Below are positions 1 to 54,361 of a stretch of 54,361 bases of DNA, in pieces; the stretch's first letter is position 1, and every line of letters begins with the position of its first letter. Source of the stretch: Kiritimatiellia bacterium (GTDB lineage Bacteria; Verrucomicrobiota; Kiritimatiellia; UBA8416; JADHWI01). The position numbers were made by a program, and so were the translations under genes. The notes below the pieces were generated by a model. The model saw only the letters and a program-made list of their open reading frames with translations, was not told the DNA's origin and searched no databases. The DNA lies in assembly GCA_030744755.1 (NCBI GenBank), contig JASLPY010000030.1, positions 1 through 54,361 of the forward strand. The letters run 5' to 3'.

Positions 1-299
1 TACCTAAACCGCCATTTTTCGTGGGGTCAATGTTTCGGAATCTCTCTGTTTCTTCCTCCTGCCTGCTGACCCCTGTTGTCTTTTGCGGGGTAAAGAGATT
101 CTTCCACCTCAGTTTCTGCCAGCTATCATTGATCGAAATCACTACGGTAATGGCTCTTCTGAGCTACATACAAGAATCCTCGGTCTTGAAACACCTCCTC
201 TTCAAGCCTATCATTTGAACATCAAGCGTGTTTAACGGCTAATTGAGTTGTATATAAGTGATAAGACAAAAAGCAAATTCCTGTCAGTTGAAACACAAC
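1..299. other. Left-edge stretch without a recognisable gene
   Basis: I see no convincing gene here on either strand. The short open frames have no recognisable domain and no good ribosome binding site. The base composition is more AT-rich than in the following genes. The stretch leads into the possible gene stub starting at base 300. Confidence 0.4.
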
Positions 300-494
300 A
301 TGAACATGATCACCGGATGCTCCCTGCTTTTTGCGGTGGGTTCGTGCGCGGCGCTTGCCGCCGAATCCGACGCAACCACCCTCACGGGCGGAGGCTGGAT
401 TATTGAAGCGCAAGGCGACCGCGGCCGACAGATGGGTCGTACGGCTACAACTCCGTACCTGCTTTCAGCACATCGAGATAGGCAGCGTAGATGA
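300..494 (+). pseudogene. Possible 5' stub of an exported protein gene
   Basis: An ATG at 300 opens a frame whose first residues look like a signal peptide: MNMITG, then a hydrophobic Leu/Ala/Val stretch ending in ALAA before ESDA. It is followed by TLTGGGWI, a Gly-rich opening seen in mature secreted proteins. From about base 400 the frame turns into basic, low-information sequence that runs antisense to the end of the Fic gene. This fits a secreted-protein gene cut off by a rearrangement that placed the Fic gene here. There is no clear Shine-Dalgarno sequence and no homology can be tested, so this could be a chance frame. Confidence 0.25.
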
Positions 495-1611
495 AGACAC
501 GATCACGCTTCTTCCCCGAATTCTCGACGAGCACACCGGTGTCTTCTAGCGTCTGGATTGCCTTCGTGGCTGTGGGACGCGTCGTCTCGAGAAGCTCAAC
601 GGCACGTGCGATGGTCAGCATCGGGTGCTGGGGGAGCAGTTCGAACAGTCGCGCTGCCATCATCGAGCCTGCAGGCGCTGACAGCACAGCCGCGCGGTCT
701 GTTGTGACGAGGTCGAACAGCTCACGGGCACTGTCAACGGCTTCTTCGGCGATGGTCCCCACGCCCTCAAGGAAGTAGGCAATCCAACCCTCCCAATCAC
801 CTTCGGTGCGGACGGCTGAGAGCCTACGGTAGTACTCATCCCGATGCCGTTTGAAGAACAGGCTCAGGTAGAGCAGCGGCGCAGACAGGAGCCCCCAGTG
901 CTCAAGGAGGAGAGCGATCAAGAGGCGGCCGACCCGGCCGTTGCCATCGAGATAGGGATGGATACTCTCGAACTGCACATGCAGCAGTCCGGTGCGGATC
1001 AGAGGCGCGAGATCATCCGGGGCATGCAGGTAGTTCTCCAACCCCGAGAGGGTATCCTGGACTCGGTGAGGAGGAGGCGGGACGAAGGCCGCATTGCCCG
1101 GACGCGTTCCTCCGATCCAATTCTGGCTGCGCCTGATCTCGCCCGGCAGCCGATCTGCCCCACGCGCTCCGGCCATCAGGCGCGCATGAGCCTGGTTGAG
1201 CAGTCGCATGGACAGGGGGAGCCCGCCTTCCCGCGCCACCTCAGAACGAGCGAAAGTGAGGGCGTCCAGGTAGTTGCAGATCTCTTGCACGTCACCGCTG
1301 TCGTCGGCTGAGTCCTCTCCAGCTGCTTCGTATGCCAGCAGATCGATGAGGGTGGCCTGCGTGCCCTCGATCTGCGAGGAGACGACGGCTTCCTTCCGCA
1401 CGAAACCATAGATGAACCACTCCAGAGACGGCACCATCGCTGCCGCCAACTCAAGCCGGCGCAGACCTTCCTCGGCTGTTCGCAGCAGTACCCCATGCTC
1501 AGAGCCTAGAGTGAGGGGCGGGTTCACAGGAGGCAGTGGATACGGGATGAAAGCCGCTACCTCTTCACCGGCAACCGCTGTATGCTCGTACTCACCCGTT
1601 GTGCGTTTCAT
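445..1611 (-). CDS. Fic family protein (putative AMPylase) with C-terminal winged helix
   Basis: A 388-residue Fic/DOC protein. Fic enzymes transfer AMP, or sometimes another nucleotide part, from a nucleotide to a hydroxyl side chain of a target protein. The signature loop IHPYLDGNGRVGR is intact, with the catalytic His at about residue 218 and the phosphate-binding DGNGR after it. The N-terminal part resembles the Fic_N region, and its SSQIEGTQ segment matches the inhibitory-helix type motif (S/T)xxxE(G/N), which suggests self-inhibition. The last 80 or so residues (LPQHPMLTIARAVELL...) look like a winged helix that could bind DNA. I chose the ATG at 1611 because GGAG lies 5 bases upstream; a longer frame to 1695 lacks such a site. 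No partner gene is adjacent. It is transcribed away from a decayed second Fic gene at 2100-2440. Confidence 0.9.
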   Translation of the reverse strand: MKRTTGEYEHTAVAGEEVAAFIPYPLPPVNPPLTLGSEHGVLLRTAEEGLRRLELAAAMVPSLEWFIYGFVRKEAVVSSQIEGTQATLIDLLAYEAAGEDSADDSGDVQEICNYLDALTFARSEVAREGGLPLSMRLLNQAHARLMAGARGADRLPGEIRRSQNWIGGTRPGNAAFVPPPPHRVQDTLSGLENYLHAPDDLAPLIRTGLLHVQFESIHPYLDGNGRVGRLLIALLLEHWGLLSAPLLYLSLFFKRHRDEYYRRLSAVRTEGDWEGWIAYFLEGVGTIAEEAVDSARELFDLVTTDRAAVLSAPAGSMMAARLFELLPQHPMLTIARAVELLETTRPTATKAIQTLEDTGVLVENSGKKRDRVFIYAAYLDVLKAGTEL

Positions 1612-2099
1612 CGCCGTCTCCGTTGCTACGAAGACATTCTTTATCAACGGGTCGCGCAAGTAAAGGATTCTTTCTTTTCGACGCGGGGGATGCAAGGATT
1701 CCTGCGCCGGGACTCACCCCACTTGGACTCAGGGAGCAGTACCTGTAGTGGGCATATCTGATTCATGCCCTGGTAGTGAGGTCATGCCCATCTAACGGGC
1801 CTTTCGTGATGGATTGTCCGAGCAATCTGAGTCGCCGGTGGGGGCTACGAAGAATGAAGGCTACGAAACGTCCAGATTTTGAACGGCCGGTTCACACCCC
1901 GAGAACGGGGCGGAAAACGGGGTTATCAGGCATCGTGCCGGAATGTTCACGCGGCCTGAAGCACGTCCTCAATTGCCTCAATACACCGCAACCACCGGGG
2001 CAGGTGGTGCCAACTGGATAGCGAATGGGGTGCCAAAGGCGAGTTCGAACCAACGGCTGGCTCAAGGATCAACACTGAGAAGAGAGGTACCCTCTCTGG
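1612..2099. other. Intergenic stretch upstream of the Fic gene
   Basis: About 490 bases with no supported gene. A short hairpin is visible at 1750-1770 (GGGCAT, nine-base loop, ATGCCC). The promoter of the Fic gene should lie near 1612-1700, but I could not pick a convincing -35/-10 pair. The rest probably derives from the same decayed neighbourhood as the Fic remnant. Confidence 0.4.
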
Positions 2100-2440
2100 C
2101 TAAGCAGGCCTGTACCGTGTTCCTTTGCCTTTCCGCTCTTGGCGTAAGAGTCCTCGGGCAACTAGCTTTCGAAAGTGAAGTTTTACGGTGTTGCGGTTTG
2201 CATCGGTGAGTGCCACAGCGTCGCGAACAGTCAAGTTGCCGCGGTCTCAAACACGATACCGACGCTCTTTCCGTTCTGATCGAACGCCTCAACGTTGTTT
2301 AATAGCTTCTTATACTCGCCCCGGTGCTGTGCATCTTTGGCGACATACTGCAAAAGGTGCTGATGCAGCTGCTTGATGTGATTCTCGTCCACTTGGATAT
2401 TCGATATATGCATATTTCTCATATTCAGGCCATTCTCCAT
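2100..2440 (-). pseudogene. Decayed Fic family gene lacking its catalytic core
   Basis: Two pieces of a Fic gene lie end to end. The first (2440 down to about 2231) encodes IKQLHQHLLQYVAKDAQHRG, then YKKLLNNVEAF and GIVFETA; this is the segment that normally precedes the Fic fold. It stops at TGA just where FETA-PFDTP would be expected to continue. The second piece, in another frame and ending at a TAG at 2100, encodes ALTDANRNTVKLHF and LVARGLLRQERKGKGTRYRPA, a typical C-terminal winged helix of such proteins. The whole catalytic region with HPFxxGNGR is missing between them. A large internal deletion plus a frameshift explains this. It is not a close copy of the intact Fic gene at 445-1611, so it is a different Fic lineage and not a tandem duplicate. 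Confidence 0.7.
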
Positions 2441-2510
2441 AATTGATGTTCATTTGGACTGACTCTATAATGGTCTGCTAAGCGTGAGCAGTACGTACAT
2501 GGAGGCAGAG

Positions 2511-4364
2511 ATGAGACAGACAGTAGAGATAGCAATTGTGGTTGTTGCATGCATGGCAATCGTTGGGAACGTGTTTGCGGAATGGAAACCGGTTGGCGAC
2601 AAGATCAAGACACGCTGGGCGGCCAAGGTTACTCCCGACAACGCGTGGCAGGAGTACCCGCGTCCGCAGATGGTGCGCAAATCCTGGCAGAATCTGAACG
2701 GTCTCTGGGATTACAAGGTCCGCCCCAAGGACAAGTCACCAGAAGCGAAGGCACCTGAAGATTGGGCCGGCAAGATCCTGGTTCCTTTCTGCATAGAATC
2801 CAGCCTTTCCGGCGTGGGCCACATATTGCTACCGCACGAGGAACTCTGGTACCGCCGCGAAGTGACCGTCGCCAAAAAGAGCAATCGAGTCCTCCTGCAT
2901 TTCGAAGCATTGGACTACGAATGTACGGCGTGGATCAATGGTAAGAGTGTCGGAAGCCACAAGGGCGGAAACAACCCGTTCACCTTTGATGCCACGGATG
3001 CCGTCAAAGACGGCAAGAACGAACTCGTGGTACGCGTGTGGGATGAGACCGTGGGCGTGCAGCTCTCCGGCAAACAGGTCAGGAGACCGGGAGGAATCTT
3101 CTATACACGCGTGTCCGGAATCTGGCAGACCGTCTGGCTGGAAACGGTGCCCGCAAAATACATCAAGCGCATCAAGATAGACACCGAGCATGATCCCGCG
3201 GTTATCAAGATCAGGACCACGGCGGCCGGTGAAAGTGTCAAAGCCGGAACCGTACAGGTAACAGCTTCCTTGGATGGGAAAGAAGTCGCGTCTGCGAAGG
3301 GCAGTCTCGACGAGACCGTTCTTAAGATCGCGAACGCGAAGCTATGGACGCCGTCGGAGCCCAACCTGTATGACCTGAAGGTCGACCTCCTGGACGGAGG
3401 AAAGGCCGTTGATACTGTGGACGCTTATGCAGGGATCCGCACGGTAGGGAAGGTGAAAGATGCCGCGGGTAATTGGCGTATGACACTCAATGGCGAAATG
3501 ATATTCCATCTCGGCCCGCTCGACCAGGGTTGGTTCCCGGACGGTTTGCTGACTCCTGCATCCGATGAGGCCATGTTCTCCGACATCCGGTACCTCAAGG
3601 ATGCCGGCTTCAATATGATAAGAAACCACATCAAGGTTTGCCCGCGCCGCTATTACTATCACTGCGATAAGACCGGCATGATGGTTTGGCAGGACCAGGT
3701 TTCGACCCGGTTCAAGGGCCCCGGTTGGACCAGGATGCGCCCGAACCCCAAGGATGGCGAATGGCCGGAAGAGGCGCACAAGCAGTTCATGGCTGAATTT
3801 AAAGAGATGATCGATGCTCTTTACAACGCGCCATGCATCGTGATGTGGATACCGTTTAACGAGGCGTGGGGGCAGCACAAGACGATGGAAATCGGAAAGT
3901 GGAACGTTGAATATGACCCAAGCCGCCTTGTGAACGTTGCCAGCGGCGGCAACTTCTGGCCCGTTGGCCATGTTGCCGATCATCACAGTTACCCGCACCC
4001 GGGTTTTCCGACGGGTGATCCGCGCTTCAATGACTACATCAAGATCGTCGGCGAATTCGGTGGCCATGGGTTCGTCGTGGACAAGAAGCATCTGTGGAAC
4101 CCCAATGCCAAGAACTGGGGTTACGGAGGCCTGCCTAAGACCCGTGAAGAACTGGAAGGCCGCTACCTGGAATCCATAAAGCGCCTTAAAGATCTTGTCA
4201 CAAAGGGCGTTGCGGGGGGTGTTTATACTCAAACAACGGACATAGAGGCCGAGGTAAATGGTTTGATCACATATGACCGCGAGGTGCCCAAGCTCTCTGC
4301 CAAGTTCCTGGCCGAAGCCCACAAGGGAGTTTACGAAACGGCAAAAGAGCAGCACAAGAAATAG
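2511..4364 (+). CDS. Exported glycoside hydrolase family 2 (beta-galactosidase-like)
   Basis: A 617-residue secreted GH2 enzyme, expected to cleave a beta-linked sugar from a glycan in the periplasm or outside the cell. After a signal peptide (MRQTVEIAIVVVACMAIVGNVFA) come a galactose-binding-like sandwich (about 30-190, with the LNGLWDYKV motif), an Ig-like domain and a TIM barrel. The likely acid/base is Glu451 in PFNEAWG and the likely nucleophile Glu515 in GEFGGHG. The start at 2511 has GGAGG five bases upstream; the earlier GTG at 2484 would add residues before the signal peptide. It opens the + strand run of sugar-active genes. The exact substrate cannot be read from sequence; beta-galactoside, glucuronide and mannoside are all possible. 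Confidence 0.88.
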   Translation: MRQTVEIAIVVVACMAIVGNVFAEWKPVGDKIKTRWAAKVTPDNAWQEYPRPQMVRKSWQNLNGLWDYKVRPKDKSPEAKAPEDWAGKILVPFCIESSLSGVGHILLPHEELWYRREVTVAKKSNRVLLHFEALDYECTAWINGKSVGSHKGGNNPFTFDATDAVKDGKNELVVRVWDETVGVQLSGKQVRRPGGIFYTRVSGIWQTVWLETVPAKYIKRIKIDTEHDPAVIKIRTTAAGESVKAGTVQVTASLDGKEVASAKGSLDETVLKIANAKLWTPSEPNLYDLKVDLLDGGKAVDTVDAYAGIRTVGKVKDAAGNWRMTLNGEMIFHLGPLDQGWFPDGLLTPASDEAMFSDIRYLKDAGFNMIRNHIKVCPRRYYYHCDKTGMMVWQDQVSTRFKGPGWTRMRPNPKDGEWPEEAHKQFMAEFKEMIDALYNAPCIVMWIPFNEAWGQHKTMEIGKWNVEYDPSRLVNVASGGNFWPVGHVADHHSYPHPGFPTGDPRFNDYIKIVGEFGGHGFVVDKKHLWNPNAKNWGYGGLPKTREELEGRYLESIKRLKDLVTKGVAGGVYTQTTDIEAEVNGLITYDREVPKLSAKFLAEAHKGVYETAKEQHKK

Positions 4365-4435
4365 AGCTGGCCTCTGGCCTGCTTTCTCAAAAAGGATCAG
4401 CCGAGACGGCCGATCTACTTGGAGGTAGTTCCACG

Positions 4436-5014
4436 ATGAAACAGATTATCATTGCAGCAGCGATAGTTGTGATACCGGCGTTCATGTCTTCAGGAGAGCC
4501 GGCGAAGGTTGAGCTTGGGGTTGGGGACAAGGCCCCCCTGTTCCAGGCCAGGGATGATGCGGATAAGGACTTCGATTCGAGGGTTTACCTTGGAAAACAG
4601 AATCTCGTAGTCTATTTCTATCCGGCAGCAATGACGGGAGGCTGCACGGCACAGGCCTGTTCTTATAGCGCAGGCAAGAAGCAGTTCCAGGATCTCGATA
4701 CGATAGTCGTCGCGCTGAGCGGCGATCCGGTCCAGAACCTGGCCTGGTTCAAACAGGCTCACGACTTGAAGATTCCGCTTCTCGCCGATCCCGATGGCTC
4801 GATCGCGAAAGCGTTCGGAGTTCCGTTTGGAAGGGGAGGGGAGATCGTTCGCAAAGTTGCCGGCAAGGATGAGAAACTTGTTCGCGGGGTGACAACCGCC
4901 CGCTGGACGTTCGTCATAGATAAGAAGGGCAAGATTGCCTACAAAAACACGAGCGTCCAGGCAGGCAAGGACAGCAAGGAAGTCCTGGCTTTCTTGGAGA
5001 AGCAGAAGAGGTGA
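4436..5014 (+). CDS. Exported peroxiredoxin, PrxQ/BCP-like
   Basis: A 192-residue thiol peroxidase of the AhpC/TSA family that reduces hydroperoxides. The peroxidatic motif is MTGGCTAQACS, with Cys70 as the attacking cysteine and Cys75 four residues on as the resolving one; this spacing is typical of the PrxQ subgroup. Residues 1-20 form a signal peptide, so the protein probably acts outside the cytoplasm, which is less common for PrxQ. A GGAGG site precedes the ATG. Its stop overlaps the region just before the next gene (GTGA at 5011-5014), so the two are likely co-translated. Its place among glycan genes suggests protection against peroxide made by sugar oxidation, but this is inference. 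Confidence 0.85.
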   Translation: MKQIIIAAAIVVIPAFMSSGEPAKVELGVGDKAPLFQARDDADKDFDSRVYLGKQNLVVYFYPAAMTGGCTAQACSYSAGKKQFQDLDTIVVALSGDPVQNLAWFKQAHDLKIPLLADPDGSIAKAFGVPFGRGGEIVRKVAGKDEKLVRGVTTARWTFVIDKKGKIAYKNTSVQAGKDSKEVLAFLEKQKR

Positions 5015-5019
5015 GTGAG

Positions 5020-6108
5020 ATGATGAAATCTGTTGCTGCCGTATGTGCATTGATTGTTGGGTGTTCATGTATTAGCGCTGCCGAAGATGCCCCCCGGGTT
5101 TGGCCTAAAGAGAAGGCATGGGAATGGTATGGCAAGATTGCACCCGTACGCGGAGTCAATTACGTTCCCAGCTCAGCTGTCAACATGCTTGAATGGTGGC
5201 AGAAGGAGACTTTCGACCCTGCAACTATTGACCGTGAATTGAAATGGGCCCACGAGTCCGGCTACAACAGCGTTCGATGTAACCTGTCTTTCGAAGTCTG
5301 GGAGATTGATCCGGCAGGTTTGAAAGAACGATTGGGCCGCTTCCTTGGCATCGCCGCAAAGCACGAGATAGGAGTCATGTTGTGCCTGTTCGATGACGTT
5401 AACTTCGCAAGGGCCAACCCGGTAGTGGGCAAACAGCCCCTTCCTGTCCCCGGGGTCCATAACAGCCGCTGGGTTCCAAGTCCGGCACCTGCGAAGGTGA
5501 CCGACAAGGCGGCCTGGCCGGCGCTTGAAAAATACGTTAAGGACATCGTTGGCGAGTTCAAGCAGGACAAGCGTGTTCTCGTGTGGGATCTATATAACGA
5601 GCCGGGCAACGGTGGGCTGGGCAACAGGAGTGCTCCGCTCGTGAGGGCCACGTTCAAGTGGGCCAGGGCTATGAAACCGGTTCAGCCTTTGACGATGGGA
5701 CCATGGAGAGGTCATGGCAGTGAGATGGCGAAGACAATGGCAGATCTGTCGGATGTAGTGAGCTATCACCACTACGGTGCCGCGCATGCCGTCGAACGCA
5801 CCACCATGCTCTACAAGGAATACGGACGTCCGCTTTTCTGCACGGAGACCATTCGCCGTCTCCCCAACCAGGACTTCAAGGCCGTACTCCCAGTCTTCTC
5901 CAATCACCAGGTGAGCTGGTACAACTGGGGGCTGGTTGCAGGAAAGCAGCAAACTTATCTACCATGGGGAAAGAAGGGCCAGACGATAAAGGATCCATGG
6001 CACTGGGCCCTGCTCTGGCGGGATGGAAGGCCTTATGATCCAAAGGAGATCGAGCTCATACGGGGGTTCAAGTTCGAAAGCCCTGTCGGTGAAATCAATG
6101 CGGAGTGA
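5020..6108 (+). CDS. Exported GH5-like glycoside hydrolase
   Basis: A 362-residue TIM-barrel hydrolase of the clan A (cellulase/mannanase) type. The acid/base is Glu194 in WDLYNEPGN and the nucleophile Glu276 in LFCTETIRR; both catalytic glutamates are present. The N-terminus is a signal peptide (MMKSVAAVCALIVGCSCISAAE). The ATG at 5020 is preferred because AGAGG lies about eight bases upstream inside the end of the peroxiredoxin gene; a GTG at 5011 is the alternative. A second, longer GH5-like gene at 22541 shares the same fold and the conserved NEP motif, so this organism carries at least two such enzymes here. The substrate is not determinable from sequence. Confidence 0.83.
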   Translation: MMKSVAAVCALIVGCSCISAAEDAPRVWPKEKAWEWYGKIAPVRGVNYVPSSAVNMLEWWQKETFDPATIDRELKWAHESGYNSVRCNLSFEVWEIDPAGLKERLGRFLGIAAKHEIGVMLCLFDDVNFARANPVVGKQPLPVPGVHNSRWVPSPAPAKVTDKAAWPALEKYVKDIVGEFKQDKRVLVWDLYNEPGNGGLGNRSAPLVRATFKWARAMKPVQPLTMGPWRGHGSEMAKTMADLSDVVSYHHYGAAHAVERTTMLYKEYGRPLFCTETIRRLPNQDFKAVLPVFSNHQVSWYNWGLVAGKQQTYLPWGKKGQTIKDPWHWALLWRDGRPYDPKEIELIRGFKFESPVGEINAE

Positions 6109-6150
6109 GCGGGAGAACGTGCAGTTGCGTTAACCGGATGTGTATTCCAA

Positions 6151-6247
6151 GTAGGTGCCTATCTCCGAGAGGCACCCCGCGCGAAGCGCGGTCGTTGCAG
6201 CTCAGCTTGGCCGCTGAGGGAGGCACCTCTCGGAGATAGGTGCCTAC
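6151..6247. repeat. Repeat family A, copy 1: inward pair of hairpins
   Basis: Two 22-base arms at 6151-6172 and 6226-6247 are perfect inverted copies of each other. Each arm also folds on itself. The left one has stem GGTGCCT / AGGCACC around the nine-base loop ATCTCCGAG; the right one has GGCACCT / AGGTGCC around CTCGGAGAT. GTA precedes the left unit and TAC follows the right one. The spacer holds a further hairpin at 6177-6191 (CCGCGC, GAA, GCGCGG). The copy lies between two genes of the same strand, so it may act as a partial terminator or mRNA stabiliser, or be a mobile palindrome. Confidence 0.85.
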
Positions 6248-6310
6248 TGGGAGCCCGACTCAAGGGAATCTACAAGGCTGGACAGATGAAGTCGCAAGCA
6301 GGGGGTTAGG

Positions 6311-7528
6311 GTGACAAAACGCCGATATATACCAATCGCAATTCTTCTGGCTGTTCTCACCCGCTATTCTTGCGCCGCCGAGCTTCCGCGGGCAAAGCCG
6401 GAAACGGTTGGCATGTCCGCGGGCAAGTTGGAGAAGGTCAAAAGCGAAGTTCAGAAGTTGGTCAACGATAGCAAGATTGCCGGGGCGATAACGATAGTGG
6501 CGCGCAAGGGCAGGATCGTTCATTTCGAAGCTCACGGAATGCGTGACATCGAAGAGAAGTCGCCCATTGCAAAAGATACGATCATGCGGATCTACTCGAT
6601 GAGCAAGCCGATCACAACAGTGGCTGCGATGATCCTGTTTGAGCAAGGCAAACTGAAGTTGGATGACCCGGTTGAGAAATTCATTCCGGAGTTCAAAGGT
6701 CTGAAGGTGTATGACGCCAAGCAGCCGGTGGCGACAAGTCGCAAAATGACCGTACGGGACCTCATGCGGCATTCCTCCGGTCTAACGTACGGCATCTTCG
6801 GTAATTCACCCGTCGACCAGATGTATAGGAAGGCGAATATTCTGGGGTCGAGAGATTTGGCCGAGATGGCAGGCAAGCTGGGGAAGATTCCGCTGGACTA
6901 TCAACCGGGAAGCAAATGGCAGTATAGTGTCTCTACCGACATGCTTGGCTACGTGGTTGAAAGGGCATCACATCATAAGCTGGATGCTTTCATGCAGAAA
7001 CACATCTTCAATCCGCTGGATATGAAGGATACGGCTTTCTTTGTTCCAGGACCAAAGGTGAAGAGATTCGCTTCCTGCTACGGCCCTGAACTGCGAACGA
7101 AGGACAGTTATAGATCCAGCCGGTACCTGACGCGCCCAACTAACCTGTCCGGTGGAGGGGGGCTCGTTTCGACGGCGCGTGACTACATGCGGTTCTGCCA
7201 GATGTTGATCAACAAGGGAGAACTACAGGGCAAACGCCTGTTGAAGTCCGGGACCGTCGAGATGATGACAAAGAACCAGCTTCCGAAGGATATCTATTGC
7301 TGGGGTGTGGATGGGTCCGGATTCGGGCTGGGCTTCCAGGTAGTGATGAAGGATTGGGGTCTGTATGGGCACGTAGGTGAATACAACTGGGATGGCGCAG
7401 CCAGCACGCATTTCTGGATCTCACCGAAAGACGAACTGGTGGGCATTGCATTGACCCAGTTCATGCCGTTTTCAAAGCAATTGAAGGATGCGGTTAAGCC
7501 GCTGATATACGAGGCGATCGTGAAGTAG
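6311..7528 (+). CDS. Exported serine hydrolase, class C beta-lactamase-like
   Basis: A 405-residue member of the S12 / beta-lactamase class C fold (PF00144). The catalytic SxxK is SMSK with Ser96 and Lys99; the YxN-type motif appears as YSV (Tyr205), and the KTG-type motif is replaced by HVG at 354-356, as in many EstB-like esterases. These replacements argue for an esterase or peptidase and against a true antibiotic-resistance enzyme. The first 23 residues form a signal peptide. The GTG at 6311 is used, with GGGGGTTAGG just upstream. It lies in the sugar locus and may remove acyl groups from decorated glycans, which is inference. Confidence 0.87.
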   Translation: MTKRRYIPIAILLAVLTRYSCAAELPRAKPETVGMSAGKLEKVKSEVQKLVNDSKIAGAITIVARKGRIVHFEAHGMRDIEEKSPIAKDTIMRIYSMSKPITTVAAMILFEQGKLKLDDPVEKFIPEFKGLKVYDAKQPVATSRKMTVRDLMRHSSGLTYGIFGNSPVDQMYRKANILGSRDLAEMAGKLGKIPLDYQPGSKWQYSVSTDMLGYVVERASHHKLDAFMQKHIFNPLDMKDTAFFVPGPKVKRFASCYGPELRTKDSYRSSRYLTRPTNLSGGGGLVSTARDYMRFCQMLINKGELQGKRLLKSGTVEMMTKNQLPKDIYCWGVDGSGFGLGFQVVMKDWGLYGHVGEYNWDGAASTHFWISPKDELVGIALTQFMPFSKQLKDAVKPLIYEAIVK

Positions 7529-7567
7529 CGATTGGAACAGCAAAGGCAGAAGAGAGGAGAGCGAAGT

Positions 7568-8251
7568 ATGAGGAAGGTATCGGTTCTTGCAGTCGGTCTA
7601 ACACTTATCACCGTCTTGCCATCCATCATTTGGGCGGCCGACAAGCCGGAAGGGGCCATCGATCTGTTCGACGGCAAAAGCCTGGATGGGTGGGAACACT
7701 ACCTGGTGAAACCCGAACTGAAGATCTCCGACGTATGGAGCGTTCGCGAAGGCTTGCTTGTCTGCAAGGGCGAACCCATGGGGTATATCGCTACGAAGAA
7801 GGAATACACCAACTACCGGTTGATTGTTGAATGGCGCTGGGGAGTAGGGACCTCGGGAGGAAACAGCGGCGTGCTGATGCGGATCACCGGGAAGCCCCAA
7901 GCCCTGCCGAAGTGCGCGGAGGCGCAGCTCCAGGATCGCAAAGCCGGCGATATTTATGGTTTCCACGGATTTAATGTGAAAGGCGAGGCAGCCCGGGCTA
8001 TATCCGCCCAGAACGCGTTTGTCGGGAAGCTCTCGGGTGTGTCCAAAATGAAGGGCAACGAGAACAAACCTGGGGAGTGGAACAAGTACGAAATCACGCT
8101 CAAGGGCGGTGATCTTACTATTATGCTCAACGGTGAAAAGGTCAATGAAGCTACCGGTCTTGACGTTGTAGAAGGAAAGGTCGGACTGCAATCGGAAGGT
8201 GGCGAGGTCACTTTTCGTACGGTGCGGTTGATTCCTATTGATGGGAACTAG
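7568..8251 (+). CDS. DUF1080 protein, putative 3-keto-glycan hydrolase/lyase
   Basis: A 227-residue secreted DUF1080 protein (PF06439, 3-keto-disaccharide hydrolase family). The concanavalin-like jelly roll is recognisable from IDLFDGKSLDGWE near residue 38, through SGGNSGVLMRI, to the late GKVGLQSEGGEVTFRTVRL segment. Family members cleave glycosidic bonds of sugars first oxidised at C3. A signal peptide occupies the first 22 residues or so. The ATG at 7568 has GGAG upstream; the open frame extends to 7532 without a start signal. It sits only 39 bases after the serine hydrolase gene. A second DUF1080 gene at 20588 belongs to the facing operon. Confidence 0.85.
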   Translation: MRKVSVLAVGLTLITVLPSIIWAADKPEGAIDLFDGKSLDGWEHYLVKPELKISDVWSVREGLLVCKGEPMGYIATKKEYTNYRLIVEWRWGVGTSGGNSGVLMRITGKPQALPKCAEAQLQDRKAGDIYGFHGFNVKGEAARAISAQNAFVGKLSGVSKMKGNENKPGEWNKYEITLKGGDLTIMLNGEKVNEATGLDVVEGKVGLQSEGGEVTFRTVRLIPIDGN

Positions 8252-8303
8252 GGGACAGCCGAACCCCTGAAAATGCACCACCGGCGACTCGCAGATGACC
8301 ATG

Positions 8304-8396
8304 TCTGAATCCTCACGGATTCAGCTACGGTAAGAGTTGGGTATCCCGTAGCTGAATTCGTTAGAATTCAGATCTCCCGCGAGCGTCGGCTCGCGG
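8304..8396. repeat. Repeat family C: inverted hairpin pair plus a GC-rich hairpin
   Basis: The left unit (8304-8330) has stem CTGAATCC / GGATTCAG around TCAC, followed by CTACGG. The right unit (8346-8372) is its inverted counterpart: CCGTAG, then CTGAATTC / GAATTCAG around GTTA. The stems differ by paired changes (CC/GG against TC/GA). A third hairpin at 8377-8396 has CCGCGAGC / GCTCGCGG around GTCG. All lie in the 217-base gap between the DUF1080 and GH36-like genes on the same strand. Confidence 0.8.
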
Positions 8397-8468
8397 AAGC
8401 AGATGCGAGGCCGGGGTCTGTAACGAGGTAGTCTGCAACAACACAAGCAAGTCAAAGGGGGATATCAA

Positions 8469-10754
8469 ATGCGGCTCAGGACAGTGGGCATATTGCTTCT
8501 GGCAGGTTTCTGTGCGATGGCAACGACCATCAAGGGAGCTACCGTTTCCATTAACAATTCGTTTTTGGATGTGAGCGTTGACGCGGACAAGAACGACCTC
8601 GTAATCAAGTCGGCAAGAACCGGTGAGTTCGTAATCTCAAAGGCTACTTTCTCCCTCAAGACAAAGTCTGCCGAGAAGAAGCAGGTAAACGACCCGGTTC
8701 TAGGCAAAGGTGCCGAGATCGTAGTCCAACACGAGAAGGGCTCCAGCACGTCGATACGCCTGTTTGATTCCAGTCCGTTCGCCCAGTTTCACACTTCCGT
8801 GCGCAACCCGGGCAAGGAACCATTGGATGTCGATTCCCTCGAGATTCTTGACATGAAGCTAGGGCTCGACGGCAGAAAGCTGATGAGTTATGGGACTGCA
8901 GGCCTGAAGCCGGTGTCCAGCGCTGCCGGGAGCTACGCGTTCCATGCCTTTGCAGATCCGGAGACGCGGAATGGCGTTGTCACGGCGTGGCTGACCCATG
9001 ATGTGGGTGTCGGAGTATTCTTTCCGCGTTCCGATGGGGATGCTGCTGCGCTCAAAGCGCAACTGGATTTCGGCCTTCTCAGGGTTAAACCGGGTGAAAC
9101 CCGTAATACGGACACGCTGCTCATCGGCTATTTCGACGATGCACGTCTGGGTCTGGAAGGATACGCGGATGCAGTGGCCGCCCATTACAAGATTAAGCTG
9201 AAGCCCAAGCCCGGTGTCTACTGCACCTGGTACCACAGTGGTGCATCCAGCGAGGGACAGATCGGGGAGAATACGGAGTTCGCGGAGAAGAACCTGAAGC
9301 CGTTCGGCCTGGACGTTATGCAGATCGACGACAAGTGGCAGGCCATACTGCCAAAGGGCTTCAAGCACGAAGGCAAGATCCCTACAACCGGCCCCATCAA
9401 GGTCTTCGTCGACACTAAGAGTAATTACTCGAAGGGTATGGCTCACACGGCAAAGAAGATTACCTCGCATGGCATGGTGGCGGGAATATGGTTCATGCCG
9501 TTTGCCGGCAATCTCAACAACCCCTATTTCGACAAGGAGATTTTTGCGAAGAACGCTGACGGCACACCCTTCCATGACAAACGCTGGTCGGGTACCTGCA
9601 TTGATATGAGCAACCCCAGGGCACAGAAGTTCGTGCGCGAGAGGGTGAAGCGAATCTACGACTGGGGCTACCGCTATTTCAAGATCGACGGAATGCATAC
9701 CGGGATTCCTTCGTACAACATCTACGTGCACACGGGTTACAAGAAGCAGAACATGGGCAAGGCCAAACTTCATGATCCGGATACGACCCTCGTGCAGGCA
9801 TATCGAAAGGGACTGGAGGTATTGCGCGAAACCGCGCCGGACACTTTCGTTCTGGGCTGCAATGTGTCCCAGAACATGATCAGCATGGGGCCTGCTTTCG
9901 GTTTGATCGATGCGATGAGAATAGGGCCTGATAATGGAGGAGCGGGAGGAGGAAGCTGGGGGGCGGTGACCAAAGGCGCCTGGCACGGCAGCAACCTTTA
10001 CTTCCTGAATGGCCGGATCTGGCACAACGACCCGGATCCGGTCTACGTGCGTGCAAGCAATCCCAGCGAAAAGGCGCGCTGGATGTGCTCATGGCTGGCT
10101 GTCTCCGGAGCGATGCACACATCAAGCGAACAGTATTCAAAGCTTCCCGCAGACAGGCTTGATCTCCTCAGACGCTGCCTGCCGGGGCACGGGTTGTCCG
10201 CCCGCCCGGTGGACTTGTTCGAGACCAACCAACCGCGTATCTGGCTTGTTCAGAACGACAGGATCAACGTTGTAGGGCTCTTTAACTGGAAGGAAAAGCA
10301 GAATGCCGAATTCGACTATGACATGGCGAAGCTGGGCTTGGATGGCAAGACAACCTATACGGCGTTCGATTTCTGGGCGAACAAGTTCGTTGGTCCAGTC
10401 CAGGGCACGATGAAACAAACACTGCCGGGTGGAACATGCCGCATCCTGGCACTCAAGCCCCAGGCGGATCACCCGCAGCTATTGAGCACATCCCGCCACA
10501 TCACTCAGGGTCTCATCGACGTCCTAGACGAGAAATGGGATGCCGGCAAGAAGACGCTTTCCGGTAAGAGCCAGATCGTTGCCAGAGATCTGTATGAACT
10601 GCGTATAGCTTTGCCGTCCGGTGGATCGTGGAAAGCCAAAAGCGTTTCGGCCCAGGGCGCTGAGATCAAGATCGGTGAAGCGGCGGCAAATGGCTTGCGC
10701 GTGACGATCGATTCGCCTAAAGACACTGATGTTGCCTGGTCGTTGACGTTCTAA
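8469..10754 (+). CDS. Exported alpha-galactosidase-like enzyme (GH36/clan GH-D)
   Basis: A 761-residue secreted clan GH-D protein. The N-terminal beta-sandwich (about 25-250) is followed by a TIM barrel opening at VYCTWYHSGA, a GLDVMQIDDKWQ strand, and YFKIDGMH, in which Asp407 is the probable nucleophile. The probable acid/base is Asp488 in MRIGPDNGG. A C-terminal sandwich follows from about residue 640. The first 23 residues form a signal peptide, and AGGGGG precedes the ATG. It is the last + strand gene before a convergent HEAT gene, with a repeat family B element between the two. Substrate is likely an alpha-galactoside or related sugar. Confidence 0.85.
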   Translation: MRLRTVGILLLAGFCAMATTIKGATVSINNSFLDVSVDADKNDLVIKSARTGEFVISKATFSLKTKSAEKKQVNDPVLGKGAEIVVQHEKGSSTSIRLFDSSPFAQFHTSVRNPGKEPLDVDSLEILDMKLGLDGRKLMSYGTAGLKPVSSAAGSYAFHAFADPETRNGVVTAWLTHDVGVGVFFPRSDGDAAALKAQLDFGLLRVKPGETRNTDTLLIGYFDDARLGLEGYADAVAAHYKIKLKPKPGVYCTWYHSGASSEGQIGENTEFAEKNLKPFGLDVMQIDDKWQAILPKGFKHEGKIPTTGPIKVFVDTKSNYSKGMAHTAKKITSHGMVAGIWFMPFAGNLNNPYFDKEIFAKNADGTPFHDKRWSGTCIDMSNPRAQKFVRERVKRIYDWGYRYFKIDGMHTGIPSYNIYVHTGYKKQNMGKAKLHDPDTTLVQAYRKGLEVLRETAPDTFVLGCNVSQNMISMGPAFGLIDAMRIGPDNGGAGGGSWGAVTKGAWHGSNLYFLNGRIWHNDPDPVYVRASNPSEKARWMCSWLAVSGAMHTSSEQYSKLPADRLDLLRRCLPGHGLSARPVDLFETNQPRIWLVQNDRINVVGLFNWKEKQNAEFDYDMAKLGLDGKTTYTAFDFWANKFVGPVQGTMKQTLPGGTCRILALKPQADHPQLLSTSRHITQGLIDVLDEKWDAGKKTLSGKSQIVARDLYELRIALPSGGSWKAKSVSAQGAEIKIGEAAANGLRVTIDSPKDTDVAWSLTF

Positions 10755-10800
10755 CGAGGGTAGGGAGGATTGACACGTGTATTGTGCCAACATGCACAAC

Positions 10801-10873
10801 GGGCACCGAGGCCGGTGCCCCTCCCGTCGTTGGACGTGCAACGCGCCAGGGAGGGTCCGCGGCCTCGCGGACC
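10801..10873. repeat. Repeat family B, copy 1: inward hairpin pair between convergent genes
   Basis: Unit 1 (10801-10820) has stem GGGCACC / GGTGCCC around GAGGCC and is followed by CTCCC. Unit 2 (10854-10873) is preceded by GGGAG and has stem GGTCCGC / GCGGACC around GGCCTC, the reverse complement of the first loop. CTCCC and GGGAG can also pair, giving a three-way structure. A tail with GGTACCTGTCCC near 10906-10916 is shared with copy 2. The element lies between two convergent genes and may serve as a bidirectional terminator. Confidence 0.85.
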
Positions 10874-10943
10874 GCACATTAAAGCGGCTGTAGCGCCGAA
10901 TTCCGGTACCTGTCCCGGATTATGTAATCCCGCCTTGTCCTCG

Positions 10944-13148
10944 CTACTTCAACAGGGCCTTGGCGCGTTTTGCAGTCTGCTGGTTACGCGTTGCCTTGGC
11001 AGCAGCTCCGAGGGCTTCGGTGACTGCGGGGGGGCGCGGTGCCCGGATCTTCTCGGCGATGCCGACTACCGCAGCAGCGGCTTCTTCCTTGAGTGCCGGA
11101 TTCTCCAGGTGGGGCATAACGAGCGTTAGCGCCTCGACCGCGGGAACAGTCCCCAGTGCGGCGAGGAGGATCTTCTTCTCTTCGGTGCGTTTGGCCAGCG
11201 AGGATGCGTCTTTGAGTGCTGTGACTTTCTTGCCGACCGGAGCATCCTGTTCCTGGATCAGGCGGATATAGCCGCGTAGCGCAAGAATCTTGAAGGTTTC
11301 GCTTGGTGCATTTCTCGCGAGTTTGGCCAGGTCGGGCAAGGCGTCCGCGCTCGGCCATTCGAAGAGAGCTCGCAAGGCACTTTCGCGGATCTCACTGTTG
11401 GCGTCGGTGGAAGCTATACGAATTGCTTTGAGCGCGCTCTGCCCGCCGAACGCGCGCAGGATTCGCAGCAAGGCCTTCTTGGGCTCCAGGGGCGCTCCTG
11501 GTAGAGCTGCGAGAACTGCTTCAGTACAGGCAGGGTCGACCGCACGGGCCGCTATGGTGATTGTCTCGCCTTCCTTTGCCGTCTTGCTGTCCACCCTTCC
11601 TGCTACCTTGTAATCGATTTGAAGGCTCTTGAATGTGCTCGGAGCAGGATCGCCAAAGTTGTTGTTGGATGCCTCGATTTCCAGCTTTCCGTCACCGACC
11701 ATCTTGAGGACCTTGCGTGTGACGTCCGCTTTCTTTCCCTTGGGCAGATCCCCGTACATCGCCTTGAGGATGACCACGTTGCCGGTTGCGATCTTGGCGC
11801 TGCGCATGCAAACACTGGTTACAGCTCGTTCGGCCGCCTGTATGTCATCAGCAGACTTGCCTTTCGCCAGCAGACCCAGTAGGGCCTGGAGCTGGTCAAC
11901 GCCGCATAGCTTCCCCAGGGCCTTGATCGCGGCTACACGCACCTGTTCGGAGTCGGTCTGTGCCACCTTAATCAAAGTCGGGACCATGCCGGCAGTCTTG
12001 CGTTGCATAATCATGTTGATAGCCTGGGAACGGGCCTCTGGTTTTTGATCTTTCAGCATGACAGCAATAGCCGAATCGATTTCTTTGCCGGGCAGCCGCA
12101 TCAACACTCTCTTTGCGGCAAGGGCAAGTTCCGCGTCGTCCTTGGTCATGAGTTTCATCAGTGTGCCGGCAGCGGCCGGGTTGCCCAGTTTTCTCAGGAT
12201 GTTGACAGCCATGAGACGCGCTTTCTGTTCACCCTCCTCGGCCATTTGTATAGCTACGGGCAGGGCCTCGGGATCGCCACGTTCCGCCAGCGCCAGGAGC
12301 AGCTTAGCCTGCCGTTGTGGATCGGATTGCTTAAGCTCGGCCAGCAGGGCCTTGGCCGTCGCCGGCCCCGGGATCTCTCTCGCAGTACGCAGGCCGATAC
12401 TGAAGATGTCTTTGTCTTTCGATTTCAGCTGCTCTGCCAGAAGCGGAATGCCTTCAGATTGCATGGCCAGGATAGCCCCGCGTATCGCTTCAAGGCTCTT
12501 CTGCTTGGAGACCTTTGCACTGCGTACTGCATTGTACAGGACCAGGGCTTCGGAAAAGTTCTTTTCGGAAAGACGTTTCTCTGCAGCCAGAATACAGCCT
12601 TCTGCAACTGCCGGTCGTACTTTCGCCGGTGCCTTGGTTAAGAGGGGAGGCAACGGCTTGACTGCTGCATCGCTCCCGATATGTCCCAGCGCAACGGCTG
12701 CAGCCGATGCGACATCGGCATCGGCGTCTGCCAGTTTGCCGGCGAGCACTGGAATTGCCTTTTCATCGCGTCTCACTCCGATCGAGTTGATCGTTCCTAT
12801 CAACAGACGCCCCTTCAGCTTCCCGGCTGCTTCACGTAGAGCCGCGTCTGCGGCGGGGTCGGGAATTGCTTCGAGGGCAATCCGCGCCCAGGACGCCAGT
12901 TGTATATCCGCCAGCAGCGGAGCCAGAGCCGGCACGGCTTTTCCGTCGCCGTAAATGGCCAATCGTTTGCAGGTGATCGCCTTCTCTGAGGGAGGGGAAT
13001 CCGATTGGAGAACTGCGATCAGATCGGCCTGTTTATACGCGGCTGCGGCCACGCAGTGAGCTGGCCTCAGTCCAAGTGCCATGGCCAGCAGCATCGCTGC
13101 CAGAGGGAATGTGAACCGTCTTATGATTGGAGTACTAAATGTCATCAT
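10944..13148 (-). CDS. Exported HEAT-repeat protein
   Basis: A 734-residue protein made mostly of HEAT-like helical repeats of about 30 residues with the recurrent pattern AIPVLAGKL-D-D--VASAAAVALGHIG. A signal peptide (MMTFSTPIIRRFTFPLAAMLLAMALGL, up to about AHC) indicates export. No catalytic motif is visible; the solenoid probably binds a partner protein. A region near 500-530 (KLEIEASNNNFGDP) breaks the repeat pattern. The first ATG at 13148 follows AGGATGAATTG. It is the last gene of the - strand sugar operon, 47 bases after the Tat-exported Gfo/Idh/MocA gene. Its repeats are only distantly like those of the HEAT proteins at 38-49 kb. Confidence 0.82.
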   Translation of the reverse strand: MMTFSTPIIRRFTFPLAAMLLAMALGLRPAHCVAAAAYKQADLIAVLQSDSPPSEKAITCKRLAIYGDGKAVPALAPLLADIQLASWARIALEAIPDPAADAALREAAGKLKGRLLIGTINSIGVRRDEKAIPVLAGKLADADADVASAAAVALGHIGSDAAVKPLPPLLTKAPAKVRPAVAEGCILAAEKRLSEKNFSEALVLYNAVRSAKVSKQKSLEAIRGAILAMQSEGIPLLAEQLKSKDKDIFSIGLRTAREIPGPATAKALLAELKQSDPQRQAKLLLALAERGDPEALPVAIQMAEEGEQKARLMAVNILRKLGNPAAAGTLMKLMTKDDAELALAAKRVLMRLPGKEIDSAIAVMLKDQKPEARSQAINMIMQRKTAGMVPTLIKVAQTDSEQVRVAAIKALGKLCGVDQLQALLGLLAKGKSADDIQAAERAVTSVCMRSAKIATGNVVILKAMYGDLPKGKKADVTRKVLKMVGDGKLEIEASNNNFGDPAPSTFKSLQIDYKVAGRVDSKTAKEGETITIAARAVDPACTEAVLAALPGAPLEPKKALLRILRAFGGQSALKAIRIASTDANSEIRESALRALFEWPSADALPDLAKLARNAPSETFKILALRGYIRLIQEQDAPVGKKVTALKDASSLAKRTEEKKILLAALGTVPAVEALTLVMPHLENPALKEEAAAAVVGIAEKIRAPRPPAVTEALGAAAKATRNQQTAKRAKALLK

Positions 13149-13195
13149 CAATTCATCCTGTTGTTTATTGGGTGAAAATTACAGTTGGACGCATG

Positions 13196-14503
13196 CTAAA
13201 TCCGCCAGGGTTCACGCAGTGCTTCAGAACGGAATCGATTGGCTTCGTCATCGTTTATGAACTCGCGTTTCGCCGGGTCATAGTGAACCTTACGATTGAG
13301 ATACAGCGCGATGTTGGCCGCGTGGCAAGTGATATGGGCATGGCAGGCCGCATCGGCATTGGCCCGTGTCTGGCCCCGGGACTTGACAGCATCAAGGAAG
13401 TCGCGCACATGGAAGTTGGCCGGGTAACCGCCTATCTTGGCACCACGGTCAAGAAGCAGCTCAGGTGAGCTCGAAGCCATGTTGGCGTTATCCCCGGTCT
13501 CGACCCAATCGGTCTCACCTTCGAAGCGTACCGGGCATGAACCCATTGCCATCCATCCCTTGTTTCGCATGACCAGTTTCACGCCGTTGGCGTAGCGCGC
13601 ATGCAACTCCCCGTTCACCGGTTCGTACTCGATAGGGGAGGTGTCATCGGCATCGTTTGCCCACTGGCAGAGGTCCACACAATGTGAGCCCCACTCCAGA
13701 CATCCTCCGCCGGTAAGGCCACCACCCTTTTCAAAGCCAAACCCGTTACGTAGCAAGCCGTTGTTGAACGGACGCCAGGCAGCTGTTCCCAGATACATAT
13801 CCCAATCGGCGACCTCCTTGTCCGGTTCGGGGTCCGCCTTTGCCCACCCACTCATCTTGGTTCCCAGCCCACCAGGATGTGCGTACACGGTCTGGAGCTT
13901 TCCCAGTCTTCCAAGGCGGGCCAGGTCGACCGCGTATCCGAAATTGGGAAGGCTGCGCCGCTGGGTTCCACACTGAAAGACACGGCCGGTGCGGCGGAAC
14001 ACGTCCGCAAGTATCAGGCTTTGAGAAATGTTCTTCGTGCAGGGTTTCTCGCAATACACATCCTTGCCGGCCTTGGCTGCAGTAATCGAGACCAGCGTGT
14101 GTGAGTTGGGTCCGGTCGCACACAACACCGCATCAATGTCTTCACGGGCTAGCAGGTCACGAAAATCGCGATACATCGAGCAGTCCTTGTTTCCATACTT
14201 GCTGTCAGCCCGGGCCTTGATGCTCTTGCGGCGAACTGCCTTGACATCGCAGATGGCAACAAACTGTACGTCCTCTTCCGCCAGGAAGCAGCCCAGGACA
14301 TACGATCCCCGGTTCCCGATGCCGATACCGCCGAGTACTATTCGTTCGCTCGGGGGTACGCTGCCGTTCTTGCCCAGGGCCGATGCGGGAATGATTGTTG
14401 GAAACGCCAGCAGCGCTCCGGCTTTCGTTGCTTTCGTCAGAAACTTCCGCCGGGATAGTTCCGTTGCGGTTTTACGGCTATTGGATTTTCGAATCTGGTC
14501 CAT
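13196..14503 (-). CDS. Tat-exported Gfo/Idh/MocA oxidoreductase
   Basis: A 435-residue NAD(P)-dependent sugar dehydrogenase-type protein. Residues 17-23 (SRRKFLT) followed by a hydrophobic stretch form a twin-arginine signal, so the folded enzyme with bound nucleotide is exported. The Rossmann motif GGIGIGNRG lies at about 58-66 and the family EKP motif appears as VYCEKPCT near residue 150. The C-terminal domain is the usual alpha/beta dimerisation domain (from GGGLTGGGCLEWGSHCVDL). Exported Gfo/Idh/MocA enzymes with tightly bound cofactor are known to oxidise or reduce sugars at C3. With the DUF1080 genes in the same cluster, a 3-keto-sugar role is likely. Confidence 0.9.
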   Translation of the reverse strand: MDQIRKSNSRKTATELSRRKFLTKATKAGALLAFPTIIPASALGKNGSVPPSERIVLGGIGIGNRGSYVLGCFLAEEDVQFVAICDVKAVRRKSIKARADSKYGNKDCSMYRDFRDLLAREDIDAVLCATGPNSHTLVSITAAKAGKDVYCEKPCTKNISQSLILADVFRRTGRVFQCGTQRRSLPNFGYAVDLARLGRLGKLQTVYAHPGGLGTKMSGWAKADPEPDKEVADWDMYLGTAAWRPFNNGLLRNGFGFEKGGGLTGGGCLEWGSHCVDLCQWANDADDTSPIEYEPVNGELHARYANGVKLVMRNKGWMAMGSCPVRFEGETDWVETGDNANMASSSPELLLDRGAKIGGYPANFHVRDFLDAVKSRGQTRANADAACHAHITCHAANIALYLNRKVHYDPAKREFINDDEANRFRSEALREPWRI

Positions 14504-14561
14504 AGGTGTACCTTTCTTTCTTTTACTGCGCGGGGGAGAACTTTCTCGCGCTCAAACTACT

Positions 14562-15713
14562 CTAATCATCAAAAGTCGAATTCTTAAGGAAACTGTGATT
14601 CACGTTCACGACCACCGAGCTCCCTGTTTCCGAGATGAACGTTACAGTTTCGTCGCCGAATGTCACATCTGTCACGCCGTCGAAATCTGGTGGTATGCCC
14701 GCGGCTCCCTGGATGAAGTTCACGGCGGTCGGGTTGTCGGCAGAAAGCTGAATTGCCGTCGGGAATCCCGCGTCGGTGATGTCATTGGGCGTGATCGATG
14801 CGCTCAGTCCATCGGCAAAATGTGAACAGGTTTCTTCCAGTCCCAGGCATCGGTTACGTCCATTCCACGGCGAACCGTACCGTCCCTTGTTGGAGATCCA
14901 GAAGACAGTGCCCGGCAAGATGGCTGCCTCCTTAAGCGAGAACCAGAGGTAGCCCCGGCTCGGGCAGACGGCAACGGTCCATGCGGGTGTCGCGGACGGT
15001 TTCTTGAGAAGCTGCAGCAGGTCCGTGAAGCCCGGGCGCTGAGGGAACCGCGAGCAATCCGCAGGAGCCGCATCCTTCCACATTACGGGCACCTTGGTCA
15101 GGTCGGTGAAGCGTGCGCCGATAGCCAGCGACTGGTATTCTGCATTGGCGGGATTGCTGAAGGTGCACGGAGGCGTCATGCCGAGCTCGAAATCGCTCAC
15201 GGCAACCCGCAAGCTGCTCTCTTCTTCCGGTACAGCCAAAGTGCAGTGGTGCCCGATGGGCATGCGGCCTGAATAACCTTCGAGCGTGTGAGTCGTGTAG
15301 ACGGCGTTCTGTCCATCGCGAAGGTGGATCTTCTTCGTGATCTTTCCCTTGCGGACGGTGGTCGGGAGTTGAAGCGTGAGCGTTGTGATACCAGCGTTTG
15401 TTGATTCGTCAACACGCTGCCACCTGGCTGATGCCGCTTCGCCATGCCCGGAATGCTGTTCCCCGTCGACTTCCTCCGCGTTGCCGCCGAATGGCATGCA
15501 GAAGAAGTCACCTCGCAAAGGTGCCAGAACGGGATCTGCGAAATCCGTCAGATCCTCATTCTGCCAAGGGCTGATGTAGTACGGCTGAATGCTCTTATCT
15601 GTATCAACATCAAACGTGACCGGCGCCATGTGGCCGCCGTTCTCGGTGATGAACAGGTCGACTTTGTCGCTTGCTACGCGCCAGCCGGGATGCGAATCGT
15701 CAACACTCAACAT
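14562..15713 (-). CDS. Galactose mutarotase-like protein
   Basis: A 383-residue protein with no signal peptide. Segments such as [33 protein letters not shown] and YLWFSLKEA look like the beta-sandwich of aldose 1-epimerase/mutarotase-like proteins, but I do not recognise a precise family. The start overlaps the stop of the upstream Gfo/Idh/MocA gene by 14 bases (15700-15713), which implies translational coupling and a shared pathway. Its role may be to open or epimerise the sugar that the neighbouring dehydrogenase uses. The catalytic His/Glu pair of mutarotases was not firmly placed. Confidence 0.62.
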
Positions 15714-16836
15714 TCACCCACGCCCCGCTTTTTCCGGACTCCAACACTGCTTCGCAGATCTTCTGGGTTTCGAGCGCTTCACGGAATGTGGGGCTCACCG
15801 GTTTGCCCTCTTCAAGGCCCTGCAGGAAATCGGCAACCTGGTGCACAAAGCTATGCTCATATCCAATCTGCAGACCCGGCACCCACCACTTATCCATGTA
15901 AGGATGTTCACCGTCCGTGACATGAATGGAGCGCCAACCGCGCAGGTTGCTGTCATCCTTGTGGTCGAAGTACGAAAGCCTGTGGAGATCGTGGAGGTCC
16001 CAGGCAATTGACGCGTGCTCGCCGTTGATCTCGAACGTGTAAAGCGCCTTGTGGCCGCGAGCATAGCGCGTGGACTCAAATACGGCCAGTGACCCGTTGG
16101 CAAACCTGGCAAGAAAAGCGCAGGCATCGTCAATGCCGACCTTCTCGACTTGGCCGCTTATGTTGTGCATGCGTTCTTTGACAAAGGTCTCTGTCATGGC
16201 GCTTACTTTGTCGATGCTGCCGTTGAGCCAGATAGCCGTGTCTATGCAGTGAGCAAGCAGGTCGCCGGTCACACCGCTGCCGGCCTCATTGACATCCAGT
16301 CGCCAAAGGCCGGCGCCGCCCTGCGGCAGATCTTCGGCGATCGTCCAGTCCTGCAGGAACTGGGCGCGGTAATGATAGATCTTCCCCAGCCTGCCTTCGT
16401 CAATCAATTGCTTGGCCATGGTCACGGCAGGAACGCGCCTGTAGTTGTACCACACGATGTTGGGCACACCGGCTTCCTCGACCGCAGCCACCATTTGTTC
16501 GCCCTCAGCCACGTTCATGGCCAGCGGCTTCTCGCAAAGAATCATTTTACCGGCTTTGGCCGCAGCAATGGCGATTTCGCAGTGAAAGTTGTTCTGCGTG
16601 CAGATATCGATCGCATCGATATCGTCGCGTTCGAGCAGTTTCCTCCAATCGGTCTCTACTGACTCGTATCCCCACTTCTCGGCAAACGCCTTGACGTTTT
16701 CCTCGTTGCGGCCGCAGGCGGCCTTAAGGACGGGTTGGTGAGCGATGTCAAAGAAATTGCCTACCGTGCGATAGGCATTGGAATGTGCCCGGCCCATGAA
16801 ACCGTAACCAATCACGCCGACGTTGAGTGTCTTCAT
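15700..16836 (-). CDS. Cytoplasmic Gfo/Idh/MocA oxidoreductase
   Basis: A 378-residue Gfo/Idh/MocA dehydrogenase without export signal. The N-terminal nucleotide-binding motif is [13 protein letters not shown], and the EKP motif is present as ILCEKPLA. The second domain contains [24 protein letters not shown], the family segment around the substrate-binding His. The start at 16836 is set by AAGGAG just upstream. It follows the TIM-barrel isomerase gene and is coupled to the mutarotase-like gene. It probably handles the sugar, or a keto-sugar reduced on import, with NAD(H). Confidence 0.9.
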
Positions 16837-16977
16837 AGTTTCTCCTTCAGTTTTAACCACGGATTGCGCGGATTACACGGACATAGATTGTTGCTGTGCC
16901 GCAACTTCCCCGATATCCGCGCCCATCCGCGGTCAGTTCTTCGTCTTTATAGAACTTTTGACAGTCGCAAAAACCGT

Positions 16978-18024
16978 TTATGCTTCCTGCCAACCGTGAG
17001 CGTCGCGCACGGCGATCATGGCCCCAAGCACATCGTTCCAAGTCTGTGGAGCCATCATGATCTCGTTCGAGAACATACAGCCATCCCAACAAAGGTGGCG
17101 AATCGCTTTTGTCGGCTCGCCGTCATCTCCTCTCAGCCAGTATCCTGCGTGGTGCGGAATGTTCAGTTTGCCGTTGGGGTCGGTCGGCAGGCAGTGTTTG
17201 CCCGTCTTGTCGTGCGAACCCTGGCCCTTGACAGTGCCGTCGTTCTGCGCCACATGGAAGTCCGTGGTCCAGGGACGGAGCGCTGTCGCCAGTTGATTGT
17301 AGGCCGCCTCAAAGGCAGGCTTGTCATTCCAGTCGAAGTCCGGAGGGAGAAGTGCGTCGTCGGGCGCGTTGTAGCCGAGCATATACAACATGCTGTGCGC
17401 CATGTCGGCCTGGAACCCGAGTGTCTGCGGACGGTCCACGGCCTCGAGGAGCTTGACCATTTCCTTCCAGCTGTGCATGCCGCCCCAGCAAATTTCGCCC
17501 TCGGCCGCCAGGCGCTCGCCGTGCTCTTCGGCCACGTCGCAGGCGCGACGGAACGTGTCAGCGATAAGAGCCGTGTTCCCCTCGGGGTCCTGGGCCCACG
17601 TGGCAGGATCTATGCAGGAATCGATGCGGATGATCCCGGTCGGCCGTACGCCCAGCTCTCGCAGCTTCTTGCCGATACCGCAGGCTTTCTTGACCTGCGT
17701 GACGAACCCAGCCCGTTCGGTTTCATCGCCCGTGGTCGCGTTGCCCCACACCGGCGCCACCAGCGACCCGGCATCCAGGTTCTTCGCGCGAAGGTTCTCG
17801 GCAAGCTGCTCCAGATCAGCGTCCGTCGAGTCGATGTCGACGTGTGGCGACATCAGGAACAGGTCGACACCGTCAAACTTGACGCCATCCACCTCGGCTG
17901 CCGCGGTCATTTCAATCATCTGGTTCAGTTCAATTATCGGTTCGGGCGTGTCGGGCCCTTTGCCTACCACGCCCGGCCATGTTGCATTGTGCAGTTTGGG
18001 ATAGTTGTTTTGACTCTCGGTCAT
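16978..18024 (-). CDS. Sugar phosphate isomerase/epimerase-like TIM barrel
   Basis: A 348-residue member of the xylose isomerase-like TIM-barrel group (PF01261), which uses a divalent metal to isomerise or epimerise sugars or keto-sugars. Seen motifs are FDGVDLFLMSPHVDID on an early strand, LAAEGEICWGGMHSW, with a candidate metal Glu, and TLGFQADMAHSMLYML, with a candidate Asp-x-x-His pair. An excellent AAAGGAGGTG site precedes the ATG at 18024. It starts 22 bases after the cupin gene ends and precedes the cytoplasmic Gfo/Idh/MocA gene, matching the usual pairing of these two families in cyclitol and 3-keto-sugar pathways. Confidence 0.85.
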   Translation of the reverse strand: MTESQNNYPKLHNATWPGVVGKGPDTPEPIIELNQMIEMTAAAEVDGVKFDGVDLFLMSPHVDIDSTDADLEQLAENLRAKNLDAGSLVAPVWGNATTGDETERAGFVTQVKKACGIGKKLRELGVRPTGIIRIDSCIDPATWAQDPEGNTALIADTFRRACDVAEEHGERLAAEGEICWGGMHSWKEMVKLLEAVDRPQTLGFQADMAHSMLYMLGYNAPDDALLPPDFDWNDKPAFEAAYNQLATALRPWTTDFHVAQNDGTVKGQGSHDKTGKHCLPTDPNGKLNIPHHAGYWLRGDDGEPTKAIRHLCWDGCMFSNEIMMAPQTWNDVLGAMIAVRDAHGWQEA

Positions 18025-18046
18025 GTCTACACCTCCTTTGATGATG

Positions 18047-19276
18047 TTACGAAATGCTGCCGTCCGGCATGTTGTCGTGCGCGTCCGGCCCAAAATGCTT
18101 CAGTATTACGATCGGGTCTGTGTCGCTGGGGTTCGTGATTGTCACACCTTCCTTTGCTGCGGATTCAGAAACAAAGAACTCGTCGTTCGTCAGCTGGCCG
18201 AAACGAATCAACGCCGGCGTTTCGATGTCCCAAATGCCCATCTTACCGTGGCCCTGCATTACGATCAACCCGTAAGCGCCACCGTCCTTGATGGTTGCCG
18301 TGCTGCCGGGCAGTACGGTCAGTTCCTTCGCACTGAAGTCCGGCGAGAGATAGCAGATCCATCGCTCTTCATATCCCTGCGCCTGCATCTGTGCCATGTC
18401 CTCCACGGGAATTGGTGCCATGAAGTGCTTTGCCTTGAACTCGGGGTCCACGTTTTGTTCCCAGTCGATCACATCAATGAGGTAGTCGAAGTTGCCCTTC
18501 TCGCTCTCGGGTGTGTCCTTCCAGAGTAATTCTTCGGGGATTACCAGGTCACCCGTCAGCGATTCATACATCGCGAAGACATCGGATGCTTTCTGCGGTT
18601 CGTAGGTGCAGAGACTTCCCGGTGCGTGAAGCACTCCCGGCGGCACGTTCCATCCTGTGCCCGGCCTGAGTTGGTAGGCTGCGGACAGATCGCTGATGCA
18701 ATTGTCGCCCTTTGTGAAGTTCTCCAGTGCTTCCTTGACCTGTCCTTTTGTTACTCCCGGTGTAAGACCGAAGAAGGTATATGGGAAGTCGCCGCCATGA
18801 TTGTTGGCCTGGGGAGGGAAGTAGTATGCCTCGGGCTTGCCAAGAGTGTTCACGCGAGCAGCATGTTCGTCGTCGTGATGGATGTGGAGGGGGAGAGCGG
18901 CCTGGTTATCAAAGAACTTCGAATACATTGGCCAGCGTTGATGAGCATCCCAGAGCTTGTCCCCTATGAGTTGCCCTTTCAGCTCCGACACCGCATCCCG
19001 CAGCAGCACGGTCTCAGCCTTGCCGTTATCCTCGACGACGATGTGGCTCAATCCCTCGTTCTTGCTGGTCAACGGACCATTGTCGGCCGGGGTTGTCGAT
19101 GAGAACCATCGCTCGTCTATCCCGCCCCGGTTTCCGCCGAGGGCGTAGTAGTCGTCCGGGTGCAGTTTGATGCGCCGTCCCGGTACGCAGAAAACACGCG
19201 GCACCCATGTGGGGGTGAGTCGCGCGATCCCGTTGCCTTGCTCTAAAGCCCGTTCCGCAATTGCCTTACTACTCAC
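18047..19276 (-). CDS. Class I mannose-6-phosphate isomerase-like cupin
   Basis: A 409-residue cytoplasmic double cupin. The metal site of type I phosphomannose isomerases is visible as LPLHIHHDDEH (131-138), KPEAYYF (147-153) and PPGVLHAPG with His217. The C-terminal cupin contains VLPGSTATIKDGGAYGLIVMQGHG. This argues for a zinc-dependent aldose-ketose isomerase or a derived cupin, although true ManA proteins differ in length and in the phosphate-binding part. In this operon it may isomerise the released monosaccharide. The ATG at 19276 is 13 bases downstream of the FG-GAP gene's stop. Confidence 0.75.
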   Translation of the reverse strand: MSSKAIAERALEQGNGIARLTPTWVPRVFCVPGRRIKLHPDDYYALGGNRGGIDERWFSSTTPADNGPLTSKNEGLSHIVVEDNGKAETVLLRDAVSELKGQLIGDKLWDAHQRWPMYSKFFDNQAALPLHIHHDDEHAARVNTLGKPEAYYFPPQANNHGGDFPYTFFGLTPGVTKGQVKEALENFTKGDNCISDLSAAYQLRPGTGWNVPPGVLHAPGSLCTYEPQKASDVFAMYESLTGDLVIPEELLWKDTPESEKGNFDYLIDVIDWEQNVDPEFKAKHFMAPIPVEDMAQMQAQGYEERWICYLSPDFSAKELTVLPGSTATIKDGGAYGLIVMQGHGKMGIWDIETPALIRFGQLTNDEFFVSESAAKEGVTITNPSDTDPIVILKHFGPDAHDNMPDGSIS

Positions 19277-19289
19277 TGTTGCCTCCTCG

Positions 19290-20504
19290 CTATTTCGCAG
19301 ATTTCAATTGATTTTCAAAGTAAACAGGGCCACCCCATTTGCCGGTTACTACAATGTCAAGATCACCATCACCGTCCATGTCAACCACGGGGATGTTCAG
19401 GCCGGCGCCGATACCCTTGTTCAGCGAAATAGTGTGTTTCTGCCAGAGAGGCGTTTTTCCGGGCATGAACTCATACCAATAGAGACATACAGGATCTTTC
19501 GCCCCGGGATCGCCACCGTTATGTGCGAGGAACCTCTTTCCGGTAACCAGGTCAAGGTCACCGTCTTCATCAAGGTCCGCCAGCGTGAGGCTGTGAGCCT
19601 GCGACCAACTGTCGTCGATTGTGTGCTGCTTCCACCCTGATTTGCCAGTCCCGTTGTCAATCTGCTGGTACCAGAATATTCCGTGGCGGTGTGCGGAGCT
19701 GGTAATGATGTCGTTGAGCTTGTCACTGTTCACGTCGAGAACCAGAATCTGTGGAGTGTGGTCTTTCTTGCCATTCTTGCCGCCCAGGGACAACGGGTGT
19801 TCCTTCCAGGTTCCTTTGCGAGGATCTGCAGGGGCTTCGTACCATGCCCCTGGCCGAAGAATGTCCGCGCGCCCATCCCCGTTGACGTCACCAACGCCTG
19901 CACCGAAAGTGTGTTTCTTCGCCGATACGAGGTGCTTGATGATCCCGCGCTTTCCGTCAGGCAGCGTTCCTGCTTCGAACCAGACGGTTTCCCTGGTGTG
20001 AGGGACTATTTCGAGGCGTTTCCCATCGTTGTCTACATCAAAGAGGTCTCCGCACTCGAAGTTGTCCTTTACCTCGACAATTGTTTCGGGCCATTCGCCG
20101 CCATCTTTTCCCGTGTTGCGAAACCATGCAATCGCCTTCTCGTGCCACCCGACATAGACAACATCGAGCAGGCCGTCACCGTCGGCATCAATGGGCGCGT
20201 TCATGAAGTCATGCATGTAGCCCTTGCCCTTGCCGTCAACCTTGCCCTTGAGCGTACGGACTTTTACCTTCTTCCATTCCGGGGCAAGGTAGAGGTAGGG
20301 CCCCGCAATGATGTCGAGCTTGCCGTCGTTGTTGAAATCGCCGACCTCGCACGCTTCGCTCCTGTAGCTGCCTACGCGGTGCATGGTAAACGATACGGCC
20401 GTCTCTTTTTCCTGGGGTGCGGCGCGAAGAGCTGCCACACAGCTAAGCATCATCGCTATACACAGGATTGAGATGCTTGGATTGAATCCAGACTTCTGTT
20501 TCAT
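19290..20504 (-). CDS. Exported FG-GAP/VCBS repeat protein
   Basis: A 404-residue secreted seven-bladed-type propeller built from FG-GAP/VCBS repeats. Calcium-loop motifs recur: DFNNDGKLDI, DADGDGLLDV, DVDNDGKRLEI, DVNGDGRAD, DLDEDGDLDLV and DMDGDGDLDIV. Such proteins bind ligands or surfaces and carry no obvious catalytic site. The start is placed at the third ATG (20504) because GAGGAG then sits six bases upstream; ATGs at 20507 and 20510 are possible. The leader and signal peptide closely match those of the next gene upstream (see findings). It may bind the target glycan at the cell surface. Confidence 0.85.
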   Translation of the reverse strand: MKQKSGFNPSISILCIAMMLSCVAALRAAPQEKETAVSFTMHRVGSYRSEACEVGDFNNDGKLDIIAGPYLYLAPEWKKVKVRTLKGKVDGKGKGYMHDFMNAPIDADGDGLLDVVYVGWHEKAIAWFRNTGKDGGEWPETIVEVKDNFECGDLFDVDNDGKRLEIVPHTRETVWFEAGTLPDGKRGIIKHLVSAKKHTFGAGVGDVNGDGRADILRPGAWYEAPADPRKGTWKEHPLSLGGKNGKKDHTPQILVLDVNSDKLNDIITSSAHRHGIFWYQQIDNGTGKSGWKQHTIDDSWSQAHSLTLADLDEDGDLDLVTGKRFLAHNGGDPGAKDPVCLYWYEFMPGKTPLWQKHTISLNKGIGAGLNIPVVDMDGDGDLDIVVTGKWGGPVYFENQLKSAK

Positions 20505-20587
20505 CATCATCTCCTCGCTGTTGGTTAAGCAGCCTAAGCGTGAATCTTTGCATTGCCGTGGCCCCATGTCCAGGCATGCGCAGATTT

Positions 20588-21223
20588 TCATTTTCCGATG
20601 GGCCTGATCTCCATCCTTTTCAGGACGATCTCCATGCCCTTGAATTTGTTGCCGCCGTGAACCTGGATTCCGATCTTGCCTTTGCTTAACGTATTGTCTT
20701 TGCACTCGCCAACCTTTGTGCCGTTCAGCCATAGGGCAAGATTCTCGCCGTTGGCAATAACTCGTGCCTCATTCCAGTCATCGCGTTTTTCCAGCGATTC
20801 ATCCAGGTTCTTTGTAATGAACATCTTGCCGGGGCAGTACAGAGTGCCGCTGAAAGCTACAGGCCGTTTGTACTTGAGGATGTCGTACTGGTAACCCTTG
20901 CCGCCGCTGTGCCGGAACCAGATCCCGCTGTTTGCAGGCCACTTCACGCGATAGGTGAAACGCAACTCGAAGCTGTCATATTCCTGCTCGGTCCACAGGT
21001 CGCCGCCCTTGCCCGTCGTTTGTGTGCCGACCAGGGCGCCATCCCTTACCTTAAAGACTGCGTCGCCCGTTTTGGTCCAGCCTGTGAGGTCCTTGCCGTT
21101 GAACAGTGAAATCCAGTCGGTGGGGTCAGATGTGTCGGCGGCGCGAAGGTCCAGCACGAAGCACAGTGTCACTGCTATGCATAAGATTGATATAGCAACA
21201 TTGGATCTAGCACTGCGTTTCAT
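20588..21223 (-). CDS. DUF1080 protein, putative 3-keto-glycan hydrolase/lyase
   Basis: A 211-residue secreted DUF1080 protein, first gene of the - strand operon. The signature DWISLFNGKDLTGW appears just after the signal peptide, followed by ANSGIWFRHSGGKGYQYDI, WNEARVIANGENLALWLNGTKV and a GKIGIQVHGG end, all standard for this fold. It differs clearly from the 7568 copy, so it probably has another specificity. The start at 21223 has GAGGAG six bases upstream. It is divergent from the AraC-type regulator, whose operator lies in between. Confidence 0.87.
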   Translation of the reverse strand: MKRSARSNVAISILCIAVTLCFVLDLRAADTSDPTDWISLFNGKDLTGWTKTGDAVFKVRDGALVGTQTTGKGGDLWTEQEYDSFELRFTYRVKWPANSGIWFRHSGGKGYQYDILKYKRPVAFSGTLYCPGKMFITKNLDESLEKRDDWNEARVIANGENLALWLNGTKVGECKDNTLSKGKIGIQVHGGNKFKGMEIVLKRMEIRPIGK

Positions 21224-21266
21224 CAACATCTCCTCGTTGTTGGCCCTCCGCACAGGCGGAGATTGG

Positions 21267-21281
21267 GTTCACTGTTTGAAC
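21267..21281. promoter_or_regulatory. Short palindrome in the divergent promoter region
   Basis: GTTCA, five bases, TGAAC forms a small inverted repeat between the operon start at 21223 and the AraC-type gene. It could be a binding site for a dimeric regulator. Five-base arms also arise by chance, so the call is weak. Confidence 0.25.
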
Positions 21282-21308
21282 AGCGTAGTCGCAAAGCATC
21301 ATTCTGGG

Positions 21309-21345
21309 AATGGACATAACTGCACAAATAATGGACATTCCTGCA
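21309..21345 (+). promoter_or_regulatory. Tandem operator for the PocR-AraC regulator
   Basis: Two direct copies of AATGGACATnnCTGCA start at 21309 and 21330. The 21-base period equals two helical turns, so both copies face the same side of DNA. AraC/XylS regulators typically bind such direct repeats. The site lies between the regulator gene and the divergent DUF1080 operon and could control both. It would be inside the reading frame if translation began at 21310, which supports the later ATG at 21367. Confidence 0.65.
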
Positions 21346-21366
21346 ATTTGTCAATACTGTAGTGCC

Positions 21367-22206
21367 ATGTCTAAACATGAACTGCATTTCATTTTCCAGG
21401 GGGACATACGTCCTGTCCTGGATCATTTCTCCCGTTTGCTGCAGGTACGTTTCTGTTTCCTGGCTCCGGACGGGAGGGAACTGCAGGTCGGTGAAGGCAA
21501 GTCTCATTGCCGGTATTGCAGTTTGGTCAGGAATCAGATGGGTCATGTAGACAAATGCCTTGCCTGTGATCACCAGGGGTGGCAGCGAGCGGCCAACTCG
21601 GGTGAGGCTGTATGGTACAAATGTCATGCCGGCTTGACTGACGGCTGCATGGCTGTTCGAAGCGGGGACAGGATTATCGGCTACATGATGATAGGACAAT
21701 TCCGTAGCAGGAACACATGTCCGGCTTCGCTCAGGAAGAAATGGCAGGATGAGATCGGGAATGATGACTTACAAAAGGCCTTTCTCGAAACGCCGCTTTA
21801 CAAGAGGCAACAAGTCCAGGATCTCATGGGGCTGTTCTCGGTACTCGTGGACTTCATCGTCTCACAGAGATTGATTTCAGTGCGGGGCCCTAATCCCATC
21901 GAGCCCCTCCTGAGGTACATGTCCGAGCATCCGGATCAGACGCTGACGACCTCTGAAGCTGCGCGCCTGCTGCATCGCAGCACCTCAAGCTTGTCGCATG
22001 TGTTTAAACAGACGGTGAACAAGAGCTTCCTCCAGTACCAGATTGATATGAAACTGGACATAGCGGATGAACTCTTCAAGACGCGCGATGGAATTACTGT
22101 CAGGGAGGCAGCGTTCGAACTGGGCTTCAAGGACCCGTATTACTTCTCGCGCCTTTACAAGAAGCATCGAGGGTATCCTCCAAGTAAGGCTGTCGGATAT
22201 AGGTAG
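21367..22206 (+). CDS. AraC-family regulator with PocR sensor domain
   Basis: A 279-residue transcription regulator. Residues 5-160 match the PocR domain (PF10114), a ligand-sensing relative of PAS domains, with its cysteine set CRYCSL, KCLACD, YKCHAGL and DGCMAV, where the HAGL motif is typical. Residues about 180-279 hold the two helix-turn-helix motifs of AraC (TTSEAARLLHRSTSSLSHVF and ITVREAAFELGFKDPYYFSR, then YKKHRGYPPSKA). PocR domains are thought to bind small hydrocarbon-like or sugar-derived ligands. The start at 21367 is not backed by a strong ribosome site; an in-frame ATG at 21331 is possible but would overlap the operator. It probably senses a breakdown product of the glycan handled by the flanking operons. 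Confidence 0.88.
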   Translation: MSKHELHFIFQGDIRPVLDHFSRLLQVRFCFLAPDGRELQVGEGKSHCRYCSLVRNQMGHVDKCLACDHQGWQRAANSGEAVWYKCHAGLTDGCMAVRSGDRIIGYMMIGQFRSRNTCPASLRKKWQDEIGNDDLQKAFLETPLYKRQQVQDLMGLFSVLVDFIVSQRLISVRGPNPIEPLLRYMSEHPDQTLTTSEAARLLHRSTSSLSHVFKQTVNKSFLQYQIDMKLDIADELFKTRDGITVREAAFELGFKDPYYFSRLYKKHRGYPPSKAVGYR

Positions 22207-22284
22207 GGGCTGTTTCCGGGACCTCTCCATGGTTTTGGTGCTTTCACGAACAACATGGACGGAGTTTGGCTCGATTTGCACTAC

Positions 22285-22363
22285 GGACGCCGAGGCCGGC
22301 GTCCCTCCCGCCGTTGGACGTGACTTTTGCATGGGGAAGGGAGGGTCCGCGGCCTCGCGGACC
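22285..22363. repeat. Repeat family B, copy 2: inward hairpin pair
   Basis: Unit 1 (22285-22304) has stem GGACGCC / GGCGTCC around GAGGCC, then CTCCC. Unit 2 (22344-22363) follows GGGAG and has stem GGTCCGC / GCGGACC around GGCCTC, identical to copy 1. The unit 1 stem differs from copy 1 by several paired substitutions that keep all seven base pairs. The shared tail (CCGCACATT, then GGTACCTGTCCC near 22396) continues the similarity. The 22207-22540 gap between the regulator and the GH5-like gene holds nothing else I can name. Confidence 0.85.
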
Positions 22364-22540
22364 GCACATTGAAGTGCTTCTGTTGCCAAACTCAGGTACC
22401 TGTCCCCACGTATGTCCCCACGTACGCTGATTCCGGTCTTGCATATGGCAATTCCTGTTTTGGCTATGGCGCGTTGGTGGCTCTTCCCTTTAAGATAGCG
22501 CGTTTCATAGAACCATCTGAACCAATATGGGAGAGCCTAA

Positions 22541-24214
22541 ATGAACAAGAAGTCGCAGGGTTTGATCTTAAGTGCTGTACTGGCCCTTCTACTGGTGGCG
22601 GTTGCCGCAAAGGCCGGCGGGTACAAGATCAACCCGAATCCTCCCACCGACGGGCTTGTAGGTTCTAACTACACGCCGGCCTACGCTGTCAACCAGGTAC
22701 AGTTATGGCATGACTTTCGCGCTGATGTTATCGAAAAGGAACTCGCCGCCGCGAAGAAGTACTTTGGCGTCTCGACCCTGCGCGTCTACCTGCACAACAT
22801 CAACTTCGACGAGGACAGAAAGAACTTCATGTCCAACATCGAGAAGTTCCTGGTGATCTGTGAAAAACACGGCATTCGTCCCGGCTTCGTCTTCTTCGAC
22901 GGCTGCCACCGGCACGAGGGGATCTTCCTGGATAAGCCGACCGAACCGGTTTACGGCTATCACAACAGCCGATGGGCGCAATGCCCCCAGGAGCGTGACA
23001 TCGATCAGGAGAATCTTGAGAAGTTCAAACCGTACGTTCAGGAGATCATCAAGCCTTACCGTGCGGACAAGCGTGTGCTTTTCTGGGAGATCCACAACGA
23101 ACCGCCGAAGGGCAATGAATATCGCGACAAGCTCAAGCGTGCCGGCTATAAGTGGGCAAAAGAACTCGAGCCAATCCAGCCTGTCCTTAACTGCGAGCAC
23201 AACGGCGGCTGGGGCGATTGTGAAGTTACCGACATTGTCGATTCTCACGTCTACAACAACGCATGGGGATTCTGGGACGGTTTCTCGAAGCAGAATCCTG
23301 AAAAGGGATGCGTCTTCACGGAGGCCGGAGCACGTTGGAAAGCGACACGACGAATCCACGGTGGACCAACCGATGTCATATCCTGGCTTGAGAAGCGTCG
23401 CGCCAGCGGTCAATCGACGCCTGGCGTCTATCTCTGCTGGGAACTGATGGTCGGCAACTCCAACTGCCGCTGGCACTGGGTGGACAACGGCCATAAGAAT
23501 GGCAACCCCGATCCCGAGCCTGAAATCCCGTGGTGCGGACTTATGTGGCCGGATGCGACACCTGTTTCGCTTGCAGAGGCCGAGGCGGTCAAGCGTTACG
23601 TCACCGGCAAGTCGGAGGCGCTCCTTCTCGAGTATTTCGAGAGCGGTTCCAAGGGCTGGAAGCCCTATGGCACTAAGCACATGGGATCCAATCATGGCCT
23701 CTACGTCGGGCACGGGCAGAAGGCTGTTGCCGGCAATCCGAAATGGAAAGATTATATAGTTGAAGGCAAGGCCCTGCTCAAGATCCACTGGTTGAAAGGA
23801 AAACAGCCGGATTACGCCGACGAAAAGGGTGATCCCACCGCGGGCTTGCTGGTCAGAGTGAACGAACCGGGCGATGCCTTTGAAGAAGTGCGCTGCTATA
23901 CCGTTTCCCACACCGGCCCGAAGTTGATGCTCGGCAAGTTCTATAACAAGGAATGGAAAGAGCTGGCCGCGTATGATCTCACCAGGCTCAAAACGAAATC
24001 GCGCTTGAATGAGTGGAATGGAATTCGCGTTGAGGCGATTGGCCCCAGGATACGCGTATGGTTCAACCGCACGCACGGCGACCCGGAAAAGGGCCTTCGG
24101 ATCGACTACACCGACAAAGAAGACCCGATCCTCTCCGGGGCCATCGGCGTTGCCTCCTGGAAGACAACCGCCCTGTTCGACGATATTGTGGTGCTGCCGG
24201 TGGGAAAAGAGTAG
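22541..24214 (+). CDS. Exported GH5-like hydrolase with C-terminal jelly-roll module
   Basis: A 557-residue secreted protein. After a signal peptide (to about AAKA, residue 25) a TIM barrel runs to about 365, with acid/base Glu187 in WEIHNEPP and nucleophile Glu261 in VFTEAGA. Residues about 365-557 form a second domain, beginning ALLLEYFESGSKGW and ending ALFDDIVVLPVG, which looks like the concanavalin-type fold of DUF1080/LamG modules and probably binds sugar. GGGAGAG precedes the ATG. It is the first gene downstream of the regulator on the same strand and is likely part of the same regulon. Confidence 0.83.
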   Translation: MNKKSQGLILSAVLALLLVAVAAKAGGYKINPNPPTDGLVGSNYTPAYAVNQVQLWHDFRADVIEKELAAAKKYFGVSTLRVYLHNINFDEDRKNFMSNIEKFLVICEKHGIRPGFVFFDGCHRHEGIFLDKPTEPVYGYHNSRWAQCPQERDIDQENLEKFKPYVQEIIKPYRADKRVLFWEIHNEPPKGNEYRDKLKRAGYKWAKELEPIQPVLNCEHNGGWGDCEVTDIVDSHVYNNAWGFWDGFSKQNPEKGCVFTEAGARWKATRRIHGGPTDVISWLEKRRASGQSTPGVYLCWELMVGNSNCRWHWVDNGHKNGNPDPEPEIPWCGLMWPDATPVSLAEAEAVKRYVTGKSEALLLEYFESGSKGWKPYGTKHMGSNHGLYVGHGQKAVAGNPKWKDYIVEGKALLKIHWLKGKQPDYADEKGDPTAGLLVRVNEPGDAFEEVRCYTVSHTGPKLMLGKFYNKEWKELAAYDLTRLKTKSRLNEWNGIRVEAIGPRIRVWFNRTHGDPEKGLRIDYTDKEDPILSGAIGVASWKTTALFDDIVVLPVGKE

Positions 24215-24256
24215 GCAAGGGGAATATCAGTGGAGAGACACCGGCTTGGCGCCGGC

Positions 24257-24317
24257 GGCATGCCTCTCGGAGATAGGCATGTACTCCAGAAGTAGGGACC
24301 TATCTCCGAGAGGTCCC
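24257..24317. repeat. Repeat family A, copy 2: outward hairpin pair
   Basis: Unit 1 has stem CATGCCT (24259-24265) / AGGCATG (24275-24281) around CTCGGAGAT, followed by TAC. Unit 2 is preceded by GTA and has stem GGGACCT (24295-24301) / AGGTCCC (24311-24317) around ATCTCCGAG. The two units point outward from a short spacer, TCCAGAA. It lies between the GH5-like and beta-helix genes on the same strand. Confidence 0.85.
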
Positions 24318-24393
24318 TCCCCTTAACCGCTGGCCGCCCCTGCTTCATGTGTCGTCGGAATGATAGAATTGTGTTACCATCCCTATGATAGAC

Positions 24394-27300
24394 ATGAAGC
24401 TAACAAGAGACAATTTCACGTTCCTGTTCGGCCTGTGCTTGCTTATCAGCACCTGCACCACGACCGCCGAGACAGTGCTGGACTTTCAGATGCGCGACAG
24501 CTATCTTCCGGCCGTGCCGGTCCTGGTGCGAATGAACCTTCGAGATGAATCGGGTCGGGTCCGTCGCGATATCTGGGACGCCGTGGCCGAGATCAGCGTC
24601 GATGACGCCAATGTTACGGTTTCCCCGGAGAGCTTCGCCCTGCGCAACGGGGTGGGCAGCGGTCTTATCACTTTTTCGGGCGGCAGCAACATGGCTGTCA
24701 CCGTAACGGTAGGCACACAGGAGGTGAGTAGGGCACTTGTGACCCTGGTCGACGCGCCTATGACAAATGTAGCCGGCACACTGCCGGGTACGAATACCTC
24801 TTGGACCGGTGTTGTTCATGTCACCGGCGACGTTCTTGTCGATACAAACCACACGTTGACCATTGATCCCGGTACACTGGTGTTGCTGGATGCAGAGCCC
24901 AGTGGTACCAACGGCGTGGATATTGACGTGAGAGGGACCATCAACAGCCTCGGGACGGCCACGCAGCCTGTAACCTTTACCGCGTTCGACACCTCACAGG
25001 AATGGGGTGAGATCCATCATGACGATGCCTCTCCGTCACTATATCGCCACACCGCGATAACGCGCGGAGGAAACGCGCCGGGTGGCGGGCATACCGGGAG
25101 CGGTCCGGCGCTGCGTGTGAGTGGTTCTTCGATCGTCTTCGAGGATTGCACTATCAGCGATCTTGCGGGGAAGATCATGCAAGCTTCATCGGGATCGGAC
25201 CTGACTTTTACGAATTGCCACCTCGCGCGAGCTGTTATGGGCCCGGAAATCAATGACACGGCCGCCCTGGTCGTTAACACGTGGATTACTAAAATGAACG
25301 GGGTCGACGACAACGACGGGATGTACTGTCACAGTCAAGAGGAAGGCCAGACCATCCTTTTTAGAGGCGGAGTCGTCGCCGACGGTGATGACGATGCCAT
25401 CGACACGCTACGCGCTGAGGTAACGGTGGAGGATTACATTATCCGCGATTTCTTTGACAAAGGCGTGACGGTTTTTGGTGCGGAGGTAACTCTGAACCGG
25501 GTGCTCATCACAGACAACGGGATCGGTGTCTCCGCCAAGCAAACGGATTACGGTACGGCCCGGGTCAACATCTCGTCGGCAACCATCGAAGGGAACGACG
25601 TGGGCATCCAGGCTGAAGACAAGTACGGGGAGCCGAACGTCACGATTCTCTTCTTCATTACGAACTCAATCATTGAAGCGGACAATACCGGCTCTGACCC
25701 GGTGCACACGGACTACGATCCGACCAACATAGTAATCCACTACTCCAATGTCGGCGAGCCCTGGCCCGGAACCGGCAACATCTCCTCTGACCCGATGTTC
25801 ATAAACGGTGGGGAACAGAACTACCGCTTTCAGGCGCTTTCACCGTGCGTTGACGCCGGCACGAATGTGGCCGGACTGGCCGGACTGCTGGACCTTGATG
25901 GCAATCTTCGGCTACTCGGCGAAAGGATAGATATGGGTGCTTACGAACAGAGTGCCCTGGTCTGTGATTTCGTCGCAAGTCCGCGTGAAGGTGAGGCACC
26001 GCTGGAGTCCGTCCTGACGGCAACCATAGGCGGCACCAATACCGCTGCACCGGTCTACTGCTGGGATCTTGATGATGACGGTGTCTACGAGCTCAAGGGT
26101 CCCGGGTATGCGGTTGTAACCAACACGTATACTGACCTGGGTTTCTACGCGGTGGCACTCGTGGTGAGCAATGCCGCGGGCGAGTCGGCAATGATGGCAA
26201 AGGACGACTACATTCAAGTGACTGTCACTGTCATCGCAACATACGTCTCGCCTACGGGTTCGAACTTGTACCCATATGCAAGCTGGGAGACAGCGGCTCG
26301 AAGCATCCAGGATGCGGTAGATGCATCCAAAGGCCTGGTTTTCGTCACTAACGGAACCTACGTCCTGGACTCCCAGGTGACGATATCCGACACCGTAACC
26401 GTGAGGAGCGTCAACGGTCCCGGTGTTACCTTTGTTGATGGCAACCAGTCCACGAGATGTTTCTACCTTGAGCATGCTGAGGCGGTGCTCGATGGTTTCA
26501 CCGTAAGAAATGGGTACTCGACCACCGGTTCGGGTATTTCCCTGTCAGGCGGAGGATCGGTGATTAACTGCACGGTTGTGAGCAATACCGCGGGCCCCGG
26601 AACAAGCAGCAGCATGGACGCTGGTGGAATCAGGTGTGACGGTGGGGGAATGGTCTCAAACTGTATCGTTTATGGTAATAGTGCAGGCGATGACGGGGGA
26701 GGGATCTACTGCCTGGGTGGCGGCGAGGTGCGTGGCTGCGTGGTAAGAGACAATCTCACGGGAGACAAGGGCGGAGGCATCTACTGTAAGGGTGGCGGCA
26801 CGGTTGAGAATTCCACTCTCTACGGAAATACTGCGGCGAGTGCTACCAAGGGGACGGGAGGAGGCGTCTACAACGACGGTGGCTACGTTGTGAACAGCAT
26901 CATCTATTCAAATACGGCCAACCTTGGAAGCGACAACTACCACATCGCCGGAGGCGGAACTTATTCGCACTGCTGCAGTGATTCCGCCGCGTCCGCCGAC
27001 AGCATCACCAACGCCCCCATGTTCGTTGATGCCGCTGCAAATTACTTCAGGCTGCAGCCGGTTTCCAAGTGCATAGATGCCGGAACGAACATTGCCGGTG
27101 TTGTTGTTGATATTGCCGGTACCCCGAGGCCGCTTGATGGAGATACGAACGGTGTTGTTGCCCTCGACATAGGAGCCTATGAATACCTGCATCCGGATGC
27201 CGATAGCGATGGTGATGGCAGCACGGACGGGGATGAAGCCATCGCGGGCACAGGAATGCTCGACGAGAGTGACTACCTGCACGTGAGCAGCGTGAAGGGT

Positions 27301-27498
27301 TCGGATTCAGGCGCCGTAGAGATAACTTGGGATGGTAACGAAGGAAGACTATACAAGGTCTACACCACGACCGACCTCCTTCCTCCGGCCTGGTCCAACG
27401 TCTTCAACTTGAGCGGCGCCGACGGAATCCTCACCTACACCAACCCAGCCCCCGAAGCCAACCTTCTCTACATACGAATAGGCGTTGAGGAGGAGTAG
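24394..27498 (+). CDS. Large exported parallel beta-helix protein
   Basis: A 1034-residue secreted repeat protein. A signal peptide ends near TTTAE. Residues about 115-510 form a right-handed beta-helix ending in DMGAYEQS; a PKD-like domain follows (CDFVASPREGEAPLESVLTA, then YCWDLDDDGVYEL). A second beta-helix begins at TYVSPTGSNLYPYASWETAA and carries repeated GGGIYC turns up to DIGAYEYL, the choice-of-anchor Q-type signature. An acidic linker (DADSDGDGSTDGDEAIAGTG) leads to a terminal beta-sandwich of about 60 residues (VEITWDGNEGRLYKVYTT) found on many PVC extracellular proteins. No lyase catalytic set was identified, so it may bind rather than cut polysaccharide. The ATG at 24385 is an alternative start. 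Confidence 0.8.
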   Translation: MKLTRDNFTFLFGLCLLISTCTTTAETVLDFQMRDSYLPAVPVLVRMNLRDESGRVRRDIWDAVAEISVDDANVTVSPESFALRNGVGSGLITFSGGSNMAVTVTVGTQEVSRALVTLVDAPMTNVAGTLPGTNTSWTGVVHVTGDVLVDTNHTLTIDPGTLVLLDAEPSGTNGVDIDVRGTINSLGTATQPVTFTAFDTSQEWGEIHHDDASPSLYRHTAITRGGNAPGGGHTGSGPALRVSGSSIVFEDCTISDLAGKIMQASSGSDLTFTNCHLARAVMGPEINDTAALVVNTWITKMNGVDDNDGMYCHSQEEGQTILFRGGVVADGDDDAIDTLRAEVTVEDYIIRDFFDKGVTVFGAEVTLNRVLITDNGIGVSAKQTDYGTARVNISSATIEGNDVGIQAEDKYGEPNVTILFFITNSIIEADNTGSDPVHTDYDPTNIVIHYSNVGEPWPGTGNISSDPMFINGGEQNYRFQALSPCVDAGTNVAGLAGLLDLDGNLRLLGERIDMGAYEQSALVCDFVASPREGEAPLESVLTATIGGTNTAAPVYCWDLDDDGVYELKGPGYAVVTNTYTDLGFYAVALVVSNAAGESAMMAKDDYIQVTVTVIATYVSPTGSNLYPYASWETAARSIQDAVDASKGLVFVTNGTYVLDSQVTISDTVTVRSVNGPGVTFVDGNQSTRCFYLEHAEAVLDGFTVRNGYSTTGSGISLSGGGSVINCTVVSNTAGPGTSSSMDAGGIRCDGGGMVSNCIVYGNSAGDDGGGIYCLGGGEVRGCVVRDNLTGDKGGGIYCKGGGTVENSTLYGNTAASATKGTGGGVYNDGGYVVNSIIYSNTANLGSDNYHIAGGGTYSHCCSDSAASADSITNAPMFVDAAANYFRLQPVSKCIDAGTNIAGVVVDIAGTPRPLDGDTNGVVALDIGAYEYLHPDADSDGDGSTDGDEAIAGTGMLDESDYLHVSSVKGSDSGAVEITWDGNEGRLYKVYTTTDLLPPAWSNVFNLSGADGILTYTNPAPEANLLYIRIGVEEE

Positions 27499-27577
27499 GA
27501 TGCCGGCGGGAGTCTGTTCACGTGAATGCAAGGGCCACCGGGTACGTACCGGCAGGTACAAAGAGGGGCAATCTCAC

Positions 27578-30500
27578 ATGAAAATGCGCGCGGTTCTATT
27601 CTCTATTCTCACCCTGCTCACAGCCTCGCCGGTTTTGTCGGCAGATGCTGTCAGCGATGTTCTTGAGAAATCAGGTGTCACAGGAGGATTGATAATACAG
27701 ATTGGTATCGATGATCCCGGGGATTTGGCCGGCCTGCTTGTAGATGAGAACTGCGTAGTCCAGGTCCTGGATAAGGACGCCAAGAAGGTTGAGGGGGCCA
27801 AGGCAGTTCTGAAGACTGAAGGTCTTTATGGTCGAATCACGGTTGGCTTGTTTGACGGCGAGCATCTTCCCTATGTGGATAACCTCGTAAACGTGATATT
27901 GGCAAGTGGCAAGCCAGCCCGAGCCGATGGTTCAAATCGGCCAGGGTGGCAGGTTGCAGGTGATGAGATTGCCCGTGTACTCGCTCCGAGAGGAGTGGCC
28001 ATTGTTGCAGGGAAAACCGATACTCGGCATTTGAAACTCGTCGCTCGCTCGCAGGTTCGCCTTGAAGGCTGGACTCTGCTCGAGAAGGCTATTCCTCCGG
28101 AGATTGACGATTGGACCCATTATCTCTACGGCCCTGAGAACAACGCAGTTTCTAAAGATGTGGAAGTCGGCATCTCGCGCAACCTGCAGTGGATAATGCC
28201 TCCGAGCTGGGGCAGGCACCATAACCTGGTTCCCAGTATGAGCGTTATGGTGTCGGGCGGAGGGCGCATCTACTACATCGTAGACGAGGCGCCGATTGCC
28301 GTTAGGGGGCCCTCGGACAACTGGCAACTGGTTTGCCGGGATGCTTTCAACGGTCTCCTTCTCTGGAAGAAATCCATAGCGAACTGGGGATGGAAGAAGT
28401 GGTCGAAGCTGGAGGTCGGAGGCTCCATGCGCTTCAAGAGACCTGACCAGCTCTTCAGGCGCCTGGTTGCCGACGAGGATCGTATCTTTGTGACGCTTGG
28501 TTTCAATGAGCCGGTAACGGCTCTTGACGGCAAAAGCGGTGCAGTCGTCAGGGAATACAAGGGAACAGAAAACACTTCGACAATCCTGCACAGGGGCAAT
28601 GCTCTATACCTGGCAAGAAACGTACTCGGAGAGAACCCCGGCAAAGATATCATGGCGGTAGATTGCGGGACGGGGAATGTTCTGTGGGAGCATAAAGGCT
28701 TCTCAGGAATCACGTCGCGTGGCGACGAACTCATGGCCTTCAGGGATACGTACCTGACCCTGGGAAAAGACAAGGTGTTCTTCTTCGATAACGAAGATGT
28801 TGTGGCGCTTGACGTTGAGACGGGTAACGAAAGCTGGCGAAGCCCGCGTCCAATGATGGAGAAGGGAGTGTTAGGACAAAACAAGATGGTGTTCAGGAAC
28901 TACGCCACGCTGGTCCATCATGATGGGATAGTTTACCTGGGCCAGCTGTTACCATCGAAGACCAACCTGAACGGATGGCAGCAGAAGGACATGATGATCT
29001 GTGCCATGGATGAGAAAACGGGAAGGAAGATCTGGGAGCACAAGGGAATGTCGCTTGCCCATTTCACTCCGCCCGACCTGTTTGTGAACAACGGCATGGT
29101 CTGGACGATGAAGAAGAGCGACGTGTCGTTGGTTGGGTTGGACGCGAAAACAGGCAAAGTTAGGAAAGAATACCCGGCAAAGGAGATTCTTGTTGGTCAC
29201 CACCACAGGTGCTACCGCAACAGGGCCAGCAAGAACCTGTACCTGTACGGCGAGGAAGGCATCGAATACATAGACTTCGAAACCGGTGACGTGGATGTGC
29301 ATCACTGGCTGCGGGGCGCGTGTGCTTACGGTATTATGCCGGCCAACGGACTCATTTACCTCCCGACCCATGCTTGCGGGTGCCATGCAAACAAGAAGCT
29401 GCATGGGTTCATTGCGCTGGCGGATCGGAGGTCAGAGGTCGGAGGTCGGAGGACGGATGACAGAGGGAATGAGCCGACAAGGCTGATCAAAGGAGGAGCC
29501 TATTCTCAACGCCCAACGCCCAACGCACAACGCTCAACATCCAATGGGGCTGACTGGCCGATGTTCAGGGGGAATGTGCGGAGGAGTGGTTCTGTTAAGA
29601 CAGAGCTCTCCGCTGACGTGAAGCAGGCATGGACCGTACAGCTGCAGGGCAGGGTGACACAACCTGTCGTAGTCGGCGATATGGTTTACGTAGCGGAGAA
29701 AGACTCTCACGCTGTTCATGCGCTGGCCGTCAAAGATGGCGAGAAAAGATGGCGTTTCATGGCTGATGGACGGATTGATTCGGCGCCTACCTGTCACAAT
29801 GATTCAATTTTCTTTGGAACAAGGAGTGGATCGGTCTATTGCCTGCGTGCATCTGACGGAGAGTTGGCGTGGAGATTCAGAGTTGCCCCAACCTGCATGA
29901 AGCTGACGGCATACGGTCAACTCGAATCGGTCTGGCCCGTGCACGGTTCGGTGCTTGTTCAGAATGGGAAGCTGTATTGCACGGCAGGCAGGTCGGCAAA
30001 CCTTGACTCAGGCATTCATTTCTACGAGCTGGACTGCGTCACAGGTAAGATCCTGAAACAGAAAGTGATATCAGCTGATAAGAAGGCAAAAGGCGAACTG
30101 GATGGAACCATTCTCGCGGACATCCTCTCCAGTGATGGCAGTGACGTTTTCATGCGCGGGACGAGCATCACTTCGGCTGCGAAGGGCAAGGGTGGTGGCT
30201 ACCTGCGCCCGCAGGATGGCGGGCTGCTGGACAACACGCTTTTCATGAGTTCGTACAGATCCTATGGAGGCGTACAGGCTCAGCTACTGTCCTTCGATGA
30301 TAAGGCGGCGTTCGGCCTTATGGCACAGAAGAAACTGATTGCTAAGTCATATCCCCACGGAATCCTCTCTGTCGGGAGCGGCTACGGGATATTCTCGGTC
30401 GACCTGGCCGCTCAAGGCGGTGCAGGGAAGGATAGACGGGGAAGCAAGTCCAAGAGCGAAAAAAAGAGCTTCAACAAGAAATGGCAACGGAAGATACCTG

Positions 30501-30754
30501 TCAGGGCCGACTCGATACTGCTGACTGATAACTTCGTGTGTTACGCCGGTGCGCCGGACATCGTAGACAGAAAGGACCCATGGGGGGCCTTCGAGGACCG
30601 AAAGGGCGGTGTTTTGCTTGTTGTCTCGAGGGAAGATGGAAAAACAGTGTGTGAACATAAGCTGGAGTCGGCTCCGGTATTTGACGGACTAAGCGCGGCA
30701 CAAGGCATGTTGTTCGTGGCCCTGAAGAACGGTGAAGTACAGTGCTGGAAATAG
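27578..30754 (+). CDS. Exported methyltransferase-like/PQQ-propeller protein
   Basis: A 1058-residue secreted protein. After the signal peptide (to about LSADA), residues 30-160 resemble a Rossmann methyltransferase: GLIIQIGIDDPGDLA in place of the SAM loop, then EGLYGRITVGLFDGEHLPYVDNLVNVILA and LAPRGVAIV. The Gly-rich SAM motif is not preserved, so it is probably inactive. Two PQQ-like propellers follow, with blades such as DGRIDSAPTCHNDSIFFGTRSGSVYCL. Between them, about residues 613-657, lies a repeat-derived insert (SEVGGRR and QRPTPNAQRSTSN) that interrupts the family sequence before DWPMFRGNVRRSG. The ATG at 27578 has AGAGGGG upstream. Function is unknown; outer-envelope assembly or electron carrier roles cannot be separated. 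Confidence 0.8.
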   Translation: MKMRAVLFSILTLLTASPVLSADAVSDVLEKSGVTGGLIIQIGIDDPGDLAGLLVDENCVVQVLDKDAKKVEGAKAVLKTEGLYGRITVGLFDGEHLPYVDNLVNVILASGKPARADGSNRPGWQVAGDEIARVLAPRGVAIVAGKTDTRHLKLVARSQVRLEGWTLLEKAIPPEIDDWTHYLYGPENNAVSKDVEVGISRNLQWIMPPSWGRHHNLVPSMSVMVSGGGRIYYIVDEAPIAVRGPSDNWQLVCRDAFNGLLLWKKSIANWGWKKWSKLEVGGSMRFKRPDQLFRRLVADEDRIFVTLGFNEPVTALDGKSGAVVREYKGTENTSTILHRGNALYLARNVLGENPGKDIMAVDCGTGNVLWEHKGFSGITSRGDELMAFRDTYLTLGKDKVFFFDNEDVVALDVETGNESWRSPRPMMEKGVLGQNKMVFRNYATLVHHDGIVYLGQLLPSKTNLNGWQQKDMMICAMDEKTGRKIWEHKGMSLAHFTPPDLFVNNGMVWTMKKSDVSLVGLDAKTGKVRKEYPAKEILVGHHHRCYRNRASKNLYLYGEEGIEYIDFETGDVDVHHWLRGACAYGIMPANGLIYLPTHACGCHANKKLHGFIALADRRSEVGGRRTDDRGNEPTRLIKGGAYSQRPTPNAQRSTSNGADWPMFRGNVRRSGSVKTELSADVKQAWTVQLQGRVTQPVVVGDMVYVAEKDSHAVHALAVKDGEKRWRFMADGRIDSAPTCHNDSIFFGTRSGSVYCLRASDGELAWRFRVAPTCMKLTAYGQLESVWPVHGSVLVQNGKLYCTAGRSANLDSGIHFYELDCVTGKILKQKVISADKKAKGELDGTILADILSSDGSDVFMRGTSITSAAKGKGGGYLRPQDGGLLDNTLFMSSYRSYGGVQAQLLSFDDKAAFGLMAQKKLIAKSYPHGILSVGSGYGIFSVDLAAQGGAGKDRRGSKSKSEKKSFNKKWQRKIPVRADSILLTDNFVCYAGAPDIVDRKDPWGAFEDRKGGVLLVVSREDGKTVCEHKLESAPVFDGLSAAQGMLFVALKNGEVQCWK
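29419..29544. repeat. Low-complexity repeats inside the propeller gene
   Basis: Two adjacent tracts interrupt the gene in frame. At about 29425-29457 the unit GGAGGTC is repeated with variations. At 29505-29544 the unit CAACGCCCAACG is repeated. The same second unit, in reverse complement, occurs at 41742-41795 and 52851-52890, so it is a dispersed repeat and not native gene sequence. Confidence 0.8.
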
Positions 30755-31089
30755 TGAGAATTGGAGAAGGGTCACTCTTTCCTGGTAGGCATTAGTGCAC
30801 TAAATCGCTGCGCCTCGCTCAGGATGAGCCTTCACCTACCGCTGTCCACGTGGCCTCTTCCAACTTCTGGAGACTGGGTACCCACAGGTTCTAATGCTCC
30901 AAATAACCAGTGGAACGTTCTGAAGAGGCAAGAAGGAAATGGAATCAGGGGTGGATGAGTTTATTTACAGTACAGGATAAGTTTCTTTAAAGCTCAACCT
31001 CCCTCTTGATGCTCCCTCTCTCCCGCGATATTGTAATTGAATAATATATACTAACAGGAAATGCTTTGCACTTCCGGAAAGAAATAACA
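30755..31089. other. Intergenic stretch before the FAD oxidoreductase gene
   Basis: About 335 bases with no supported gene. The last 70 bases are AT-rich (around ATTGTAATTGAATAATATATACT, 31030-31052) and probably hold the promoter for the FAD/Fe-S pair. No exact -35/-10 pair can be fixed. Confidence 0.4.
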
Positions 31090-32409
31090 ATGGACAATCT
31101 AAACAGACGCGGATTTCTAAAAAGTCTTGGCCTGGTTTCAGCCGCCACCATAGCTTCGGAAACCTTATGGGCAGATGCGATATACAAGGGCAGCAGCATC
31201 GTTGAAAGAGATGCGGTAAGCCGCGGGCCCGCAGCGAAGTTGATCAACGGTAAAGCAATCCGCCCAGAGCACGAGATAAAGATCATACGGGATACAGACG
31301 TCCTGGTCGTTGGAGGAGGCTGCGCTGGTGTAGTTGCCGCATTATCAGCCGCGCGGGCAGGCGCAAAGGTTACCATCGTGGAGCGGTACGGCTGTTTCGG
31401 AGGATTATGGACCGGAGGCATGGTTTTAATTGTCCTGGCAACCCACTCCAACGAGAAGACGGGGCTTACCAAGTGCGTCAGAGGTATAGGCGATGAGATG
31501 CTTGAGAGGCTAAAGAAGATTCCCGGCGGGATTATCAACCAGGCACCGGGCAAACGCGATCCGACCAGTGATCCCGAAGCAACCAAATACATAATGGCGT
31601 GCATGCTGCGCGAAGCCGGAGTAGATATGCTGCTGCACAGCTGGGTGACTAATTCCATCATGGAAAAAGAGACGATCCGTGGCGCAATCTTTGAGAGCAA
31701 GTCGGGATGCCGCGCGATAACAGCCAAGGTAATCGTCGACACCACAGGCGACGGAGATGTTTATGCAGCGGCTGGAGCTGAACACGTCCGACACATTCAT
31801 AAGATCGGGCTTGTCCACAGACTGGGCAATACCGACCGCATCAAGAGCAAGAAGCGTATGGGAGGGCCAACGCCCCATCCCAGTGTTAAGTGGGTGAACA
31901 TGCAGGGCCCGCCGGGAGACTGCCTTGACGTCGAGGCGCTGACCAGATGCGACGTGGACGGCCGTGAGGCGATATGGAACAAGCTCAAGGCCCTCCAGGA
32001 ACAGCCTGGCAACGAAAAACTGTTTCTACTCGACACGGCATCACAACTTGGCGTTCGCGCCTCACGTACGTTAAAGGGCAGGTACGAATTGAAAGAACGC
32101 GACTTCGGCAAAACATTCGAGGACACTGTGGGTGCAGGCGGAGCTTACTTTGGCATCAAAGTGATGTGCCAGATACCTTACGGGATACTTGTTCCGGAGA
32201 AGGTCGATAACATCCTGACCGCCGGGCGTTGCGTTGCGGCCGACAATTTGATGCTGAACTTTACGCGCCTGATCGGACCATGTCTTGTCACAGGTCAGGC
32301 TGCAGGTGCAGCGGCATATCTTGCAGCAGCACAGAAGACGAGCCCTCGCAACATAGCCGTCCCGAAACTCCAGGAACTCTTGAAGAAACAGGGGGCATTC
32401 CTGGGCTGA
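31090..32409 (+). CDS. Tat-exported FAD-dependent oxidoreductase
   Basis: A 439-residue flavoprotein of the FAD_oxidored type (PF12831). The N-terminus NRRGFLKSLGLVSAATIA (Arg6-Arg7) is a twin-arginine signal. The dinucleotide motif VVGGGCAGVVA has Gly75, Gly77 and Gly80, followed by the acidic strand end VTIVER. The late FAD contact appears as NILTAGRCVAAD. Substrate is unknown; relatives oxidise or reduce small organic molecules. Its stop overlaps the next start by four bases (ATGA at 32409), so the two proteins are made together, and the membrane Fe-S protein is the obvious electron partner. The ATG at 31090 is chosen because the Tat motif follows at once; GGAAAG is upstream. Confidence 0.88.
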   Translation: MDNLNRRGFLKSLGLVSAATIASETLWADAIYKGSSIVERDAVSRGPAAKLINGKAIRPEHEIKIIRDTDVLVVGGGCAGVVAALSAARAGAKVTIVERYGCFGGLWTGGMVLIVLATHSNEKTGLTKCVRGIGDEMLERLKKIPGGIINQAPGKRDPTSDPEATKYIMACMLREAGVDMLLHSWVTNSIMEKETIRGAIFESKSGCRAITAKVIVDTTGDGDVYAAAGAEHVRHIHKIGLVHRLGNTDRIKSKKRMGGPTPHPSVKWVNMQGPPGDCLDVEALTRCDVDGREAIWNKLKALQEQPGNEKLFLLDTASQLGVRASRTLKGRYELKERDFGKTFEDTVGAGGAYFGIKVMCQIPYGILVPEKVDNILTAGRCVAADNLMLNFTRLIGPCLVTGQAAGAAAYLAAAQKTSPRNIAVPKLQELLKKQGAFLG

Positions 32410-33575
32410 TGAGTAACGGAACTCAAGAATCATCGCGGCTTCGAGTCAGCTACGTAACGCGTCTGCTCATACCGTTGATGATTGTGATAATCCTGGTGAT
32501 CCGTCCAACATGGCTGCGGATATTTATTTCCTCGGTCAGTCCTTTCTTCAACATATCCACGGCTATTGCCACGCGGACAGCGACAGTGCCTTTCGTGGCG
32601 GGGCTTTCTATCCTGGTAATCTGCATATGCTGGAGACGGTGGTTTTGTCGATGGCTCTGCCCGTTGGGATTGGCATGCGAGCTTTGCGGACATGTTCGAT
32701 CAGGGCAAACTTCACTTAACGCCATTCCCCGGATCGGCCGGCACCTGGCTGCAATCACAATAGGCGGAGCAATTGCATCCATTCCCTTTTTCCTGATGAT
32801 CGATCCCATTGTCATCTTATTCGGAGCCTTCGGCATGTCCGGCACGGCTGGCTATATCTTTCTTGGAATCCTTGCAGTGGTGATCATCGCAAGCTTCATT
32901 CTTCCCGGGATCTGGTGCCGGAGAATCTGCCCTCTGGGCGGCATGCAGGAACTTCTGGCAACACCTGCAATCGGTATAAGACGCAGAACAAAAGAAGAAG
33001 CTCCCAATAAAAAAGAATCAGCGATGGCAAGAAGATCATTTTTGTCACTTGCCGCGGGGATTGCAGGCGGATTCGCCATACGATGGATTATATCTCCGGT
33101 TAGAAGGAGGTTACGTCCTCCTGGCGCAGTACCCGGTAACAGATTCAAAACACTTTGTGTCCGGTGCGGCAACTGCGTCCGAGTCTGTCCCTCACGAATC
33201 ATTGCTCAGGACAGCAACTCACCAGACACAATTGGAATCCTTGCACCGAAAGTCAGTTTCGATTCCGATTACTGCAGACAGGACTGCAACCTGTGCGGTC
33301 AGGGTTGTCCGTCTGGTGCGATTAAGCCCCTGCCCCTGATAGAGAAGAACAAACGTAAAATCGGACTTGCCCGTATCGACGAGCCTTCCTGCAGGTTGGC
33401 ATGGGATGCGAAATGTGATCTATGCATGTACGTATGCCCATGCGAAGCGATAGAGGAGGTCTTTAACAGGGACAAGTATCTCTACACGATCTCGATCAAC
33501 CCTGAAAAATGCAATGGCTGCGGACACTGCAAGATCATCTGTCCGGAACATGCTATCTCCATGAAACCAGCATAA
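32409..33575 (+). CDS. Membrane Fe-S protein, NapH-NapG-like fusion
   Basis: A 388-residue redox protein. The first half resembles NapH: membrane segments near 18-32, 58-75, 112-132 and 146-168, with two cytoplasm-type cysteine motifs, C80-RWL-C84-P and C170-RRI-C174-P. At 207-222 an internal ARRSFLSLAAGIAGG looks like a twin-arginine signal/anchor. The second half resembles NapG-type ferredoxins: CVRCGNCVRVCP (250-261), CRQDCNLCGQGCP (289-301), a third set with C336, C339 and C343, and CNGCGHCKIICP (368-379), enough for four 4Fe-4S clusters. In nitrate reductase systems NapH and NapG are separate proteins passing electrons from quinol. Here they seem fused and paired with a flavoprotein, so electrons may flow between quinone and the FAD enzyme. 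Confidence 0.82.
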   Translation: MSNGTQESSRLRVSYVTRLLIPLMIVIILVIRPTWLRIFISSVSPFFNISTAIATRTATVPFVAGLSILVICICWRRWFCRWLCPLGLACELCGHVRSGQTSLNAIPRIGRHLAAITIGGAIASIPFFLMIDPIVILFGAFGMSGTAGYIFLGILAVVIIASFILPGIWCRRICPLGGMQELLATPAIGIRRRTKEEAPNKKESAMARRSFLSLAAGIAGGFAIRWIISPVRRRLRPPGAVPGNRFKTLCVRCGNCVRVCPSRIIAQDSNSPDTIGILAPKVSFDSDYCRQDCNLCGQGCPSGAIKPLPLIEKNKRKIGLARIDEPSCRLAWDAKCDLCMYVCPCEAIEEVFNRDKYLYTISINPEKCNGCGHCKIICPEHAISMKPA

Positions 33576-33950
33576 TGCGGCTTGGAACAACTGGAAAACC
33601 TAGGAAGAACGTTGTACTCATGGAGAGAGGGGTAGTAGGAACAAATGATATACATCTAGGCTCTTATTATAAAGTTCTTCTCTGGAGGTATAACGGAAAC
33701 ATGCAAAATGGTTATTTAATCTGTTGTTTGGAGCATTTGGACAAGTGGAAAACTCAATTTGTAAGCGTCCGCTGTAGGTACTGTGGGCGGTAGAGATCAT
33801 ATACGATATAGCGTTAGCCTCTTTCTAGAGCCCATCGGGCTGTTCTCACGGCGCAGATTCCAGTTAATGTTGTCCGCCTTTTCTGATTCTGCTAGAGTCC
33901 CATCCCAATTTTACAGAGCATCTTCAACATCTGAAAGTACGATATCAAAC
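33576..33950. other. Intergenic stretch before the helicase gene
   Basis: About 375 AT-richer bases. The only candidate is a 30-codon frame at 33701-33793 with GGAGG about 13 bases before its ATG. Its product (MQNGYLICC...VRCRYCGR) matches nothing I know. The distance is long for a ribosome site, so I do not call it a gene. The helicase promoter is expected here. Confidence 0.35.
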
Positions 33951-35975
33951 ATGAGTAAGTTCCTTGCGGGCCTGAATTCAGAACAGAAAAGAGCCGTTTC
34001 GACAGTCAAGGGGCCACTGCTGGTACTTGCCGGGGCTGGAACGGGGAAAACGCGGGTAATTACTCATCGCATAGCGCATATGATTGCCAACGGTATTCCC
34101 GCTCGCTCGATTCTTGCCATGACTTTCACAAACAGAGCGGCCACCGAAATGAAAGAGCGTGTGGCCAAGCTCACGAAGAAGAAGAAAGCCGTGGAAGATC
34201 TCACGATCGGCACATTTCATTCCTTCTGTGTGAAAGCACTCCGGCAGTTTTCTGAGAGTGCCGGTGTCAGGAAGAACTTCGGGATCTGCGATGCAGACGA
34301 TCAGTTAGTGGCAATGAAGCAGGCTTTGCGCCAGCTGCGGATCCCTGAAACGGTCATCCAGCCCAGGGTTTGCCTTTCCCGGGTGTCCTTGCTTAAGAAT
34401 CGCCTTGTCACCGCACATGAGTATTCGGAATCAGCCAACGAGATGAAATCCACTATTGGCCGGGCCTACGAGTACTATGACCGCGGGCTTCAGGCCAGTG
34501 GACTGCTGGATTTTGATGATCTACTGCTCTACATGGTCAAACTTCTCGAAGACAAGAAGATGCTCTCGCTATTTCGCAAGCGTTATCAATACCTTCTCAT
34601 CGATGAATACCAGGACACGAACGGACCTCAATACGAAATTGTGCAGCGCATTGCAAAGAAGCACCGTAATGTGTGTGCAGTGGGGGACGATGACCAATCC
34701 ATTTACGGCTGGCGCGGTGCGGACGTGAGCAAGATTCTCAACTTCGAAAAGGATTTTGGTGAATCAGTTATCGTGCGCCTGGAAACCAATTACCGTTCGA
34801 CCACGCAGATAATCAAAGGTGCCAATCTCGTGATTCGCAACAACTCGTCAAGACACGACAAGAAGCTCAAGTCTGCTGCGGGTAACGGATCGGAGATCAA
34901 GATAGTGAGGCTTGATGACGAGGAAGAGGAAGCGTTACACGTGGTTGACGACATTGAGGACAAGTCCTGGGAGCCTGGTTCGTCCCTGCGCGACTTTGCG
35001 ATACTGTTCAGAACACAGGTCCAGCCCAGACTATTCGAACAGCAGTTACGCCGGCGGCAGATTCCATATCGACTCGTTGGAGGCATGTCGTTCTTCGACC
35101 GCAAAGAGGTGCGCGACATACTCTCGTATCTGCGTCTGATTGCAAACCCCTCGGATGAATTGTCTCTTCTGAGAGTAATCAATACTCCTCCGCGTGGTAT
35201 CGGAGACAGCACAATCAACAAGGCACTGGCCGTTGCGGCGGAGCAGCAGTTGGGTCTTGCAGATGTCTTCAAGCGAGGGGCCGATTTTCCAAGTCTGTCG
35301 GCGACCGCGGTGAAATCGGCCAGGGCATTCATCGAATCGCTGGAAGGCATGAGTCACAGGACATCGGGTCCAGAGCTTGTCTCCCTTGTGAAGGGTCTCG
35401 TTTCCGAAGTCAAGTACAAGGATGAAATCGTGCGTTGCTACAAGGATGAACGTGCATGCAGCACGCGCTGGGACGCGATCAATGAGATCGTAAACATGGC
35501 GGAGATCCATGCCCGCCAAAGGAATGACGCCTCGCTGATAAGCTTCCTGGAAGATCTTGCCATCAATGCCACGGATGATTCTGATGACGACGATTCAGGC
35601 GATGACAAAGTGACGCTGATGACTCTTCACTCCGCCAAGGGGCTGGAATTCAAAGATGTACACCTTGTGGGTGTTGAAGAAGGTCTTCTGCCGCATGCGA
35701 GGTCGATCGAAGACGGAGACATTGAGGAAGAGCGCCGACTTGCTTACGTCGGCATAACCCGAGCCCAGAAAGGGCTAACGCTGTCGTACACGCGAAGCCG
35801 GGCACGATATGGACAGCGTGCGGCTACTATACCATCGCGGTTTCTTTACGAGCTTAAGGGAAAGCAGGTGCCGGACGAGGTGATAGCCGCCAGTGCTAAG
35901 ATGGTGGAACCGCCCCCGCCCGCAAAGAAGAAGAAAAAGGTGACCAGGCGAAGGAAGTCTGCAAGGAAGAGGTAG
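33951..35975 (+). CDS. UvrD/Rep-family superfamily 1A DNA helicase
   Basis: A 674-residue ATP-dependent 3'-5' DNA helicase of the UvrD/PcrA/Rep group, used in repair, replication restart or plasmid replication. Motif Q/I reads LNSEQKRAV and GAGTGKT (28-34, Lys33); motif II is LLIDEYQDTN; motif III VGDDDQSIYGWRGAD; motif IV ETNYRST; motif V TLMTLHSAKGLEF; motif VI RRLAYVGITRAQ. All are intact, so the enzyme should be active. The C-terminus is a Pro/Lys/Arg tail (PPPPAKKKKK and RRRKSARKR) that probably aids DNA binding. The ATG at 33951 fits the normal family start; the open frame extends upstream to 33783 without family sequence. Confidence 0.93.
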   Translation: MSKFLAGLNSEQKRAVSTVKGPLLVLAGAGTGKTRVITHRIAHMIANGIPARSILAMTFTNRAATEMKERVAKLTKKKKAVEDLTIGTFHSFCVKALRQFSESAGVRKNFGICDADDQLVAMKQALRQLRIPETVIQPRVCLSRVSLLKNRLVTAHEYSESANEMKSTIGRAYEYYDRGLQASGLLDFDDLLLYMVKLLEDKKMLSLFRKRYQYLLIDEYQDTNGPQYEIVQRIAKKHRNVCAVGDDDQSIYGWRGADVSKILNFEKDFGESVIVRLETNYRSTTQIIKGANLVIRNNSSRHDKKLKSAAGNGSEIKIVRLDDEEEEALHVVDDIEDKSWEPGSSLRDFAILFRTQVQPRLFEQQLRRRQIPYRLVGGMSFFDRKEVRDILSYLRLIANPSDELSLLRVINTPPRGIGDSTINKALAVAAEQQLGLADVFKRGADFPSLSATAVKSARAFIESLEGMSHRTSGPELVSLVKGLVSEVKYKDEIVRCYKDERACSTRWDAINEIVNMAEIHARQRNDASLISFLEDLAINATDDSDDDDSGDDKVTLMTLHSAKGLEFKDVHLVGVEEGLLPHARSIEDGDIEEERRLAYVGITRAQKGLTLSYTRSRARYGQRAATIPSRFLYELKGKQVPDEVIAASAKMVEPPPPAKKKKKVTRRRKSARKR

Positions 35976-35995
35976 GGGGGCGTTGGGTCTTGGGA

Positions 35996-36054
35996 GGGAC
36001 CTCTCGGAGATAGGTCCCTACTTCTTCAGTACATGCCTATCTCCGAGAGGCATG
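35996..36054. repeat. Repeat family A, copy 3: outward hairpin pair between convergent genes
   Basis: Unit 1 has stem GGGACCT (35996-36002) / AGGTCCC (36012-36018) around CTCGGAGAT, then TAC. Unit 2 has stem CATGCCT (36032-36038) / AGGCATG (36048-36054) around ATCTCCGAG, after GTA. This is copy 2 (24257) in reverse orientation, with the same two stem types and a slightly different spacer. It is the only structure between the convergent helicase and cytochrome-like genes, so it may end both transcripts. Confidence 0.85.
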
Positions 36055-36107
36055 CTCCCAAGGCGGGTTCACGTGTTTCATCAGTCGCTTGATGGATCGC
36101 AAATAAC

Positions 36108-38444
36108 CTACCGATGCCACTCGGGGGCAATCATGCTGACGGCCTCCTCGAAGGTCGCCTGGCGCCGGAAGTCTTCTGGCTTGTACGCCGGCTTCTTTCC
36201 ATCCGGTTTCTGCCAGTTCGAATGCTGCCGGCCGTAGTATGAACCGTAGAACTGATAGTTTGCATCAACCCAGCGGGTCACGTGCATCATCTCCATCGGA
36301 GTGAGCATTTTGGAGTGGTCGTCTTTCTTGTTCTTAGGGTGTGACGGGTCCGTCAGGATATCAAACAAGGAGCTCTTGTATGTCCCGAGCTGTTTCGGTG
36401 GAAGAAAAGAGCCGTTGTAGTTGCCCTTGTCGCCCTGCTTGAAGGATGTGAACTCCGGGATGATTGGGCCGGCCAGCTGCTTGCTCGCAAGCTGTTCATA
36501 CGAGGTGCTGTACATCCGGGTTACTTCACCGGTGAGTTTCAAGCCTCCCTCTGTCTTTTTGCTGTCGTGGCATTTGACGCACTTGGCGTTCCAGATTGGC
36601 TGGATATCCGTGGGGTAATGGATGACCTGTCCCGCCTTTCCATCGCCACCGTTCCTGGCGAGGTCACATGGCTGGGGGGCCGGCTCACTTGGAGCTCGCT
36701 TTAATGCAAGTGGCGCCCCGGTCTTCCCAACGGATACTGCGTGGGTTGCCTGTCCATGGCATCCGGCGCAGGAACGGACCTCGCCGGGTTTGTAGTTCAC
36801 ATACGTTCTTTCCCTCTGGATTTCCCTGAAGTCCTTATCCAGTGCCTGGAAGAAGATGTTCCGGTTGGCCGGTACCTTGAAGTAGGCCGACCCATCCTTC
36901 TCAACCGGCACTACTCCCCACTGCACTCGCGGCCAGAGGGCTCCCTTCCACGACGAGCTGCTGTTGGCCGGTCCCCATCTCCTTCCTGTACTCCAGTAGC
37001 GGGGGAGTGCTTCATTGATTCTCAGCCATTTGATTTCGCCTGGCTTAATGCCTTCCATGCCCTGGTAAACGTTTGCAAGGATACAGAGGGCATGATCACC
37101 GCCTTTGTAAGAAGGATCGCGAACAATCTGTAGTAGAGGCGGCACTTTTCGAGGGATAACCGGGGTGGCATGCCATAGAGACAGAGTATCGTCATTGAGT
37201 AGCATACGATTGTTGCCCTCCAGATCAATGAGACGAAGCGAGTAGGCGTTTGCGACGTTCTTGTAGTGATCGGAAGGTTTGTCTTTGTAGGAAACGAGAA
37301 ACTCGTGATCGCTGACGGGGTAGGGGTGTGTGTAAAGATGACCGGCCTGTCCATTCCTGTTATGGACGTACTTTCCCTGCTCCGTGCGGAAATGCCAACC
37401 CGGTTCGGTCCTTCGTTCAATGAACACATGCGGCGTGATATTTGCTACCGCATACCGCTCATCGCCTTGTACATAGCCTTCGTCATCCGGGTCGGGACCT
37501 CGAGATCGAATGCCCCTCCTCGTATTGATCAGCATGATTGCCCCCAGGCATCCTCCCTGCGGGAAGTGGCATGTGCCCACAGTCACGATATGATCGCTGC
37601 CAGGAACGGGCCTGGGGTACATGTAGACGGTCGTACTGTCGTCAGCGATCCCATAGATCTCCTGCGGGCTGCTTCCGTCGGGGTTCATGGACCATATCGT
37701 CTTGCAGACACGCGCGCCCTTATCGATGTATTCCCAGCGGTGATACATAACGCGTCCGTCATCCAGGACTACCGGGCAGAACTCGCTGACGGGGCTGTGG
37801 TTAAGCTGCTCGACGTTCTTTCCATTGGGATCCATGCGGTGGAGAACTGGGACTACCAGGTGTGATGATCCACCACACAGGACTGTCCTTTCGCAGCGTG
37901 TCGAGGAGAAGATTATCTTTCCGTCGGGAAGATAGCATGGATGAATGTCGTCAGTGTGCCAGCCCTTCCTCCAGCGTGCAGCCTTTTCCTCTTCGTCCGC
38001 TGGTGGAAAAGATACCTGTCGCAGGCCCGTTCCATCCACCTTTACTTCCCATATCCGAAAACCGGCACCTGGATTCTCCCGGAAATCAAACAGAACCTTC
38101 TTTGCGTCAAACGACAGGCTGATATAGCCGATAAATCCTTTTCCGCCCGGGAGATCCGCGGCGGTAACGACAGGGCGCTCCTTGCGCGTCTTTAGATTGA
38201 AAACGTAGATGCCGTTCTCGGGAAGAAAGCGGTCACCACTCGTGCCGTTGTTTATGTCGGTGTAGTAATGATCCGAAGAATAAGGCTTGCGCTTCACGTA
38301 AACGATTTCTTCGGAACCCACATTCTTCTCGGAGACCTGCGTTTGCGTTGGGTCTATTGCGCTAAGAGCGCTACCCGAGACCAGCATTCCACCCAGCAAT
38401 ATTGCTAGCCCGACGGCAGTCTGTATTCTTGAGGTGTTGTGCAT
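36108..38444 (-). CDS. Exported di-haem HZS-alpha-like protein with PD40 blades
   Basis: A 778-residue secreted protein. A signal peptide (MHNTSRIQTAVGLAILLGGMLVSGSALS) is followed by PD40/TolB-like propeller segments (YISLSFDAKKVLFDFR, DDIHPCYLPDGKIIFSSTR, CPVVLDDGRVMYHRW). Two covalent haem motifs follow: SCAGCHG (559-563) and CVKCHDSK (622-626). The overall plan resembles the HZS-alpha-type proteins common in PVC genomes; similarity to hydrazine synthase alpha does not imply anammox. The ATG at 38444 has GGAGATAGAG just upstream; a longer frame to 38576 runs through hairpin repeat D and is rejected. It is the last gene of the envelope array and may oxidise a bound substrate or carry electrons. 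Confidence 0.75.
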   Translation of the reverse strand: MHNTSRIQTAVGLAILLGGMLVSGSALSAIDPTQTQVSEKNVGSEEIVYVKRKPYSSDHYYTDINNGTSGDRFLPENGIYVFNLKTRKERPVVTAADLPGGKGFIGYISLSFDAKKVLFDFRENPGAGFRIWEVKVDGTGLRQVSFPPADEEEKAARWRKGWHTDDIHPCYLPDGKIIFSSTRCERTVLCGGSSHLVVPVLHRMDPNGKNVEQLNHSPVSEFCPVVLDDGRVMYHRWEYIDKGARVCKTIWSMNPDGSSPQEIYGIADDSTTVYMYPRPVPGSDHIVTVGTCHFPQGGCLGAIMLINTRRGIRSRGPDPDDEGYVQGDERYAVANITPHVFIERRTEPGWHFRTEQGKYVHNRNGQAGHLYTHPYPVSDHEFLVSYKDKPSDHYKNVANAYSLRLIDLEGNNRMLLNDDTLSLWHATPVIPRKVPPLLQIVRDPSYKGGDHALCILANVYQGMEGIKPGEIKWLRINEALPRYWSTGRRWGPANSSSSWKGALWPRVQWGVVPVEKDGSAYFKVPANRNIFFQALDKDFREIQRERTYVNYKPGEVRSCAGCHGQATHAVSVGKTGAPLALKRAPSEPAPQPCDLARNGGDGKAGQVIHYPTDIQPIWNAKCVKCHDSKKTEGGLKLTGEVTRMYSTSYEQLASKQLAGPIIPEFTSFKQGDKGNYNGSFLPPKQLGTYKSSLFDILTDPSHPKNKKDDHSKMLTPMEMMHVTRWVDANYQFYGSYYGRQHSNWQKPDGKKPAYKPEDFRRQATFEEAVSMIAPEWHR

Positions 38445-38490
38445 CTCTATCTCCGTGTATTTTCTGTTCTGCCAAGCTCTGGCGTACGAT

Positions 38491-38556
38491 TCGGAAGTCT
38501 TTGCGACTTCCGCTACATCTGGCACCGCAAGTAGCGGAACTTGCCAAAAGTTCCGA
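38491..38556. repeat. Repeat family D: inward hairpin pair
   Basis: The left unit (38491-38516) has stem GGAAGTC / GACTTCC around TTTGC, then GCTAC. The right unit (38531-38556) is GTAGC, then stem GGAACTT / AAGTTCC around GCCAA. The two units are inverted copies with changed but still pairing stems. They lie in the 115-base gap between the fused propeller-HEAT gene and the di-haem gene on the - strand. Confidence 0.8.
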
Positions 38557-38559
38557 CTG

Positions 38560-41500
38560 TCATTTCTCAGCAACAAAGACTTTACCCTTTTCGTCCAGCA
38601 GACGCACGCGAAACCACCATGGGCCGCCTGTATTTGCCACCTTTATCAGGAAGCGGTTCTTGCCCTGCTTGAGAGGGATCCTGGTGCTCGGAACCGGGAC
38701 GGTCGTCGAAGCAGACAGGTTCGCCAGGGCATTGACTTTTTCGGACACTTTTTTGTCATTTACCCACAACTTGTAGCTGTTGTCGGCCTCTATATAGGCC
38801 TGTGCGACCTGTTCCGATGGAGACTCAATGTCCGCCACCCCGTAGGCAATGCCAAAGTGCGCGGGTGGGGGCATCAACATGGCCACGTTGAGCTTGCCGG
38901 ACGCTTCCGTAACACTTGTCTCCTGCCAGCCAATATCCAGGAGTTTCGCCTCCGGCTTCTCGCCGCGCGGTAGAATCTCCATGTCCCAGACGATCTTGAC
39001 ACTGTACTTCTTGTCGAAGTCGACCTCTTTTTCGGGAGGATATGCCTTCGCAAAGCCAGAGTTCCCTTTATCGTTCGAGAAGGAGCCCAGTATTCTCCAC
39101 TTTCCAATATACCCCTGTGCGGCAGCGACGGCCGCTATGTTTTCTTCGCCCCCGAGTTGGGCCAGGCTTTCGGCGGCACGTAAGCGGCATTCAACATCTT
39201 CGCCTTCAAGATAGGGCTTCAGCAAATCAAGTGCCTTGTTGAATTCGCTGGGTGCCCTGCGACTTGCGAGAAGCTTGAAGGCGGCCAGGCGGATGATCGG
39301 ATTGTCGTCGTGAATCAGTGCTCGCAGGTAGTCGACCGTCCCTTCGCGCGGGGCAACGTCATCAGGCATCAGTGCGAGACTCTTCAGGGCGGTAACGGCC
39401 ACGGCCGCGTTCTTGTCAATGATCAGCGGACGAAACACTTCAAACAGATCCGCCCTGTCGTACAGCGAGCGACAGCGAACGGCCAAGGCCCTTATCCTGT
39501 CGTCCTCGTGCCCCAGAAAATCCGTGAAAAGAGCGGTGTGTCTTTCCGCGCCGAGTGTGACAATGGCCTGGAGGCAGGGGTAGACCGTTTCCGGAGGGAG
39601 CGAGTCGTCTTTCTTCAAAGAAGCGGAAATCGCGTCCGCCATCTGCCCTGATGGACAGACTGTTGTGGCAAAGAACACGGCTGTCCTGAACAAGTCACTC
39701 TTCCCCGATGTGAATACGGATTGAAGGTGTAACGATACATCTTCGGCGTTGAAAGACTTGAGAATGCTCTGGCCAAGGCTGTGAGCCCGGCCTTCAGGCT
39801 TATGGCGGGCGACGAGTCGTACAACCAGGGGGATGGCCCTCTTGTCGGCATGTAGCAGGCCCTCGATGACCTGGTACTGTCTTTTTTCACTTCCCGAAAC
39901 CGCGTCATACATTTCTTCCAGCCTTGCAAGCGCTTCGTCTGTGCCAAGAAAGGCAAGGGTGTGAGCCGTCGTGGCCGTAAGTTGTGGAGCGGGGTTATCC
40001 GTCAGTGCCTTCACTACCAACCAGGCTTCTTCCGGATGACTTCTGGCGCAAAGATGCGCTGCCTCAGCGCGTACCGACGGTTCCTCGTCCTTGAGAAGCT
40101 TGCGAACGACCGCGAAGGCCTCTTCGGTTCCGATGATATCGAGCGCTTCCAGCGCAGCCCGGCGAAGCACAGCATCCTTGTCCCTGGAACTTTGCTCCAC
40201 TCCGGCATACAGGTCCGCCCCCCGGATCCTCGAGAGGGCCACCAGGGCACGACCCTTTACCCAGGAGCTCTGGCCTTCTTTCAAGAGTCGCTCTATTTGC
40301 GGTGCAGCCGCCTCAACCTTGTGTCTGCCCAGCCGCTCAAGAGCCCCGGCCTGCATTATCCAGTCTTCAGACGACAGTTGCTGCACCGAGCGCTGGACAT
40401 CAACGGCCGCGAGATGGCTCCCCTTCACGGTTTCTGCAGTTGCGTTCACTATCCACGTCTTACTGATCGGGGATGAAGGCTTGTCGCGGCGCTGACCGGG
40501 AACAAGATAGAGCATGCCGGCGTGAATGGCGAAGTTCCTTACCGGATCGGCACTCTCCGGCCAAGGCATGAATTCGCGCTCGTTGCCGCTGTTCATGTCG
40601 ATGTGGCGCAGCCCGCTGCTCGTGCCGAGGAAGAGATCCGTCCCTATTACTTGCGGCCGGCCTACCGCAGGCTCTGCGATCGGAGCAATCCACAGCACCT
40701 GTCCGTCATGAATATCCATGGCGGCCAGGAAGTACTCACCAAGAACGATGACCTTCTCCCCGCACTGCCCGAGAACACGGGTTGGATTAATCTGTGCGTT
40801 CTGCCAGACGAGGGCACCGGTTTCGGCATCCAGACCGATAACGGATTTGGCGTCACGAGTATGACAGATCACCAACTTGTCGGCGACAATCGGAGCAGAT
40901 CCACCTGGTCCCCAGGGATCCATAGGGTCCCACGGATCCTCCGGACCCCATGGTGGACCGGCAGATTTGTAGTTATGGACCCATTCTATCCTGCCATCAC
41001 GTATGTCACATTTTGCCACCATCCCTGGAGCGGGAGAATAGACTGCGCCGTTATGGACGCTTACTCCATTGCAGAGTATTCTGCATCTCGCGTCAGTTCG
41101 CTGTGGAAGCGATCTGCGCCAGATGACAGATCCTGTTTCTGCGTCCATGCAGACAAGGGATGTGGAGAAACCAAGCCGGTCTTTCGTCCAGACATGATTG
41201 ACCCTCTCGGTCGCCAGGCTGTGAGTGAAGATCTGCCCTTCGAGTATCTTCGGCCCGACAACGGGTATTCCCCATATCCTGGCTTCTCCTGCTTCCCGTC
41301 CCCAACGGAAAGCTCCGGAGTTCGCGTCGAGACATACCATGTACGTTGGCCAGTGGCCATACCCGCATCCTGTGTAAATGTTCCTCCCGACAATCGAAGG
41401 GCGCAATCTGCCAGGTTTGTCCTTTCTCCAAACGCCTCCGGAATCCTTCCCCCCGGTGCCCTCTTTCCGACTCTTCGTAGAATCAGCATGGAAGATCTGG

Positions 41501-43305
41501 GTCCATGTCCGTAGCGGCGAACCGGTGTCATGGCCGTCATACCAACACATGGAATCGCTGGAAGAGAGCAGGATGTTCGTGCCGCTGAACTGAATGGACA
41601 ACCGGCCGATGCTCTCTTCGTATCCGTCTTTCGCAATCGGCCAGAGCCGCGCCAGCGGGAGTTTCACGACTTGATGTCTAAGCGAGGAAAGGGCAGGGGG
41701 AAGCGTCAGGTGTCCGGTTCCCCGCTTCAGCGGATCTGAACTTGGATGTTGGGCGTTGGACCTCGGGCGTTGGGCGTTGGACCTCGGGCGTCTCGCGTTC
41801 TCCCGCTCAACTCCCTGCAGCAGTTCTCGAATATCCCCTGCCGTGGCTTCCCCTCCCATCCAGGGGAACCTGTCATCGCTCTTTACATCCGCAAAGGCGG
41901 CCGCGAGCTCGTTCGGATCATCGCCCCGCGATATGGCAATCCACATTCCCACCTGTGCCCGTGCCCTAAGTTCCGCATCAACCGAGTGCGCAAAGATATC
42001 CTGGAACAAGCGTCTTGGGGCCTGGCCGCGGCCTCTTTCCAGTTCCTTGCTCGCGAGAATCATCAGTCCCTGCTGCGCCGTTGCCGACCACGGGTAGCGC
42101 CTGAACAGGGCCAGCAATTCGGAGGGACTACGTTCAGCCAGGCTGTCCTGCCCAATATCTCTCCTGCACTTCTTTTCCTGCAACTCGCGAAGCCCCTGCA
42201 AATCATGGCCGGGAAGACGTTTCAGGTGCCAGTCAATAACCGCGCAGGCATCGGCAAGGTCCATTCCGTCTTTTCCGGATATGGTGGAGTTATGCGCGAA
42301 TGATCTGCCGATCAGGGCATCGAGCTTCTTTTCCTGGCCTGCAATTTGACTGCGCAGAAGAAGTTCCCAGGTCTCCTTGTTGTTCCGGGGATCCAACCGT
42401 GCCAGCCAACCTCCTTGTTGATCGCCGTGATGCTCGCCGGCCAGGTTAAACAGAAATCGCTGGGCCACTTCCAACAACCCACTTGCACGGGGATCATTCC
42501 CACTCTTCTCCAGTATGCCTATGAGCTCGCGAAACAGCTCCCCGGCTCGGAGCGAACTGCCTATCCAATGGTGAAACCTTGCCCTGGCAAACATCCAGCC
42601 GGGGTCGTTCTTGCTCCCCGCAACGACCTCGTCGAAGGCTACTGCCGCCTCGAAAATCCTTCCCCTGCGCAGGTAGGTGATCAACTGCATGATATAGAGG
42701 TCACTAAGCACCGGATGGTCAAGTGAAACATAGCCGGCGTCCCTAAGGACCTTCAGCTGTCTCGCTGACCGGTCAAAGTCCAGGTCCGCTGCAGTGAAGC
42801 CAGAGAAAACGGGCCGGATTCTAAGCGCAGCCATCTGTCTGTTTACGGCTGCAGCCAGAGTAGTGTCAGAGGTGACCTGTTCTCCATCGAACCCTCCACG
42901 CGGGATCACTACGGGAGGGGACATGTTGGAAAAGGGGAAGTGGAGGATCGCATCATTCAGAAGGGATGCAACGTTTGCGCGCCCATCTGCCATGCGCCCC
43001 CTGTAAGTTGTCGAGATATGCCCTTTCACCCCAAGCTCTTCGATGACCCTGTCACTACACAGGCGGTGCAGTGCCTCAATCGTCAACGACAGGTCTCCGG
43101 GGTGGTCCGCAATAAGCTTGTTAAGAAGTCTCTGCCGTCTGGTGTGGTCGCCGCTCGCGTAAGCCTGGTCGACCTGTGCCCAAACGGCACCGACGTCAGC
43201 CTGGGCCCAGGTAGCGTGAGGCAGAACCAGGAATGCTAAGCTTATGCCGAGCAGACAGGTGATGCCTCGATCAATTTCAGAACAAGATTTCGTCACAGCT
43301 TTCAT
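38560..43305 (-). CDS. Giant exported fusion: PQQ-like propeller + HEAT + PA14-like end
   Basis: A 1581-residue secreted protein. The signal peptide ends near TWA. Residues about 35-530 form a helical, TPR-like part. An in-frame repeat insert (ENARRPRSNAQRPRSNAQ) lies at about 504-521. A PQQ-like propeller follows to about 960 (blades such as ETGALVWQNAQINPTRVLGQ). HEAT repeats run from LSSEDWIMQAGALERLG to about 1400. The end is a beta-sandwich (YIEADNSYKLWVNDKKV, then NRFLIKVANTGGPWWFRVRLLDEKG) of a carbohydrate-binding type. The N-terminal 950 residues match the separate gene at 48766, and the rest matches the separate gene at 46779. Thus it is the fused form of two neighbours. Function is unknown; a large envelope scaffold is the best guess. 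Confidence 0.8.
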   Translation of the reverse strand: MKAVTKSCSEIDRGITCLLGISLAFLVLPHATWAQADVGAVWAQVDQAYASGDHTRRQRLLNKLIADHPGDLSLTIEALHRLCSDRVIEELGVKGHISTTYRGRMADGRANVASLLNDAILHFPFSNMSPPVVIPRGGFDGEQVTSDTTLAAAVNRQMAALRIRPVFSGFTAADLDFDRSARQLKVLRDAGYVSLDHPVLSDLYIMQLITYLRRGRIFEAAVAFDEVVAGSKNDPGWMFARARFHHWIGSSLRAGELFRELIGILEKSGNDPRASGLLEVAQRFLFNLAGEHHGDQQGGWLARLDPRNNKETWELLLRSQIAGQEKKLDALIGRSFAHNSTISGKDGMDLADACAVIDWHLKRLPGHDLQGLRELQEKKCRRDIGQDSLAERSPSELLALFRRYPWSATAQQGLMILASKELERGRGQAPRRLFQDIFAHSVDAELRARAQVGMWIAISRGDDPNELAAAFADVKSDDRFPWMGGEATAGDIRELLQGVERENARRPRSNAQRPRSNAQHPSSDPLKRGTGHLTLPPALSSLRHQVVKLPLARLWPIAKDGYEESIGRLSIQFSGTNILLSSSDSMCWYDGHDTGSPLRTWTQIFHADSTKSRKEGTGGKDSGGVWRKDKPGRLRPSIVGRNIYTGCGYGHWPTYMVCLDANSGAFRWGREAGEARIWGIPVVGPKILEGQIFTHSLATERVNHVWTKDRLGFSTSLVCMDAETGSVIWRRSLPQRTDARCRILCNGVSVHNGAVYSPAPGMVAKCDIRDGRIEWVHNYKSAGPPWGPEDPWDPMDPWGPGGSAPIVADKLVICHTRDAKSVIGLDAETGALVWQNAQINPTRVLGQCGEKVIVLGEYFLAAMDIHDGQVLWIAPIAEPAVGRPQVIGTDLFLGTSSGLRHIDMNSGNEREFMPWPESADPVRNFAIHAGMLYLVPGQRRDKPSSPISKTWIVNATAETVKGSHLAAVDVQRSVQQLSSEDWIMQAGALERLGRHKVEAAAPQIERLLKEGQSSWVKGRALVALSRIRGADLYAGVEQSSRDKDAVLRRAALEALDIIGTEEAFAVVRKLLKDEEPSVRAEAAHLCARSHPEEAWLVVKALTDNPAPQLTATTAHTLAFLGTDEALARLEEMYDAVSGSEKRQYQVIEGLLHADKRAIPLVVRLVARHKPEGRAHSLGQSILKSFNAEDVSLHLQSVFTSGKSDLFRTAVFFATTVCPSGQMADAISASLKKDDSLPPETVYPCLQAIVTLGAERHTALFTDFLGHEDDRIRALAVRCRSLYDRADLFEVFRPLIIDKNAAVAVTALKSLALMPDDVAPREGTVDYLRALIHDDNPIIRLAAFKLLASRRAPSEFNKALDLLKPYLEGEDVECRLRAAESLAQLGGEENIAAVAAAQGYIGKWRILGSFSNDKGNSGFAKAYPPEKEVDFDKKYSVKIVWDMEILPRGEKPEAKLLDIGWQETSVTEASGKLNVAMLMPPPAHFGIAYGVADIESPSEQVAQAYIEADNSYKLWVNDKKVSEKVNALANLSASTTVPVPSTRIPLKQGKNRFLIKVANTGGPWWFRVRLLDEKGKVFVAEK
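41742..41795. repeat. In-frame TTGGGCGTTGG-type repeat in the fused propeller gene
   Basis: GGGCGTTGGACCTC and GGGCGTTGG units alternate here, read on the - strand as SNAQRPRSNAQ. The paralogue at 48766 has a shorter version of the same peptide at the matching site (51310-51335). The insert sits in the linker before the propeller, where extra residues are tolerated. Confidence 0.8.
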
Positions 43306-43368
43306 CGTTCAACTCTATACCGGCATCCAGCCAGTGGTGGGACTTACATAAGCTTCGGAACACCCAGA

Positions 43369-43499
43369 GTAGGCGCCTATCTCCGAGAGGCGCCAGTGGC
43401 AGTACCGCGGCGGTATTGTGAATGAATGACGCTTCCGCCGACCATTCTCTCTGCCGCCACATTCCTGCCGCCCTGCGCCTCTCGGAGATAGGCGCCTAC
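43369..43499. repeat. Repeat family A, copy 4: inward hairpin pair
   Basis: The left unit has GTA, then stem GGCGCCT (43372-43378) / AGGCGCC (43388-43394) around ATCTCCGAG. The right unit has stem GCGCCT (43475-43480) / AGGCGC (43490-43495) around CTCGGAGAT, then TAC. The layout matches copy 1 but with a different stem. It fills much of the 268-base gap upstream of the giant fusion gene, so it could lie in that gene's leader. Confidence 0.85.
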
Positions 43500-43573
43500 T
43501 TTGGAAGCGTCCCAGAATTACCTTCAGTAACCGCTATTCCAAGCTAGACTCCACATCGGCAGCAAAACCCCCG

Positions 43574-44875
43574 TTACTCCGCTATTACCTCGTAATACTC
43601 TGCGACCTGCTTTCGGAATTCAGGTGAGATCTGTTGAACGTATTTCTGGATTGCGGCGGACCGTTGTCTTTTTTCGAGCGCGGTGATCGTGGTCTGCGTC
43701 CGTTTCACTCTTTCCCCGGCGGGTCGTGTACTGGATGAGTCCAGCTTCATCTCACCCTCGCCGCCACCCCCTGGAAGACTCATCATCGCGATAGGCACTT
43801 TTAACAGGACAGGCAGGTTCCCGGGTCCCAGTTCTATCACTTCCAGGTCCTCTTCCGGCGGTTCTTCCTCCATGCTCGGCGCCACGTCGTTGTCTTCCTC
43901 GTCTATTACCTCTTTCACTTCCAGTGGTGCGATATCCATCAGCTCTTCCATGGGCAGGCCTTCCAACTCTCCGACGGCATCTATGCCTGCGGCCTCTACG
44001 GGTGGCTCTTCCATCCCGTCCGTGAGAGCCTCCGCCATTTGCGGGGGAGCTGTTTCTTCGAGCGCAGACAGAATCTTTTCCAATTCCTTAAGGGCATCCA
44101 GTCCCTCGTCCTGGTGATCCAACGCATCCGCGGCCCTTTTCTCCCGTATGCTGGCAGCGGCATCCTCGAGCAACGCCCGCGGATCGCTCTTCTCCATGGA
44201 TCCCTGTGCCTTCTGCAGTTGTTCCAGGACTTCGCCTTCGCTTACTCCATCGACGGTTTCTTCGAGTTTCTCTCCGAAACCCGTAAGTCTCTCTACGAGC
44301 TGCTCCTGTGTGTCTGCGATCTTTTCTTCCTCCTTTTCAGCGGCTGCAGGATCGACAAGCAGTGCCTTACCCCAGTCCAGGGTCTTATCCCTGAGAAGCT
44401 CCTCGGCTTCGATTATGGCAGCGATCTCGGCAAGCAGATCATCCAGGTTAAGGGAAGAAGCGGTTTCATCCAGCAACCGGTCCAACTCGGTGATTATGGT
44501 TTGAATCTCCTTTCCTGCACTGTCGAGATGTGGATACGCATTGTCTGTCCTGGTTCGCGCCTTTCTAAGGAATCCGGTCACGGAGGGAACATTCTCGCCC
44601 TGTACTTTGGCCAGTGAGACGCCCATCTTGGCAACGGTATCCCCGCCGCCTTCCTTCGCCAGACGGTTTGATTCCAGGTCGGCCAGCAGCCAATCGATCC
44701 TGTCGACTGTTCGCCCCAGGTCCAGGCCAACATTCGACTGTCTGCGTTCCTCGATTCGTATCCGCTCGATTGCCTTCGGCGCTCGACTCGGCGCATCGTT
44801 CTGAGCCCTGGAACATATGGGCATGAGTAGAACCAGGAGTGCCGTCAGAAGATGGTCTCTGATTCTCTGTTTCAT
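43574..44875 (-). CDS. Exported acidic coiled-coil protein with EYYEVIAE tail
   Basis: A 433-residue protein of unknown function. A signal peptide (MKQRIRDHLLTALLVLLMPICSRA) is followed by a long, Glu/Leu-rich helical region with coiled-coil character (about 45-300), an acidic Pro/Glu stretch (EEDNDVAPSMEEEPPEEDLEV), a Gly patch (GGGGEGE) and a compact basic end. The last 43 residues (TQTTITALEKRQRSAAIQ, then YVQQISPEFRKQVAEYYEVIAE) are nearly the same as the end of the partial protein at 54044. Proteins of this plan accompany envelope operons with squalene-cyclase-like proteins in PVC bacteria. CGGAGG precedes the ATG. The tail may be an interaction or sorting element. Confidence 0.75.
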   Translation of the reverse strand: MKQRIRDHLLTALLVLLMPICSRAQNDAPSRAPKAIERIRIEERRQSNVGLDLGRTVDRIDWLLADLESNRLAKEGGGDTVAKMGVSLAKVQGENVPSVTGFLRKARTRTDNAYPHLDSAGKEIQTIITELDRLLDETASSLNLDDLLAEIAAIIEAEELLRDKTLDWGKALLVDPAAAEKEEEKIADTQEQLVERLTGFGEKLEETVDGVSEGEVLEQLQKAQGSMEKSDPRALLEDAAASIREKRAADALDHQDEGLDALKELEKILSALEETAPPQMAEALTDGMEEPPVEAAGIDAVGELEGLPMEELMDIAPLEVKEVIDEEDNDVAPSMEEEPPEEDLEVIELGPGNLPVLLKVPIAMMSLPGGGGEGEMKLDSSSTRPAGERVKRTQTTITALEKRQRSAAIQKYVQQISPEFRKQVAEYYEVIAE

Positions 44876-44940
44876 TGCCGCCTCCGAACCCCTGTCCTGT
44901 GGCGGGATAAGGGTTCGTTCTCCATGCCGTTGCGCTCTTC

Positions 44941-44992
44941 GGGAGGGACGACGGCCTCGGCGTCCACGGGCAGCGGGGCCGCTGCCCCTCCC
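44941..44992. repeat. Repeat family B, copy 3: outward hairpin pair
   Basis: GGGAG is followed by unit 1 (44946-44965), with stem GGACGAC / GGCGTCC (one mismatch) around GGCCTC, then AC. Unit 2 (44968-44987) has stem GGGCAGC / GCTGCCC around GGGGCC and is followed by CTCCC. The units point outward, the opposite of copies 1 and 2. It lies between two same-strand genes of the envelope array. Confidence 0.8.
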
Positions 44993-45061
44993 ATTGCACA
45001 ATTGTGGCGCACTGTTGTCAGATTCCCGTCCCCTCGACGTGCTTGTTCGTAGCAGATGCCA

Positions 45062-46723
45062 TTATTGCCCCTTCACCACGTATGCGTTGCCAAGGTCAGC
45101 CCCGCAGGGGTACGCAATCCTCCCCCCGAACTCAACACGGATAGTCAACGCGTCGCCCGCTGGAAGCTCCAGGGCCAAAGCTTGCGGTTCAGCGTCGGAT
45201 TCGAGCGCTTTGTTGAAAAGGCTGCGACCGGATACCTCCACGCTGATATCCACGTCTCCGCGACAGCCGGGTTCCGGCATCAGGACCGCGCACAGTTTTC
45301 TCCTGCTGCCCGAAAAAGGCAGTTTGTAGCTGGCAACGGTTTCTGCAGACACCCGAATCGTGCCCGGTGAAACACTGTTCTCCTCTCCACCAGGGCCTAC
45401 CTCGTGTGGCGGGGGAGGGGGGTAAAGGGCGCCCTTCAGTTCCGTCTTCACATCATTGACCTGGCTTAACCAAACAACATCCGGGCGTGTTCTTCTAATA
45501 GACCTCACAAGATTCCAATCCACGGAGACCGATTTCAAAACAGGATGGGTGATAACAAGGCTCTTGCCGGCGAGTGCAACCGTCCCTCGAAGCATGGACC
45601 CATCAACCAGTGCTATCTCATCCGTTTCGCCGTCCCATGTGATGTCTTCTTCTGTCACAAAGCGGTAACAGGCAAGCCCCGCCCGTGGGATTTCCAGCAT
45701 ACCGAAGCGGGATTCGAAGGCGAGAGAATCGGTTCCGATACTGACCACTGTGCCCGCGACCGGATCTCCTGCCTCGCGGTAGAGAATTCCGCTTCTGTTG
45801 AATGATCCTCCATCTGCCCGGGGAGTGAAATCCAGGCACGCAACGGCCTTGGTGTCTACCTCATGTTTGCCGATTAACGGTCCTTCAATGTTCAGCTTGC
45901 CCGGTTTGCCGGACACGAATCCTGCTCTCAAGATCTCGCCGTTCACGAGACGCACGAAAGGTGTTGGCCCGTACTTCTTGAGTCCCTTTCGGAAATCAAC
46001 ACATACGATGTCCTCCAAAGGGACCGTCCGACCGTTGACGCTGAGCTGTCCATCGCTCACATCCAGGCCCCCAGACAGTGGTACCCCCGTGGTATGTACG
46101 GTTCCGTCGACAACGGGTGCCTGGGGGAGGGTGCTGATTACCCGCGGCGCCGGTTGATCACTCTGGATGATGTTGTCGACACAGACATGGCCCGACAAAT
46201 GGTTCGTTACATCGACGACCTCGATCCGTGCGCGTCGGCCGGCATATGCGGAAACATCGAAAGACACCGCTTTCATGGCTGTGGAGAAGTCGCCCGTTGC
46301 CGACCTGACGACTGCACCATCGACGACAAGATTCAGGGAGGCCCGTCCCGGATAACGGCCGCCGGAGATTAGAAACTTGATGTATTTCCTGGCGATTGTG
46401 AATTCCGGTGACCCAGCCCGCCCGGTCCCAAGATCTATCAATGGACCAGGCTTGATGGACTTTGACGCCCACGCTTTCTGGGGAGCGATGCTTGAGAGGA
46501 ATCTTTTGCCCTGCAACCCGGAGACCGATAGCTGTTCGGCATCGAGGACATAAGTCGTCCCATCGAACCTCCATTGTCCCCCTGAATCCTTCTGCTGCGA
46601 TTCTCGCCCTTGTTCGAAATCCGCGATTAGGATGTCACCCGCGGCTGTACCGCTTCTACAGGCCAGTAGCAGAGCAATGACGGAGAGAGCAGTGAGCCAC
46701 TTCTTATGGAATGCGGTGTTCAT
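45062..46723 (-). CDS. Exported NPCBM-like protein with SH3/LSm-like repeats
   Basis: A 553-residue secreted protein. The signal peptide ends near GTAAG. Residues about 30-195 are a jelly-roll sandwich (ILIADFEQGRE, then GHVCVDNII). The centre has three similar small-barrel units: LRAGFVSGKPGKLNIEG, VAGTVVSIGTDSLAFESRFGMLEIPR and LRGTVALAGKSLVITH, each like an LSm/SH3 strand set. The C-terminal part (YKLPFSGSRRKLCAVL to VEFGGRIAYPCGADLGNAYV) looks like an NPCBM carbohydrate-binding module. No enzyme motif is visible, so the role is probably binding a cell-wall or capsule sugar. The start at 46723 lacks a good ribosome site; the gene follows the HEAT gene after 55 bases. Confidence 0.72.
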   Translation of the reverse strand: MNTAFHKKWLTALSVIALLLACRSGTAAGDILIADFEQGRESQQKDSGGQWRFDGTTYVLDAEQLSVSGLQGKRFLSSIAPQKAWASKSIKPGPLIDLGTGRAGSPEFTIARKYIKFLISGGRYPGRASLNLVVDGAVVRSATGDFSTAMKAVSFDVSAYAGRRARIEVVDVTNHLSGHVCVDNIIQSDQPAPRVISTLPQAPVVDGTVHTTGVPLSGGLDVSDGQLSVNGRTVPLEDIVCVDFRKGLKKYGPTPFVRLVNGEILRAGFVSGKPGKLNIEGPLIGKHEVDTKAVACLDFTPRADGGSFNRSGILYREAGDPVAGTVVSIGTDSLAFESRFGMLEIPRAGLACYRFVTEEDITWDGETDEIALVDGSMLRGTVALAGKSLVITHPVLKSVSVDWNLVRSIRRTRPDVVWLSQVNDVKTELKGALYPPPPPHEVGPGGEENSVSPGTIRVSAETVASYKLPFSGSRRKLCAVLMPEPGCRGDVDISVEVSGRSLFNKALESDAEPQALALELPAGDALTIRVEFGGRIAYPCGADLGNAYVVKGQ

Positions 46724-46778
46724 TGTCTGGTACCATATGTTTAACCTGTCGTCCCTGTCACTATAGCTCAGAAAGGAT

Positions 46779-48734
46779 TCACTTCCCAACCGCAAACACT
46801 TTTCCTTTCTCATCCAGCAGGCGCACGCGAAACCACCATGGACCGCCTCTGTTTGCCACCTTGACCAGCAGCCTGTTGCTGCCTTTCTTGAGGGTTATCT
46901 TACCGGTCGTAACAGGGACATGGTATTCCCTGGAATGATGATGGTGCGTCTTGACCTCAGTGTCATCTCTTTCGGATGCCTGTTGCCCGTTCACCCACAG
47001 CCTGAAACAGTTATCCGCCTCGATAAGTGTCTGGACAACCTGGTTTGATGGAGAATGGATATCCGCCACGCAGTAGGCGACGTTGTAATAAGCCGGTGGC
47101 GGCATCAACATGGCGACGTTGAGCTTGCCGTCCTCTTTCGTGGCCTGTGCGTGCTGCCATTCAATCTCCGCGGTCTTCACTTCCCTTTTCTCATTGAGCT
47201 TCCCCCCTTTCAGGTCCCACAGAATCTCGACAGTGTACTTCGCGTTGAAGTCTATCTCCGTTTCCGGCTCGTGCACTTCCTTGAAACCCGAGTTCTCCTT
47301 GTCGTTCAGAAATGGGCCCAGTATCTTCCACTCACCGATGTAGCCCTGTGCCGCTACGATCAATGGCATCTCTTCATGACCGCCAAGCTCTGCCAGCACT
47401 TCCGCGGCTCTCTGCCGGTAATCGCTATTCCTACCCGCGAGATAGGGCCTGAGCATTGCCAGGGCCTTGTCGAATTCTTCAGGCTTTCCTCGCTTCCCCA
47501 GAAGGGCAAGCGCGGTGAACAGGATATGTCGGTCATTACTCTGGAGCGGCCCTTTCAGATATTCAGCTATGTCTTCACCCGGGGCAATTCCAAGCGGCAC
47601 CAGGTCCAGGCTCTCAAGAGCGGCCACGGCCACATCTCTATTCTTGTCAATCGTCTGTGCTCTAAATGCTTCAAACAGGTCTTTCTTTTCACAAAGCGCG
47701 CGCGAGCGCACAGCCTGTTCCCTTACCTTATTGTCCGTGTGCGCAAGGTAACCTGTAAACAGGGCCGTATGCCTCGCCGGTTCAATTGTAATAAGGGCCT
47801 GAAGACATGCGCAGATTGCTGCCGATTTAAGCGTTTCATCCTTCTTCAGTAAGGCTGTTATAGAGTCTTCCAGTTTCTTTGACGGACAGACGGTGGCCGC
47901 AAAGAAAGCTGCTGTTTCGTAAAGGTCGGTTTTGTCGGAAATGAACATCGACTGCAGTACGGATGATACGTCTTCCTTCTTCAACGAATTCAAAATGTTC
48001 TGACCCAGGATCTTCGCCCTGGACTTATCCTGGTGCCGGGCTACGAGCCTTACGAGTAGAGGTATTGCTTTCTCGTTAGCGTAGCGGAGGCCCTGGATGA
48101 CCTCATATTGTCTTTCCTTGTCCTTCGATAATGCTTCATACAGTCCTTCCATTCTTTGAAGAGCGTCAGTCGTCCCGATACCGGCAAGCGCCCGTGCCAG
48201 GGTGCTGGTAAGCCGCGGATCCGGCTTCTCTGTCAGTTCCTTGACTACCGGCCATGCTTCGGCAGGATAAGGTCTAGCGCAAAAACGCGCCGCTTCGGCC
48301 CTGACGGAAGCATCCTTGTCTTTGAGGAGCTCGCGCGCAACCTCCGTCGCCTGCTTCGTACCAATGAGCTCAAGCGCTTCCACGGTGGCACGGCGAATCA
48401 CTGCGGATTCATCCCTGGAAAGCTGCAATGCTGCGGCGTACAATTCTTTGCCGCCGATCCGGGACAGGGCCACCAGGGCGCGGCCCTTTATCCACGTGGT
48501 TTTGCCTGTCTTGAGAATTTTCTCTATTTCCGGTACAGCGTGTTCAACCTTGTTTCTGCCCAGCAGTTCAAGGGCCTCGGCCTGGAGTATCCAGTCGTCA
48601 GACGACAACTGCATTGTCAGCCTGTGGGCTTCCTGGAGAGCGAGCGCGGGCTCTTTTTCCGCGTAAGAAGAAGCTGACATCAAGGTAAGTGCCATGAAGA
48701 TAATTAAGTGTTGCCGGATGGACGTCATGGTCAT
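46779..48734 (-). CDS. Exported HEAT-repeat protein with PA14-like end
   Basis: A 651-residue secreted protein. After the signal peptide (to about SSYAE) HEAT repeats begin at LSSDDWILQAEALELLG and continue to about residue 440; the last about 180 residues form a beta-sandwich (YIGEWKILGPFLNDKENSGF, IEADNCFRLWVNGQQ, NRLLVKVANRGGPWWFRVRLLDEKG). The whole chain matches the C-terminal 630 residues of the giant fusion at 38560, while the gene upstream (48766) matches that fusion's N-terminus. It starts 31 bases after the propeller gene stops, so the pair is co-expressed. It probably works as one complex with the propeller protein. Confidence 0.8.
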   Translation of the reverse strand: MTMTSIRQHLIIFMALTLMSASSYAEKEPALALQEAHRLTMQLSSDDWILQAEALELLGRNKVEHAVPEIEKILKTGKTTWIKGRALVALSRIGGKELYAAALQLSRDESAVIRRATVEALELIGTKQATEVARELLKDKDASVRAEAARFCARPYPAEAWPVVKELTEKPDPRLTSTLARALAGIGTTDALQRMEGLYEALSKDKERQYEVIQGLRYANEKAIPLLVRLVARHQDKSRAKILGQNILNSLKKEDVSSVLQSMFISDKTDLYETAAFFAATVCPSKKLEDSITALLKKDETLKSAAICACLQALITIEPARHTALFTGYLAHTDNKVREQAVRSRALCEKKDLFEAFRAQTIDKNRDVAVAALESLDLVPLGIAPGEDIAEYLKGPLQSNDRHILFTALALLGKRGKPEEFDKALAMLRPYLAGRNSDYRQRAAEVLAELGGHEEMPLIVAAQGYIGEWKILGPFLNDKENSGFKEVHEPETEIDFNAKYTVEILWDLKGGKLNEKREVKTAEIEWQHAQATKEDGKLNVAMLMPPPAYYNVAYCVADIHSPSNQVVQTLIEADNCFRLWVNGQQASERDDTEVKTHHHHSREYHVPVTTGKITLKKGSNRLLVKVANRGGPWWFRVRLLDEKGKVFAVGK

Positions 48735-48765
48735 TAATACCTGCCTGATTGTTTTCTCAATAGAA

Positions 48766-51700
48766 CTATTTCCCACTCACATAAGCGTAAATGCCATTAC
48801 GGTCATGTATCAGCAAAAGTCCATTACGAAGTATGCAATGCGGCATGACAACGTTATTGATCTTCCTCTGGTTACTGTCCGGAATATCAACAGTCTCCAG
48901 AACCTGGGAGCCAAGATGTTTTCTCTTCTTGATGTCGTGAGCTGCAATGCTTGTTCCTGGTTCTTCCTTGTTATGCCTCAGAACATACATAATATCACCT
49001 TCACCTCTCACGTAAACCGGGACGGACGATTTCTCGGCAAACTTGTGAGAGAACATCTCTTTTCCAGAGTCCAGGTCAATGGCATGAAGGATCGATTCTT
49101 TCATGTTTTCTTTGATCAACACGTTGTCCTGGATATGTGCCAGCCTTGTGTCGGCCTCAAGATCGATGTTTCGTTCAAAATCGGGATTATCGTCACGCAG
49201 TACGGCAATGGAGCAGGGCTCTTTCCTGTGCTTGAGTTCTGTCGACCGATAATTCCTGTCATTCGCAAGAACAAGAAATGGAGGGTTATGAGAAACAATT
49301 TCCATGTCGTCCCGGTCCAGGGCAACAGCAGGGTTCTTAAAGTCCACCCTGAATGATCCTTTTCTGCCATGCTTTATTCTGACGTTGGTTACATTGAAGA
49401 AGAAGGCCTTTGAACCAAACACGACTTCACGAAGCATGCCAATACCAACCGTGCCAATCAAGGGCACTTCCTTGTCACCATCCAGTATCGTTACACGCTC
49501 TGGACTGTCCTCCCTGGGAACTCCTGTCCTTAGATCATGGGTCCGCCAGAGGACCTCGGGCGTCCAGTAATACTGGCGAATAATGTGAACGGTATTGTCC
49601 TTCAAGCCCATGTACGCGTTGCTGTACTCTTGTCCGTCCCGCTCCCAGAGGCGCCTGCCGGCAATCATGTCAAAGACCCCGACCCCGCTGTGTCTTCGTA
49701 TAAACAGCAGCGGGCCTTTACAGTCGACATGCCTCCAGCGCGTCTCCACCGGCATGCTGTAGTTCCTGATATGCTTGCCAGTATTCATGTCGTATATCAC
49801 GACCAGTGACCCTTCGCGATGGTCGCTGCCCTTTTTCATGAACAGGACAACCTTACCGTCATAAAAAAACACGTGTGCAGGCTCGGGTCCGATCAGCTTG
49901 CGCCAGATGGTGCCGCCGCGGGGTGTTACATCAATACATTCAAGCACCTCTCGCGAATGCAAAATGGCCTTGTCCCGGTTCAAGCTGTCATCTGGAGGTA
50001 CATATAGTCTCACTCCGGGCCTATCAATGCTCCAGGCTGCTTCTAGAGGGAGCCTGAGCGGTTTTGATCTCGTGGACAGTTTACTGTTGAATGGCTTGTT
50101 CAATGTTGACGGAACGCTATCACGCGGCTCACCCGTAACAACATACAGCTTGTCGTCATTAACGGCGAAGTTCCTGACAGAATCGCTGCATTTCGGCCAG
50201 GATATGAATTCAAGTTCATTTCCGGTGCTGACATCAATCCGCCTCAGGCCATCGGTTGTACCCATGACAACATCAGTACCAATCAACTGCGGCTGGCCCA
50301 CAACAATATCTTTCAAAGGTATGAGCCATATCACAGCCCCTGTTTCAACGTCCAGAGCCGCCATATTGAATTCGCCTTGTACAATCACCTTGTCTCCGGA
50401 CATAGCCAGGAGACGAATTGGATTAAGCATGGGGTTTTCCCATATCAATCCACCCGTGTGAATATCAATACACATTACCTGTGAGCAATCGCGGGGACGG
50501 CAGATAACGGTATTTCCGTTTATAATCAGGGGCGAATTAGATAAGGCCGGTACTATGTTTCTTCTATTCTCAGAATTGTACTTCCGGCACCATTCCATCC
50601 TGCCGTCCCGAATGTCATGACGCGCGACATACCCCATCCCTGAGGACAGGTAAACAGCTCCATCATGAACAACCGGCGGGGACGCAAGGGTTGATATCAC
50701 TGATATGTTGTTTGAAGGCTTGAAATCGTATCTTTCCGGCAGCCTGCTCATCCGGCGTTGCCATATTGTTGATCCTGTCGCCGAATCCATACAACTCATG
50801 CTCATTGCGTTCCTGCCAGTCACCTTGTTGCGGCCCCTCGCGCTGTCCCAGCTGATGTTATACAGCAGGCCTTCGCAAAGCGTTGAATCGATGAGGGGTA
50901 TTTCTGTATCGGTATGTGCTGCCTGCCCCCTGCCTGATCCCCAGATCGCCCTGCCGCTCTGAAGATCAAAAGCAGCAACCTGGCTTGGAATGTCTGCGTA
51001 TCCCCATCGCCTGTATATTGTTCCATCGTTGATGGTTGGCCGGCATGTTACGGGGTCACTCTTGCGTTCCTGCATTATCTCGCCGCATGGAGCAATCCAT
51101 GCCGGACGACTGACATCGCCAATGTCATAACACAGCATGGCGTTCTGCGAACTTATCAGGAGCTTCTTATCTGCAAACTGCATCGACATAAGGCCTATTC
51201 CCGCATCACACCGTTTGTTGGAAGCAGGCCAGAATCGGGCTGTGGGGAGGCCGACCACTTGCGGACGAAGAGAAGAAAGTGTCAAGGGGCGAGTAACAAC
51301 GGTGTTTCTACTTCGATGTTGGGCGTTCGAATTCTCTATTCCCTCCAGAAGCCGTTTCCTTATCTCGCCTGCCGCAACTTCCTCCCCCATCCACGGAAAT
51401 CTGTCACTGTCCTTGATGTTCTTGAACGCGGCAACGAGAGCATGCTTATCCCCGCTTCTGGCTATTGCCATCCATAATCCGGCCTGGGCCTGCGCGCGAA
51501 GCCTCGTGTCAAGAGAGTGATCAAGGATGTCCCGGAACGAACGCCGCGGGCCTTGCCCTCGGCCAGCCATCAATTCTCTCCTGCCGACAAGCAAGAGAGC
51601 CCGGTGCGCCGTTGCCGACCATGGATAACGGCGGTACATGGCAAGCAGCTGAGAAGAACTCATTATCTCGAGATCATTCTGCGCTATACTCCTGCTGCAG

Positions 51701-52923
51701 GACTTTTCCTGTAATTCTCGCAGGCCCTTAAGACTTGCAGCCGGCAGCTGTCTCAGCTGCCAGTCAAGAATCGCGCAGCAGTCGGCTATCTTCTTTCCGT
51801 TCCTTCCGGGCATGGTAGAGTCATTCGCGAGCGATATGCCAATCAACCCGTCGATATCCTGTTCTACGCCTGAGATCTTGCCGTCAAGAACTGCGCGCCA
51901 CAGGTGCGCCTTGTCTTCAGGCACCATGCCTGCCGGCAAGTGAACACGCGGTTCACGCTGGCCTCCACCCGCAAGGTAATGCTGATACTGCAAGGCAAGG
52001 TTCGATAATTCTTGAAGCCTGGAATTGGCTTTGCCTTTTTCCAATAATGGGAAGAGCTTACGAAACATATCGCCTGCGCGTTCCGAACCAAGCCAGTCAT
52101 AGAACCTTGCCCTGGCGAACATCCAGCCGGGGTCGTTATTGCTGTCGGAGACGACATCATCAAACGATTTTGCCGCGTCGTAAAGCCTTCCCTGGCACAT
52201 ATACATGAACAGCTCCATGATATAGAGGTCACGCAGGAGCGGATCATTACGCGGCAGGAAGCCCCCGTCCCGCAATGCCCTGAGCCGTTTTGCCGCCCGG
52301 TCAAACTCCGGGTCATACGAATCAACCCTATATATGTTGTGGTGGCGCTTGAAATGAGCAACTGCCCTGGCTGCTGACTCCGCGGTATGACCGTCAACGG
52401 GAACCGTTTCCCGCGCAGACCAGCCCTTTGAGACTGATATTGGAAGTTGCAGTTCTTCGATGGAAAGAGGGAAATAGAACATGGCGTCATGGAGCGATGA
52501 CACGACCATGGAACAGCCATGCTGCATACGCCCGCGGTAGCTTCCCGATATATGTTTCCGCAGAAAGTTCTTGTGACGATTAAGAACGAGATATCGTTTG
52601 TCCAGCCGCTCTATGATCCTGTCACAGCAAAGACGGTGCAGGACCCTGGCGGCCAGCGATACGTCACCGGGATTGGCGGCAATAAGTGCCTCGAGAATCT
52701 GCCGCCCTTCTGCCGGCTCACTTTTCTCAAAGGCTTCTTCCGCCTGTTTCCAGAGAGCGGCGGTTTTGTCGTCTGAGGAGGCAAAACTGAGCGAAACAAG
52801 AAGCAGAAAGGCTAAAATGATACGGGATACGGGATGCGGGATACGAGATGGGCGTTGGGCGTTGGGCGTTGGATGTTGGGCGTTCAAGTTGCTTCTTCCG
52901 CATTCATCTTGTCGCCCTGACAC
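48766..52923 (-). CDS. Giant exported PQQ-like propeller protein
   Basis: A 1385-residue secreted protein. The helical first part contains PGDVSLAARVLHRLCCDRII, NNDPGWMFARARFYDWLGS and RRYPWSATAHRALLL, all matching the fusion protein at 38560. Propeller blades follow (ETGAVIWLIPLKDIVVGQPQLIG, DIHTGGLIWENPMLNPIRLLAM), and about 400 further residues form a second propeller absent from the fusion. The n-region of the signal peptide is odd: NAQHPTPNAQRPSRIPHPVSRII is encoded by dispersed repeats and leads directly into the hydrophobic LAFLLLVSLSFASS. The only supportable start is a GTG at 52923; a nearby ATG at 52939 is out of frame. This is the first long gene after the squalene-cyclase-like gene. 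Confidence 0.78.
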   Translation of the reverse strand: MSGRQDECGRSNLNAQHPTPNAQRPSRIPHPVSRIILAFLLLVSLSFASSDDKTAALWKQAEEAFEKSEPAEGRQILEALIAANPGDVSLAARVLHRLCCDRIIERLDKRYLVLNRHKNFLRKHISGSYRGRMQHGCSMVVSSLHDAMFYFPLSIEELQLPISVSKGWSARETVPVDGHTAESAARAVAHFKRHHNIYRVDSYDPEFDRAAKRLRALRDGGFLPRNDPLLRDLYIMELFMYMCQGRLYDAAKSFDDVVSDSNNDPGWMFARARFYDWLGSERAGDMFRKLFPLLEKGKANSRLQELSNLALQYQHYLAGGGQREPRVHLPAGMVPEDKAHLWRAVLDGKISGVEQDIDGLIGISLANDSTMPGRNGKKIADCCAILDWQLRQLPAASLKGLRELQEKSCSRSIAQNDLEIMSSSQLLAMYRRYPWSATAHRALLLVGRRELMAGRGQGPRRSFRDILDHSLDTRLRAQAQAGLWMAIARSGDKHALVAAFKNIKDSDRFPWMGEEVAAGEIRKRLLEGIENSNAQHRSRNTVVTRPLTLSSLRPQVVGLPTARFWPASNKRCDAGIGLMSMQFADKKLLISSQNAMLCYDIGDVSRPAWIAPCGEIMQERKSDPVTCRPTINDGTIYRRWGYADIPSQVAAFDLQSGRAIWGSGRGQAAHTDTEIPLIDSTLCEGLLYNISWDSARGRNKVTGRNAMSMSCMDSATGSTIWQRRMSRLPERYDFKPSNNISVISTLASPPVVHDGAVYLSSGMGYVARHDIRDGRMEWCRKYNSENRRNIVPALSNSPLIINGNTVICRPRDCSQVMCIDIHTGGLIWENPMLNPIRLLAMSGDKVIVQGEFNMAALDVETGAVIWLIPLKDIVVGQPQLIGTDVVMGTTDGLRRIDVSTGNELEFISWPKCSDSVRNFAVNDDKLYVVTGEPRDSVPSTLNKPFNSKLSTRSKPLRLPLEAAWSIDRPGVRLYVPPDDSLNRDKAILHSREVLECIDVTPRGGTIWRKLIGPEPAHVFFYDGKVVLFMKKGSDHREGSLVVIYDMNTGKHIRNYSMPVETRWRHVDCKGPLLFIRRHSGVGVFDMIAGRRLWERDGQEYSNAYMGLKDNTVHIIRQYYWTPEVLWRTHDLRTGVPREDSPERVTILDGDKEVPLIGTVGIGMLREVVFGSKAFFFNVTNVRIKHGRKGSFRVDFKNPAVALDRDDMEIVSHNPPFLVLANDRNYRSTELKHRKEPCSIAVLRDDNPDFERNIDLEADTRLAHIQDNVLIKENMKESILHAIDLDSGKEMFSHKFAEKSSVPVYVRGEGDIMYVLRHNKEEPGTSIAAHDIKKRKHLGSQVLETVDIPDSNQRKINNVVMPHCILRNGLLLIHDRNGIYAYVSGK
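52817..52890. repeat. Low-complexity repeats encoding part of a signal peptide
   Basis: At about 52817-52848 the unit GATACGGGAT is repeated with variations; at 52851-52890 the unit GGGCGTTGGGCGTTG is repeated. On the - strand they encode the first about 35 residues of the propeller protein. The same units occur in other genes of this window, so the signal peptide n-region is repeat-derived. Confidence 0.78.
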
Positions 52924-52940
52924 TCGACACTTTCACCATT

Positions 52941-54047
52941 CTACCTCTGGTAGATCGGAAGAAAACGGTAAGGAACTCCGATGATCAGAATTGCCATGGG
53001 CGTTGAGTAGGAAGCGCCTTCCTCCATGTTCCAACTACCGTCTGACTGCTGCTTGGAAAGCAGTGTACTCGTGATCTTTGGGTACCATGAATTGAAGTCT
53101 GCATTTCCCGACTGGTACATGCACTGTATCGCATAGTATTGCGCGTAGAGGAGGCGTCCCGCCGCACTCTTGAACTTGTTCTCCGGGTAGGCCCTCAGGA
53201 ACATCATCCCACGCTTGACGGATGGATGCTTACGCTGACCGCACAGGATGAGCGATAACACGCCTGCGCCAGTCCTGGCAAAACCAGGCCCGCCCGAACT
53301 CGTGTATCCGAACCCGCCGCTGGTTTCGTCCTGGCAGGAAAGCACGTACTTCGCCGCTTTGACGAGCGTGGCATCGGGTACGTAGATGCCGGCTTCTTTT
53401 GCCGAGTTCAGCGCGACGATATGCATGCCTGTCATCGACATATCCGCATCTTTTGGGTCCGGGTTGTATCGCCAGCCGCCCTTGGGGTTCTGTGCGCGAA
53501 GTGTGATGGTGACAGCCTTCTTGAGTGCAGGTCCGATTTTGCGGTTCTTGCTCTGACCCCAGGCTTCGGAAAGAGCCAAAACGGCCAGTCCGTGTTCGTA
53601 CATTCCTGCGTGGTTGCTTGGTGAACCCAGGTAGCCCTGCTGTTTCTTGCCGAGATTCAACAGGTACGCTATGGCGTTCTCGATGTTCCTGCCATAGACA
53701 CCAGTCTCCGACATGTGGCCCTGCAACAGGAAAGCCATCAGCCCCAGGGCCGTATCCGCAGAGGCGTGATTGCTGCCCCAGTGACCGTCCTCGGCCTGGT
53801 TCTTTGCCAACCATGCAAGCCCGCTGTTGACAGCCTCGACTACCTCAGGTTGCAGTTTGACTGTTCCCACCCGCTGTTCAGGAAGGGACTCCTGGGAAAG
53901 AGCTGCGAGGGAGAATCCGAAGATCAACGCAAGTGTCAGGACAACTCTCCATCCTGCGCCTGGAACCTGCCACATCGGCGACTCTGTCGCCAAGTGGCCA
54001 TTTGCCGCAAAACGGCGACGTGGAAACCTGAAATCTGAAGCCTTCAC
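52941..54047 (-). CDS. Exported squalene cyclase/prenyltransferase-like repeat protein
   Basis: A 368-residue alpha/alpha-barrel protein of the prenyltransferase/squalene oxidase repeat type. QW-like motifs recur: KNQAEDGHWGS, AQNPKGGWRYNP, QDETSGGFGYTSSG and KQQSDGSWNMEEG. The DXDD acid motif of true squalene-hopene cyclases is not seen, and the chain is about half their length, so it is not a terpene cyclase; such proteins in PVC genomes are secreted and of unknown role. The GTG at 54047 overlaps the previous stop (GTGA) and has GAGGTGAT upstream, so coupling is likely. Its first 24 residues include a palindromic repeat; an ATG at 53975 starts directly before the hydrophobic signal segment and is the alternative. 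Confidence 0.82.
   Translation of the reverse strand: MKASDFRFPRRRFAANGHLATESPMWQVPGAGWRVVLTLALIFGFSLAALSQESLPEQRVGTVKLQPEVVEAVNSGLAWLAKNQAEDGHWGSNHASADTALGLMAFLLQGHMSETGVYGRNIENAIAYLLNLGKKQQGYLGSPSNHAGMYEHGLAVLALSEAWGQSKNRKIGPALKKAVTITLRAQNPKGGWRYNPDPKDADMSMTGMHIVALNSAKEAGIYVPDATLVKAAKYVLSCQDETSGGFGYTSSGGPGFARTGAGVLSLILCGQRKHPSVKRGMMFLRAYPENKFKSAAGRLLYAQYYAIQCMYQSGNADFNSWYPKITSTLLSKQQSDGSWNMEEGASYSTPMAILIIGVPYRFLPIYQR
53971..54018. repeat. Palindromic repeat inside the start of the squalene cyclase-like gene
   Basis: GGCGAC (53977-53982), TCT, GTCGCC (53986-53991) forms a hairpin extended by CCAC / GTGG on the outside. A second, looser hairpin follows (GCCG, CAAAA, CGGC, 54004-54016). If the GTG at 54047 is used, the palindrome is translated as part of the leader (GHLATESPMW). 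Confidence 0.6.
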
Positions 54048-54361
54048 TCTGCTATCACCTCATAGTATTCCGCAACTTGTTTCCTGAATTCAGGTGAGAT
54101 CTTCTGCACATATTTCTGGATGGCGGCCGAGCGTTGCCTTCTCTCAAGAGCGGTGATCGTTGTTTGCGTGCGCTGTGCCTTCTCGCCACTGGCTTCTGTA
54201 GAAGAAAAGCCGCTCGAATCAATAGGCATGTCGTCCGGCGGATCGCCCGGAGGTCCAGGAGCCCATTTTCCTCCCATCCCCGGCATCATACCCATACCCA
54301 TAGCCATACCCATGCCCATACCCATGCCTTCGCCCATGCCTTCGCCCATGCCTTCGCCCAT
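54044..54361 (-). CDS. 3' part of an exported Gly/Met-rich protein with EYYEVIAE tail
   Basis: The window cuts the 5' end, so only the last 105 residues are seen. They open with a low-complexity run of GEGMG and GMGMG units encoded by a GCCCATACCCAT-type DNA repeat, then a Pro-rich linker, then TQTTITALERRQRSAAIQ and YVQKISPEFRKQVAEYYEVIAE, nearly identical to the end of the coiled-coil protein at 43574. Its stop overlaps the next gene's GTG start. The full protein is likely the counterpart of the 43574 product in the upstream half of the duplicated array. Confidence 0.8.
   Translation of the reverse strand: MGEGMGEGMGEGMGMGMGMAMGMGMMPGMGGKWAPGPPGDPPDDMPIDSSGFSSTEASGEKAQRTQTTITALERRQRSAAIQKYVQKISPEFRKQVAEYYEVIAE

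What the first reader, a model, noticed from the sequence alone, without database searches (positions are those of the whole stretch)
38560..54361. A duplicated envelope array with a split and a fused version of the same protein
On the - strand the order is: tail protein (54044), squalene-cyclase-like, propeller, HEAT, NPCBM-like, tail protein (43574), propeller-HEAT fusion, di-haem protein. The propeller gene plus the HEAT gene equal the fusion gene almost end to end, and each version follows a protein with the EYYEVIAE tail. By the gene-fusion (Rosetta stone) logic, the separate propeller and HEAT proteins should bind each other. Nearly all members have export signals, and several have sugar-binding-type ends. 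This is the best candidate for an undescribed system in the window: a large periplasmic or surface complex.
Basis: partly seen in the sequence, partly recalled or inferred. Interest (0 to 1): 0.78.

Follow-up and report, generated by a model that had tools for sequence, protein, structure and literature searches.

The report
MoxR operon with duplicated exported scaffold
This stretch holds a set of predicted secreted proteins in two related versions, one with two of the proteins joined into a single chain, and it is likely the second half of a large bacterial gene cluster whose energy-using ATPase would assemble them outside the inner membrane; it matters because the job of such clusters is unsettled.

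Summary
The window ends at a contig break inside a Gly-Met-Gly-Glu repeat. Contig C520 of the same genome shares an exact 35-base overlap there and carries MoxR, DUF58, an exported protein of unknown fold, two membrane VWA proteins, a DUF4175-like protein and the missing start of the tail protein. So the array is likely the distal half of one Bat-type operon, followed by a second copy of four of its exported genes (unknown-fold protein, tail, propeller, HEAT) in the same order, with propeller and HEAT fused. Propeller and HEAT are neighbours in 11 of 11 loci examined, in both gene orders. The fusion recurs full length (83% identity) in another data set. It does not equal both genes end to end: it drops the split propeller gene's last 440 residues and puts HEAT there. 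The di-haem neighbour is one of 87 such places in this genome and likely not a part. Best reading, function inferred: a MoxR/VWA machine assembles an exported propeller-HEAT scaffold, perhaps gripping the conserved acidic tail. No binding was shown; the model of the fused chain was uninformative. New variant of a known kind.

The parts
54044..54361 (-). C-terminal end of tail protein 1 (cut by the contig edge), ends EYYEVIAE
   Evidence: Rest lies on contig C520, 35-base exact end overlap; tail alignment
52941..54047 (-). SQC: exported squalene-cyclase/prenyltransferase-like protein, 368 aa
   Evidence: Pfam PF13243 33.8 bits, cut-off 26.1; 50-58% identical homologues in the same position
48766..52923 (-). 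Split propeller protein, 1385 aa; residues 545-933 (window 50125-51291) model as a BamB-like propeller; residues after about 945 are a further all-beta part that the fusion lacks
46779..48776 (-). Split HEAT protein, 665 aa, with an all-beta C-terminal domain
   Evidence: HEAT_2 95 bits; homologues
45062..46813 (-).
   Evidence: No Pfam or NCBIfam match; 49% to copy 1 on C520
43574..45001 (-). Tail protein 2, 475 aa (true start likely at residue 43), ends EYYEVIAE
   Evidence: 50% to the N-part and 76% to the C-part of tail 1
38560..43305 (-). Propeller-HEAT fusion, 1581 aa; HEAT part is residues 952-1581 (window 38560-40452)
36108..38576 (-). Di-haem HZS_alpha-type protein; neighbour, probably not part of the system
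   Evidence: PF18582 75.9 bits, two CxxCH; 87 places in the genome
43376..43492 (.). Inverted-repeat pair between tail 2 and fusion, member of a genome-wide family; not taken as a functional part

Best explanation
Judging from matching contig ends, the array is likely the second half of one MoxR-DUF58-VWA (Bat-type) operon, followed by a second copy of four of its exported genes in which propeller and HEAT are fused; the ATPase and VWA proteins likely assemble an exported scaffold in which propeller and HEAT are predicted to bind each other. Shown by sequence: MoxR, DUF58, two VWA proteins with three hydrophobic segments and a DxSxS motif each, a DUF4175-like membrane protein, and unknown-fold, tail, SQC, propeller and HEAT proteins with N-terminal hydrophobic stretches; the same order in relatives; a second set (unknown-fold, tail, propeller, HEAT) without ATPase, VWA, DUF4175 or SQC gene; the fusion of the first propeller to HEAT with the split protein's last 440 residues left out. 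Inferred: the VWA domains face the periplasm; a VWA metal site (MIDAS) grips the acidic C-terminal tail (EYYEVIAE) of the tail protein; MoxR, driven by ATP, remodels or loads the propeller-HEAT complex; the second set is a second payload served by the same single machine, which would be why the machine genes are not kept twice. The final role of the scaffold (cofactor or surface assembly) is not known.
For: Contig C520: 35-base exact overlap with the window end, same GC (0.554 and 0.553), complementary halves of one tail gene. Small gaps, -4 to 72 nt, between the C520 genes. Propeller and HEAT adjacent in 11 of 11 loci with SQC upstream in 11 of 11 and a tail gene in 10 of 11; HEAT before propeller in 9, propeller before HEAT in 2, so the pair stays together through a change of order. 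Fusion 83% conserved in another data set, seam included (0.84 and 0.88 in the two 50-residue blocks). The seam falls just after the end of a complete BamB-like propeller and HEAT's signal peptide is gone. The second set keeps the order of the first and holds four of the operon's five exported proteins and none of its five ATPase, DUF58, VWA or DUF4175 genes. Tail ends conserved in 9 of 9 aligned ends, after a Gly-rich or variable stretch. MoxR/VWA precedent: in NorQD the VWA MIDAS binds acidic client residues and ATP hydrolysis remodels the client (PMC9976466, passages).
Against: No binding shown. The model of the fused chain has pTM 0.55 with its propeller half mostly under pLDDT 50. Distance correlation HEAT-propeller given SQC is only 0.44 over ten related loci. 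The full fusion is seen in one lineage only (window and P0001). The 35-base overlap lies in a tandem repeat and is weak by itself. In G188 SQC-HEAT-propeller has no MoxR, VWA or tail match in the 11 kb upstream, so the pair can stand without a linked machine. Deleting batABD in Leptospira biflexa gave no altered growth, morphology or oxidant tolerance (PMC3557215, passages), so a role of the machine cannot be taken from that precedent. MoxR is cytosolic by sequence, and how it would act on periplasmic clients is unexplained.
Confidence: 0.45

Rival explanations
1. Cofactor-maturation cluster of the Mxa type: the MoxR/VWA machine puts a metal or cofactor into the propeller, which would be an enzyme, with HEAT and SQC as helpers.
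For: MoxR, DUF58 and VWA genes stand beside PQQ-type propeller genes here, as mxaR and mxaS stand in the methanol dehydrogenase operon (PMC9728263, passages; that MxaR is a MoxR and MxaS a DUF58 protein is recalled). NorQD inserts iron into its client (PMC9976466, passages).
Confidence: 0.2
2. The fusion is a neutral accident: a deletion between two neighbouring genes joined them, and the two proteins need not bind. The second set is a decaying duplicate.
For: The genes were neighbours in the same order before (window set 1 and G335); the deletion removed 440 residues of the propeller gene; the second set has lost most of its operon; one lineage only.
Against: The fused frame is open over 1581 codons and kept at 83% in a relative, with the seam as well kept as the rest; the seam lies at a domain end; the tail ends of both sets are 76-85% identical against about 50% elsewhere.
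Confidence: 0.2
3. A cytoplasmic MoxR-vWA-propeller conflict (ternary) system.
For: The C44 MoxR matches bpMoxR (PF20030) at 46.9 bits, over the cut-off of 27; such propeller systems are reported in planctomycetes and verrucomicrobia (PMC7159879, passages).
Against: There the propeller is fused to the vWA protein; here the two C44 VWA proteins show no propeller match and the propeller proteins are separate and carry export-type N-termini. AAA_3 fits the MoxR far better, 205 bits.
Confidence: 0.05

Closest known systems
Bat (Bacteroides aerotolerance) operon: MoxR, DUF58, BatA-E
   Same: MoxR, DUF58 and a BatA-type VWA protein with N-terminal double membrane segment
   Different: Extra unknown-fold, VWA/amidotransferase-like, DUF4175-like, tail, SQC, propeller and HEAT genes; no BatD or TPR (BatC/E-type) family match among the ten C44 operon proteins scanned
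Mxa/Mox methanol dehydrogenase operon (mxaR, mxaS with mxaFJGI)
   Same: MoxR-type and DUF58-type genes next to an exported propeller gene (gene list of PMC9728263, passages; family assignments recalled)
   Different: The propeller is not in the PQQ dehydrogenase family by curated cut-off; HEAT, SQC and tail proteins are extra
NorQD / CbbQO MoxR-VWA chaperones
   Same: MoxR ring plus VWA protein with MIDAS motif; proposed way of working (PMC9976466, passages)
   Different: NorD is described there as cytosolic with one VWA domain; here two VWA proteins carry three hydrophobic segments each
MoxR-vWA-beta-propeller ternary systems (bpMoxR)
   Same: MoxR, VWA and propeller in one cluster; bpMoxR match over cut-off
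   Different: Propeller not fused to VWA; exported; no effector domain identified
BamB
   Different: 31.5 bits against the BamB model's cut-off of 285 for the fusion; long N-terminal region and HEAT part extra

Membership tests
Bat operon | MoxR followed by DUF58 | tested here: met
   AAA_3 205 bits, DUF58 134 bits on C44; 78% and 72% identical genes on C520
Bat operon | BatA-type VWA membrane protein | tested here: met
   PF07584 44.9 bits, cut-off 25.9 (C44); TIGR02226 58.8 bits, cut-off 23 (C520)
Bat operon | BatD and TPR proteins (BatC/E) | tested here: not met
   No such Pfam match among the ten C44 operon proteins scanned; C520 proteins were not scanned against Pfam except its unknown-fold protein
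Bat operon | Role in oxygen tolerance | not testable with these tools
   Needs a mutant
Mxa/Mox methanol dehydrogenase operon | PQQ-dependent dehydrogenase (MxaF type) | tested here: not met
   TIGR03075 17.1 bits against 480 for the fusion; the split propeller was not scanned against NCBIfam
MoxR-vWA-propeller ternary system | Propeller C-terminal in the vWA protein | tested here: not met
   Neither C44 VWA protein has a propeller match
MoxR-vWA-propeller ternary system | bpMoxR-type ATPase | tested here: inconclusive
   46.9 bits over the cut-off of 27, but AAA_3 205 bits
NorQD/CbbQO-type chaperone | VWA domain with MIDAS motif | tested here: met
   DxSxS at residue 102 (BatA-VWA) and 94 (VWA) on C520; the remaining MIDAS residues were not checked
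NorQD/CbbQO-type chaperone | Cytosolic VWA partner without membrane segments | tested here: not met
   Three hydrophobic segments in each VWA protein; DUF58, with DxSxS and no segment, could play that part
BamB family | Curated BamB model over cut-off | tested here: not met
   TIGR03300 31.5 bits against 285.2 for the fusion

The most novel reading that the evidence does not exclude
An undescribed periplasmic assembly machine: MoxR and DUF58 drive membrane VWA proteins that grip the acidic YYExLAE end of a tether protein and load interchangeable propeller/solenoid payloads onto it. One genome holds five such operons with different payloads, and in this one the payload set was doubled and two of its parts fused while the machine stayed single.
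Probability: 0.3. Interest if true: 0.75.

Novelty: new variant of a known kind. Interest (0 to 1): 0.52.

Why it matters
The task of Bat-type MoxR-DUF58-VWA clusters is unsettled: a batABD deletion in Leptospira biflexa showed no defect in growth, morphology or oxidant tolerance (PMC3557215, passages), while a 2025 title in a search listing reports effects of MoxR in Riemerella (PMC11834572, listing only). This locus offers a handle: a fused propeller-HEAT client, a conserved C-terminal tail that may be the docking signal, and a natural experiment in which the client set was doubled but the machine was not. Each can be tested with a few purified proteins.

Tried and rejected
Contact between propeller and HEAT from the fused chain: AlphaFold2 on fusion residues 541-1581 with 36 rows gave good confidence for HEAT and most of the C-terminal domain only; the propeller half was mostly under 50, likely because the separate propeller rows aligned poorly. 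Inconclusive, not negative. Its structure matches are helical repeat proteins of many kinds, so the HEAT part gave no functional lead.

Distance correlation of HEAT against propeller with SQC as control: r 0.91, partial r 0.44 over ten loci; G076 and the second propeller genes of L036-L038 were left out. Too few and not independent; not used as support.

Remnants of lost genes between tail 2 and fusion: the best tblastn match shown in the 268-nt gap was E 0.28; the printed list was cut at 20 lines.

Viral contigs with the HEAT protein: no confirmed relative. PDB profile searches with the unknown-fold and tail alignments gave best E 0.26 and 0.012, the latter in a low-complexity stretch; taken as chance. 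Promoter- and terminator-like sites: 10 found against 9.1 expected (sd 3.9), 24 against 18.0 (sd 3.8); not used.

Further fusions: the C221 protein of 1667 aa holds a weak match to HEAT's C-terminal domain and a propeller, but that domain occurs in many proteins (83 of 345 genomes match the HEAT profile at E 1e-10, most places in its C-terminal part), so I do not count it as a second propeller-HEAT fusion; likewise the 2322-aa protein of G056. P0002 (100%, 1278 aa) is listed without source, which the tool uses for proteins of the window itself, and is not counted as independent. P0010, 614 aa, groups with the fusion HEATs, but whether it is part of a fused gene is unknown. A TrAA12 match in the C486 tail-type protein (39 bits) likely reflects low complexity and is not used.

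Limits of the surveys: searches scored at most three candidates per genome and at most six, so the counts are lower bounds.

Paper searches. In the listings I saw no paper on MoxR operons with SQC, HEAT and propeller genes; two searches returned nothing. This covers open-licence full texts only.

Full report
What is there. The eight reported open frames are present on the - strand. Pfam sees HEAT_2 and PQQ_2 in the fusion, HEAT_2 in the HEAT protein, PQQ_2 in the propeller protein, squalene-cyclase/prenyltransferase-type domains in SQC, HZS_alpha in the di-haem protein, and nothing in the two tail ORFs and the 'NPCBM-like' protein, which I call the unknown-fold protein. Self-comparison by blastp gives fusion against HEAT 54% over HEAT residues 32-665, and fusion against propeller 40% over propeller residues 35-945 of 1385. 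The fusion is therefore the N-terminal region (a weak TPR match in the G335 homologue) plus one propeller plus HEAT, not the sum of both genes.

The missing half. The window is the whole of contig C233 of the genome and stops inside an ATGGGCGAAGGC repeat. Searching the genome with the tail protein of the paralogous C44 operon gives four places: C44, the two in the window, and one at the edge of contig C520 that covers only the N-terminal part. C520's first 35 bases equal the window's last 35. Since this is a repeat the overlap alone is weak; the complementary halves and the synteny with G335, G026 and C44 make the join likely. C520 carries, in order of transcription, MoxR, DUF58, unknown-fold protein 1, BatA-VWA, a VWA protein whose C44 counterpart has a weak glutamine-amidotransferase-like match, a DUF4175-like protein and tail 1, with gaps of -4 to 72 nt.

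The second copy. With a pairwise aligner, unknown-fold protein 2 is 49% identical to copy 1, tail 2 is 50% to the N-part and 76% to the last 66 aligned positions of tail 1, and the fusion is 44% and 54% identical to propeller and HEAT. The order unknown-fold, tail, propeller, HEAT is that of set 1 with MoxR, DUF58, both VWA genes, DUF4175 and SQC left out. The simplest history is a tandem duplication of the operon followed by loss of those six genes from the second copy (inferred; no remnants found). In the HEAT tree (30 rows) the fusion HEATs of window and P0001, with P0010, group beside the split HEATs (window, P0007, P0008) with modest support, 85/74, inside a clade of eight with G335 and P0009 at 100/99. 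So the doubling is likely younger than the split from G335, whose locus shows one set.

Conservation. With the HEAT profile, 83 of 345 genomes of the class match at E 1e-10, but most matches are to the C-terminal domain; proteins of the family proper occur in 7 of 345 (G000, G005, G026, G056, G188, G335, and G076 in pieces). In a draw of 387 genomes of the phylum, 4 match at 1e-60, all among those seven. At most three candidates per genome were scored in both. The one scan of named genomes confirmed three further loci, labelled Verrucomicrobiota by the tree tool. Over the 11 loci with a separate HEAT gene (window set 1, C44, G005, G026, G056, G188, G335, G076, L036, L037, L038) a propeller gene is the next matched gene in 11, and SQC lies upstream in 11 (G076 across two contigs); a tail gene lies upstream of SQC in 10, not in G188. 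HEAT precedes propeller in 9; propeller precedes HEAT in 2 (window, G335). MoxR was seen in four loci (C520, C44, G335, G026); in the others the DNA I held ends before it, except G188, where the 11 kb upstream show no match to any machine gene. SQC itself is common: 237 of 332 genomes at 1e-40. The eight best SQC places (452-524 bits) are those of the seven HEAT genomes; five of the eight were rows of the profile, three (G335, G188, G076) were not.

Other MoxR operons of the genome. C221, C486 and C530 each carry MoxR, DUF58, BatA, VWA, DUF4175-like and SQC homologues. Companions differ: on C221 a protein with NPCBM and laminin-G domains and a 1667-aa protein with PQQ_2; on C486 a protein with a propeller match; on C530 none was seen in the held stretch. 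Their tail-type proteins hold looser versions of the motif at or near the end: YQYFKAMGAR, KRYFEGLE, KKYFRELA. So the machine seems constant and the payload variable (inferred).

How it may work. MoxR and DUF58 have no hydrophobic segment by the script's threshold; both VWA proteins have two N-terminal segments with a positive loop between them and one near the C-terminus, which by the positive-inside rule puts the VWA domain in the periplasm (inferred). In NorQD the VWA MIDAS binds acidic residues of the client and ATP hydrolysis by the MoxR ring is needed to activate it (PMC9976466, passages). The tail protein ends in a conserved stretch, Y[YF]E[VT][LI][AG] near the terminus in 9 of 9 aligned ends, after a Gly-rich or variable stretch; I propose it as the VWA ligand. 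This is untested, and how a cytosolic ATPase would act across the membrane is open.

Verdict. The array is likely the distal half of an extended Bat-type operon with a doubled exported set. Propeller-HEAT binding is the likeliest meaning of the fusion, at modest strength. The system is a new variant of a known kind whose job is unsettled.

Noticed in passing
window 36108-38576; whole genome G000: 87 places in this 6.28-Mb genome match HZS_alpha (hydrazine synthase alpha middle domain) over the cut-off, 0 of 14 control genomes; in 57 genomes searched (own included) 20 have any, the next highest count being 26. A striking family expansion of unknown role.
   Followed up: partly
window 6158-6240, 24263-24313, 36000-36050, 43376-43492: CCTCTCGGAGATAGG occurs 8 times as four inverted pairs (0.13 expected) and 112 times in the genome, control 0: a REP-like palindromic element family; one pair sits between tail 2 and the fusion.
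   Followed up: partly
L050, L051, L052 (contigs C221, C486, C530): Three more MoxR-DUF58-BatA-VWA-DUF4175-SQC operons in the same genome with other companions, among them a true NPCBM plus laminin-G protein on C221.
   Followed up: partly
L036:11773-19843, L037:11464-19837: Two propeller genes in tandem after HEAT, a separate propeller doubling; the second of L036 carries an F5/8 type C domain. L038 starts a second one at its contig end.
   Followed up: no
L052:7954-11979: On C530 the DUF4175-like and tail-type regions appear to be one 1341-aa protein, a possible second fusion hint within this operon type; the tail match is weak (E 6e-4).
   Followed up: no
window 38440-38576: The di-haem ORF's TTG start overlaps the fusion gene; a start near residue 45 gives a signal peptide and a gap of about 115 nt.
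   Followed up: no
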